Positions 1-64,000 of a DNA stretch of 64,000 nt are shown one piece after another. The notes under the pieces were generated by a model. It made no database searches and had not been told where the DNA came from. It saw only the letters and a list, made by a program, of their open reading frames with translations. The stretch's first letter is position 1, and every line of letters begins with the position of its first letter. This DNA comes from Chiridota heheva (Eukaryota; Echinodermata; Holothuroidea; Apodida; Chiridotidae). The stretch lies in the NCBI GenBank assembly GCA_020152595.1, contig JAIGNY010001494.1:275001-339000 (forward strand), written 5' to 3'. Both the position numbers and the translations under genes were made by a program.

Positions 1-640
1 CATGGTAGGTTTTCTTCATGAATGCCCTGACACCATGCACTGTACATTAATGAAATTTACATGGTAGGTTTTCTTCATGAATGCCCTGACACCATGCACT
101 GTACATCAATGAAATTTACATGGTAGGTTTTCCTCATGAATGCCCTGACACCACTGAACATCAATGAAATTTACATGGTAGGTTTTCTTCATGAATGCCC
201 TCACACAACTGTACATCAATGAAATTTACATGGTAGGTTTTACTCATGAATGCCCTGACATACACTGTACATCAATGAAATTTACATGGTAGGTTTTTCA
301 CATGAATGCCTTAACACATCAATGAAATTTACATGGTAGGATTTCCTCATGAATGCCCTCACACCACTGTACATCAATGAAATTTACATGGTAGGATTTC
401 CTCATGAATGCTTTGACACCACTGTACATCAATGAAATTTACATGGTAGGTTTTACTCATGAATGCCCTGACACCACTGTACATTAATGAAATTTACATG
501 GTAGGTTTTCCTCATGAATGCCTTGAATGACTTAACACATCAATGAAATTTATATGGTAGGTTTTCCTCAATATGCCTTGACGTACACTGTACATCAATG
601 AAATTTACATGGTAGGTTTTCCTCATGAATGTCTTGAATG
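1..640. repeat. Minisatellite, ~50-60-bp unit
   Basis: About 11 units begin with catggtaggttttcttcatg and end in tcaatgaaatttac. The first two are 60 bp, the later ones shorter through internal deletions. The array lies in the intron downstream of RABGGTA exon 10. A fragment of the unit (catgaaatttacatg) recurs near 3025, beyond transposon copy 1, as if the transposon inserted at the array's edge. Confidence 0.9.
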
Positions 641-804
641 ACCATGACCAAGATCATAAGGTCAAACCAGGAATTGTTTTTGGTACACAGGTTAATCATG
701 ACACTTTTTAGAACTTGATTTCTATGACCGTTATGGTTCGCATGCCCATGCAAATTGACATCCATATCATATGATCCAGCCAATTATAAAAATGGCATCT
801 CACA

Positions 805-1785
805 CTTAAGTCCCACATGGCATCCCATGTCCCACATGGCATCCCACCCCATATCCCACGTGGCATTCCACGTCCCACATGGCATCCTACCCCATGTCCC
901 ACACGACATCCCATCCCATGTCCCACATGGCATTCCACCATATCTCCCACATGGCATCCCACCCCATGTCCCACATGGCATCCCACCCCATGTCCTACAA
1001 GGCATCCCACCCCATGTCCCACATGGCATCCCACCCCATGTCCCACATGTCATCCTACCCCATGTCCCACACGACATCCCATCCCATGTCCCATATGGCA
1101 TTCCACCATATCTCCCACATGGAATCCCACCCCATGTCCCACATGACACTCCATGTCCCACATGACACTCCATGTCCCACATGACATCCGATGTCCCACA
1201 TGGCATTCCATCATATGTCCCACAGGGCATCCCATCCTATGACCCACATGACATCCCATCCCATGTCCCACATGGCATCCTACCTTACGTCACCCATGGC
1301 ATCACAACCTATGTCACACTTTGTGTTACTTGTGGCATCCAACCATGTCCCACATGGCATTCTACCCTGTTCCACATGGCATCCCACCCCATGTCCCACA
1401 TGGCATCCCGGCCCATGTCCCACATGGCATCCCACCCCATGTCCCACATGACATCCCATAGGCTCCATAAGGAGTCTCATCCTAGCTATCACAGTCCATG
1501 ATTGAGCATACTATGTATGAAAGTCACTTCATATAACTTATATGCAAATGAATTGTTGAAATGGGGTGGGACGCCATGTCCCACATGACATCCCATATCA
1601 TCCCATGTCCCACATGACATTCTATCCCATGGCAATCCACCCTATGTCCTGCATGGCATTCCACCACATATCCTATGTGGCATTCCACCCTGTTCCACAT
1701 GGCATCCCACCCCATGTCCCACATGGTAGCCCACCCCATGTCCCACATGGCATCCCACCCTATGTCTCACATGACGTCCCATAAG
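805..1785. repeat. 24-bp minisatellite core of transposon copy 1
   Basis: The unit is atgtcccacatggcatcccacccc with point variants, in two blocks (about 805-1480 and 1565-1785). Because 24 is a multiple of three, all frames stay open for long distances and give MSHMASHP-type peptides. These are not genes: no frame is preferred and the same happens on both strands. Confidence 0.93.
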
Positions 1786-2353
1786 CTTCATAAAAAGTTT
1801 CATCCTAGCTATCACAGTCTCTGATTGAGCATACTATGTATTAAAGTATCAGTTCATATAACTTATATGCAAATGAGTTGTTAAATAAGAAAAAAAAAGT
1901 GGAGTCAAATAACTATGCCTGATATAGCCCTTGGTGTATACAACATGGTAAATATTATATCATATGTCCCTCGTGGCCCCCATCCATGTCCCACATGGCA
2001 TCCCTCCCTATGTTTATATGCAATCACATCCTGTCACACTCTCTGACTAAGCATACTAAATAAAAAAGTCTGGTTAGGTCATATACTGTAGCAACTTTAT
2101 GCAAATGACCACAATAATAAAGGTGGAGTTTAAAAAATCATGCCTGATATAACTGTTGGTGCCCAAATATTTTGAAGAATTTTAAGGATTTTAAATCTCA
2201 AGTACTACAAGAAAGACTTGAGGATCTCTGAAGAATATTGGAAAATTATATCATTTTACAGTTATCTTCTAAGAAAATATCAAATGTTTTGTAGACTTTT
2301 TAAGGAACTAGTCCTTAATCCTGTCTTAAGTATCTCTGAAAAACTTTAACATT

Positions 2354-2636
2354 ATCTACCTACAGTACTGTGGTGTAGCGGTTATCATACATGTCTAAAG
2401 ACCACGAGGTCCTGGGTTCAAGCCTGGGTTAGGTAGACACGCCAGTGCACCACAACTTGTTATCAAAGGCCGTGGACATTGACTTGGTTGTCGATGTTAT
2501 GTCTGTCCGTACGTCGTACCTGTGTTCTCGTCCGGGTCGTATTAAGCGTTTCGTGATAGCATTGTGACAATCATAACCGAATACGCAGGTGACAACCCCG
2601 TCATTGTAATTGTATGTTCACTCGTCGTCGTCGTCG
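2354..2636 (+). mobile_element. tRNA-derived SINE inserted in transposon copy 1
   Basis: A tRNA-like head (tgtggtgtagcggttatca) carries an A-box-like segment near 2374 and a B box GGTTCAAGCC at 2415-2424. The body ends in a (CGT)n tail at about 2621-2636. The insert is flanked by the 8-bp target duplication TTAACATT (2346-2353 and 2637-2644). Transposon copy 2 has the uninterrupted sequence ctttaacatttt at 24701, which confirms a clean insertion. Confidence 0.85.
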
Positions 2637-3159
2637 TTAACATTTCAAAAGAAAATTCTAACCTTCCATAAGGATATCTAAAGAAACTTTAACTTTTTCT
2701 GAGGAACTCTGAAGAAGCTTTAACATTTTCTGAGGAAATCTCAAAAAGCTTTAACATTTCTAAGAAACTTTCAGGACAAATCTGTGGATGGCCGACGGAC
2801 GTAATCGCCATTACATAGGTTCGCATTAATGCTTAGCATGCGAACCAAAAATGATGTTTCATAAAACGTTGATTAATGAAAGTTTCATGGCAGCTGCACC
2901 TAATGAAAACCTTGACTGAGTTTGTAAATGGATGAACTTTACCCAGTTCTCAAACAGAAACAAATTACTAGTTGTCTTGAGAACATAGTTTGATAGGTAA
3001 GCTCATGACATTTCAATGCTACATTCATGAAATTTACATGTAAGCACACCTTATGCATAGGACATTAATAAGAGTCGAAGGACTAGAGGGTTATGCAAAT
3101 TTCTCAGTGGTCACAATAACAGCAACATGTGATGTAACAAGATTAATCACTAGCAGTAC

Positions 3160-3365
3160 CTTTGAAGTCAAATCCAGTCCATCTTCCTTCTTCTGCCTCT
3201 CCTTGATGATAGCGTTCTCTATCATGAATTTACTCCTCAGGTCTTCAAAGTAGTTTTTGCGATACGGGTCTGACTTGACCAAGACATCAAAGGTTGAGAC
3301 GGTGTCTTTCTCATATTTGAGGGGGTCAATGGCCCTCATCAGAAGGATTATTGTTAAGAGACACC
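3160..3365 (-). CDS. RABGGTA: RABGGTA exon 10 (residues 381-449)
   Basis: The acceptor ttctccccatcag precedes GGTGTCTC. The exon reads [40 protein letters not shown] and [20 protein letters not shown], then EDGLDLTSK. This ends the alpha-helical part just before the LRR domain. The donor is AAAG|GTACTG, phase 0. No LRR exon was found between here and the left edge, so the gene continues off-window. Confidence 0.95.
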
Positions 3366-6300
3366 CTGATGGGGAGAAAAGACAATCATGTAGCACACTA
3401 GGTTATTCCACTAAGAGGAACATCCATTACAAAGCATGTTATACACTAGGTTATCCCACTAACAGGAACAAGCATTACAAAGCATGTTATACACTAGGTT
3501 ATCCCACTAACTGGAACAGCCATTACAAAGCATGTTATACACTAGGTTATTCCACTAAGAGGAACAGCCACTACAAAGCATGTTATACACTAGGTTATCC
3601 CACTAACAGAAACATCCATTACCTAGCATGTTATACACTAGGTTATCCCACTAACAGGAACAGCCATTACAAAGCATGTTATACACTAGGTTAACCCAAT
3701 AGCTGGAACAGCCATTACAAAGCATGTTATACACTAGGTTATCCCACTTACTGTAACAGCCATTACAAAGCATGTTATACACTAGGTTATTTCACTAAAT
3801 GGAACATCCATTACAAAGCATGTTATACACTAGGTTATCCCACTAAGAGGAACAGCCATTACAAAGCATGTTATACACTAGGTTATCCCACTAACAGGAA
3901 CATCCATTACAAAGCATGTTATACACCATTATGTTATACACTAGGTTATCCCACTAACTGGAACAGCCATTACAAAGCATGTAGGTTATCCCACTAACAG
4001 GAACATCCATTACAAAGCATGTTATACACTAGGTTATCCCAACAGGAACAGCCATTAAGAGGAACAGCCATTACAAAGCATGTTATACACTAGGTTATCC
4101 CACTAACAGGAACATCCATTACAAAGCATGTTATACACTAGGTTATCCCACTAACTAGAACATCCATTACAAAGCATGTTATACACTTAGTTATCCCACT
4201 AACAGGAACAGCCATTACAAAGCATGTTATACACTAGGTTATCCCACTAAGAGGAACAGCCATTACAAAGCATGTTATACACTAGGTTATCCCACTAACT
4301 GGAACAGCCATTACAAAGCATGTTATACACTAGGTTATCCCACTAACAGGAACATCCATTACAAAGCATGTTATACACTAGGTTATCCCACTAACTGGAA
4401 CAGCCATTACAAAGCATGTTATACACTAGGTTATCCCACTAACTGGAACAGCCATTACAAAGCATGTTATACACTAGGCTATTCAACTAAATGGAACATC
4501 CATTACAAAGCATGTTATACACTAGGTTATCCCACTAACAGAAACATGCATTACAAAGCATGTTACACACGGTTATCCCACTAACAGGCATGTTATACAC
4601 TAGGTTATCACTAAAAATGGAACATCCATTACAAACACTAACTGGAACAGCCATTACAAAGCATGTTATACACTAGGTTATCCCACTACTTATACACCAT
4701 TACAAAGGTTATCCCACTAACAGGAACATCCATTACAAAGCATGTTATACACTAGGTTATCCCACTAACTGGAACAGCCATTACAAAGCATGTTATACAC
4801 TAGGTTATCCCACTAACTGGAACAGCCATTACAAAGCATGTTATACACTAGGCTATTCAACTAAATGGAACATCCATTACAAAGCATGTTATACACTAGG
4901 TTATCCCACTAACAGAAACATCCATTACCTAGCATGTTATACACTAGGTTATCCCACTAACAGGAACAGCCATTACAAAGCATATTATACACTAGGTTAT
5001 CCCACTAACAGGAACAGCCATTACAAAGCATGTTATACACTAGGTTATCCCACTAACAGGAACAGCCATTACAAAGCATGTTATACACTAGGTTATTTCA
5101 CTAAATGGAACATCCATTACAAAGCATGTTATACACTAGGTTATCCCACTAACTGGAACATCCATTACAATTAAAGCATAACTATTGCTAGATTATCACA
5201 TGCACCACTGTACTATTTATACATTGAAGTCTATTCTAAAATATGCTAAGGTACACAAAATAAATGCATCACATGTAGTGCTGCTACAGTACATAGTAAC
5301 TCAAAGATTGCCTCAATTGTTACTTGCATCAATATGTAGTGCTCCCACAGTACATAGTAACTCAAAGATTGCCTCAATTGTTACTTGCATCAACATGTAG
5401 TGCTCCCACAGTACATAGTAACTCAAAGATTGCCTCAATTGTTACTTGCATCAACATGTAGTGCTGCTACAGTACATAGTAACTCAAAGATTGCCTCAAT
5501 TGTTACTTGCATCTACATGTAGTGCTGCTACAGTACATAGTAACTCAAAGATTGCCTCAATTGTTACTTGCATCAACATGTAGTGCTGCTACAGTACATA
5601 GTAACTCAAAGATTGCCTCAATTGTTACTTGCATCAACATGTAGTGCTGCTACAGTACATAGTAACTCAAAGATTGCCTCAATTGTTACTTGCATCTACA
5701 TGTAGTGCTGCTAACAGTACATAGTAACTCAAAGATTGCCTCAATTGTTACTTGCATCAACATGTAGTGCTGCTGTTACAGTACATAGTAACTCAAAGAT
5801 TGCCTCAATTTTTACTTGCATCAACATGTAGTGCTGCTACAGTACATAGTAACTCAAAGATTGCCTCAATTGTTACTTGCATCAACATGTAGTGCTCCCA
5901 CAGTACATAGTAACTCAAAGATTGCCTCAATTGTTATTTGCATCAACATGTAGTGCTGCTACAGTACATAGTAATTCAAAGATTGCCTCAATTGTTACTT
6001 GCATCTACATGTAGTGCTGCTACAGTACATAGTAACTCAAAGATTGCCTCAATTGTTACTTGCATCAACATGTAGTGCTCCCACAGTACATAGTAACTCA
6101 AAGATTGCCTCAATTGTTACTTGCATCAACATGTAGTGCTGCTACAGTACATAGTTACTCAAAGATTGCCTCAATTGTTACTTGCATCAACATGTAGTGC
6201 TGCTACAGTACATAGTAACTCAAAGATTGCCTCAATTGTTACTTGCATCAACATGTAGTGCTGCTACAGTACATAGTAACTCAAAGATTGCCTCAATTGT

Positions 6301-9300
6301 TACTTGCATCAATATGTAGTGCTGCTACAGTACATAGTAACTCAAAGATTGACTCAATTGTTACTTGCATCAACATGTAGTGCTCCCACAGTACATAGTA
6401 AGTCAAAGATTGCCTCAATTGTTACTTGCATCAACATGTAGTGCTCCCACAGTACATAGTAACTCAAAGATTGCCTCAATTGTTACTTGCATCAACATGT
6501 AGTGCTGCTACAGTACATAGTAACTCAAAGATTGCCTCAATTGTTACTTGCATCAATATGTAGTGCTCCCACAGTACATAGTAAGTCAAAGATTGCCTCA
6601 ATTGTTACTTGCATCAACATGTAGTGCTCTTACAATACATAGTAACTCAAAGATTGCCTCAATTGTTATTTGCATCAACATGTAGTGCTGCTGCAGTACA
6701 TAGTAATTCAAAGATTGCCTCAATTGTTACTTGCATCTACATGTAGTGCTGCTACAGTACATAGAAACTCAAAGATTGCCTCAATTGTTACTTGCATCAA
6801 CATGTCAAAGTGCCTCAATTGTTCTTGCATCAACAGTACATAGTAACTCAAAGATTGCCTCAATTGTTACTTGCATCAACATGTAGTGCTGCTACAGTAC
6901 ATAGTAACTCAAAGATTGCCTCAATTTTTACTTGCATCAACATGTAGTGCTCCCACAGTACATAGTAAGTCAAAGATTGCCTCAATTGTTACTTGCATCA
7001 ACATGTAGTGCTCCCACAGTACATAGTAACTCAAAGATTGCCTCAATTGTTACTTGCATCAACATGTAGTGCTGCTACAGTACATAGTAACTCAAAGATT
7101 GCCTCAATTGTTACTTGCATCAATATGTAGTGCTCCCACAGTACATAGTAAGTCAAAGATTGCCTCAATTGTTACTTGCATCAACATGTAGTGCTCTTAC
7201 AATACATAGTAACTCAAAGATTGCCTCAACTGTTATTTGCATCAACATGTACTTGCATCAACATGTAGTGCAGCTACATACATAGTAACTCAAAGATTGC
7301 CTCAATTGTTACTTGCATCTACATGTAGTGCTGCTACAGTACATAGAAACTCAAAGATTGCCTCAATTGTTACTTGCATCAACATGTAGTGCTCCCACAG
7401 TACATAGTAACTCAAAGATTGCCTCAATTGTTACTTGCATCAACATGTACATAGTAAGTGCTGCATACAGCTACAGTACATAGTAACTCAAAGATTGCCT
7501 CAATTGTTACTTACTTGCATCAACATGTAGTGCTGCTACAGTACATAGTAACTCAAAGATTGCCTCAATTGTTACTTGCATCAATATGTAGTGCTCCCAC
7601 AGTACATAGTAAGTCAAAGATTGCCTCAATTGTTACTTGCATCAACATGTAGTGCTCCCACAGTACATAGTAACTCAAAGATTGCCTCAATTGTTACTTG
7701 CATCAACATGTAGTGCTGCTACAGTACATAGTAACTCAAAGATTGCCTCAATTGTTACTTGCATCAACATGTAGTGCTGCTACAGTACATAGTAACTCAA
7801 AGATTGCCTCAATTGTTACTTGCATCAACATGTAGTGCTGCTACAGTACATAGTAACTCAAAGATTGCCTCAATTGTTACTTGCATCTACATGTAGTGCT
7901 GCTACAGTACATAGTAACTCAAAGATTGCCTCAATTGTTACTTGCATCAATATGTAGTGCTCCCACAGTACATAGTAACTCAAAGATTGCCTCAATTGTT
8001 ACTTGCATCAACATGTAGTGCTGCTACAGTACATAGTAACTCAAAGATTGCCTCAATTGTTACTTGCATCAACATGTAGTGCCCCACAGTACATGTAACT
8101 CAAAAGATTGCCTCAATTGTTACTTGCATCAACATGTAGTGCTGCTCCCACAGTACATAGTAACTCAAAGATTGCCTCAATTGTTACTTTGCATCAACAT
8201 GTATGTAGTGCTCCCACAGTACATAGTAACTCAAAGATTGCCTCAATTGTTACTTGCATCAACATGTATTGTACTTGTGCTGCTCCCACAGTACATAGTA
8301 ACTCAAAGATTGCCTCAATTGTTACTTGCATCAACATGTAGTGCTGCTACAGTACATCATAACTCAAAGATAGCCTCAATTGTTACTTGCATCAACATGT
8401 AGTGCTGCTACAGTACATAGTAACTCAAAGATTGCCTCAATTGTTACTTGCATCAACATGTAGTGCTGCTACAGTACATAGTAACTCAAAGATTGCCTCA
8501 ATTGTTACTTGCATCAACATGTAGTGCTCCCACAGTACATAGTAACTCAAAGATTGCCTCAATTGTTACTTGCATCAACATGTAGTGCTGCATCTACAGT
8601 ACAGTACATAGTAACTCTCAAAGATTGCCTCAATTGTTACTTGCATCAACATGTAGTGCTCCTACAGTACATAGTAACTCAAAGATTGCCTCAATTGTTA
8701 CTTGCATCAACATGTAGTGCTGCTACAGTACATAGTAACTCAAAGATAGCCTCAATTGTTATTTGCATCAACATGTAGTGCTGCTACAGTACATAGTAAC
8801 TCAAAGATTGCCTCAATTGTTACTTGCATCAACATGTAGTGCTGCTAACAGTACATAGAAACTCAAAGATTGCCTCAATTGTTACTTGCATCAACATGTA
8901 GTGCTCCCACAGTACATAGTAATAGTAACTCAAAGATTGCCTCAATTGTTAGCCTCTTGCATCAACATGTAGTGCTGCTACAGTACATAGTAACTCAAAG
9001 ATTGCCTCAATTGTTACTTGCATCAACATGTAGTTGCTACAGTACATAGTAACTCAAAGATTGCCTCAATTGTTACTTGCATCAATATGTGCTGCACAGT
9101 ACATAGTAATCAAAGTAAGTCAAGATTGCCTCCCATAGTAACTCAAAGATTCAATTGTTACTTGCATCAACATGTAGTGCTCCCCACAGTACATAGTAAC
9201 TCAAAGATTGCCTCAATTGTTACTTGCATCAACATAGTGTAACTCAAAGATTGCCTCAATTGTTACTTGCATCAACATGTAGTGCTGCTACAGTACATAG

Positions 9301-12300
9301 TAACTCAAAGATTGCCTCAATTGTTACTTGCATCAACATGTAGTGCTGCTACAGTACATAGTAACTCAAAGATTGCCTCAATTGTTACTTGCATCAACAT
9401 GTAGTGCTGCTACAGTACATAGTAACTCAAAGATTGCCTCAATTGTTACTTGCATCAACATGTAGTGCTGCTACAGTACATAGTAACTCAAAGATTGCCT
9501 CAATTGTTACTTGCATCAACATGTAGTGCTGCTACAGTACATAGTAACTCAAAGATTGCCTCAATTGTTACTTGCATCAACATGTAGTGCTGCTACAGTA
9601 CATAGTAACTCAAAGATTGCCTCAATTGTTACTTGCATCAACATGTAGTGCTGCTACAGTACATAGTAACTCAAAGATTGCCTCAATTGTTACTTGCATC
9701 AACATGTAGTGCTGCTACAGTACATAGTAACTCAAAGATTGCCTCAATTGTTACTTGCATCAACATGTAGTGCTCCCACAGTACATAGTAACTCAAAGAT
9801 TGCCTCAATTGTTACTTGCATCAACATGTAGTGCTGCTACAGTACATAGTAACTCAAAGATTGCCTCAATTGTTACTTGCATCAACATGTAGTGCTCCCA
9901 CAGTACATAGTAAGTCAAAGATTGCCTCAATTGTTACTTGCATCAACATGTATGTAGTGCTGCTACAGTACATAGTAACTCAAAGATTGCCTCAATTGTT
10001 ACTTGCATCAACATGTAGTGCTGCTACAGTACATAGTAACTCAAAGATTGCCTCAATTGTTACTTGCATCAACATGTAGTGCTGCATCCACAGTACATAG
10101 TAACTCAAAGATTGCCTCAATTGTTACTTGCATCAACATGTAGTGCTGCTACAGTACATAGTAACTCAAAGATTGCCTCAATTGTTACTTGCATCAACAT
10201 GTAGTGCTGCTACAGTACATAGTAACTCAAAGATTGCCTCAATTGTTACTTGCATCAACATGTAGTGCTGCTACAGTACATAGTAACTCAAAGATTGCCT
10301 CAATTGTTACTTGCATCAACATGTAGTGCTGCTACAGTACATAGTAACTCAAAGATTGCCTCAATTGTTACTTGCATCAACATGTAGTGCTCCCACAGTA
10401 CATAGTAACTCAAAGATTGCCTCAATTGTTACTTGCATCAACATGTAGTGCTGCTACAGTACATAGTAACTCAAAGATTGCCTCAATTGTTACTTGCATC
10501 TACATGTAGTGCTGCTACAGTACATAGTAACTCAAAGATTGCCTCAATTGTTACTTGCATCAACATGTAGTGCTGCTACAGTACATAGTAACTCAAAGAT
10601 TGCCTCAATTGTTACTTGCATCAACATGTAGTGCTGCTACAGTACATAGTAACTCAAAGATTGCCTCAATTGTTACTTGCATCAACATGTAGTGCTGCTA
10701 CAGTACATAGTAACTCAAAGATTGCCTCAATTGTTACTTGCATCAACATGTAGTGCTGCTACATAGTAACAGTACATAGTAACTCAAAGATTGCCTCAAT
10801 TGTTACTTGCATCAACATGTAGTGCTGCTACAGTACATAGTAACTCAAAGATTGCCTCAATTGTTACTTGCATCAACATGTAGTGCTCCCACAGTACATA
10901 GTAACTCAAAGATTGCCTCAATTGTTACTTGCATCAACATGTAGTGCTGCTACAGTACATAGTAACTCAAAGATTGCCTCAATTGTTACTTGCATCAACA
11001 TGTAGTGCTGCTACAGTACATAGTAACTCAAAGATTGCCTCAATTGTTACTTGCATCAACATGTAGTGCTGCTACAGTACATAGTAACTCAAAGATTGCC
11101 TCAATTGTTACTTGCATCAACATGTAGTGCTGCTACAGTACATAGTAACTCAAAGATTGCCTCAATTGTTACTTGCATCAACATGTAGTGCTGCTACAGT
11201 ACATAGTAACTCAAAGATTGCCTCAATTGTTACTTGCATCAACATGTAGTGCTGCTACAGTACATAGTAACTCAAAGATTGCCTCAATTGTTACTTGCAT
11301 CAACATGTAGTGCTGCTACAGTACATAGTAACTCAAAGATTGCCTCAATTGTTACTTGCATCAACATGTAGTGCTGCTACAGTACATAGTAACTCAAAGA
11401 TTGCCTCAATTGTTACTTGCATCAACATGTAGTGCTGCTACAGTACATAGTAACTCAAAGATTGCCTCAATTGTTACTTGCATCAACATGTAGTGCTGCT
11501 ACAGTACATAGTAACTCAAAGATTGCCTCAATTGTTACTTGCATCAACATGTAGTGCTGCTACAGTACATAGTAACTCAAAGATTGCCTCAATTGTTACT
11601 TGCATCAACATGTAGTGCTGCTACAGTACATAGTAACTCAAAGATTGCCTCAATTGTTACTTGCATCAACATGTAGTGCTGCTACAGTACATAGTAACTC
11701 AAAGATTGCCTCAATTGTTACTTGCATCAACATGTAGTGCTGCTACAGTACATAGTAACTCAAAGATTGCCTCAATTGTTACTTGCATCAACATGTAGTG
11801 CTGCTACAGTCCTACAGTACATAGTAACTCAAAGATTGCCTCAATTGTTACTTGCATCAACATGTAGTGCTGCTACAGTACATAGTAACTCAAAGATTGC
11901 CTCAATTGTTACTTGCATCAACATGTAGTGCTGCTACAGTACATAGTAACTCAAAGATTGCCTCAATTGTTACTTGCATCAACATGTAGTGCTCCAAAGA
12001 TTGCCTCAATTGTTAGTACATAGTAACTCAAAGATTGCCTCAATTGTTACTTGCATCAACATGTAGTGCTGCTACAGTACATAGTAACTCAAAGATTGCC
12101 TCAATTGTTACTTGCATCAACATGTAGTGCTGCTACAGTACATAGTAACTCAAAGATTGCCTCAATTGTTACTTGCATCAACATGTAGTGCTGCTACAGT
12201 ACATAGTAACTCAAAGATTGCCTCAATTGTTACTTGCATCTACATGTAGTGCTGCTACAGTACATAGTAACTCAAAGATTGCCTCAATTGTTACTTGCAT

Positions 12301-15300
12301 CAACATGTAGTCATCATTGCCTCAATTGTTACTTGCATCAACATGCTGCTACAGTACATAGTAACTCAAAGATTGCCTCAATTGTTACTTGCATCTACAT
12401 GTAGTGCTGCTACAGTACATAGTAACTCAAAGATTGCCTCAATTGTTACTTGCATCAACATGTAGTGCTGCTACAGTACATAGTAACTCAAAGATTGCCT
12501 CAATTGTTACTTGCATCTACATGTAGTGCTGCTACAGTACATAGTAACTCAAAGATTGCCTCAATTGTTACTTGCATCAACATGTAGTGCTGCTACAGTA
12601 CATAGTAACTCAAAGATTGCCTCAATTGTTACTTGCATCAACATGTAGTGCTGCTACAGTACATAGTAACTCAAAGATTGCCTCAATTGTTACTTGCATC
12701 AACATGTAGTGCTGCTACAGTACATAGTAACTCAAAGATTGCCTCAATTGTTACTTGCATCAACATGTAGTGCTGCTACAGTACATAGTAACTCAAAGAT
12801 TGCCTCAATTGTTACTTGCATCTACATGTAGTGCTGCTACAGTACATAGTAACTCAAAGATTGCCTCAATTGTTACTTGCATCAACATGTAGTGCTGCTA
12901 CAGTACATAGTAACTCAAAGATTGCCTCAATTATTACTTGCATCAACATGTAGTGCTGCTACAGTACATAGTAACTCAAAGATTGCCTCAATTGTTACTT
13001 GCATCATATGAAGAAAGAGCCCCTTGAAATTACGACGGGTTTCCCATTTCAAGGACACAGCTCAGGTATTACGTAAGCTTTTTGTAGCCCGGTATTAAGA
13101 CGAATTTAAAAATCTTGCCGATCCACCAGTGTAACTTCCTCCCCTGATCTATTTGTTCCTGATGTGACATGACTTCTGAATGCTTTTCATATTGGTGTTG
13201 CTTAATTTAATGCTCATTATTCATTAAGATGTTTCTCTTGTATATACGCCATTGCTCTAATCTATAAATTAAAAGAATTTCTTTAACGTTCGTTCTTTTT
13301 CGTTTCGGATTTTCACTAACGATTAAGTTAAGAACGCGGCATTGGAATGCACGACGTTACAACAAGACATTCTCAGACCAATTCCTTCACACAACAAAAA
13401 TTGAGAATGAGAGTAAATCGGTAGTAAAATCAAGAGACCTGCTATCTAAAGCTCCATGGTAATACACAGAACAGAAGGAACTTTTGATAAACTATTCAAA
13501 CAGTGCGGTTTTTCCATTTCCGTTCACCCATAGAGCTATTAAGTGAGATAATAGCTCCATGGTTTACCACAGCGCTGCTGGCAATGTCGGTCATGCATGT
13601 TATTGTTATGATGTTGTAGGCCTACTGCGAATTTGCGCGTATTCTTAGGATCGTACCATTATCAATGTTTACGTGATCTTCATCCCCATAAACTAAGTTA
13701 ATGTTTCTTTAAATATGAATCTTATTATATTTTCGTTAATCATGGTTATAACAAGAAATGTTCTTACCAAGTTTCGTTTGCTAAAAAGACATAATACATA
13801 TTATAATTTTATTTAAGTAAAATATTCCTCGTGTGATATTGGGTGAACCCAGTTAAGATGGGGAGGAAGACTTTTGGATAGAATGCTCTTCATGATTTCA
13901 AAACTTAGAAATGATTTACCACAAAATACGAAATATAACATCAATTTCGTTTTTGAAAGGTTTAATTCTCTAACAATTTGCACAAGTAAAACAAATTTCA
14001 CATATTTCATACACTAAGAGCACAAATTTTGAGGAAATGAAATAGAAAATTCAAAACTTTTCTAAGACCTGGATGTCAATGTCACCTTATCTTTCCTGCG
14101 TTTACTAGAATGCCACAGGCACAGAAAACAAGGATGGAGTAGCGTTCAAGGGGCGGATTCTGTCATGTCAAGATGTAGTGCTGCTACAGTACATAGTAAC
14201 TCAAAGATTGCCTCAATTGTTACTTGCATCAACATGTAGTGCTCCCACAGTACATAGTAACTCAAAGATTGCCTCAATTGTTACTTGCATCAACATGTAG
14301 TGCTGCTACAGTACACAGTAACTTAAAGATTGCTTCAATTGTTACTTGCATCAACATGTAGTGCTGCTACAGTACATAGTAACTCAAAGATTGCCTCAAT
14401 TATTACTTGCATCAACATGTAGTGCTGCTACAGTACATATTATCTCAAAGATTGCCTCAATTGTTACTTGCATCAACATGTAGTGCTGCTACAGTACATA
14501 TTATCTCAAAGATTGCCTCAATTGTTACTTGCATCAACATGTAGTGCTGCTACAGTACATAGTAACTCAAAGATTGCCTCAATTGTTACTTGCATCTACA
14601 TGTAGTGCTGCTACAGTACATAGTAACTCAAAGATTGCCTCAATTGTTACTTGCATCAACATGTAGTGCTGCTACAGTACATAGTAACTCAAAGATTGCC
14701 TCAATTGTTACTTGCATCAACATGTAGTGCTCCCACAGTACATAGTAACTCAAAGATTGCCTCAATTGTTACTTGCATCAATATGTAGTGCTCCCACAGT
14801 ACATAGTAACTCAAAGATTGCCTCAATTGTTACTTGCATCAACATGTAGTGCTGCTACAGTACACAGTAACTTAAAGATTGCTTCAATTGTTACTTGCAT
14901 CAACATGTAGTGCTGCTACAGTACATAGTAACTCAAAGATTGCCTCAATTATTACTTGCATCAACATGTAGTGCTGCTACAGTACATATTATCTCAAAGA
15001 TTGCCCTAATTATTACTTGCAAATTGCAATTTTGTTTTTGGTTTTTGCAAGTGTGTAAAAATGTATTTGTTTTTACTGGAATATGGGTCCTCCACAAAAG
15101 TCTAGAAATCAATCTTTCCTGGACAATGAAGTAGAATTTGTTTTCAAATTGATAATGCGAAATATATATCACACTTTCCACATGATATATTGTACACTTT
15201 ACACATGATATATTGTACACTTTACACATGATATATTGTACACTTTACACATGATATATTGTACACTTTCCACATGATATATTGTACACTTTACACATGA

Positions 15301-18300
15301 TATATTGTACACTTTACACATGATATATTGTACACTTTACACATGATATATTGTACACTTTACACATGATATATTGTACACTTTACACATGATATATTGT
15401 ACACTTTACACATGATATATTGTACACTTTACACATGATATATTGTACACTTATTGATGCTGATTAGCATGGTTGTATTTGAACACAAATTTGATCAAAT
15501 ATAATCCACAGCAATTCAGTCCCTCAACTTCTCAGTTGTTTCATATGAAACATTTTCCTATTGAATACAATTTCATATCTTCTTTGAAAATTCAACCATA
15601 AGGTTAACAAAAGAAAATAATATTTTTCACAGAAGTGATAACTGCTCTGCAATTACTTACATTTATTTTCTTCCTCTAGTTCTTGTAACTGCTGGCAGGA
15701 CTCTAGCTCTGCATTCAACACCTCAGCTTTTTCAGCACTCAGATCAGATGTAAACAGCTCTGATGCTTCCTTCCGGTAGGTTGGGCTGAACACCACCAGA
15801 GGATCATCTGTCAAAAAAACCATTATCATCATCATCATGTACCATAGCCTAGTCTGGCTGTTCGGGCAACCCGGTTCTAAACACAATCGTCCTCCATAAA
15901 TCTGTCCATGACTAATTGCTTCAGATTACTAAAAGCCCATCCGAGTCCAATTTGGAATGTAACCCAGCCTTGGGTCATCTATGTTTCAACATTATAGAAA
16001 TGTGAATAATTTGATTATATAAATAATGAAAATAATCTGGTCTAATATGACTTATAAGAGGATCATCGCCAGCAATTGGCAGCTATACGGGAGCAATGTA
16101 AAGCTTTCATTGTCCTAACAATAACCGGTATTCATTGTCCCACCTGTAACTCTTTGTGCACATTGGCCTTAGATCTTCTTTCTCAGCTCCCGAGAGACAA
16201 CCAAGACAGATGACAACCAAGACAGATGACAACCAAGACAGATAGACAATGGGCACCCTTACAGCTCCAGTCAATCACTAATTACACTTTACAATGGTTG
16301 AGGGCGTTCTTGGGGAACATCTGTGGATGGATTTTGGAGAAGTTTCTTTAGCTGAATGCTGCAAAAAAAAGGTTCAGTTCTGCCTTGAAAAGGTATCAGA
16401 ACTGCAGTGTCCGACCACACAGTAAGTAACACAATAAACCTTGCGTCAATAAAAAGACAAAAATGCTATACAGACTTGAAGAGAAATGAAAATGAATACA
16501 GAAATGGCCTCGAACGCATGATGGAAATGCTCAGTGGCTGAGGTGTGCAGCATACAGAGTGAGATTTAGCTCATTACTCGTTCATTGGCTGACGGCCAAA
16601 AGTTGTATAACAGTGGTGTCATTCCATGGATACCTGAAACTAAAGTGGGAACGTCAGGAAATGATCAAGTCTAGGAAGCCGCAGCTGGCTTGCACATATA
16701 GTCAGCTTAAAAAGGTTAAGAGCAAAGGTTTCACAAAATCAACATCAAAATAAGATTATGCTTACAATATCCGAATAAGATTATGCTTACCCGTGGTTGA
16801 TAACCCAGAGATATTTGCTACTCCTGTATCAGAAAGTTGGATTCCAATTTCAACTGAGCCTTCTAATGATGTTTCTTCACTGAATTCAAATATCTGTTGG
16901 TGGAAAGTACAGGAAGAGTGAGACAAAGACTAGTATTAAGATACTGCTTTTTAAGTATATGACTTGAATACATCATAATTTAATTGCAGCATGTTCAATA
17001 AAGAATTCTGAGATGACTTTTCCCCATCTTTGTATGATCAATTAATTGAGTACAAACTGATAGTTTGATGAGCTTCAGACAACACACTTTCTTCTATCCT
17101 AACACAATCACCAAAAGCGAATGCCAAATATAAGCCACCACGCCTGAGCACAAAAAGTTCCTTTTCCAAAAACATGAGAAACATGTGACGGCATCTCTTA
17201 TGATTTTAAATGAGGTTAAGTTGGTGTCGTGAAAAAGAGACTTTATTAAGATTTATTTCAAAATGTATAGCTATTAAGTTTATCTGAGATAAAATAACAC
17301 TATCAACAATAACAAGTTAATTTAATTGCTTGTTGTTAGCAAGTCTTCAGCACAACTTTTTGCACAGCTCTTGTCAAAAAGAAGACTGATCGCATGACAC
17401 ACCAATGACTTGGTGAACTGGCATGTAGTGGATACCTACCCACAACAAAGCATGAATGTTTTCATCCTCAGCCGTGTGCCAAGTGCCTGTTACTTCTTCA
17501 CCATTTACCACAACAGTTGCCTTTGTCTCTTTATGTAATTTCAATGGTTTAGCCACAGTGATAAACAGCCTCCTTTGCAATCGATGAAAGTAAAATGCTT
17601 GAACAGATTGAAGTTTTTCACCTGTAAGTCAGAAATAAAAGAAACACATTTCTATACAAAACATAATAAATATATATATGCAATGATCCATTTCATTATC
17701 ATGATCATGTGATGATCTACTTCACTGTCATGATCAACATCTTTACCATGATAATTATTGATGTCATGATCTATAAACCACAGGTTAAAGACTAAAGGGA
17801 AGTTACAGCCTATGAAGAACACTCAGAAAAATCATTGGATGAATATCCAAGATAAACATATAAACCAAACCTTTATTTCATTACAGACATAGTGACACTA
17901 ACATTTTCACAAAATCTTGCCATCTTAATCTCAAAATTTGAAGTGACAGAAACATTATTATTTTGTACTCCGTTACATTCATACCGGTGTAGAACTCCCC
18001 TCAGTCTTGACCTTAGGTTTATATCATTGTTGTGACCTATATCATTGCAATCATGGGCAGCTCATATAATTGTTGTAACCTATATCATTGCAATCATGGG
18101 CAGCTCATATAATTGTTGTGACCTATATCATTGCAATCATGGGCAGCTCATATAATTGTTGTAACCTATATCATTGCAATCATGGGCAGCTCATATAATT
18201 GTTGTAACCTATATCATTGCAATCATAGGCAGCTTATATCATTGTTGTGACCTATATCATTGCAATCATGGGCGGCTCATATCATTGTTGTGACCTATAT

Positions 18301-21300
18301 CATTGCAATCATGGGTGACTCATATCATTGTTGTGACCTATATCATTGCAATCATGGGTGGCTCATATCATTGTTGTGACCTATATCATTGCAATCATGG
18401 GCGGCTTATATCATTGTTGTGACCTATATCATTGCAATCATGGGCAGCTTATATCATTGTTGTGACCTATATCATTGCAATCATGGGCGGCTCATATCAT
18501 TGTTGTGACCTATATCATTGCAATCATGGGCGGCTCATATCATTGTTGTGACCTATATCATTGCAATCATGGGCAGCTTATATCATTGTTGTGACCTACA
18601 TCATTGCAATCATGGGCGGCTCATATCATTGTTGTGACCTATATCATTGCAATCATGGGCGGCTCATATCATTGTTGTGACCTATATCATTGCAATCATG
18701 GGCGGCTCATATCATTGTTGTGACCTATATCATTGCAATCATGGGCAGCTTATATCATTGTTGTGACCTATATCATTGCAATCATGGGCAGCTCATATCA
18801 TTGTTGTGACCTATATATCATTGCAATCATGGGCAGCTTATATCATTGTTGTGACCTATATCATTGCAATCATGGGCGGCTTATATCATTGTTGTGACCT
18901 ATATCATTGCAATCATGGGTGGCGCATATCATTGTTGTGACCTATATCATTGCAATCATGGATGGCTCATATCATTGCAATCATGGGCGGCATATATCAT
19001 TGTTGTAACCTATATCATTGCAATCATGGGTGGCTCATATCAATGTTGTGACCTATATCATTGCAATCATGGGTGGCTCATATCATTGTTGTGACCTATA
19101 TCATTGCAATCATGGGCGGCATATATCATTGTTGTAACCTATATCATTGCAATCATGGGTGACTCATATCATTGTTGTGACCTATATCATTGCAATCATG
19201 GGTGGCTCATATCAGTGTTGTGACCTATATCATTGCAATCATGGGTGGCTTATATCATTGTTGTGACCTATATCATTGCAATCATGGGTGACTCATATCA
19301 TTGTTGTGACCTATATCATTGCAATCATGGGTGGCTCATATCATTGTTGTGACCTATATCATTGCAATCATGGCTGGCTCATATCATTGTTGTGACCTAT
19401 ATCATTGCAATCATAGGCGGTTCATATCATTGTTGTGACCTATATCATTGCAATCATGGGCAGCTTATATCATTGTTGTGACCTATATCATTGCAATCAT
19501 GGGCGGCTTATATCATTGTTGTGACCTATATCATTGCAATCATGGGTGGCTCATATCATTGTTGTGACCTATATCATTGCAATCATGGGTGGCTCATGTC
19601 ATTGTTGTGACCTATATCATTGCAATCATGGGCAGCTTATATCATTGTTGTGACCTATATCATTGCAATCATGGGCGGTTCATATCATTGTTGTGACCTA
19701 TATCATTGCAATCATGGGCGGCTTATATCATTGTTGTGACCTATATCATTGCAATCATGGGCGGTTCATATCATTGTTGTGACCTATATCATTGCAATCA
19801 TGGGCGGCTTATATCATTGTTGTGACCTATATCATTGCAATCATGGGTGGCTCATATCATTGTTGTGACCTATATCATTGCAATCATGGGCAGCTCATAT
19901 CATTGTTGTGACCTATATCATTGCAATCATGGGTGGCTCATATCATCATTGTTGTGACCTATATCATTGCAATCATGGGTGGCTCATATCATTGTTGTGA
20001 CCTATATCATTGCAATCATGGGTGGCTCATATCATTGTTGTGACCTATATCATTGCAATCATGGGTGGCTTATGTTATTGTTGTGACCTATATCATTGCA
20101 ATCATGGGCGGCATATATCATTGTTGTGACCTATATCATTGCAATCATGGGCGGCATATATCATTGTTGTAACCTATATCATTGCAATCATGGGCGGCAT
20201 ATATCATTGTTGTGACCTATATCATTGCAATCATAGGCGGCTTATATCATTGTTGTGACCTATATCATTGCAATCATGGGCAACTCGCGATAGGGACATG
20301 GGGGTGCATTTCCCTCCCCCCAAAGAGATTTGATAATGAGTTTTATATAGAACACATAATTATGAAGATGTTCACATTTTCCCCCCTCCCCCAATCATGT
20401 TTTTCCACCCAACTAAAATCTGTTAGTCACCGATGATTGCAATGACCCATATCTTTATCACAATCTTTATAATTGCAATGATCATTTAAATATCATGATA
20501 TATATCATTGCAGTGACTCCTATCATTATCTATATATATTATGATATTGATGAAGCACGAGGTTTGTAAAATACAATTTGACAGCAATAATTCTTTATTT
20601 GCTACTAGTTCGCCATTGAAACAATTTCCGTTTTTGTTTCTCCTGATGCCCAACATGTGGACACCATATTCATCTTATCATGATGCATATAACTGTGATA
20701 ATCTATATCATTGTGATGATCAATATCATTATGATCAATATCATTGTGATGATCAATATCATTGTGATGATCAATATCATTGTGATGATCCATATTATTG
20801 TGATGATCAATATCATCATGATGATCAATATCATTGTGATGATCAATACCAATGTGATGATCAATATCATTGTGATAATCAATATCATTGTGATGATCTA
20901 TATCACTGTGATGATCAATATCACTGTGATAATCAATATCATTGTGATGATCTATATCACTGTGATGAGCAATATCACTGTGATGATCAATATCATTGTA
21001 ATGATCAATATAATTGATGATCAATATCATTGTGATCAAAATTATGATGATCAATATCACTGTAATGATCAATATCATTGTGATGATTAATATCATTGTA
21101 ATGATGATGATCAATGTAATGATCAATATTACTGTGATGATTAATTTCACTGTGATGATCAATATCATTGTGATGATCTATATCACTGTGATGATCAATA
21201 TCACTGTGATGATCAATATCATTGTGATGATCAATATCATTGATGATCAATATTATTGATAATCAATATCATTGATGATCAATATCATTGTGATGATCAA

Positions 21301-24300
21301 TATCATTGTGATGATCAATATCATTGTGATGATCAATATCATTGTGATGATCAATATCATTGTGATGATCAATATCATTGTGATGATTAATATCATTGTG
21401 ATGATCAATATCATTGATGATCTATATCATTGTGATGATCAATATCATTGTGGTGATCAATATCATTGTGGTGATCAATATCATTGTGATGATCAATATC
21501 ATTGATGATCAATATCATTGTGATGATCAATATCATTGATGATCAATATCACTGTTATGATCAATATCATTGTGATGATCAATATCATTGTAATGATGAT
21601 GATCAATGTAATGATCAATATTACTGTGATGATTAATTTCACTGTGATGATCAATATCATTGTGATCTATATCACTGTGATGATCAATATCACTGTGATG
21701 ATCAACATCATTGTGATGATCAATATCATTGATGATCAATATTATTGATAATCAATATCATTGATGATCAATATCATTGTGATGATCAATATCATTGTGA
21801 TGATCAATATCATTGTGATGATCAATATCATTGTGATGATCAATATCATTGTGATGATCAATATCATTGTGATGATTAATATCATTGTGATGATCAATAT
21901 CATTGATGATCTATATCATTGTGATGATCAATATCATTGTGGTGATCAATATCATTGTGGTGATCAATATCATTGTGATGATCAATATCATTGATGATCA
22001 ATATCATTGTGATGATCAATATCATTGATGATAAATATCACTGTAATGATCAATATTATTGTGATGATCAATATCATTGTGATGATGATGATCAATGTAA
22101 TGATCAATATCATTGTGATGATCAATATCATTGTGATGATCAATATTATTGTGATGATCAATATCATTGCGCACATCTTTTCCATGATAATTTATTAATA
22201 CCACAATAATTGGTATCTACACCTGTTGTAAACTGATGTCTATTTAAGTTCTGATTTTGCATTTTTTGTATCATGTTCTTTTCAGTTCATTTTCATTCAT
22301 TTGTTTCTTCACAATATTCAAATCAAACAATAATAATAATAATAACAATAATAATAATAATAATAATAATAATAGTAATAATAATACTACTAATAATAAT
22401 ACAAATAATAATAACAATAATAATAATGACGACGACAATTGCGATATACTGTACATATAACAAAAATACAGAAAGTTGTAAAAGAAAGTGCCCTAAAAAA
22501 CCAGCATGGCTTAACGAGTGGGGCACTTCCTCAAAGTAATGAGATAATATGACTTAATCTACTTAGGGTATATACATAGTTGTATCTAAGCAAGAATACC
22601 ACCCACCACCCGTGGATAAGAAATATAATATTGGAATCGCTCACTGAAAATACCTCCACCCCACAACATAACAATACAAAAATCAATACGCTTGAATAAA
22701 GTATGTCTTAAGATGTTTACGGAGTAGTATAACTGTTTTTGATGATTTTATTCCAAAAGGTAAAGAATTCCAAAGGTTAACTGCCCAATTTCTTAGACTA
22801 CTGAAGGCGGTTTTATTACGACAAGGAAAGGAATGTATGTTATTGTGTTGTCTTGTGTTATACAAGAGTATTTGATTGTTTTTAGTAAAGAACAAATCAA
22901 AATCGTTGGGTAAGCTACCATACATTTGAAGGTGAAAATAGCAATGTTAGTGCTTATTAGATCTGGCAGTTTTAACAGGTTAAGGAAAGACTAGAACGGT
23001 AACTACCGTCATGGTTCGCATGCCCATGCAAATTGACACCCATATTATATGACCCGCCAATTATAAAAATGACATCTCACACTATGTCCCACATGGCATC
23101 CCATGTACCACATGTCATCTCACTCCATGTCCCACATGGCATCCCACATGGCATCCCATCCCATGTCCCACATGGCATTCCACCATATCTTCCACATGGC
23201 ATTCCACCCCATGTCCACATGACATCCCATGTCCCACGTGGCATTCCATCATATGTCCCACAGGGCATCCCATTCTATGACCCACATGGCATTCCACCCT
23301 ATGTCCCACATCCCATGTACCAAATGACATCCCACCTCATGTCCCACATGACATCCCATGCCTTGTCCCACTTGGCATTCCACCATATCTCCCACATGGC
23401 AAACCACCATACAGTGTCTCACATGGCATTCCACCATATGTCTCACATGGCATTCCACCATATGTCCCACATGGCATTCCACCATGTCCCACATGGTATC
23501 CCACGCTATGACCAACATGGATTCCATCCTACATGTATGTCCCACATTAATCCAACCATATGTACCACATGACATCCCTCCTATGTCCCACATGGCATCC
23601 CTTCCTGTGTCCCACATCAATGGCTTCCGACCTGATGTTCCACATAGCATCCCACCATATGTTCCACATGGTATCCCTCCTAATGCTTTGATGACATTCT
23701 ACTTTATGTCCCACATGGCATCACATCCCATGTCCCACATCCCGTGGCCTCCTACCCTATGTCCCACATAGCCTCCTACCCTATGTCACACATGGCATCC
23801 TACCTTATGTCACACATGGCATCCTACCTTATGTCACACATGGCATCCCAACCTATGTCACACTCTGTGTTACTCCTGGCATCCCATCATGTCCCACATG
23901 GCATTCTACCCTGTTCCATATGGCATCCCACCCCATGTCCCACATGGCATCCCATTCCATGTCCCACATGGCATCCCAACCCATGTCCCACATGGCATCC
24001 CACCCCATGTCCCACATGGCATCCCACCCCATGTCCCACATGGCATCCCACCCCATGTCCCACATGGCATCCCACCCCATGTCGCACATGGCATCCTACA
24101 TGGCAACCAACCTTATGTCTCACATGACATCCCATTAGCTCCATAAGAAGTCTCATCCTAGCTATCACAGTTCCTGATTGAGCACACTATGTATTAAAGT
24201 GTCAGTTCATATAATAACTTATATGCAAATGAGTTGTTGAATAAGAAAAAAAGGTGGAGTCAAATAATTATGCCTGATATAGCCCTTGGTGTATACAACA

Positions 24301-27300
24301 TGGTAAATATTAAATCATATGTCCTTCATGGCCCCCATCCATGTCCCACATGGCATCCCTCCCTATGTTTATATGCAATCACATCCTGTCACACATCCTG
24401 ACTAAGCATATTAAATAAAAAAGTCTGGTCAGGTCATAATACTGTAGCAACTTTATGCAAATGAGCACAATACTAAAGGTGGAGTTTAAAAAATCATGCC
24501 TGATACAACTGTTGATGCCCAAATATTTTGAAGAATTTTAAGGATTTTAAATCTCAAGTACTACAAGAGAGACTTGGAGATCTCTGACTAATATTGGAAA
24601 ATTATATCATTTTACAGTTATCTTCTAAGAAAATATCAAATGTATTGTAGACTTTTTCAGGAAACTAGTCCTCAATCCTATCTTAAGTATCTCTGAAAAA
24701 CTTTAACATTTTATAAGGAAACTTTAACCTTTTCTGAGGAACTCTGAAGAAACTTTAACATTTTCTGAGGATTTCTCAAAAAACTTTAACATTTCTGAGG
24801 AAATCTCAGGACAAATCTGTGGATGGCCGGACGGACGTAATCGCCATTACATAGGTTTGCATAATGCTACGCATGCGAACCAAAAATAAGAAACTTGTGT
24901 GATCATAAATATCAGAATTGTTGATGTGACGAATTGCACGTTTTTAAAGGACTATTATTTATTTATGTAAGATCTACTGCAGGCAGACCAAATTGTTGAA
25001 CAATATAAGAAATGTGGTAATACTAAAGTTAAATAGATACAGCGAAGAACATGTTTGGGTAAGATACAGCGAAGAGCATGTTTGGGTAAGATATGCTTAA
25101 GCTTAGACAATCTACCAACACTTTTTGAAACATTGATTGAAAACAATTCTATATGGTCATGCCATGAGTTTTGAATCAATAAAAACACCTAAAAACTTAA
25201 TCTTATTAGTACGAACAAGAGGTTTCCCCTTAAGATAAATTTCAAAATCAAAATAAGCTTCACTATTACTAAATACTACATAATTTTATCAATATCAAGG
25301 GATAATTTGTTAGCGGTAAACCAGTTGTGAAAAAGATCAAGCTTATTACAAACTAACTGTTGAAGATTATAAAGATAGTCACCAGAAAAAAATATATTAG
25401 TATCATCTGCGAAAAGAACAAGTGAAGAATTTGACGATAGTTCACTTATATCATTTACATAAATGATAAAAAGGAGCGGACCTTAAATTGATCTTGCGGT
25501 ACACCACATTGAATGAAAAGGGTATCAGAAAATATTACATTAAAATATGTGAATTGCGTTCTTTTAGACAAATAGCTACAAAACCAAGATAAACAGGTAC
25601 CTCTTATTCCACAATGGGACAACTTAATATATCGTGATCAATTGTATCAAAGGCCTTCGATAAATCAAGGAAAATTCCTATGCATGTAAGTTTTTTATCA
25701 AGGGCACTATATAAGTTATCTACTGCATCAGTAAGAGCTAATGCAGTGGACATACCTTGACGAAAACCATATTGACCATCAAAAAGTATATCATGCTTAT
25801 TTAGGAAATCATATACTCTATTTTACACAATCCGTTCAAGTACCTTAGAAAATATGAGAGGACAGAAATGGAGCGATAATTACCATAAGATTTAGGATCA
25901 CTTTTTTTATAAACAGGGATAACTTTTGCAGTTTTTATTTTGTCAGGAACAATACCACTTGAAAGGGAAGCGTTGCAGATATGTGTTAAAGGGGCTACAA
26001 TTAAGTGTATTATTTTCTTCATAATAGAGGGTTTAAAGTTATTAAAACCAGTGGCTTTATTTGGCTTTAAACATTGAGAGGCTATCTTCAGAACTTTTCT
26101 TGGGTTGTTGGGAATAGAAAAAGAGAGTGGGGATTGTGAGTATTATTTTTGAGATAATCCTTGGCATGCGTTCGAGATTGTATATGTTCTTGCATTTAAG
26201 TACCAAGTTTGAAAGTTGTTTAAGAAGTCATCTGTTATATTTTCTCTTCCCTATAAATTTTCTAAGGAATACTTCTAGATGAAGGGTACACTAAAAGACT
26301 GTTACTTGCTTAGTATGTTACTCTGGATAAAGAAGTGGACTCTTTGTTCTGTAATAGTTGCGACTTGTAGCAATGATCTGAATAGTGCAATTATTGCGAG
26401 CAATATCTTTAATGAAATACCGTTGTTACTGTTCTTATGTATTATTAACTGTATATGATTGTCAGCCTTACCTCTACCCATCAGCCATCTATGGTAGAAC
26501 CAGGCACTTTGGTCATTGGGATCAGTGAAGAAAGCATTTTGCACTAGTTCATATTCTGAAGTAAAGACAAGAAAAAGTCATACTACTCTGAAAGAAAGAA
26601 CCAAACAATAAAAATGAAAGTTACACTTAACTTTCTGGTTTGTGGTGACTTATTATTTTGTTTCTAACCTTGAAAGTTCTCACCATCAAAGAGATAATTC
26701 ATCACGTCCAAAATTTCCTGCTCTTTACATTCCAATACAAATTGTATTTCCAACAAGATGCTTATAGAGGAAATATCGGGTAGACCCTTCGCAAAATAAT
26801 TGCTCAGCCTGCAAAAAAATATCAGTATATAACTGAACAACTACATACATGAAACCAAATTTAAAAGATTGGTGAAATTTTTTGACTATAGGATTTCTGA
26901 TCAAATCAGAGTGGTGGAAATAATCATGACTATAGGGTTTCTGATCAAATCAGAGTGGTGAAAATCTCATTACTAAGGGTTTCTGATCAAATCAGAGTGG
27001 TGGAAATCTCATGACTATAGGGTTTCTGATCAAATCAGAGTGGTGGAAATCTCAGGACTATGGGGTTTCTGATCAAATCAGAGTGGTGGAAATCTCAATG
27101 ACTATAGGATTTCTGATCAAACCAGAGTGGTGGAAATCTCATGACTATAGGAATTCTGATCACTTCAGAGTGGTGGAAATCTCATGACTATAGGGGTTCT
27201 GAACAAATCAGAGTGGTGGAAATCTCATGACTGTAGGGGTTCTGATCAAATCAGAGTGGTGGAAATCTCATGACTATAGGGGTTCTGATCAAATCAGAGT

Positions 27301-30300
27301 GGTGGAAATCTTATGACTATAGGGCTTCTGATCAAATCAGAGTGGTGGAAATCTCATGACTATAGGAATTCTGATCAAATCAGAGTGGTGGAAATCTCAT
27401 GACTCTAAGGGTTCTAATCAAATCAGAGTGGTGGAATCTCATAACTATAGGATTTCTGATCAAATGCTAAACACATTAGGAGTAAGAAAATTGATCTACT
27501 ATGTTTGTATCAGAAGAAAAGAAGAATGTAACGATGTGTAAAGTGGGAGTGAAAGTAATCTATAAGAAATAGAGCAAAGATCTCTACACAGACACAAATT
27601 GAACAAAGGTCTCTTACTGTTACTACAGCCTGTACCACAAATGCTTTTATCTTATGGGGTTCAGTAGCATCCTGAATTAATTTTCTTTTGCAATAAAATC
27701 TTTATGAAACCAAGAAACTTGCACAAATATTGACTAGAACTGTGGGAAGGACAGTATGTTCGACTATTCAAAGCTAGTATAGAAAATGAGCTTATAGAGG
27801 GAATTATATACAGAAATAGGGTAGCAGAGGCAAATGATTTCAAATTACTTGAGCTTTGAAAGATGCACTTACATTTTCATTTGCTATACAAGCTTTAAAA
27901 TATCTTTTGAGTTTTCCCAGATATTTAAAAACAAAAAAAGCTCAACGTTACTTCACTCAGTAACTCAGAAAACATGTAAAACCTAGCAGTCTTTATAAGT
28001 ACATCACCTCTTTTAGTTCTATCAATTGAATAACAAAGAAAGGAGAGGCCCTGACTTGTTAATGTCAATAAAATTGGCAGTCATTTTGTCTTTTTCTGCC
28101 ATTTTGAATAGTTCAAAACAATATTTTTACTGTTACCAATTGAAAACGTGTCTAGTGGACCCTAAGGCTTTAGAAAAATATTGGTTCAGAGAGTTAGGGG
28201 AAGGGGGGGGGGGGAGGGAAGGGGTGCATGTGGAGTGCATCTGGCCCATTGCTTAATGGACATACAAACTTGCTTCAGTAAAAGCTGTTAACTGTGTGCA
28301 TGACTTAGGTGTTTGTTTGATTGCAAGCTAAATATGAAAACCCATGTAATGAAAAAGATGTAGAGCAGCATTTATCAATATTAACAGAATAAGGCCTATA
28401 CTAACTAACGAATGAGCTAAATTCCTTGTACATGCATTGCTAACTAATGAATCAGCTGTATCCCTTGTACATGCATTAGCCCATTCCCACATTGACTATT
28501 GTAACTCCCTCTTTGCTGGTACTGTATGCCAAGTAACTTAATTCAATCCATTCAACGTATTCAAAATTTTGCTGCACGGATAGATAACAAAGGCTAAGAA
28601 ATATGATCATTTAACTCCCATTCTCTATTCCCTGCATTGACTCCCAATTACTCTAAGAATTAGATTGAAGATTTTAGTATTAGTTTTTAAATGTATTTAC
28701 TGTAAATCACGAAACTATCTTCAAGAACTCATATTTTGTAAAAGCTCCAAATATAATCTTCGTAATAGAAATGCTGTTTGGTTTTTATGTACCAATCATA
28801 AAGCACACAACACTTGGTGGGAGGGCATAGGGTGGGACCACTCTGGTGGAATAAACTACCAGTTAAAATCAGACAAACTGAAAGTCAATCCATGTTTCTA
28901 AAAGTTCTTCAAACTCATCTTTTCAAAGCTTATTTTAATAGTTAATTTAGTTATTTTTTATCAGCATTTTATGGGGTAAGGGGTAGTTTCATTTATTGTG
29001 ACTGTATACATAAAACGCTGTATTAATTAATCATTAACATTATTAACTTATGTCATAACGTAAGTACCCATTTAACATCCACCCTCCCCTCCCTTGATGC
29101 GACCCCTCCCATATCCATGCCCCTCTCATCCCTATACTCTCCCTCCCCCATTCACTGTTCCTCCCCATTTTTCTCCAGCCCCTCCCTGTTCCTGAAGGAA
29201 GGAGACTATTTTATCTGGAGGATTTTTTTGGAAGAACTCAGCAATTGAGTTGTGGGGAGCGAGAGAAGCATAATAGAAAAAAAAAATCAAAATAGCTTAT
29301 GTTTTGTTTTTCAACAGATAATCTTTTAAAGCTATTTCAAAAGAATTTGGACTATGCAGGGACTAAAGCTTTCATCCAGTTTATTCCCAAACCTTAGACC
29401 ATTTACTCTGATATTATTTGATATACTGATGACTGAATTTATGTTTTAATGTAATTTTCCTCTTTTTATGTATTGTACATATGGATGTCATTTATCACAA
29501 CACAAATTAGAGGATATCAAAAGGACACAAATGAATAAACCTTGCAAGAGTGTGGTCTCAGTGGGTCTATCAGCATTGACTGGATCTGGGTACAGCAAAG
29601 GTAACAGCTTGGATCGATAGTGCCATGATGAATAATTTGAAAAATTTGTGTTGATTTTATTGGTCGTAAATTGAAGCTCCTCCTCAGGTGAGATCTGGGC
29701 TTTGGTCACGACAAATCTGCGATAATCCCAGCAGTGAACTGCAAAAGAGTAAAATTTGTTTGAATTGAGCTACTGTATAAATATGATCAAAATGACACAA
29801 TGGTATAAACTTATTGCTATGCTGTGGAAATACCTAAAGTGATATGCATGAAAGGGGGTGGGGAGAGGGGGAGGAGTAAGGGGTGGGAAATTGCCCAACA
29901 ACAAATGTTGCTGTTCTTGTGGAAAACAAGTAACAGCTTTATGACATTGGTAGTTACATAAATCAAAGCTATAGATAACAGTGCATGGATGAACTACATC
30001 CTCACTGCAATAAATTGATGAAGAATTGAGAAAGAATACTTAAAACTTAGTCAATTTGAAAATGTATTTCCTCAATTTCATGGCTTTTACACTTTCAATG
30101 TTTAAGTTGGCCATAAACAACAATATGCACAAAGAAAAGATAACAAAATGCACAGCCTGAAAGGGGTATAGAAGACTTTCTTTAGGATTCTTTCAAGATA
30201 AATATTGAACAGATGGCAGGTAGTTTGTCGCTTTCATGATATGAATGAATAACACAAAAGCCAATTCTTAGGTTTTGAGAAAAAGCAAAACAGTCATTCA

Positions 30301-33300
30301 GTAAATTTGATTTTTGATATCTGTAGTTCTTTCCAATTTTAGATTCAAAGCTGTGGTCATTTTTGTTATCCGGATGCTCTGATAATCTGACGATAGGTTG
30401 ACTAACTGGTTAACTCTATGGAAGAGCGATCACCTCCCAGATTAAATCCTGGGTTGGGTCATATCAAAGACTTTAAAAACTTGGAAACAAGTTGGTTTGT
30501 CTACCGGCTCCATCTACCCTTGGTGCATGCCATTCTTCTTTATATTAGTTAGACTTATACCTAAGATTCTTGTTACTTCTGATGACATGGTGCTTGCACA
30601 GATTACATTTAGACAATCTAAATCAACAAACATTACACAAGATGAGATTGTGTCCTCACATACTTACTTCCTTTCATCATACTCCAGGGCACACACCACA
30701 CAAGATGAGATTGTGTCCTCACATAGTTACAGTTCTTTTCATCATACTCCAGGCCACACACCACACAAGATGAGATTGTGTCCTCACATACTTAGTTCCT
30801 TTCACCATACTCCAGGGCATACACCACACAAGATGAGATTGTGTCCTCACATACTTAGTTCCTTTCATCATACTCCAGGGCATACACCACACAAGATGAG
30901 ATTGTGTCCTCACATACTTACAGTTCCTTTCATCATACATCAGGGCACACACCACACAAGATGAGATTGTGTCCTCACATACTTAGTTCCTTTCATCATA
31001 CTCCAGGCCACACACCACACAAGATGAGATTGTGTCCTCACATACCTACAGTTCTTTTCATCATACATCCAGGACACACGCCACACAAGATGAGATTGTG
31101 TCCTCACACACTTAGTTCCTTTCATCATACTCCAGGCCACACACCACACAAGATGAGATTGTGTCCTCACATACTTAGTTCCTTTCATCATACTCCAGGG
31201 CACACGCCACACAAGATGAGATTGTGTCCTCACATACCTACAGTTCTTTTCATCATACATCAGGACACACACCACACAAGGTGAGATTGTGTCCTCACAT
31301 AGTTACAGTTCTTTTCATCATACTCCAGGTCACACACCACAAGATGAGATTGTGTCCTCACATACAGTTCCTTTCATCATACTCCAGGGCACACGCAACA
31401 CAAGATGAGATTGTGTCCTCACATACCTAGCTCCTTTCATCATACTCCAGGGCATACGCGACACAAGATGAGATTGTGTCCTCACATACCTAGTTCCTTT
31501 CATCAAACTCCAGGGCATACGCGATACAAGATGAGATTGTGTCCTCACATACTTACAGTTCCTTTCATACTCAAGATGAGACTCCATACTGACAGTTCCT
31601 TTCATCAAACTCCAGGGCATACGCGATACAAGATGAGATTGTGTCCTCACATACTAAGTTTCTTTCATCATACTCCAGGGCACACTCGACACAAGATGAG
31701 ATTGTGTCCTCACATACTGACAGTTCCTTTCATCATACTCCAGGGCACACGTGACACAAGATGAGATTGTGTCCTCACATACTTACAGTTCCTTTCATCA
31801 TACTCCAAGAATAAACTGCAGAGTTGCACCTCTTTCTTCCAGTCTGGCTCGGGCATGTGGGACATGACCCATGACCTGTGGTGCCACACTCCATATGACT
31901 TGGGATTTACTTGAAGACATGTTTCAAGAAACTTTAGCTCTTGAGAGAAAAGATTCTGGAGCTCCTCTGTTGGACTAAGATTTAAGAAAGATCAATTTGA
32001 GAAATAGGTTTCACAGATGAAAATATTTTGCTGGTTACATGTATCTTTAACATGAACAAATCTGTATAAAATAAATATGTACTGAAGATACAGAATGTAC
32101 TGTTTAACACCTATTTCACAATCTTAATTAGACTTGTACTACAGCCACCATTTCATGACCAATCTCAATTAATTTGGCAGCTACAATGAAGGCTAAAGAC
32201 TATATTTTTGCACAATGAGTGTACCACTGGATTCTGGAAACAAGTAGGCACAGCAGGTAGACAAGCTAATTATAAGATATAATGGATGCTATAAAGCCAT
32301 GATGTGAAGGGCATTGTAATGGTTTCTTACAAACCACATATTTAATCTATTGTACTCCTTATGACAGAAGTGATAGACTATCTGTCAAGAAGCTACACAT
32401 ACAGTAACACCAATTTTTGTCCTGCAGAAAATTGCTTTGTAAAAACCAATTAAGTCTCCTGCTTCAGGTCTTGACAACATACTGTATGTATACAAATGAT
32501 AAAACAGAGTGTTCGTGTAAGTTTGGAGAGCACGACAGAATATGCCATTTATATTCAAGATCCATAAAATTAACGTCAAATTTTATAGAGGCCATTTCTC
32601 AAAAATGGAAATAGTATTTGTATGCTCACCACTGTACCTGACAGTCGATCATTACATATAGTTTTCTTTTTGGCCCAATACTATAATAAGAAGCCTATGC
32701 TACACTCCACATACAGTATCTATCATTAACTAATTTCAGTCTTACACCATACACCATAATGAATGACTAAATCCATAGAATAACAAATCTTACTATGTGG
32801 TCTTTAGATGGAGGAAAACTTCACGTCTGAAATTCCATAAAGTGTAAAAGTCTGGGTTAGCTCCAAGGATTTCACCTGTTACTTTGAGGCATTCTTCATC
32901 AAATTCCCCTTTTGCTTTCTGAAAAGATATATGAATGTATAAAGATGTATAAATGTATAAAGATGTATAAAGATGTATAAATGTATATATGTATAAAGAT
33001 GTATAAATGTATAAAGATATATAAATGTATCAAGATATATAAATGTATCAAGATATATAAATGTATAAAGAGATATAAATGTATAAAGATATATAAATGT
33101 ATAAAGATATATAAATGTATAAAGATATATAATTGTATAAAGATATATAAATGTATAAAGATATATAAAAGTATCAAGATATATAAATGTATAAAGATAT
33201 ATAAATGTATAAATATATATAAATGTATAAAGATATATAAATGTATAAAGATATATACATGTATAAAGATATATAAATGTATAAATATCTATAAATGTAT

Positions 33301-36300
33301 CAAGATATATAAATGTATAAAGATATATAAAGATAAATGTATAAAATATATAAATGTATAAAGATATATAAATGTATAAAGATATATAAATGTATAAATG
33401 ATATATAAATGTATAAAGATATATAAATGTATAAAGATATATAAATGTATAAAGATATATAAATGTATAAAGATATATAAATGTATAAAGATATATAAAA
33501 TGTATAAAGATATATAAATGTATAAAGATATATAAATGATAAAGATATAAATGTATAAAGATAATTAAATGATTAAAGATGTAAATGCATTTTAATCATC
33601 TAGTAAAAAATATCAAATCACTTTAAGTGGATTAAAAGTTTAAATTAATTTAAAGTGTTCTATACATCACTAATTAAATGATTAACTTTTACTTAAATAC
33701 AGAGAGTCTATATTGAACAATATTTGATGGGAATTTTTGTTTGCTTTTTAATATTCACAATACCTAGTTACATAATGTTTTATGTCCAATGTCCGTAAAG
33801 CAGTTGACCTTCCCTAAACATACATGTATCCACCTTGTCTACAATGTGGACATTTTATAGTGTGTATGCCTAATGCACCCAAAATTTCTAATCCAAAAAC
33901 AATTGAACAACAAACTACTATTTTGATTAACAAGCTGCTATTCTAAACTAGTTAAATTTATCTCTGGTATACACAAGCTTCATTTCCAAACATGGAGAGG
34001 AAAAGAGGAACCCTAGACTTCTTTCTATTGGCTGGTTTATTTTAATCTACCGCTAGATCATCACTTGATCTTAACCCTTAAATGCTAGAGCCTCCCAACC
34101 ATCACTCCATCTTAACCCTTAAATGCTTGAGCCTCCCAATCATCACTCCATCTTAACCCTTGAGCCTCCCAATCATCACTCCATCTTGACCCTTAAATGC
34201 TAGAGCCTCCCAACCATTACTCCATCTTAATCCTTAAGCCTCCCAACCATCACTCCATCTTAACCCTTAAATGCTTGAGCCTCCCAATCATCACTCCATC
34301 TTAACCCTTAAATGCTTGAGCCTCCCAACCATCACTCCATCTTCACCCTTAAATGCTTGAGCCTCCCAATCATCACTCCATCTTAACCCTTGAGCCTCCC
34401 AATCATCACTCCATCTTGACTCTTAAATGCTAGAGCCTCCCAACCATCAATCCATCTTAATCCTTAAATGCTTGAGCCTCCCAACCATCACTCCATCTTG
34501 ACCCTCAAATGCTTGAGCCTCCCAATCATCACTCCATCTTGACCCTTAAATGCTTGAGCCTCTTAATCATCACTCCATCTTAACCCTTAAATGCTTGAGC
34601 CTCCCAATTATCACTCCATCTTAACCCTTAAATGCTTGAGCCTCCTAATCATCACTCCATCTTGACCCTTAAATGCTTGAGTCTCCCAATCATCACTCCA
34701 TCTTGACCCTTAAATGCTTGAGTCTCCCAATCATCACTCCATCTTAACCCTTAAATGCTTGAGCCTCCTAATCATCACTCCATCTTAACCCTTAAATGCT
34801 TGAGCCTCCCAATCATCACTCCATTTTGACCCTTAAATGCTTGAGCCTCCCAATCATCACTCCATTTTGACCCTTAAATGCTTGAGCCTCCTAATCATCA
34901 CTCCATCTTGACCCTTAAATGCTTGAGCCTCCCAATCATCACTCCATCTTGACCTCTAAATGCTTGAGCCTCCCAATCATCACTCCATCTTAACCCTTAA
35001 ATGCTTGAGCCTCCCAATCATCACTCCATCTTAACCCTTAAATGCTTGAGCCTCCCAATCATAACTCTACCTTAACTTAAATGCTTGAGCCTCCCAATAT
35101 CACTCCAATGCTTCCCAATCATCACTCCATCTTAACCCTTAAAAGCCTTGAGCCTCCTAATCATCACTCCATCTTAACCCTTAAAAGCCTCCCAATCACT
35201 CCATCTTCCCAAATCACTCCATCTTAACTCTTAAATGCTTGAGCCTCCCAATCATCACTCCATGCTTAAATTGCCTCCCAATCATAACTCTACCTTAACC
35301 TTTAAATGCTTGAGCCTCCCAATCACTCCATCTTAACCCTTAAATGCATCTAATCAACTCCATCTTAACCCTTAAATGCTTGAGCCTCCCAATCATCACT
35401 CCATCTTAACCCCTAAATGCTTAAACCTCCAAATCATCACTCCATCTTGACCCTCAAATGCTTGAGCCTCCCAATCATCAGTCCAATCAACCCTTAAATG
35501 CTTAAATCATAACTCCATGTAAATGCATAAGCCTCCCAACCATCACTCCATCTTAATCCTTAAATGCTTGAGCCCCCTTATCATCACTCCATCTTAACCC
35601 TTAAATGCTTGAGCCTCCCAATCATAACTCCATCTTGACCCTTAAATGCTTGAGCCTCCCAATCATCACTCCATCTTAACCCTTAAATGCTTGAGCCTCC
35701 CAATCATAACTCTACCTTAACCCTTAAATGCTTGAGCCTCCCAATCATCACTCCATTTTAACCCTTAAATGCTTGAGCCTCCCAATCATCACTCCATCTT
35801 AATCCTTAAATGATTGAGCCTCCTAATCATAACTCCATCTTAACCCTTAAATGCTAGAGCCTCCCAACCATCACTCCATCTTAACCCTTAAATGCTTGAG
35901 CCTCCCAATCATCACTCCATCTTGACCCTTAAATGCTTGAGCCTCCCAATCATCACTCCATCTTAACCCTTAAATGCTTGAGCCTCTTAATCATCACTCC
36001 ATCTTAACCCTTAAATGCTTGAGTGTCCTAATCATTACTCCATCTTAACCCTTAAATGCTTGAGCCTCCTAATCATCACTCCATCTTGACCCTCAAATGC
36101 TTGAGCCTCCTAATCATCAGTCAATCTTAACCCTCAAATGCTTGAGCCTCCCAATCATCACTCCATCTTGACCCTTAAATGCTTCAGTCTCCCAATCATT
36201 ACTCCATCTTAACCCTTAAATCTTGCCCCTAATCATGCTAAATGGGTCTCCCAATCATTACTCCATCTTAACCCTTAAATGCTTGAGCCTCCCAATCATC

Positions 36301-39300
36301 ACTCCATCTTGACCCTTAAATGCCTGAGCCTCATATTTAGAATCTGTCTTTTTGGGAAACTTTTTTAGAGAATGCTTTTTTCCACATTTTCCTTTCCTTT
36401 GCTATCATTACAAGTAATGTGTTAAGTGAAAGGTAATACTTTGATCTTCACAATGGCCCACATCATTTCACACTGGAGTATGCAAATATATGCAAATTAG
36501 TTAATTTAGTTCATGCCCAGTGAACAAAACTGCTTAACTTTGTGTTTATGTACTCTTGTGGTAAGCATTTGTGGCGTTTTTGATAGATTTCATAAAATGT
36601 TGATGGAAAGTTCTATTAAATGATACCACTCATGAAATTTTGGAAGTAGGAACAACTGGAATATGCAAATTAGTTTATGCCACATTTTGACCTATATCTT
36701 GACCCATTATTATCAATTTTTACAATATTGTGGGAAAGCGATAATAACCTGAAAATATGGTTTACTTGTTTGTAGGCTCTTAAAAATTAATTGTATGATA
36801 TTCATATTCATTATTATATTATTGTGTATTATATTTTGCATGCTTATTAATATGCAAATTATCTCAAAATAAGGAATGAAATAAGATATGAGAATGATTT
36901 CATGGTTGAGAAAATGCAAATACCATCCCAACTTTTCCTCATTTTCCTAAAAAGGAGTTTCATGACCCAGATAAAACTTTTCATTCTATAAAGTATATAT
37001 ATTCTCATCCAAGATGGTTAATTTATTTGTAAAATAAGTAAAATATACTCTTATTATTTACTGTAGAAAGTATGAAATGCTGTGTATGGTCATGATTTTG
37101 CACAATAGGTATGGGGGATTAGCACATACTAGTCAACAGGCCTGAAAAGAATTAAACAAAATGTACTGATTTACCTTTACTTGAGACTGCCTCCTTCAGT
37201 GTTCACCTCTTTCAAACTATTTTACCATAAATCCTACATGTTGATCTTCAATTACTTTTTCACAAGACTTTTTTAGTAAAAAAATGTGCAGGCTTTACGA
37301 TAAAGTCTTTCCATCAACCAAAATCTTTGCAAAGTTGCCAATCTTCGAACATTGCAATGGTATCTTCTTTTTGGTGAGGGGGCTATGCATCAACATAGTA
37401 GCTCATTTGAAAGCTGACTTCAGGTCTATCAGATGGCAGAAAAACATTCCGTTCTGATTTTGCATTCTAGAGCTAGATTTTTTTTTAACATGTTGCTTTA
37501 AAATGGACTGAAAATAATGGTAAGTAACAGTGTAAAATGCCCCAAAATAATGGTAAATAACAGTGTAAAATGCCCCAAAATAATGGTAAATAACAGTGTG
37601 AAATGCCCCAAAATAATGGTAAGTAACAGTGTAAAATGCCCCAAAATTTAAAATTTGAGATGGGTTTTGGCAAAATTTGATTAGAATTACAATATTTGAT
37701 ATTCATGAATGACTTTCACCCCCAAAAAAGTTGAAACTCTTTTTAGACTTTATTCTAAATATTTATCAATTTTTGGGAAATTTGGGTGAAAATATGAAAA
37801 TTACTCATGTTTGGCTCTATTCGTCTCTGAAAATCTCAATATGACCCCATCAAAAATGGTTAAAAAAAGAATCGAAGGAGTTCTTTCAAATGATATACAA
37901 TTTACCTCCGTATCTGTTTGGTATGGTCCCAAAATTATTTATTGAAATTATTGAAAATTGCACTTCCAAATCAACAAAAATCATGTCGGTCTGGCGTTTA
38001 ACCCTTACTCTACCATGCGGCGATATTATCTCCGTTTTCAAACCACCTTTTTCTAAAATAATTGGGACTTTACCAAAGTCCTATGGAGTAATCTTGGTAT
38101 CATTTTAGAGTACTCCGATATTTTTTTCAGAATGTAACTTTTTTATAGGGGTCATATTGCAGAATTTTGGGAAACATTTGCTTGAAAAGGGGGTAAAATT
38201 CAAAAATTGCTAAGAAATGAGCAACAAATGTTTTTTTCTTTTTCTTTTAAATCTTACAATAATTTCAAGATCACATTTTTGCTTCAAAATCAAACATGCA
38301 AATCCTGAGACATGTTATTATTGATTTCTGGTCTAATTTTTATAATCACTACCTGAAATATTTTGTTTTAGAGATATTTCTTTGAAATTTCATAAATTTC
38401 TGCCATTTTCGACTCGTTTTTTCCAAAGCATTGTGTAATAAAAACGTACATCGCACATGCTTCCTTAAACCGCCCCGCCATACAAAAGTGCTTGCAATTT
38501 CCTTTAATTTGATATATAATACAGGCATACCCCCCCCACATCACTTTCAATGATCTTGTGGTGTAGAGGATATGAATGCGGCTAGCATGGGAGCGCACCA
38601 GGTTCAAGTCCCACCGTGACTACGGTGTTATAATTTTACTACTGCAGTTTTCAGGGGTCATTTGACTCAAATAATTTTTGGTGTTTTTTATCTTTCCTTT
38701 CTTTCTAAAAATTCTAGATTAGCATCATTGGAAAGGAAATTTCATAAAGAATCTAAATATTTGTAACACATATCTCTGTTTTCAATACTGACAAGAAGTT
38801 ATATTTGTGCAAAGATTGGCCATTTGTTGACCAAATTTAGCCAAACATTGCTTAAATAGCATATTTTTGTCCAATATTTCCTAATTTGGCTTTCATTACT
38901 CAAAAGATAATTATCTTAGCTTCTATTCCAACCAAAATTGTAATGAAAAAAAAAAGTGAAAAGGAATGTTGTCAATAATGCATACAAAAAAAAAAAGTTA
39001 CAAAAATTGGGCTCACACTTTTCAATGCCCTGGTAGAGTAAGGGTTAAGAGTGCTTTCCTTTTTATTCACAAATCATGCCACATGAATAACAGACCTTGC
39101 CAAAGACTAACTTGGTGGACACATGAATTACAGACCTTGCCAATGACTAACTTGGTGGACACATGAATTACAGACCTTGCCAAAGACTAACTTGGTGGAC
39201 ACATGAATAACGGACCTTGCCAAAGACTAACTTGGTGGACACATGAATAACGGACATTGTCAAAGACTAACTTTGTGGACACATGAATAACAAACATTGC

Positions 39301-42300
39301 CAAAGACTAACTTGGTGGAGACATGAATAACAGACCTTGCCAAAGACTAACTTGGTGGACACATGAATAACAGACCTTGCCAAAGACTTACTTGGTGGAC
39401 ACATGAATAACAGACATTGTCAAAGACTAACTTGGTGGACACATGAATAACAGACATTGTCAAAGACTAACTTGGTGGACACATGAATAACAGACCTTGC
39501 CAAAGACTAACTTGGTGGACACATGAATAACAGACATTGTCAAAGACTAACTTGGTGGACACATGAATAACAGACCTTGCCAAAGACTAACTTGGTGGAC
39601 ACATGAATAACAGACATTGTCAAATACTAACTTGGTGGACACATGAATAACAGACATTGCCAAAGACTAACTTGGTGGACACATAAATAACAGACCTTGC
39701 CAAAGACTAACTTGGTGGACACATGAATAACAGACCTTGCCAAAGACTAACTTGGTGGACACATGAATAACAGACCTTGCCAAAGACTAACTTGGTAGAC
39801 ACATGAATAACAGACATTGTCAAAGACTAACTTGGTGGACACATGAATAACAGACCTTGCCAAAGACTAACTTGGTGGCCGCTTTGTAAAGCTGCAGTTT
39901 CTTTTCCCTCTCCTTCCGTTTGGCCTCTTGTTGCTCAGCCGTTGTTTTAACTTTGACTCTCCCATGCTGCAAAATGAGATAAAGAATATTGTCTTACTGC
40001 TTACAATCATTCTAAGTTTCTGCTGACACACTTGAGGAAAAATTGCAGAAGGTGAGCTCCATACAGAAAAATGAGTTTTTGTTAAAATATTTCTAATACT
40101 TTCTTCACAACCAAATGAATAATATAAAGCAACTGCACGTGACACATGTTTGTAACTTTAACAACAAATTGAGGAAAATTGTGACCCTTTAGGAGGGTTG
40201 AACCAACACTCCAACTTTCACCACTTTGCACTATTTGTTTAAAGTTTCTTATGAGGTTCTTTTTAAACTGACTATAATAGCAGTCATGGATTTCTTTTCA
40301 GCAAAATACTTTCTAATTAAAAAAAAATTGTCTTCAATTCCAATTGAATTCATAGGGAGATTTTATCATCCTAACAATCATGCAATACAAAGCCTATTTT
40401 GGAGCTTGCAGCTATAATCTTTATAATAAATCATTTGGTCGCATTACAAGGAATCGGACATTAACAACCACTTTGTTTCAGATCACAATTTGCAGCATCT
40501 ACCAAACAAAAAATTCACAACTTTTTACCTTAGAGCTTACAGTAAAAACAACAGAACAGAAATAACTGTTCAATTTAACTGAAAAGATAATATACAAAGA
40601 GTAATAATTATTTATCTATTTATTCATTTATTCATTCATTTATTCATTTATTTATTCATTGATTGATTTATTGATTGATTTTATAATCAGCCAATTAAAC
40701 AGTCTTTCAAAGTTAATCATTAAACATTCATCTGAGAGAAGATCTTCTAGTATGATAGAACACTTGCACATGCAAAACCCTGAAGAAAGCCTGTTAGGCA
40801 TACTGTAGGCCACACTTGAAGTGGCAACCATAAGGGTCATTAGTGTTGGGCTCTATAGGAAAAACCTCAAATTTGGTTGCTTTTTTATTCTTATTTGAAA
40901 AATCTTGCATCCCTGGTCATGAAACTGAACAATTGCAAAAAATATTCCTTAACAATGCATTCCCTGCAAAAAAATATCAAAAACACTTTTCTCATTGAGA
41001 GCAAAATCAGGGAAAATTTGAGACACTTTTTGAGGCCTTAAAAATGAAACTGCAGTTGTTTGTTATTACCAACATCAAGTTAAACTACACTATTTACATT
41101 TGATCATCAACAAATCTGAAATTTGGGGTGAAAATATCCTTTTAACAATATACTGACCATTATCTAGTCATTATTTAATATCTCAATAAATTTGACAGAA
41201 GCTACAAATAAAACAGCTGTTTATAAGTCTAACATGGGTTTTCAGAATACTGTAGCTTCAAATTTGTCCGATTTTGCACTCAAGGAGGAAAGTTTTGAAA
41301 CATTTTTTTGCAGGGAATGAATTGTTAAGGAATATATCTTGCCATTTCTAGGAGTTTCATTACCAGGGTCAAGGGATCCAAGAGTTATTAAATAAGAATA
41401 CAAATTTGAAAAAAAAGAAGAAAAGAGGTTTTCCCTATGCAGCTTAACGCTGATGACTCCTATGCTTGCCATTTCAAGTGTGGCCTATATCAGGTCACCG
41501 CACATATTAGATGCTACAGGCCCCCATTTGCAGCTTAATCCAGCCCACAAAGCTACTGTATACCCAAAAGCTTAATTCAAACATTCACAAATTCTTTCAA
41601 AGAAACAAATTGTTTGGGTACCTGATATGTTATAATCAGAAAACCAAAGGTTTTGAGGTTCCGACACACAATATGAATTTTGGGTTTGAACTATTGTATA
41701 ATGAATGTTACTGCACACTGGGCTCAAAATACCAATGACAACCAAATAACTCACAGCACTCACAAGAGTGGAATTTCACAATTTATCAAATTAAACCATT
41801 TTTATCCTATTAACATGTATACACTTGCTAATAACATAATTATTTCAAATATGAAATGAACCAGACACGCAGTTAAAATATGAGCATTTCACGATTTGAA
41901 TATATGCCTTAATTGTCTACCCATTATATGCATGACATCGCCGCTAAAACCAATAGGGCACATCTGCAGTCCATGGGCAATCTGTGTACCATGTATAACC
42001 TGAATCCCACCCACATAATGTTCTAGAAATATAAGTTTACAACAAAATGTGAAATGTGCTAAGTACAGTAGCAGTAAGGTAGGATGTAGTGATTGTGACT
42101 TCATTAGTTACCTCCGCCAACAAAGAAATGTGAATGTGAAGTAAGGTAGGATGTAGTGATTGTGACCTCTTAGTTACCTCCTCCAACAAAGAAATGTGAA
42201 ATGTGCTAAGTAGCAGTAAGGTAGGATGAAGTGATCATGACCTCATTAGTTACCACAATCAACAAATGGAGATTTAGTTTTCGTCTCTGTTAATTTGTTT

Positions 42301-45300
42301 TTCATCAAGATATCTAAAAAACTGTTGATTGGATTCTGATCAAAATTGGTGTGTGGTTTTATTACTGCCTAAGGACAAAGTGTGAAAAATTTGGGACATA
42401 GGAAGAGTGGAAGGGTGTAAATAGAGGGGTGGGGACATTTAAGGTGAGTTTGTCTCTTATCAAGATATCTCCAGAACTGATAATTGTATTTGGATTAAAT
42501 CTGATGTGTGGTTTTTTTACTATCAAGGAAGAGTGATTAAAATTTGAGATATATTAGAAGAGGGAAAGGGTGAGAATGAGAGGAAGTGTGGGGGTGGGAG
42601 GTTGGGACATGCTTTTGCCTCTGTTTGTTTGTCTGTCATCAAGATATCTCAAGATCTGATGATTGGATTTGGATTGAGATTGGTGTGTGGTTTTGTTACT
42701 GCTTAAGGAGGAAGTGATTGAAATTTAAGACATTGAAACAGGGGAAGGGTGAAAATGGAGGGGTGGGGGAATTCTAAGGTGAATTTGTCTGTAATTAGGA
42801 TATCTCACGAACTGATGATTGGTTTTTGATTAAATTTGGTGTGTGGTTTTATTACTGTTTCAGGAAGAAGTAATTCAAATTTGGGAATAATTGGAATAGG
42901 GAAAGGGCACAAATTGAGGGGTGAGGATGTTTTAGGATGAGACCTAGCTGTCAAGACTAAGTTGTCAAGACCTAAGTTGAAACTTTCCAATGGAATGTGC
43001 TTTTGTGGATTTGCAAAAAAAACCTGATTCACAAAAACCAGTAACACTACAGTGCTTTGTCAATGAGCAACAAGTAGGCCCTAACTTCAGTTGGATTAAA
43101 TCTGTCCTCAGCTCAATGACTCAGTATGTCTTTTATAATGCCAAAATCTAACGTCAAGTGTCAATTATATGAGTATTAAGTACAGTCACTGTCAGTAGAC
43201 TCTAGTGTACAGAGTACCGTTAACATTATGTAAGTAGGCCTAAGCTACACACTTTCACGGTGATACTGAAAATAATAAGTTTTGACTATTTGAATTTAAA
43301 TTGGTGTGACCTTCTGTTAGAGATTTACACAATCAAAACAAGCCTTAATTCATCCAATTATCTAATTAAAAAAGAAAGGTTAGAATTAAACTCTAAGCTA
43401 AGTTTTCTTCTCTTAAAATGTTGAAAAGTCACCTATGTGCGAGCATCATACAGTAATCTGTATCAGTCTAATCTATATCAGTCTAATCTATAGTCTAATC
43501 TATATAAGTATAATCTATAGTCTAATCTATATAAGTATAATCTATATCAGTCTAATCTACATCAGTCTAATCTACATCAGTCTAATCTACATCAGTCTAA
43601 TCTACATCAGTCTAATCTACATCAGTCTAATCTACATCAGTCTAATCTACATCAGTCTAATCTACATCAGTCTAATCTACATCAGTCTAATCTACATCAG
43701 TCTAATCTACATCAGTCTAATCTACATCAGTCTAATCTACATCAGTCTAATCTATATCAGTCTAATCTATATCAGCCTAATCTACATAAGCCTAGTCTGT
43801 GCATCACGTCACGTCAATTTTCATATCCTTTCACCTTGCTAGAGGTTTAGCTTTGTTATCCTGAAGAAAAAAAACCCTTCACAACCCGAAAATATTACTT
43901 TATCTCACACTTTACATGGGTTTTTCTTTTTAATAAAATGAAAGAAAGGAAATACATCAAACTGTAGAAAACTCTTCAAAAAGATACAAATTGAAAGGTA
44001 TCGTAGACTACTTTGTTATTGCAAAACACAATCAAAGAAAGAAGGAGTTAAAATTTTGCAAAGATTTTCAACTTCCTGTCGGTTCTGACAACAAGAGTCT
44101 TCAAACAAGTTCGAACCCATCACAAACGTGTGTCCAAAGAGGTTAAGATTAATCCTATGTCATTTTATTCTTATGTTCACTCAAAGCAAAAAACCAGGAG
44201 GTTGTTGGTCCCTTCAGGGTAATGATGGTGTTATTATCAATAGTGGTAAGGATATGGCTGAGGTTTTGAATGACTACTTTGTGTCTGTTTTTACTAAGGA
44301 GTCACCTGCTGATGATGTTGTGGATCATCTTAGTGTGCACTCTCCAGTATCCATTCAGAATATGAATTTTTCAGTTGATGTTGTGTGTAAGAAGTTGAGG
44401 GGTTTGAATTTAAATAAAGCACCTGGTCCAGATGATATACATCCTGCTGTCTTAGTGAGTGTTCTGATGTTCTTTCTGTTCCCCTGAGTATCATCTTTTC
44501 AAAGTGCTTTGATGTTGGTGTTGTTCCTAGTGATTGGAGAATTGCTAATGTCACTCATATTTAAAAAAAGTGTGACCAGTTTGCCTTGTAACTATAGGCC
44601 AGTGAGTCTTACTAGTGTTGTGTGCAAGGTCATGGAGTCCATTGTAAAGGATGTTGTATTACTGTAGATCATTTAGTGGTCAATGGTTTGTTGAATTTGT
44701 CCCAGCATGGGTTCTTACCTACTGTAAGAGGTCTTGTGTTTCTAATTTATTGGAGTTTCTTGATGATATTACTAAACTAGTTGATTCTGGTCATAATGTG
44801 GATGCTATCTATTTAAACTTCCAAAAAGCATTTGATAAGGTTCCGTTAGACAAGCTCATGATGAAAACAAAAGAGTGCTTGGTGTGGAGGGAAAGTGATC
44901 CAGTTGGAACATTCTTGGTTAGTTGACAGGTCGCAAAGCGTTTTTGTTAATGCTGAAGTATCTCCATGGCAGAAGGTAACAAGTGGAGTGTCTCGGGGTT
45001 CTGTATTGGGTCCGCTTCTTTTCTTAATCTTTATTAATAATATTGATGTTTCCCTTGGATCCAGGATTTGTAAATTTGCTGATGACACTAAGCTGTACAG
45101 GATTGTTGATGATGCTAGTGATTCTTCACTTTTGCAAACTGATCTGGATAAGTTAGTTTCTTGGTCCTAAACATGGCAGATGTCATTCAATATTGATAAA
45201 TGCAAAGTTATTCATTTTGGTCAGAACAATTTGGTTTTTGATTACAGTATGAATGGTTCAAATCTTAGTTGTGTTAATCAAGAAAGGGATCTAGGTGTTG

Positions 45301-48300
45301 TCATTAATAGCAATCTGAAGCCTTCTAAACAGTGTACTTTAAGCTGCAAGGGCAAATACAGTAGCAAATTATTACCACATATCACCCAGGACATCGCATC
45401 AGTATAAATTCTACTTTTTAATGCAAAATCATGAAAATAAGGAGGGGGAAGAGCCAATATCATATACCAAGCATGTTTTTACAATAAAAAGAATTGCCCC
45501 ACCTAAAATTCAATGTTTGGTGATCCAATTTGCCATTTGAAACTGCAAATGGGGAGATCTTAACAAAGAACCATGGCACTGCCGCCCCCATTCCGCCCCT
45601 ACCTACCCCTTATTCTTATTCGTAATACTTCCCTTTTTTGTGGAGAAATTGACAAAAATGGGGACGACATATGATCTACAAAATTATGTTTTCATATAAG
45701 AGAATGCCCCCCCCCACCACCGCAAATTCAATAGTTCAACGATCCCAGTTATGGCTTCAACTTACAAATGAGCTACAGTAGGAGATCATAACAAAGATCC
45801 ACCCCTTCGCTACCTTGCCTTCCCCGCCCCAATCCACTCCCTTCTTGCTCATAATACTTTAATTTTTGTGGAGAAATTGAAGAAAATTAGAGAGGGGATG
45901 AGATAATCTACAAAATTATGTTTTCATAAAGGAGAATGCCCACACCCTAAATTTGATAGCCTGATAAACATGTAGAAGAAGGAATCACTCTGGAGTACCC
46001 CTCCAAATCGCTTATGACCGCTTTTAACCACTGTGATCCCCATCCCTTACCCATAACCAACAAACTCAAGTTTGTATCTTTAGACTTCAAACATTTGGAA
46101 GACAACAGGAGGGAGCATGTACCTTTGTAAGTATTTCCCTTTGCCCATTACTCAACCAGGGCTTTGAAAAAAGCGAGCCTAATTTTCATAATTTTTTGCA
46201 TATGCATTTTTGACAACTTTCCTTTATTTTTCTTTTGTTTCAAGTTTGGTTGAAATAGAGGCTAATCTTTATCTTGAGTAATGAAAGCCAAATTAGGAAA
46301 TATTGGACAAAAATATGCAAATTAAGCAATTTTTGGCTAAATTTAGTCTACGAATGGTCAATCTTTGTACAAGTATACCTTCTTGTTAATATTGAAAACA
46401 GAGATTTGTGTTACATATTTAGATTCTTTATGAATTTTCCTTTCCAATGATGCTAATCTATAATTCTAAAAAGAAAAGAAAAATGAAACAACACCCAAAA
46501 TGATTATAGTCAAAAGATCCCTGAAAGCTGCAGCAGTAAAATATTTACATGGTGGTCCTCGAACCCGGAGCGCTCGCGTGCTCTCCGCATATATTTCCTC
46601 TGCACCGTGTGGTCGTTCAAAATGGAGAGGTGAAATACAATTCTTATAGGAAAGGCTTTAAATACATGTAGAAGGGGTATGCCTTTATTTATATATGAAA
46701 TAAAAGGAAATTGCAAGCACTTTCGAACGGCGGTTTAACAAAGCATGTGCGATGTTCAGTTTGGGTACACAATTTTTTGGAAAAATGGGTCAAAATGGCA
46801 GAAATTCATTAAATTTTAAAGAAATTTCTCCAGAACAAAAAATTGCAGGTAGGAATTATAAAAATTATGACTAGAAACCAATACTACCATAAATAGGACT
46901 TATGTGTTTGATTTTGAAGCAAAAATATGATCTTGAAGTTATTGTAAGATTTGAAAGAAGAGAAAAAACATTTTTGTAATTTTTAAACAATTTTTAAGTT
47001 TTACCTTTTTTAAGCTACTTTTTCTCAAAATTCTGTAATATGACCCCTCATAAAAAAAGTTTCATTTTGTGAAAGAAATATCTGAGTACTTTAAAATGAT
47101 ACAAAGATTACTCCTATAAACTTTGGTAAAGTTCGATTTTTATCTAGAAAAAGGTGGTTTGAAAATGGGGATACTATTGCCATGTGGTAGAGTAAGGGTT
47201 CAATGTGACAATCTTAATTAATTGGACCGTGCTAGGCCAAAGTCCAGACGCAGCTGGCGTCAAGTTGTAAACAAATCTGTCAAAGGTGCTGGGAATGGGG
47301 CAGAGGCATTATCTATGATTCTTTAGAAGTTTGCCGTGTTTTTGCGGTATGTTTCAGAGAGATTAATGTTATTGGAGTTTGATTTTCGTAAGTTTCGAGT
47401 AAGAATTATAATTTTTCTGTTGGAAGGAAAGACATTTTTGCACAATCTTATTTCTAAAGAAATAAATTTCTCTGCACCTGGGCTTATTAAATAGTGGAAG
47501 CAACATGCATGTTTCTGTTCACTTACGTCGCTGATTTTAAACTTTCAGAAATAGATTTAAATGCATTCTTTTCAATATTGGAAGTCTGTGTTACAAACAC
47601 TGAGCGAAAAGCGCTTAGTTCAGAGTTTTATTTATTCTCATTTTATTATTTTTTCTATTCTTTTCTTTCGTGTTTCACTTTTACTGTATATGGAACTACA
47701 TATTACAAACTTTTTGACAATGTCTCTTAATATGTTGGTGGAAATATTTTACGAGTTAAAATTTTACCCGACTATTTGGAATACTATATATTTCGGAATA
47801 AAACATAGAAATCTAAGTAGGTTAAACTTGTTTATTTTTATTTCGCCGATCTTTTTTATTTCACTTATCATTTTAGTTTTAGTTTTTATTAATTTATTCA
47901 ATTTTCATTTTATGATTTATACAAAATGGCCACGCCTGCCACGATGGTGCAAGTTGCGTTGGGGCCATGGTTCCTTACTTTTCAGGTTGTAATTTTTTTG
48001 TTGCACTAATTGAAAATAAATAATGATCGTAAATCTCCGTGGTACACTCTGCATTGTCGCTACCAATCTATTGTCGGCTGAACTGTGTCCTTTGAAAAGA
48101 CACGAGAAATGAAATACTCAATTTTGCTTAAAAATGCAATTTGCATCAGTTTTAAAAGCATTATCTGAACTAAAGAAATTTGCAGGTTCGGTACGTGTGC
48201 AGACGTTAAACATTACACACAGTAGACAGAGGACTTTCCTAGCTAAAAGAATTGATGAGTTGTGATTGGAAAATAAACGCTCGTGATAGTATCTTTGTAT

Positions 48301-51300
48301 TTATAAATTAAATCGCAAGTTGCATGAAAACCAATACCACGTTTTTGGCTTGGAGAATGGGTTTTTTTTCGGCGCTATACCACCATTTTACCAGCGGCTT
48401 ATCGACGCTTCACCGGCATTAAAATTACCAGCGCAATTGTTAAACTGCTCGCATCGGTACTGTATAATATTTTAACCATGTGTAATGCCATTTAAAGCTC
48501 TTATCTTAAAACTATGGTGTATATGGAGTAACATTATCCCAAATGTCAGAGCTCCAGATTGGATAGTTTATTTTTAATGGCATCTTTAATGCAGTATGTC
48601 AATTTGTGATGCAAAGTATTAACAAGAAAAGCTAGTATAAAGAATGGGATTATTGAGGGAAATACAGTAAACAGCAATAAGGTGGCAAGGCAGAGCATTC
48701 AAATTACTTGAGCTTTGAATGATGCATTTACATTTTCAATTGCTTTGTTAATTTTCACAACATTTTACTACAAGCTACAAAATATCTTTTGAGTTTTCAT
48801 AGAAATATTTAAAGACAAAAAAAATAGCTAAAGGTTACCTCACCCATGCAGTAACTCAGAAAACATGTAATAGCTAGCAGTCTTTATAACCATAACACTT
48901 CTTTTAGTTCTATCAATTGAACAACAAGGAAATAAGGAGAAGCCCTAACTTTTTAATGTCAATGAAAGAATGCCATTAAGACCTTTACAACCTGTACCCT
49001 CCCCCAACCCTTACACATTCCCAGAACTACATCCTGGAGTGTAATACAACTGCCAATTTGAGAAAATATGTGTGTCAAGAGAAGTCAAGCAACATGAAAA
49101 ATGTACAATAACATTAAAGGAAAATTATGCAAAACAATGACAAACTAGACTTTGAAAATGATCCCCACCTGTCCAAAATGTCATCCCACGCCTATACTCC
49201 AAGCAATCACACTTGAAAACCAGATACTGTATGTCATTTCACCACTTGCATGACCCACATGCCATCACAACTGAAATCCAGATGATACCCCAGCACATGC
49301 CATTCCACCCTGTTCTACATGTCGACCCACCCTGTTCTACATGCCAACCCACCCTGTTCCACATGCCATTCCACCCTGTTCCACATGCCAACCCACCCTC
49401 TTCCACATGCCAACCCACCCTGTTCCACATGCCAACCCACCCTGTTCCACATGCCAACCCACCCTGTTCCACATGCCAACCCACCCTGTTCCACATGCCA
49501 ACCTACCCTCTTCCACATGCCAACCCACCCTGTTCCACATGCCAACCCACCCTGTTCCACATGTCAACCCATCCTGTTCTACATGCCAACCCACCATGTC
49601 CAACATGCCAACACATCCTGCACCCTGCCCTCATACCATTCCACCTTGTCCCCATGAAATCCCTCATCCTAATTCCTTAGCTACTTTATCATCATGTCAT
49701 CTTGTTATCAATTGTCCAGAAGTGGGGAACTTTTATTTGTTTAGAACTTTATTAATGTCCAGACAAATTTTTTGATTCCTATTCATGTCAGTAATGTCAA
49801 TATCATTACAAAACTAGAAATGTAAAAGTCTCACCTGCCAAATAATTTTGATCTCAGGTCAAACATTTTGCAGCAGTCTAATTTTATGCAAATAACCTAA
49901 TTAATATGCACACTTAACCGTCCCATTAAGTGTAGACAATGCTCTTTACATTTATGAGTTATGAAAACTTTAACCAAAAACTTTAACCTGACAAATATTT
50001 TCATTGTTATGCAAGTAAACTAATTAGTATTCAAACACAAGCCTCCAATTATGCTCATTTGATCAGTACCCATGTCCTCTACCCCTCTGCCAAGTCACAT
50101 CAATGTACACCATACAGTACAGTCATACAGTAACTTAGGTTATAAAAACTTTAACCAAAACTTTAACTGGACGCTGACACCGCCCTGACACCGGGGGTAG
50201 TAGAATAGCTGTAATATTCTTCGAATAGTCAAGCTAAAAAATGACCTGTGTGTTGATCTTGTGGTGGTTGTTATCAATCTTTAAAAATATAATTTAGCAC
50301 AAATTACAATTATTTGAAAGAATATATCATGGTATTCTAGTATTCAAAAGATATCAAATGTCTGCTCTTAATAATGAAGAAAATATTTTAATTTCAAAGG
50401 GGTGCCTTAGCTTGAAAAATTATTGAAAACAGCTATTTTTGTGATTGTGTAGATTTCTAGACCTAAATATAACTTTTTACCTATATGTTATATTATTAAT
50501 AAGCTACACTCCTACAATTATGGTATATGGATTACCAGTTTCACAATATCAGAGCAATAGATTGGGTGGTTGGTTTATAATAGCATCTTCAATATGTCAT
50601 TTTGTGATGCAATTTCAAGTAAAGTGATGAAAATGATCTTTGGGTACATTTTGGAGTGGCCAAATTAGACTTTTATTTATGTTATTTAGCAGGAATCTTA
50701 TTTTTTTTTTAAAATGTATTAAGTATTCTACATATACAATACATTGTAAATCAACTTGTCGGAAATAAATATTAGTTGCCCAGGCATCCAGACAGGCAAT
50801 TTGTAGAGCGCTGACTGAAGCACTTTCCCTCCACACCAAGTGCTCTTTTGTTTCATAATGAGCTTGTCTAACAGAACCCTATCAAATGCTTTCTGGAAGT
50901 CTAAATAGATAAACATCCACATTATGACCAGAATAGTAACATCATCAAAAACTCCAATAAATTTAAAAACACAAGACCTCTTAGGTAAGAACCCATGCTA
51001 GGACAAATTCAACAAACCATTGACCAGTAAATAATCTAGTACAACATCCTTAACAATGGACTCCATGACTTTGCACACAACACTAGTAAAACTCACTGTC
51101 CTATAGTTACAGTGCAAACTGTGGTCACCCTTTTTTTAAAATCAGGAGTGACATTAGCAATTCTCCAATCAGTAGGAACAACACCAACATCAAAGCACTT
51201 TGAAAAGATAATTTCAGGGGAACAGAAAGAACATCAAAACACTCACGTAAGACAGCAGGATGTACATGTATACCATCTAGACCGCGTGCTTTGTTTTAAT

Positions 51301-54300
51301 TCAAAGCCTTTAACTTCTTACACACAACATCAACTGAAAAATCAACATTCTGAATGGATACTGGAGAGTGCACACTAAAATAATCCACAACATCATCAGC
51401 AGGTGACTCCTTAGTAAAAACAGACACAAAGTAGTTATTCAAAACCTCAGCCATATCCTTACTACTATTGAAAGTAACACCAACATTACCCTGAAGGGGA
51501 CCAACAACCTTTTTGTTTTTTTGCTTTGAGCTAACTTAAGAGTGAAACGACTTAGGATTAATGCACCTATCAATTGAATGTCCCATCCCCTATACCCCGA
51601 AAAGGTGCATCATTGCATGACCTGAAGGAGCAGCACTTCAGTACATTGTTTGTACATCTCATCGGAAAAAATAACAAATACTGTGGCTTATAAATGAAGA
51701 AGGGAGTCTCTGGCAAATGTGAGTTGAGTAAAAAAATGTAATTAAGATTCGGAGAGGTCAAAAAAAAGGAATTTTCATATACGGTTCGAAAGTCACAGAA
51801 GGAGGTGGCCTACCTTGTTATATAACTTAGTTGCCATAATGTTAGGAATATCTGTGAGAAAAAACACTGTCACAAATAGCATTACAATTTCTTAAATAGT
51901 TCAATGAAAACAATATTGATGCTTGTTGTAGGTGGAAAGTAGAGCTGTGACCGTTTAGCGTCAACTCGCTACACGCTCGCAAATCTTGTAAACGTTTACT
52001 AAATACTTCATTGCGAGTAATCGTTTTTCATACAACATACATGTAGGCCTAGTGTCTTGCCATTGAAAATCAATATTCATGATTCAAATCACACACACAT
52101 TCGGCTGACAAAATTCCAATCAATGATCTTTTACAAACTGTAAACCCGATTAGCATAATCTTTTTTAAATGTGCGAATCACAAATGCGCAGTAATTACCA
52201 ATGAATGGGGATATTATGCACTTTGATTTCGCCAAATCTGAGTAATCTAACTTGTAAAATACACCGTGAATGTGCAGCAGTAAACAGTGAAACTAACAAT
52301 AGGCCTAACGTTAGGCCATAAGGCTTTAAATCCCATGCAATCAAGGCCCGTTTCATCGACCAAAAAACACTTAAATAGTGACAATCAGTACATTTACATG
52401 TAAATATTACCTGATGAGTCAAATAAATTTTGCAAGAAAGAAAAAATATTGCATAATAAACAGAAAAAGGTTTTAACAAAGCTGAAATTCTGCATGCTTC
52501 GCAGAGATGGCAGCCATCTTTTTGAGACGATTGATATTTCAGAACTTCCTGGTGGTGGTGGCGTAGTTTTGAAATGTTTTACGGCGAGGTATATCATAGG
52601 ACTCAGTATGCAAGATTTTCACAGAACTTTGAAAGCCGTAGCGAATAGGATAAACAAGTTACGCGATGTTGAGTTTAAATGACATTGAAAGGAAGTTATC
52701 TGTTCTTTCTAAACTGAATTTCCATGCATATTTTCCATAAAAATGATGATTTGTACTGTAGAAGTAAACTTTTTACGATTTGGAAAGCAAAACTCAGCGT
52801 CTATTTTGGCAATGGAGTCAGTACTTTTGCCATACTAGTTGCGCGATTTTTTTACTTCGCCTTGTAGTTTTGGGGCAATTTCGGTGTATTTCCGAAAATT
52901 ACGGTACTAAACTCGTGTACACGATACACGCTCGCTTTTTTTGGCGTGTACACGTTTACTAAAATCCCTAAACGTTCACAGCTCTAGTGGAAAGCAATAG
53001 ATTTTACAAATCTAACATAAGATAACAAGATTAGGGGCTAAGAAGGGTTAGTCACCCCATAAAAAGCCCAAACTAACACCACCACCACCACAATTTTTTT
53101 TTTTTAAAGATGCCCATAGTAAAGAACTTATAAATGTTGACCTTTAAATTGTGAACAGAATTGGAGCTAAGTACCCACTCAGGCAAACCATTCCACTCAT
53201 TAACAACTCTTTGCGAAAAGCTAAAACGCCGAATATCTATCCGTGAGAACCAGTTTGTACATGATCCTCCCTTACGGGAACTCGGCAAGACTCCTATATG
53301 GAACATAGACGCCAAGCTTTAGCCTGCATAGTAGATGCTAGTTTTGCAACCAGGGCGGAAGTGGATGAACACCGGGTTTTCACCCTACCCTTTTCGAGAA
53401 GTGTTTAGAAAACCAGGTAGGGTGTGATTGTTCTACCATCGGGACCAACAGCTTAACGTCCCCTCTGAAGGACAGCAAGCACCATTCAACCATTGCCACT
53501 TTTCTCAACAGCTGAATGAGGAGCAGGAGCTGCAAATGACATACTTCCAGTTTGATGATCGGCATATCTGTCTGAATAGATGTGGAAAAACTGGTTAGAC
53601 CTGTCTGAGGCTTAAACCGGGTACCTCCAGCATCTCAGTCGTGTGCTCTACCAACTGAGCTACCTGATTCCTGACTCTTTAGTCAACTTCAAACTGTTAC
53701 CACTACCTGATTCCTGACTCTTTGGTCAACTTCAAACTGTTACCACGTGTCACATGAGGATTAGCTAAAACATGCAAGAAATACAGTACCGATGCGAGCA
53801 ATTTGACAATTGCGCCGGTAATTTTAACGCTGGTAAAGTGCCGGTAAGGCCGCCGGTAAAGCGCCGAAGAAAAAAAACCTGTTCTCGAAGCCAAAAACAT
53901 GGTATTGGTTTTTATGCAACTTGTGATTTAATTCTTAATACAAAGATACTATCACGAACGTTATTTTCTAATTACAACTCTTATTTCTTTCGGCGAGGAA
54001 AGTCCTCGGTCTACTCTGTGTAATATTTAATGTCTGCACACGTACCAAACCTGCAAATTTCTTTAGTTTCAGATACATTTAAACTGATACAAATTGCCGT
54101 TTTAAGCAAAATTAACTATTTCATTTCCCGTGTCTTTTCAAAGGACACAGATCAGCCCACAATAAATTGGTAACGACAATGCAGAGTGTACCACAGAAAT
54201 TTACGATCATTATTTATTTTCAATAAGTTTAACAAAAAATTAAACCTGAAAAGTAAGGAACCATGGCAACTCAACTTGTGTCTGCACTATCCTGGCGGCA

Positions 54301-57300
54301 CAGCCTTTTTTTTTATACATCATAAAATGAAAATAAAATAAAATAATATAAACTAAAACTTAACTGATAAGCGAAATGAAAAGGATCGGCGAAATAAAAA
54401 TAAACAAGTTTAAGTTACTGAGATTTCCATGTTTTATTCTAACACATATAGTATTCCAAATAGTCGAGTAAAATTTTATATCGTGAAATATTTCTACCAA
54501 AATATTAAGAAACGTGGTCAAAAAGATTTTAATATGTAGTTCCATATACAGTAAAACTGAAATGCGAAAGAAAATAGAAAAAATAAAATAAAATGAGAAC
54601 AAATGAAATTTTGAACTAAGCACTCTTTGCTCAGTGTAGACCTCCATGTTGAAAAGAATACATCACAATCTGTCCGAAATCAGCGACGTAAGTACAGTAA
54701 ACAGAAACATACAGTACAAGTCAGCATGTTGCTCCCACTATTTGATAAGCCCAGGTGCCTAATTATTTCTTTATAATTAATGTAGATTGTGTGCGAAACT
54801 GTCTTTCCTTCCAACAGATATATTCTAATTCTTACCCGAAACTTACGAACATTAAACCCCATTAACATTAATCTATATGAAACGCATACCGCAAAAACAC
54901 TGCAAACTTCTAAAGAATTATAAAGAATGCCGCTGCCCCAGTTCCCAGCACCTTTGACAGATTTGTTTACAAATTGACGCCAGCTGCGTCTGGACTTTGG
55001 CCTAGCGGGGTCCAATTAATTAAGATTGGCACATTTAAAGGGGAATACTTACAATTTTCACATTTAAAGGGAAATACTTACAAAGTTGTATGCCCCCTCC
55101 CGATTTTCATGTTGTCTTCCAAAAATTTAATGTATAAAGACACAAACTTGAGTTTGGTGGTTATGGGTAAGGGACCTGGGATCACATCGGTTAATAGCGA
55201 TTTAGAGGGGTACACCAGAGTGATTCCTTCTTCTACATGTTTAATTTATTATTATCAGGCTATCGAATTTAGGGTGGGGGCATTCTCTTTCATGAAAACA
55301 TACAGTAATTTGGTAGATAATCTAGTCCCTCTCCAATTTTCTTCAATTTCTCCACAAAAATCAAAGTATTACGACACAACAGCAAGAAGGGGGCGGGAAA
55401 GGCAAGGGCGGCGGGGGAGTGGATCTTTGTTATGATCTCCTAGCTCATTTGCAAGTAGAAGCGACAAACTTAGGTGGGGGAAATTCTTTTATGAAAACAT
55501 AATTTTGTAGATCGTATCGTCCCCGCTCACATTCTCTTAAATTTCTCTACAAAAATCAAAGTATTACGACAGCAAGAAGGGGGCAGATGGGGAAGAGGGC
55601 GGCGGGGAGTGCATCTTTGTTATGATCTCCTAGCTCGTTTGCAAGCAGAAGCAACAAACTGGGGTGGGGGCAATTTCTTTCATGAAAACATAATTTGTGG
55701 ATCGTATCGTCCCCTCTCCCATTTTCTTAAATTTCTCCACAAAAAATGGAAGTATTACAAATAGGAAGAAGGGGGTAGATAGGGGCAAGGTGGGGGAGGC
55801 AGTGCCATCGTTCTTTGTTAGATCTCCCCATTTTAGTTTTCAAACGGCAAATTTGATCACCAAACATTGAATTTGAGGTGGGGGAATTCTTTTTACTGTA
55901 AAAGCATACTTGGTATATGATATTGTCCTCCCCCTTCCCCATTTTCATTTGTTTTTCCGAATAAAGGATAAGGCGATGCTTCCATCATCCCTCTCCCGTG
56001 CTCAGTGAATTTCCTCATAATTCTCACTTCACAAAACAGTATATGTCCACTCCCCCTCCCGCTTCTGGTAGTGTTGTCTTTTTTATAATTTTTTTAGGCT
56101 TTCCTCTATTTTGAATGTTTACATAAAAGTGTCATGCGTGCATGCAGTATGTCTTTCAACAACTTAGCGCCGTGTGGCTGAGGAGTTCGAGGAAACCTGT
56201 CGCCAGGTTATAAACCACCCAGAAGTAGTAACATGTGAAGGTGGACGCGGGCGGCATATCACTGAACGAGATATTTTGTTGTTTTTCTGACACAGTTCTA
56301 ATGATTTTGCGTTAAAAAGTAGAATTTATACTGATGCGATGTGTGGTAATAATTTGCTATACATATGTCATAAGCTTGGCGGACATTAACTGGGGGGACA
56401 GCTCCCTACCCGGAAGGAATGAACCACTGGTTTATGGAAGTTTTTTTTTTCACTCCTTGTTACGTGCAAAGATGGAAGTAGAAAATACGTTTTCAAAACA
56501 AGGAAATAGCATTTGTTTGCACTTTTACAGCTTTTATACTTTTTGTTTTCTTTTATTTTCTATGATGGAGAAGTTTCAATAAGATTTTCTTTATCTTTGG
56601 AAACTTGTTTTGTTAAAGTTTTAAACATTTTCTTTAGGACCAGGACTTTAATATTCGGAATATAAATATCTGAGTAAGTTGAAGTTGTTAATTTCTTTGT
56701 GTATTCTCCCATACTTTTTTTTAAGTGCGATTTGTACATATTTTCCTGTAATATCAAAGTCCTAACAAGTTGCCTTTCGCTGCAATAAACATTGCGCAGC
56801 TTTTTCTGTCTTGTCTGAGGAATTGCGTTTTTTTTGAGGTTGGAAAACAGTTTTGCTAACCTTTTTTAACTTGACATGCTTTCAAAATATTCCATGGATC
56901 AATTAAATGGCAAAAATGTTTGCTTAAAATTGTTGGTTATACATATATTTATTTCACCGAGATTGAATTTACCTACACAAATGTAGGTTACAAAATGTTG
57001 GAATTAAAAATAACAGAAAGGAAAAAAGTACAAGCAATATTGCACTAGCGACTAAAATAATCTGCACATTAAAAAGGAAAACACTAAACTCGAAGGAGAG
57101 TAGAAACTTTATTTCCACTTACGACTTGCCATGATTAAATTCATGAATGAATTAAATTATTTTGATGTGATGTTCTAATATTCCGATCTGAATAATCCGA
57201 TGTGATGTTCACATACAATTGATGTAGGCCCTAATAATACTTCGATATGATATTTCAAACTCCCATTGTGCTTCTGATATTGTCGAACGTTTTCACTCAA

Positions 57301-59628
57301 TTCAGACCTTTCATTGATTACTTAACCCTTACTCTACCAAGCGGTGATACTATCGCCGTTTTCAAACCACCTTTTTCTAAAAATGAAATTGGGACTTTAA
57401 CAAAGTCCTATAGAAGTAATCTTGGTATCATTTTAAAGTACTCGGATATTTCTTTCACAAAATGAAACTTTTTCATAGGGGTCATATTACATAATTTTTA
57501 GAAAAAGGGTAAAACTCAAAAATTGCAAAACAATTTACATTTTTTTTGTTTTCTCTTTTAAATCTTACAATAACTTCAAGATCACATTTTTGCTTCAAAA
57601 TCAAACATGCAAGTCCTAAGACATGATAGTATTGTTTTCTGGTATAATTTTTAAAATCCCAACATGCAATCTTTTGTTCTGGAAAAATTCTTCAAAATTT
57701 TATGAATTTCTTCAAAATTTCATGAATTTCTTCAAAATTTCATGAACTTTGGCCATTTTTGACCCTTTCCTTTCTTCCAAAAAATTGTGTACCCAAACCG
57801 TACATGACACATGCTTCGTTGAACCGCCATTCGAAATAAAGGCATACCCCTCTATTTAAAACCTGTCCTATAAGAAATATATTACACCTCTCCATTTTGA
57901 ACGACTGCGTGGTGCAGAGGGAATGTACGCGGCTAGCATGCGAGCGCTCCGGGTTCGAGTCTCACCGTGACCACTGCGTAATTATTTTTCTGCTGCAGCT
58001 TTCAGGGGTCGTTTGACTTCTATCATTTTTGATGTGTTTTCATCTTTCCTTTCTTTCTAAAAATTATAGATTAGTATCATTGGAAAGGAATTTTCAAAAA
58101 TAATCTAAATATGTAACACAAATCTCTGTTTTCACAAATGACAAGAAGTTATACTTCTGCAAAGATTGACCATTTGTTGACCAAATTTAGCCAAAAATTG
58201 CTTAATTTGCATAATTTTGTCCAATATTTCCTACATTGGTTTTAATTACTAAAAAGATAAATATCTTAGCATCTATTCCAACCAAACTTGTAACGAAAGG
58301 AAATAAAAGGAAAGTTGTCAAAAATGCATATGAAAAAAAAGTTACGTAAATTGGGGTTGCTTTTGTCAAAGCCCTGGTAGAGTAAGGGTTAACTGAGTGA
58401 GCACGGCAATATTTTAATGTTATAATGACACTGTTATAACTACGCTAATATAATTTGTTTCGCAGTGGCGATGGCTTGTGAAATTGAACAAAATATCTCC
58501 TGATTTTGTCAATTTCAAACTCGTCTGTAAAGCGCCAAAAAAAACTCGCCGGTGACAAACTGCTCACATCGGTACTGTAACAGAAAGTCCAAGCATCACT
58601 ACCAGTAAGGAACTTAAAAACCTGGATCATAACGCCACGTACTCTTCTTAACTCAAGCGTAGTCAAACCAAAAATTTGCAACCTAGATTCATAAGAGAGA
58701 TTCCTTACTTCAGAAATAAACCTAGTGGCTCTTCGCTGTAACTGCTCCAAAATGAACTTATCCTTCTCATAAAAGGGACTCCAAGCCTGAATAGCATACT
58801 CAAGGTGAGGCCTGACTAACTGCTTAAACAAAGAGCAACCTAGTCTCTACCAAAAAAAAAATTCTTCTAATCAAACCAAGCATCCTATTTGCCCTTACAG
58901 CTGCTAAGCACACTGTTTAGAAGGATTCAGATTGCTAATGACAACACCTAGATCTTGATCAACACAACCAAGATTTGAAACTCTTATGCAGTAATCAAAA
59001 GCCAAATTGTTCTGACCAAAATGAATAACTTTGCATTTATCAATATTGAATGACATCTGCCATGCTTGGGACCAAGAAACTAACTTATCCAGATCAGCTT
59101 GCAGAAGTGAAGAATCCCTAGCATCATCAACAATCCTGTACAGCTTAGTGTCATCAGCAAATTTACAAATCTTGAAGCCAAGGGAAACATTAAAATCATT
59201 AATGAAGATTAAGAAAAGAAGCAGACCTAATACAGAACCCTGAGGAACATAATTTGGTTGGCGTTCATGTCCTCTTGAAGGATTTTAGCCGAGTTAACCG
59301 GTTCAGATTTACTTGTATCCTTCTTCCATAGAGATACTTCACCATTAACAACAACTCTTTGAGTCTTTGTGACCTGTCAACTAAACCAAGAATAGGCCTA
59401 TATTCAACTGACGCACTTTCCCTCCACACCATTTTCGGTGGCATCTGTAATTTTTCTGTGAACACGTAATTTTTGTGAACGTTTTCCTTGGAACTGGTCT
59501 TTTTTAGCTCAACTGGTCCACATACTGTAGTAGGCTACACTGTAGCCTACATAATTTAAGAACAAGTCATAGCCTACAATGCTACGCTACACACTGAGAT
59601 AGGCCAAGCTACTTGATATACATACCAT
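3160..59628 (-). CDS. RABGGTA: Rab geranylgeranyltransferase alpha subunit gene, exons 1-10 (3' end off-window)
   Basis: The alpha subunit of Rab GGTase (GGTase-II) pairs with RABGGTB and, with the escort protein REP, attaches geranylgeranyl groups to C-terminal cysteines of Rab GTPases in the cytosol. Ten exons on the minus strand join in frame: 59628-59626, 39966-39856, 32918-32794, 31974-31787, 29738-29541, 26555-26472, 17621-17440, 16893-16791, 15807-15661 and 3365-3160. They total 1347 nt (449 codons). Prenyltransferase-alpha repeats are visible as [50 protein letters not shown] and [12 protein letters not shown]. An Ig-like insert (about residues 237-340) and the [14 protein letters not shown] segment follow. 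All introns are GT-AG and junction phases agree. From memory the family runs to about 567 residues in human, so the missing part is the C-terminal LRR domain, expected left of base 1. Introns reach 12-20 kb and consist mostly of repeats. I assembled the exons by eye; there is no transcript support. Confidence 0.93.
3390..5170. repeat. 48-bp minisatellite abutting the exon 10 acceptor
   Basis: About 37 units of ggttatcccactaacaggaa plus cagccattacaaagcatgtt plus atacacta. The last diverged unit (tcatgtagcacactagg on the plus strand) lies only about 20-25 bp from the 3' splice site of RABGGTA exon 10 and merges into its polypyrimidine tract. The 16-codon period leaves one frame open for 145 codons; I do not regard it as coding. 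Confidence 0.93.
5265..13008. repeat. 61-bp satellite block, ~127 copies (RABGGTA intron 9)
   Basis: The unit is agtgctgctacagtacatag, taactcaaagattgcctcaa, ttgttacttgcatcaacatg, t. Two unit types differ at gctgctacag versus gctcccacag and are interspersed at 5.3-9.2 kb. From about 9240 to 13008 the units are nearly identical and mostly of the gctgctacag type, which suggests recent amplification. Short truncated units occur near 6800, 7245, 9100 and 12310. Confidence 0.96.
13009..14170. mobile_element. 1.16-kb insertion splitting the 61-bp satellite
   Basis: The satellite breaks off in mid-unit at ...cttgcatca and resumes with tcaagatgtagtgctg. The insert's ends are imperfect inverted repeats: ATGAAGAAAGAGCCCCTTGAA on the left and the complement of GTTCAAGGGGCGGATTCTGTCAT on the right. 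A subterminal hairpin (CCTTGAAAT with ATTTCAAGG) follows the left end. No recognisable transposase is present; the 65-codon minus frame at 13813-14010 matches nothing I know. It is probably a nonautonomous DNA transposon of unassigned family. Confidence 0.6.
14171..15025. repeat. 61-bp satellite, second block (~14 copies)
   Basis: This continues the 61-bp array beyond the insertion, with more variation (acatattatctcaaag, acacagtaacttaaag). A run of about three unit variants (cccacag, then acacagtaacttaaag, then the aattattac unit) appears twice within the block, so a multi-unit segment was copied as one. Confidence 0.93.
15172..15452. repeat. 23-bp minisatellite
   Basis: About 12 nearly perfect copies of acacatgatatattgtacacttt. 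AT-rich; the unit contains the palindromic motif tgatatat/atatatca in part. It lies 208 bp from the donor of RABGGTA exon 9. No coding role. Confidence 0.95.
15661..15807 (-). CDS. RABGGTA: RABGGTA exon 9 (residues 332-381)
   Basis: The acceptor tttttttgacag precedes ATGATCCTCTGG. The exon encodes [20 protein letters not shown] and [20 protein letters not shown], then LQELEEENK. The segment AELESC-QLQELE-ENK is characteristic of RABGGTA. The donor is AAAT|GTAAGT, phase 1; the split codon becomes TGG (W) with exon 10. Confidence 0.95.
15808..16790. other. RABGGTA intron 8, mostly unique, with two small tandem duplications
   Basis: This 983-bp intron holds three copies of a 16-bp unit (acaaccaagacagatg) at 16197-16244. 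It also holds a 25-bp duplication at the donor: GTAAGCATAATCTTATT occurs at 16790-16774 and again at 16765-16749 on the minus strand. Otherwise nothing recognisable. Confidence 0.75.
16791..16893 (-). CDS. RABGGTA: RABGGTA exon 8 (Ig-like insert, continued)
   Basis: The acceptor tttccaccaacag precedes ATATTTGAATTC. The exon reads [20 protein letters not shown] then [14 protein letters not shown]. Its donor is ACGG|GTAAGC, phase 1. This part of the family is poorly conserved, so the exon rests on splice sites, phase and order more than on similarity. The first 25 nt of the following intron, including the donor, are tandemly duplicated. Confidence 0.8.
17440..17621 (-). CDS. RABGGTA: RABGGTA exon 7 (start of the Ig-like insert)
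   Basis: The acceptor gacttacag precedes GTGAAAAACTTC. Joined to exon 6 it reads [20 protein letters not shown], then [20 protein letters not shown] and [21 protein letters not shown]. This corresponds to the Ig-like domain found in animal RabGGTase alpha. The donor taken is TGG|GTAGGT, phase 0. A second possible donor 4 nt downstream (G|GTATCC) would break the frame of exon 8. Confidence 0.88.
18019..20280. repeat. 43-bp minisatellite (intron 6)
   Basis: About 52 copies of tcatatcattgttgtgacct plus atatcattgcaatcatgggc plus ggc. The variable tail (gcggc, gcagc, gtggc, gtgac) defines unit types that alternate irregularly. No coding role; short frames with a 43-nt period close quickly. Confidence 0.96.
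20690..22170. repeat. 18-bp satellite with a 489-bp higher-order repeat
   Basis: The basic unit is tgatgatcaatatcattg with a few variants. A block starting about 21056 is copied from about 21545 with a spacing of 489 bp, and a third partial copy follows from about 22030. The unit is a multiple of three, so both strands show long frames rich in I, M, N, D and H; these are artefacts. Confidence 0.95.
22329..22430. repeat. (TAA)n microsatellite
   Basis: Interrupted taa/aac trinucleotides run for about 100 bp. The poly-N and poly-I/L frames seen here are the usual by-product. Confidence 0.95.
22683..23004 (-). pseudogene. Jockey-like non-LTR retroelement, 3' part (RT C-terminus)
   Basis: On the minus strand the tail of a reverse transcriptase ORF reads [11 protein letters not shown], then [22 protein letters not shown] and [13 protein letters not shown], typical of the region after the polymerase domain. 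A frameshift lies near 22925. It is the continuation of the fragment at 24890-26200; transposon copy 2 sits between the two halves. The 3' end falls before about 22540. Confidence 0.75.
23005..24887 (+). mobile_element. Minisatellite-bearing nonautonomous transposon, copy 2 (Helentron/pearl-like)
   Basis: This has the same ends as copy 1: accgtcaTGGTTCGCATGC at the left and GCATGCGAACCaaaaat at the right, with the terminal hairpin GGTTTGCAT/ATGCGAACC, one T-G wobble off copy 1. The core is the 24-bp minisatellite. Sequence after the core matches copy 1 along its length (cctagctatcacagt, gcctgatatagcccttggtg, ggacggacgtaatcgccatt) but has no SINE. The element interrupts a jockey-like ORF, so mobility is shown directly. 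Confidence 0.85.
23080..24135. repeat. 24-bp minisatellite core of transposon copy 2
   Basis: The unit is atgtcccacatggcatcccacccc, most regular at 23885-24090 and degenerate before that. Long frames such as MSHMASHP repeats are by-products of the 24-bp period. Confidence 0.93.
24890..26200 (-). pseudogene. Jockey-like non-LTR retroelement, reverse transcriptase region
   Basis: Reading the minus strand from about 26200, a broken RT shows NKATGFNNF, then [20 protein letters not shown] and [10 protein letters not shown] (fingers), then [10 protein letters not shown]- and VPQ-type motifs with frameshifts, [12 protein letters not shown] (the catalytic YxDD equivalent) near 25400, and [20 protein letters not shown]. 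Several stops and frameshifts make it inactive. It lies in RABGGTA intron 6 on the same strand as the gene. The clade assignment is by motif style only. Confidence 0.8.
26472..26555 (-). CDS. RABGGTA: RABGGTA exon 6 (residues 209-237)
   Basis: The acceptor cttgtctttacttcag precedes AATATGAACTAG. This short exon encodes [20 protein letters not shown] and RWLMGRG. The [11 protein letters not shown] block is the most conserved stretch of the subunit. The donor is AGAG|GTAAGG, phase 1. The next intron is about 8.9 kb. Confidence 0.95.
26880..27465. repeat. 43-bp minisatellite with an internal hairpin (intron 5)
   Basis: About 14 copies of gactatagggtttctgatca plus aatcagagtggtggaaatctcat. Each unit contains TCTGATCAAATCAGA, a 6-bp stem with a 3-nt loop. 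The end nearest exon 6 lies about 320 bp upstream of the exon's acceptor. Confidence 0.94.
28400..28960 (+). pseudogene. L2/CR1-type retroelement fragment, RT C-terminal region
   Basis: Plus-strand frames give [16 protein letters not shown], then [14 protein letters not shown] and [16 protein letters not shown], then NYLQELI and NLRNRNAVW, the standard run after the RT domain in L2-like elements. Stops and frameshifts interrupt it. It lies in intron 5 opposite the gene's strand. Confidence 0.78.
28961..29480. other. Retroelement 3' flank and C-rich intronic sequence
   Basis: A pyrimidine-rich stretch (29075-29190, cctccc-type) and AT-rich unique sequence. A homopolymer of 13 G lies nearby at about 28205-28217. 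I see no gene or structured element here. Confidence 0.5.
29541..29738 (-). CDS. RABGGTA: RABGGTA exon 5 (residues 143-209)
   Basis: The acceptor is ctcttttgcag before TTCACTGC. The exon opens [20 protein letters not shown] and contains [20 protein letters not shown], two further prenyltransferase-alpha repeats. The donor is CAAG|GTTTAT, phase 1. It joins exon 6 to give [13 protein letters not shown], as expected for the family. Confidence 0.95.
30390..30500 (+). mobile_element. Degenerate tRNA-derived SINE
   Basis: The sequence ttgactaactggttaactct, a B-box-like agattaaatcc near 30438, and the tail gggttgggtcatatcaaaga look like a SINE head and its junction. The pol III boxes are degraded, so this is an old copy. 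It sits just outside the exon-4-derived array. Confidence 0.45.
30633..31808. repeat. 63-67-bp minisatellite derived from the exon 4 / intron 4 boundary
   Basis: About 18 units run up to and into RABGGTA exon 4. On the gene's strand each unit contains GGAGTATGATGAAAGGAACT, the last bases of exon 4, followed by GTAAGTATGTGAGGACACAA, the start of intron 4. Some units keep a donor-like GTAAGT, GTAGGT, GTAACT or GTCAGT; others carry a 4-bp deletion (acttagttcc on the plus strand) that removes the GT. The real donor is the exon-proximal one at 31786. Confidence 0.93.
31787..31974 (-). CDS. RABGGTA: RABGGTA exon 4 (residues 80-143)
   Basis: The acceptor is cttaaatcttag before TCCAACAGAGG; the first T completes a TAT codon from exon 3. 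The exon reads [20 protein letters not shown], then [14 protein letters not shown] (second repeat) and [12 protein letters not shown]. The donor is AACT|GTAAGT, phase 1, completed as TTT (F) by exon 5. The last 21 nt of the exon with this donor recur in every unit of the adjoining minisatellite. Confidence 0.95.
31975..32793. other. RABGGTA intron 3, no repeats seen
   Basis: Unique AT-rich sequence of 819 bp between exons 4 and 3. No element or conserved RNA recognised. Confidence 0.6.
32794..32918 (-). CDS. RABGGTA: RABGGTA exon 3 (residues 39-80)
   Basis: The acceptor atatatcttttcag precedes AAAGCAAAAGG. The exon reads [20 protein letters not shown] then [21 protein letters not shown], which holds the first prenyltransferase-alpha repeat. 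The donor is ACATA|GTAAGA, phase 2. The polypyrimidine tract of the acceptor merges into the 18-bp array that begins about 10 bp upstream of it. Confidence 0.95.
32930..33575. repeat. 18-bp satellite abutting the exon 3 acceptor
   Basis: About 35 copies of atgtataaagatatataa. The first copies on the plus strand (gaaaagatatatgaatgtataaag) overlap the polypyrimidine tract of the RABGGTA exon 3 acceptor, whose own sequence, ctttatacattcatatatct, is a diverged unit. The KCIKIY-type frames are artefacts of the 18-bp period. Confidence 0.94.
34060..36335. repeat. 41-bp minisatellite (intron 2)
   Basis: About 55 copies of atgcttgagcctcccaatca plus tcactccatcttaaccctta plus a, with truncated units clustered at 35090-35540. 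The embedded ttaaccctta is not a telomeric repeat. Confidence 0.95.
36340..37500. other. Unique intronic sequence
   Basis: AT-rich intron 2 sequence with several scattered tatgcaaatta octamer-like motifs (36480, 36662, 36850). No open frame, RNA or element recognised. Confidence 0.5.
37505..37650. repeat. 33-bp tandem repeat, 4 copies
   Basis: Four near-identical copies of ccccaaaataatggtaagta plus acagtgtaaaatg. A minus-strand frame reads [11 protein letters not shown] repeats, with no sign of being coding. Confidence 0.9.
37998..39048 (+). mobile_element. TTAA-target MITE carrying a tRNA-like pol III promoter, copy A
   Basis: The 1051-bp element has perfect 18-bp terminal inverted repeats that include the target: TTAACCCTTACTCTACCA (37998-38015) and TGGTAGAGTAAGGGTTAA (39031-39048). 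The TTAA ends suggest a piggyBac-type transposase acting in trans (inference). Near its middle lies a tRNA-like segment at about 38555-38620, with gtggtgtagagga and a B box GGTTCAAGTCC at 38601-38611. There is no ORF of its own. The MITE ends 30 bp from the 40-bp array. Confidence 0.88.
38555..38620 (+). other. tRNA-like segment inside MITE copy A
   Basis: A/B-box spacing and a near-consensus B box (GGTTCAAGTCC) suggest a pol III promoter of tRNA origin. The cloverleaf is poor, so it is not called a functional tRNA gene. The same segment sits at the same place in copies B and C. Confidence 0.6.
39078..39878. repeat. 40-bp minisatellite derived from the exon 2 / intron 2 boundary
   Basis: About 20 copies run directly into RABGGTA exon 2. 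On the gene's strand one unit is CCACCAAGTTAGTCTTTGG then CAAG, the last 23 nt of exon 2, followed by GTCTGTTATTCATGTGT, the first 17 nt of intron 2. Each unit therefore repeats the 5' splice site. Variants change GCAAG|GTCTGT to ACAAT|GTCTGT. Reading through from exon 2 meets a TGA after 11 codons. Confidence 0.95.
39856..39966 (-). CDS. RABGGTA: RABGGTA exon 2 (residues 2-38)
   Basis: The acceptor is ctcattttgcag before CATGGGAG. The exon encodes [20 protein letters not shown] followed by [17 protein letters not shown], the charged helix that opens the alpha subunit. Phase 0 at both ends, 37 codons. The donor is AAG|GTCTGT, a weak site. Another GT-type donor 14 nt earlier (AA|GTTAGT) would put exon 3 out of frame, so it was not chosen. 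The last 23 nt of this exon and the first 17 nt of the intron form the unit of the neighbouring 40-bp array. Confidence 0.92.
40605..40682. repeat. ATTT/ATTC/GATT tetranucleotide microsatellite
   Basis: Imperfect 4-bp repeats: tttattcatttattcattca and then attgattgattt. Confidence 0.85.
40804..41495. mobile_element. Foldback (inverted-repeat) element
   Basis: The arm at 40804-41022 and the reverse complement of 41252-41495 share ggccacacttgaagtggcaa, then tattccttaacaatgcattc, then cctgcaaaaaaat and neighbouring blocks in the same order. About 230 bp of unrelated AT-rich sequence separates the arms, which would form a long imperfect hairpin. No ORF. It is probably a foldback MITE; target duplication not determined. 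Confidence 0.7.
42060..42945. repeat. Two small diverged tandem repeats
   Basis: At 42060-42260 a ~60-75-bp unit with gtaaggtaggatgtagtgat and caacaaagaaatgtgaa occurs three times. At 42280-42945 a ~165-bp unit occurs four times, each with aagatatct, then gatgattgga and ggtgtgtggtttt, at about 42308, 42461, 42640 and 42798. The copies are well diverged, so these are old. Confidence 0.75.
43452..43797. repeat. 15-bp minisatellite
   Basis: About 23 copies of tctaatctacatcag, mostly perfect in the middle. The SLIYI frame is an artefact of the period. Confidence 0.95.
44128..45359 (+). pseudogene. CR1-like non-LTR retroelement fragment (copy 1)
   Basis: Frames on the plus strand give [87 protein letters not shown] (catalytic FADD) and [20 protein letters not shown]. 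At least three frameshifts inactivate it. It stops abruptly after gggcaaata at 45359, where a TA-flanked element begins. Confidence 0.87.
45360..48467 (-). mobile_element. TA-target nonautonomous DNA transposon, copy 1 (interrupted by a MITE)
   Basis: This is the inverted counterpart of 53788-56358: blocks such as atcgcatcagtataaattct, tttggtgatc, agacgcagctggcgtcaa and tggaactacatatta recur as reverse complements in the same order. The right end is aaactgctcgcatcggtactg followed by TA, the left end TA followed by cagtagcaaattattacc, so terminal CAGTA/TACTG lies between TA dinucleotides. MITE copy C (46140-47203) is inserted in it. There is no transposase. Confidence 0.72.
46140..47203 (-). 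mobile_element. TTAA-target MITE with tRNA-like segment, copy C (old)
   Basis: This is the reverse-complement relative of copies A and B, with worn ends: tttgcccattactcaacca at 46140-46158 and tggtagagtaagggttcaa at 47185-47203. The tRNA-like part on the minus strand is at about 46550-46615, with GGGTTCGAGGACC in place of the B box. The other copy of the host transposon has the empty site cacatttaaaggg (TTAA at 55035-55038), which matches the two flanks. Confidence 0.82.
48512..48990. repeat. Dispersed repeat shared with 27768-28075 and 50517-50620
   Basis: The stretch 48628-48970 matches 27768-28075 in direct orientation (caaattacttgagctttgaa, aaaatatcttttgagttttc, agcagtctttataa). Its leading part 48512-48620 resembles 50517-50620 (gtcaatttgtgatgc against gtcattttgtgatgc). 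The family is unknown; no ORF. Confidence 0.6.
49300..49625. repeat. 22-bp minisatellite
   Basis: About 14 copies of acatgccaacccaccctgttcc. Its composition (catgcc, ttccacatg) recalls the 24-bp core of the 0.7- and 23-kb transposons, but the unit differs. Three frames cycle every 66 bp, giving long artefact frames. Confidence 0.93.
50165..50265 (+). mobile_element. Hairpin-bearing 3' end of a second minisatellite element
   Basis: After the 22-bp array and about 500 bp of sequence comes gctgacaccgccctgacacc, then a nested hairpin (tagct...tattc-ttc-gaata...agcta) followed by aaaaa. The layout of array, gac-rich segment, hairpin and A-run parallels the right end of the 0.7- and 23-kb elements. 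A left end was not found. Confidence 0.4.
50765..51560 (-). pseudogene. CR1-like non-LTR retroelement fragment (copy 2)
   Basis: The minus strand repeats the CR1 family of copy 1: [20 protein letters not shown], the LNYCKDSEFYxC-type [16 protein letters not shown] segment with stops, and the linker matching the [10 protein letters not shown] and [15 protein letters not shown] parts. It covers the region from the endonuclease-RT linker to just past the palm motif, with frameshifts. It is inverted relative to copy 1. Confidence 0.82.
51940..52986. mobile_element. hAT-type nonautonomous transposon with intact 8-bp target duplication
   Basis: The ends are TAGAGCTGTGACCGTTTAGC on the left and the complement of AACGTTCACAGCTCTA on the right, matching hAT-style termini. 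The flanking 8-bp duplication is GTGGAAAG at 51932-51939 and 52987-52994. The 1047-bp element has no transposase. A plus frame at 52449-52682 (77 codons, starting [12 protein letters not shown] and containing [20 protein letters not shown]) has no homology I recognise. Confidence 0.88.
53050..53320 (-). pseudogene. CR1-like retroelement 3' end (RT C-terminus)
   Basis: The minus strand reads [20 protein letters not shown] then [15 protein letters not shown] and [10 protein letters not shown], the usual last segment of CR1-type ORF2. It may be the 3' part of the CR1 copy whose upstream part ends at 58577, separated by later insertions. That link is inferred from order and strand only. Confidence 0.65.
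53390..53670 (-). mobile_element. tRNA-derived SINE
   Basis: On the minus strand the head reads aggtagctcagttggtagag (A box) and cccggtttaagcctc (B-box-like), at 53668-53607. The body contains ggggacgttaagctgttggtc-cc, which can pair with itself. A 42-bp direct duplication containing acctgattcctgactctt and caacttcaaactgttacc lies at the head side (53663-53743). Confidence 0.7.
53788..56358 (+). mobile_element. TA-target nonautonomous DNA transposon, copy 2
   Basis: The left end is TA then cagtaccgatgcgagcaatt; the right end, on the complement, is tagcaaattattaccacaca. The interior is the inverted match of 45360-48467. It lacks the MITE found there. It has about 330 bp (about 55970-56300, containing a weak tRNA-like stretch gtgtggctgaggagttcgag) that copy 1 lacks. 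There is no transposase, so it would depend on one in trans. Confidence 0.72.
57322..58392 (+). mobile_element. TTAA-target MITE with tRNA-like segment, copy B
   Basis: Perfect 18-bp ends, TTAACCCTTACTCTACCA (57322-57339) and TGGTAGAGTAAGGGTTAA (58375-58392), 1071 bp apart end to end. The tRNA-like segment is at about 57908-57972 with B box GGTTCGAGTCT at 57952-57962. It is collinear with copy A throughout (ataggggtcatatta, agatcacatttttgcttcaa, ttcaggggtcgtttgactt). Confidence 0.9.
58510..58577 (-). mobile_element. Terminus of a third TA-target transposon, abutting a CR1 break
   Basis: The sequence aactgctcacatcggtactg followed by TA matches the outer end of the two TA-target elements, including the nearby cgccggtgac and aaagcgcc motifs. 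It cuts a CR1 ORF at SDAW. Its other end was not identified. Confidence 0.5.
58578..59440 (-). pseudogene. CR1-like non-LTR retroelement fragment (copy 3)
   Basis: Reading the minus strand from 59440: [16 protein letters not shown], an FADDTKLY-equivalent near 59150, [20 protein letters not shown], then [20 protein letters not shown] and [20 protein letters not shown], then [20 protein letters not shown]. This is the same family as copies 1 and 2 but extends further 3'. Frameshifts and a foreign ~70-bp stretch at about 59250-59320 break it. Confidence 0.85.
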
Positions 59629-59700
59629 GTTGAAGCAGCTAAATGTCGTCTGGTGTTATCTAAAAATCTTTCTGATACACTTCCAGCATCCAATGTGAAG
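59626..59700 (-). CDS. RABGGTA: RABGGTA exon 1: 5' UTR ending in the start codon
   Basis: On the minus strand the ATG at 59628-59626 is followed directly by the donor GTATGT. Exon 2 begins with CAT GGG AGA, so splicing gives M-H-G-R-V-K, the usual start of this protein. Only the ATG is coding. The 5' end of the exon is not visible, and 59700 is a placeholder for an untranslated leader of unknown length. This is the least certain exon because one codon gives no homology; its support is the exact ATG|GT junction, the phase, and its place beside a divergent gene start. Confidence 0.6.
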
Positions 59701-59952
59701 AAGAGTGTGCTTGTCTTATGGCACTATAGTCTAGACTATAGTTTGAGGACGAAATCTTTTTTCATTGCCTTTTAACAAATGAACTGACTGACTGCACGTA
59801 ATAACGTAACAAATCCTGTGATGAGTCACCTGTTTAGCCACGTGATCTGATGGTCTAATTTGTCGTGTAGTTTAGACTGATTAGTCGAAACGATTGAAGG
59901 ACAGTTTTAGTTTTCAAAGCAAATTAAAAACCTCACTACCCCCGTCGTCGGG
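59629..59952. promoter_or_regulatory. Candidate bidirectional promoter between RABGGTA and the divergent gene
   Basis: About 325 bp separate the minus-strand RABGGTA ATG from a plus-strand ATG at 59953. The interval is free of recognisable repeats. It contains a perfect 18-bp palindrome, CTATAGTCTAGACTATAG, at 59724-59741, an AP-1 type heptamer TGAGTCA at 59822-59828, and an E-box CACGTG at 59839-59844. Function is inferred from position; no TATA box or start site can be assigned. Confidence 0.5.
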
Positions 59953-60013
59953 ATGGATACTTTAGAGGAAAACTTGAAAGAGAAGCACAAGAATGAAAGA
60001 AAAGAATTGCAAA
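59953..60013 (+). CDS. Putative first coding exon of an unidentified divergent gene
   Basis: The ATG at 59953 opens MDTLEENLKEKHKNERKELQ, a very charged, probably helical N-terminus, and then meets the donor CAAA|GTAAGA in phase 1. The intron to the next candidate exon is only 89 bp. I do not recognise the protein. The K/E-rich start loosely recalls the N-terminus of OTUD6-type deubiquitinases, but the next exon does not continue that resemblance, so no name is given. Confidence 0.5.
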
Positions 60014-60102
60014 GTAAGAATAAACTTATTATCTATCTGTCCATTAAACTTTCACTAACGTTAACAGTCATGGATATCTGATATGCTCACATTCAATCAC
60101 AG

Positions 60103-60155
60103 GTGTTCCACCTACTAGCGTTATGGCAACCCAGGCCTACTCATTATACAACAAG
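60103..60155 (+). CDS. Putative second exon of the unidentified divergent gene
   Basis: The acceptor attcaatcacag precedes GTGTTCC, and the donor is AACAAG|GTAAGT. With one base carried over from the previous exon it encodes SVPPTSVMATQAYSLYNK and ends in phase 0. Both splice sites are good and the frame is open, but the exon is short and has no recognisable homology. Later exons were not found before the window ends. Confidence 0.42.
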
Positions 60156-60159
60156 GTAA

Positions 60160-62215
60160 GTCATCTTTTAATTCGAATATGAAAATTCCTTTTTTTGACC
60201 TCTCGCGAATCTTAATTACATTTTCTTACTCCTTAAATCGTATTTGCTGAAAACTCCCTTCTTCGTTTATAAGCCACAGTATTTATGATTTTTTTCCCCG
60301 ATGAGATGTACACAAACAATGAATTTTCATGATGAATAACTCTGGCTATAAATTTTTAGTCTATTGCCCTTAAAGTTTAAAAACTCACTGATGAAAACAA
60401 CCTTTCAAAATCCCTTCTTTTGTTTGCGTACAGTGATAATAACTGATGCGTAAAATCACTTGGTTATCTGTGACGAGTTTCTTAATTGCTGCTTGCGGAG
60501 TCTAAAAGTCATATCTGCAGAAATGGAGGTTCTTGCGGGTGAAAAGACTACAAAACTATAGTGAGAATTGGGCGTAATGTCTATTAAAATTTTGCCCCAT
60601 TACACGCTAAATGCCCGACAATTTGCTGCAAACCTAAGAAATGTCCACGATGACGTCATGAAGAAGCAGCACCTCAGTATTATTTTGACAAGAACGAACC
60701 GGGTAAAGATTACGATGGCATCATGGTGAACACAAACAAAATTTGATCCGATTAGTGGAAAGTTGAAAAGATCCATTATTAACGTTAACAATTTAAACAC
60801 GAACTTTGAAATGTGTATATGAACTCAAGAGAGCAACAAGTAATTGTTGCCTGGTAAATTTTTCTGTTGTTTACTGTTAGCCAGTATATATGAAGTTTAA
60901 GATATATTTGTCGAAAATAAAGTTTAAAACTTTACTTTCTTGTTAGCTAAATGAGTAGTACATGTAGTAGATATAGCCTACAATTAATGGTGTCACTTAC
61001 TGTACTGCACACACCAATTCAATTTTTTTTTTTTTGGATAAGCCTCATAGATAGACTTATATAAGCTACCCATACAGAAAGGAAGCTCCATTCTATATAT
61101 CTTTTTTGGTGGGCTCAACATGATTCAACAGGCCCCATTATGATAACAAGGGCCGGAAGGGAACGTCCCTATTTACATGTATCTCTTTTTGGTGGGCTCT
61201 ATACTGTACTTACTGTATGATTGACTGGCCCATTTTGTAAATATGAATTATGACTTTTTAATGACATTATCCTTGATGTACAGTATACGTTGTTATATTT
61301 CCGCAAACTTGACTGTCAGGCAATTATGCATGACTTTGCAGACCAAAATGTCGCAAATTGTAATTTTGAATTTTGTTTCTGTCATAGGTATTTGTACTTC
61401 TCTTTTTCAAAATGATTTTTAGAGCATGCATTTTATTTTCCACACCTTCTTTTGACGGGCCCCCAAGACCCCAGGCCTTTTGATTAAGCCTTTGCTATAT
61501 ACAGGCAATGATACCAGGACCACTGGAACAATGGGGCTACTTCCCCTTGCCATAGAGTAAGGTGGGAAGGAGGTGCCCATTGAAAGTTTAAAGAAATTAT
61601 TCTAAATCATTTTTGAAGTTTGAGAATGAATAGAAATACACATACTGTAGTACTCAGAAGATGTAGCATACATTTAGTATTTATTTGAAAGAATTACAAA
61701 ATAAAATTTTCCATGGGCTGTGTTGGCTGTGGTTGGAAGGGAATAGCTTCCAATAATTTTCAAAAGTAGGCCTAGGCCTTTTACCTATTTGCCCAATGGG
61801 CAATTGCCAACATTGGTCCTGATTCCCCATTCTAAAACTCCTTGGCGGGATTTTCCCTCCGAAAGTAGGGAAAGAGTTAAAAGTGTGTGTGGGGCAGGGA
61901 AAGGGGATGGGGGGGGGGGGGAGGAAGGTGGCAAATACAAAATCATGTTAAGATACAAAAAATCTACCTTAGTAAATCTTAAGTATACATTTTGAAAAAA
62001 AAAGTATGTGGAAGGAGAAGGGAGGCGGTGGGGGACAAGTTCCACTTGCTCCCCCAAATCCTGCCTACAGGAAGCTAGGAGGAACGTTTTTTGTCAAAAA
62101 TGGACAAAAGTGCCCATTTTTGAAAATGAAAAGTGTCTCTTAATTAATGTCAAACAAGTGCCCTCATTTCACTTTCTTCCCCTGTGCCCAGAGCTCATTC
62201 CGACACCCCTGTATA
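60160..62215. other. Intron or intergenic sequence after the divergent gene's first exons
   Basis: Mixed unique sequence with a poly-G run at about 61910-61921. Short low-complexity stretches occur but no repeat array. No further exon with convincing homology was found. Confidence 0.45.
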
Positions 62216-62224
62216 TAGGGTTTG

Positions 62225-63395
62225 TCGGACATTCTTGCAGCAATGGATAAAGGTAGACTCGTTGCCCTTGTCCTTCTTGATTTGGCGCTGCCTTTGACAC
62301 TGTGGATCATTGCCTGTTAATCAATCATCTTCAAAATATTGGTTTTAATGGACCATATTACAATGGTTCATGTCCTTTCTAACTAATAGATCACAATGTG
62401 TACAAATTAATGATACAATTTCTTCACCATCTAAGCTTTCATATGGTGTGCCGCAGGGGAGTGTACTTGGTCCGATTTTGTTTTCCATTTATACTAGTTC
62501 TATTGGTAAAATTATATGTAAATATGATTTTCATTACCACTTGTATGTGTATGCCGATGACACACAATTATATATTTCGTTTAATCCCAATCAAGCTGAA
62601 GCAAATTTTGCACTGCATAAACTTGAATCATGTATCGTTGAAATACGCAAGTGGGTGTCCTCCAACTTTTTAAAGTCAAATGATAATAAAACTGAATTTA
62701 TTGTTCTTGGTTCCAAACGTCAGCGTAACAAAATCAACCTCCCTTTTCTTCAAATTGGTAATGCTCAAGTATGTGTAGCCTTTAAAGTTCGTAACCTTGG
62801 CTCCATTTTTGATGCTGATATGTCAATGGCTGACCATATCTCTGAAATTTCTAAATCTTTATTATTTCATTTACGTAGCATAGGACTAATCAGAAAATAT
62901 TTAACATTGCCTGCCACTGAACAAGTAGTTCATGCTTTTGTCTCTTCCCGCCTTGATATAGGTAACTCTTTTTTATAAGGTCTCCCTGCCAATCAAATCA
63001 AACGTCTCTCCCGCTTACAAAATATTGCTGTCAGGAATGTTACCCCAAGTAAACCAAATGAACATATTACTCCCATTTTAAGGAATTTACACTGGCTACC
63101 AATTCATCATAGAATTCTTTTTAAAATACTTGTTTTTGTGTATAAGTCTACTCAAGCATTGTCTCCCACATATATTTCTGATCTTTTAATCCCATATATA
63201 AGTCTCCCCGCCAGTTCATGCATTCTAATTTCGAACTTCAATTAGCTATTCCACGTACTTTTAGAACATGGGGTAAACGTTCATTTTCTTCTGCTGCCCC
63301 TTTTTTATGGAACAGACTTCCAGACAACATCAAACTTTAATAGTCCTTCTCTCAATTCTTTTAAATCATCAATAGAGACATTCCTCATGTATTCT
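62225..63395 (+). pseudogene. L2-like non-LTR retroelement, reverse transcriptase and C-terminus
   Basis: A 202-codon open frame (62370-62978) runs [48 protein letters not shown] (catalytic YADD), FNLKSN-type NDNKTEFIVLGSKRQ and AFKVRNLGSIFDADMSMADH, ending VSSRLDIGNSFL. Upstream, frameshifted LLDL-AAFDTVDH can be read. Downstream, after a stop, NEHITPILRNLHWLPIHHRI and ILFKILVFVYKS follow. It is the best preserved retroelement here, though truncated and inactive. It lies in or after the divergent gene. Confidence 0.9.
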
Positions 63396-64000
63396 GATTC
63401 TCTTGATTTTAAGCTTATATTTGTTCGTGTATGTATTTGTTCATGTATGTATGTATTTTGCAGTATTCTTAACTATTATTTCTTTTTTGTTCACATTGTT
63501 TTGCATTAATTGTTTGTGTCGCTGCGCCATGAGCATCACTTTTGAAACAAGTATTCATTATTATTATTTTCGGCCCATCAGCCCATGTGCTATTAGGCCT
63601 ATATACTACTCAAAAGTACAATATCATTAAGATATCTTGATGAAAAATGGGAAAATATATGTTTGCATTTACTGCAAACTTAAGGGAATATAACAAAATT
63701 GCAAGGAGGCATCGTCAGTTCTTGCTCTGACAGTTTAATGGTATCCCAAAAGTGGAAAAGGATCTCCTAAACCAGATGTAATGTGCCAATTGTTGGGCTT
63801 GTCATCTGGAAATTAATTTTGCTGTATTTTAGCTTCTGTTAACATGTCCCAAATTATTTTAACATCAATGAAATAAATACAATTCGATTATGAAGCTTGA
63901 TGACCTCTGTCACTACACACAGTTTGATGTATATATGTGTACATTTTATACAAAGCTCCAACTGCCTTGAGGGTGGGAAGAGGGGGGGGGGGGTGCATGG
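63396..64000. other. 3' flank of the L2-like element and unique sequence
   Basis: A tgtatgtatgtatt stretch and an attattatt run fit a retroelement tail. After about 63600 I see only unique sequence with a poly-G run at about 63983-63994. Confidence 0.45.

Follow-up and report, generated by a model that had tools for sequence, protein, structure and literature searches.

Minisatellites spanning two 5' splice sites in a homolog of RABGGTA

Introduction

What becomes of a gene in which a 5' splice site heads a row of near-identical copies of itself, and is such a row a device that tunes splicing or a mutational by-product that the gene tolerates? The question is raised by a stretch of DNA of 64,000 nucleotides, here called the window, in which a first-pass annotation had pointed to a tandem array at the exon 2 donor of a minus-strand gene. 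Minisatellites that span exon-intron boundaries are known from lancelets under the name of 'mirages'; excerpts of PMC3087553 give Adh3 and the globin genes BflGb6 and BflGb9 among the loci, to which the excerpted text of PMC3902484 adds a mirage in PGBD5 and a citation of troponin C. Both papers, in the same excerpts, report that regular splicing is undisturbed in the lancelet genes, though many of the units have splice signals.

Results

The minus-strand gene and its exons

Most exons were placed with a human protein as the query, and exon 7 was placed through further frame reading. Exon boundaries were set by homology and phase, those of exon 2 by homology only. The exons are listed in gene order, with a slash marking the splice site.

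39856..39966, minus strand: exon 2, by homology; donor CAAG/GTCTGT, intron begins at 39855
32794..32918, minus strand: exon 3, by homology and joined frame
31787..31974, minus strand: exon 4, by homology and joined frame; donor AACT/GTAAGT, intron begins at 31786
29541..29738, minus strand: exon 5, boundaries without tandem copies
26472..26555, minus strand: exon 6, boundaries without tandem copies
17440..17621, minus strand: probable exon 7, insert domain; donor at either 17439 or 17435
15661..15807, minus strand: later exon, number provisional; one exon between here and exon 7 missing
3160..3365, minus strand: next exon; a 48-bp array stops 29 nt before it, the acceptor excluded

Joined together, exons 2-7 give a frame of 296 aa without a stop. 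The joined protein matched 1dce_A, the solved alpha subunit, over residues 2-300 (E 1.1e-106) and contains five stretches of Pfam PPTA repeats (E 4.5e-42), while the 37 codons of exon 2, queried with a start Met added, matched RabGGTase alpha chains at E 7e-10. Judged by these sequence matches, the gene is a homolog of RABGGTA (Rab geranylgeranyltransferase alpha subunit), and the 1dce_A and PPTA matches bear out the identity proposed at first pass. The product of RABGGTA is a Rab-modifying enzyme, and the gene is conserved and of the housekeeping type. Exon 1 was not found in the 64,000-base window by homology and frame reading, nor was the exon expected between 17440 and 15807.

A 40-bp array across the exon 2 donor

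39079..39878, minus strand: array 1, 20 copies of 40 bp, from Tandem Repeats Finder and the register in gene orientation

Tandem Repeats Finder reported this array at 39080-39878 with a period of 40, 20.0 copies, 94% matches, 0% indels and a score of 1416; base 39079, the last of the array, is a mismatch to the unit, hence the start at 39080. The sequence of copy 1 (39878-39839) in gene orientation is CCACCAAGTTAGTCTTTGGCAAG followed by GTCTGTTATTCATGTGT, with the splice site between the two parts. The unit thus consists of the final 23 nt of exon 2 and the initial 17 nt of intron 2, and copy 1 is the real exon 2/intron 2 boundary, from which 19 more copies extend down to 39079. Alignment of the copies confirmed the earlier claims that the unit crosses the splice site in these proportions and that there are about 20 copies, of which Tandem Repeats Finder gave 20 of 40 bp without gaps; chance similarity is ruled out by 20 copies without indels.

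The consensus of the array is copy 1 itself, and copies 4, 8 and 10 match it at every position. Between pairs of copies the identity averages 94.4%, with 13 of the 40 unit positions variable and 27 invariant. Private variants are common to neighbouring copies (GTCC in copies 16-17 and GTCTGTA in copies 18-19), a pattern that would fit local duplication. Furthermore, the array has a GGC triplet at either outer end (GCGGCCACC and TGTGGCATG), and the inner junctions, GTGTCC, are one base off. The outer triplets hint at, and would be compatible with, a first duplication primed by microhomology, which leaves one base of the inner junctions unexplained.

Predicted strength and consequences of the distal donors

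The GT dinucleotide is retained in 20 of 20 copies, and the base at position -1 is G in 12 of them (CAAG/GT) and T in 8 (CAAT/GT). The row of GT noted at first pass is therefore real, but the count of about 20 potential 5' splice sites was somewhat generous in view of the eight copies with T at -1. Donor strength was estimated as a simple U1 duplex energy, which is a crude guide and not a splice-site prediction. On this scale the native donor lies at -5.4 kcal/mol and the CAAG sites range from -4.5 to -7.0 kcal/mol, copies 18 and 19 outscoring the native donor at -7.0 kcal/mol, whereas far poorer pairing is predicted for the CAAT sites (-0.8 to +0.5 kcal/mol). In copy 13 (39365-39398), a T to A change gives an additional donor-like CCAA/GTAAGT of -5.6 kcal/mol; the GTTAGT of the remaining copies lies at -1.7 kcal/mol in 18 of them and at -3.6 kcal/mol in copy 7. 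From each of the 19 distal donors the frame would run into the same stop, at codon 49 from the first exon-2 codon, so that the earlier prediction of 11 extra codons before a stop is borne out for all 19.

A second array at the exon 4 donor

Sixteen junction probes, covering 8 acceptors and 8 donors of the RABGGTA homolog, gave 20 matches for the exon-2 donor, 19 for the exon-4 donor and 29 for the exon-3 acceptor; the other 13 matched only themselves. Boundary-spanning tandem copies occur at two of the 16 junctions, the exon 2 and exon 4 donors, and at none of the 8 acceptors probed.

30635..31807, minus strand: array 2, unit of ~64 bp, from Tandem Repeats Finder and the junction probe
32923..33580, minus strand: U-rich 18-bp array (ATACATTTATATATCTTT in gene orientation), ending 4 nt before exon 3

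The unit of array 2 comprises the final ~21 nt of exon 4 (TGGAGTATGATGAAAGGAACT), the intron-4 donor and further intron sequence. Eighteen copies were recognised by pattern, which missed one or more degenerate units in the interval 30871-30745. Of the 18 recognised copies, 10 have GT in the corresponding position and 8 have lost it; GTAAGT is present there in 3, another copy (30680) having it shifted by two bases. The units are more divergent than those of array 1, and the variation differs quite markedly between the two arrays. Exon 4 ends in codon 142, and read-through into array 2 meets a stop at codon 167. Array 1 had been presented as a lone remarkable case; the array itself is real, but the RABGGTA homolog has a second one of this kind, and the class to which they belong already has a name.

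Two further arrays stop short of acceptors, by 4 nt at exon 3 and by 29 nt at the exon 3160..3365. For the exon-3 acceptor, the probe was covered, among the matches listed, at bases 1-31 of 70, and the exon begins at base 36. The 18-bp array is no boundary duplication, AG and exon sequence being excluded from it; as it ends 4 nt before exon 3, it supplies the greater part of the acceptor's pyrimidine-rich tract.

Discussion

Origin and role of the exon 2 array

We regard array 1 as an intronic minisatellite of the mirage type and mainly as a tolerated mutational by-product, with a probability of about 0.8. A 40-bp segment across the exon 2/intron 2 boundary would have been duplicated in tandem, after which unequal exchange or slippage would have raised the number of copies to 20. 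The extra copies would have grown on the intron side, downstream of the real donor, so that the exon-side copy keeps both the frame and the donor, and the array would be tolerated because this copy still works. The exon-side donor would be the one used, the 19 intronic copies would be spliced out with intron 2, and the rare products of distal donors would be degraded by nonsense-mediated decay, to which stop-bearing transcripts are subject. The 20 indel-free units of 23 + 17 nt, the frame that joins exon 3 without a stop and matches RabGGTase alpha, the private variants of neighbouring copies, the same architecture at exon 4, which is a second, independent case, the minisatellites throughout the window and the lancelet precedents with normal splicing argue for this explanation. 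Against it stand the native donor, which copies 18 and 19 outscore, the additional donor-like site in copy 13, the origin of the precedents in lancelets and the expectation under random seeding of only 0.054-0.107 donor-straddling arrays, so that plain random birth may not suffice.

This last point bears on the possibility that 5' splice sites are targets of minisatellite birth, for instance through co-transcriptional breaks or R-loops, which would make the boundaries hot spots. Two of the 8 located donors have boundary-spanning arrays where the expectation at random lies far below one, and the exon part measures about 21-23 nt in both units. In the random seeding model, the 19 arrays within 3160-39966 were taken as independent and uniform and set against the 8 donors, which are defined by homology and of which one (exon 7) is uncertain; the probability of two or more donor-straddling arrays is then 0.0014-0.0053. 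The test was, however, undertaken on account of the first case, and a fairer measure is the probability of one or more such arrays under the same model, 0.052-0.10, which suggests but does not prove that arrays favour boundaries. Moreover, the numbers are tiny and come from a single gene, tolerance may simply be greater for copies on the donor side, and no acceptor is spanned, yet two arrays end within 4 nt and 29 nt of one. We consider targeting unlikely, albeit deserving of attention. It is extremely improbable, on the other hand, that the assembler inflated or collapsed the copy number of the array. The copy number of tandem arrays is often unreliable, and assembly trouble at such loci is mentioned in the excerpts of PMC3087553 and PMC3902484; nevertheless, the copies vary at 13 of the 40 unit positions and have variants in common with their neighbours, unlike the result of an exact duplication error, and the second array of the same type varies in quite another way.

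The row of donors could also be regulatory: a distal copy would sometimes be chosen, adding 40 nt per copy and the stop, and the length of the array would set the loss of RABGGTA mRNA. GT in 20 of 20 copies with the full CAAG/GT in 12, the stop at codon 49 common to 19 of 19 distal donors and some distal sites whose predicted U1 pairing equals or exceeds that of the native donor are consistent with such a role, and for human IFI6 an excerpt of PMC4526556 cites the use of donors in repeat units further downstream. The retention of GT is, however, no sign of selection by itself, and selection on it is unsupported, since most unit positions (27 of 40) are invariant. In addition, the eight CAAT/GT sites reach only -0.8 to +0.5 against -5.4 kcal/mol for the native donor, 8 of the 18 recognised copies of array 2 are without the corresponding GT, and the lancelet genes of the same architecture are reported, in the excerpted parts of PMC3087553 and PMC3902484, to splice undisturbed. 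We judge a regulatory role improbable, and the sequence lends no support to the earlier suggestions that splice choice tunes or reduces expression and that the array may differ in length between individuals. A still broader proposal would combine the two ideas: in this lineage 5' splice sites would be favoured birthplaces of minisatellites, genes would repeatedly grow rows of decoy donors, and the row at exon 2, in which several distal sites equal the real donor in strength, would divert transcripts into unproductive splicing to an extent set by its length. This strikes us as very improbable.

Relation to known systems

Mirages are characterised by a boundary-spanning unit, an authentic end copy together with an intact frame, splice signals in many units, undisturbed regular splicing, and length instability (between haplotypes or somatic). 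Both arrays of the RABGGTA homolog have a boundary-spanning unit (23 + 17 nt in 20 copies for array 1, ~21 nt of exon 4 for array 2), an authentic boundary as the end copy, with a frame that appears intact over exons 2-7, and splice signals in many units (GT in 20/20 and 10/18, respectively). The lancelet clusters, as described in the excerpts, likewise have signals in many, not all, units and the authentic copy at the end, and the Adh3 units given there, of 10-72 bp, bracket the 40 and 64 bp found here. The RABGGTA homolog differs from the excerpted cases in being another gene, in having 20 and about 18 copies versus 3-6 in BflGb6 and in carrying two arrays in one gene; those cases are from cephalochordates. 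The class of boundary-spanning minisatellites is already described, and what is added here is the presence of two in one gene, one of them with 20 copies.

An exonic minisatellite with multiple splice donors was reportedly described in IFI6 by Turri, Cuin and Porter in 1995, to go by their title. This human minisatellite (IFI6 is also called 6-16 or G1P3) is cited with its multiple donors in the excerpts of PMC2572611 and PMC4526556, and downstream repeat units are, according to the latter excerpt, really used as donors, resulting in three mRNA species. Each IFI6 unit, as there described, offers a 5' splice site, as in array 1; in contrast, the use of any of the 19 distal donors of the RABGGTA homolog would bring a stop. 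The unit lengths differ too, that of IFI6 being about 12 nt. Tandem duplication also copies splice signals in intron gain by tandem genomic duplication, of which the potato RdRp gene is an example (PMC4974935) and for which PMC3087553 cites the model of Rogers. There, however, duplication inside an exon creates a new intron, whereas in the RABGGTA homolog the end of an existing intron is copied, and a new intron or exon is not evident.

With two boundary-spanning minisatellites, a conserved gene joins the few loci of this kind named above, and it constitutes a natural test of exon-side donor choice among up to 20 near-identical donors. If the source is not a lancelet, the known range of mirages would be widened. 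Exchange from array to exon is a possible mutational hazard for exon 2: if any of 8 among the 20 units were converted into the exon, Lys would become Asn at its final codon and the donor would lose strength.

Other repeats in the window

Merged tandem arrays number 37 in the window and occupy 24,825 of its 64,000 bases. Among them are about 125 copies of a 61-bp unit at 5265-13006; the unit recurs at 14168-15021. A 24-bp unit of the CATGGCATCCCACCCCATGTCCCA type occurs in two arrays about 22 kb apart (824-1458 and 23069-24134), whose flanking frames also look alike, which suggests a dispersed element carrying the array. Fragments of reverse transcriptase (Pfam RVT_1) lie at 58907-59284 on the minus strand, at 62349-62975 on the plus strand and, below the Pfam cut-off, at 25279-25482 on the minus strand. 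ARAGORN found no tRNA genes in the window, and the segment 38556-38630, by eye like the head of a tRNA-derived SINE, was not called as tRNA by this program; Rfam matches at gathering score are likewise absent from the window. Outside the main arrays, the G+C content is 35.1%, which is lower than that of Branchiostoma, and the observed/expected ratio of CpG is 0.46.
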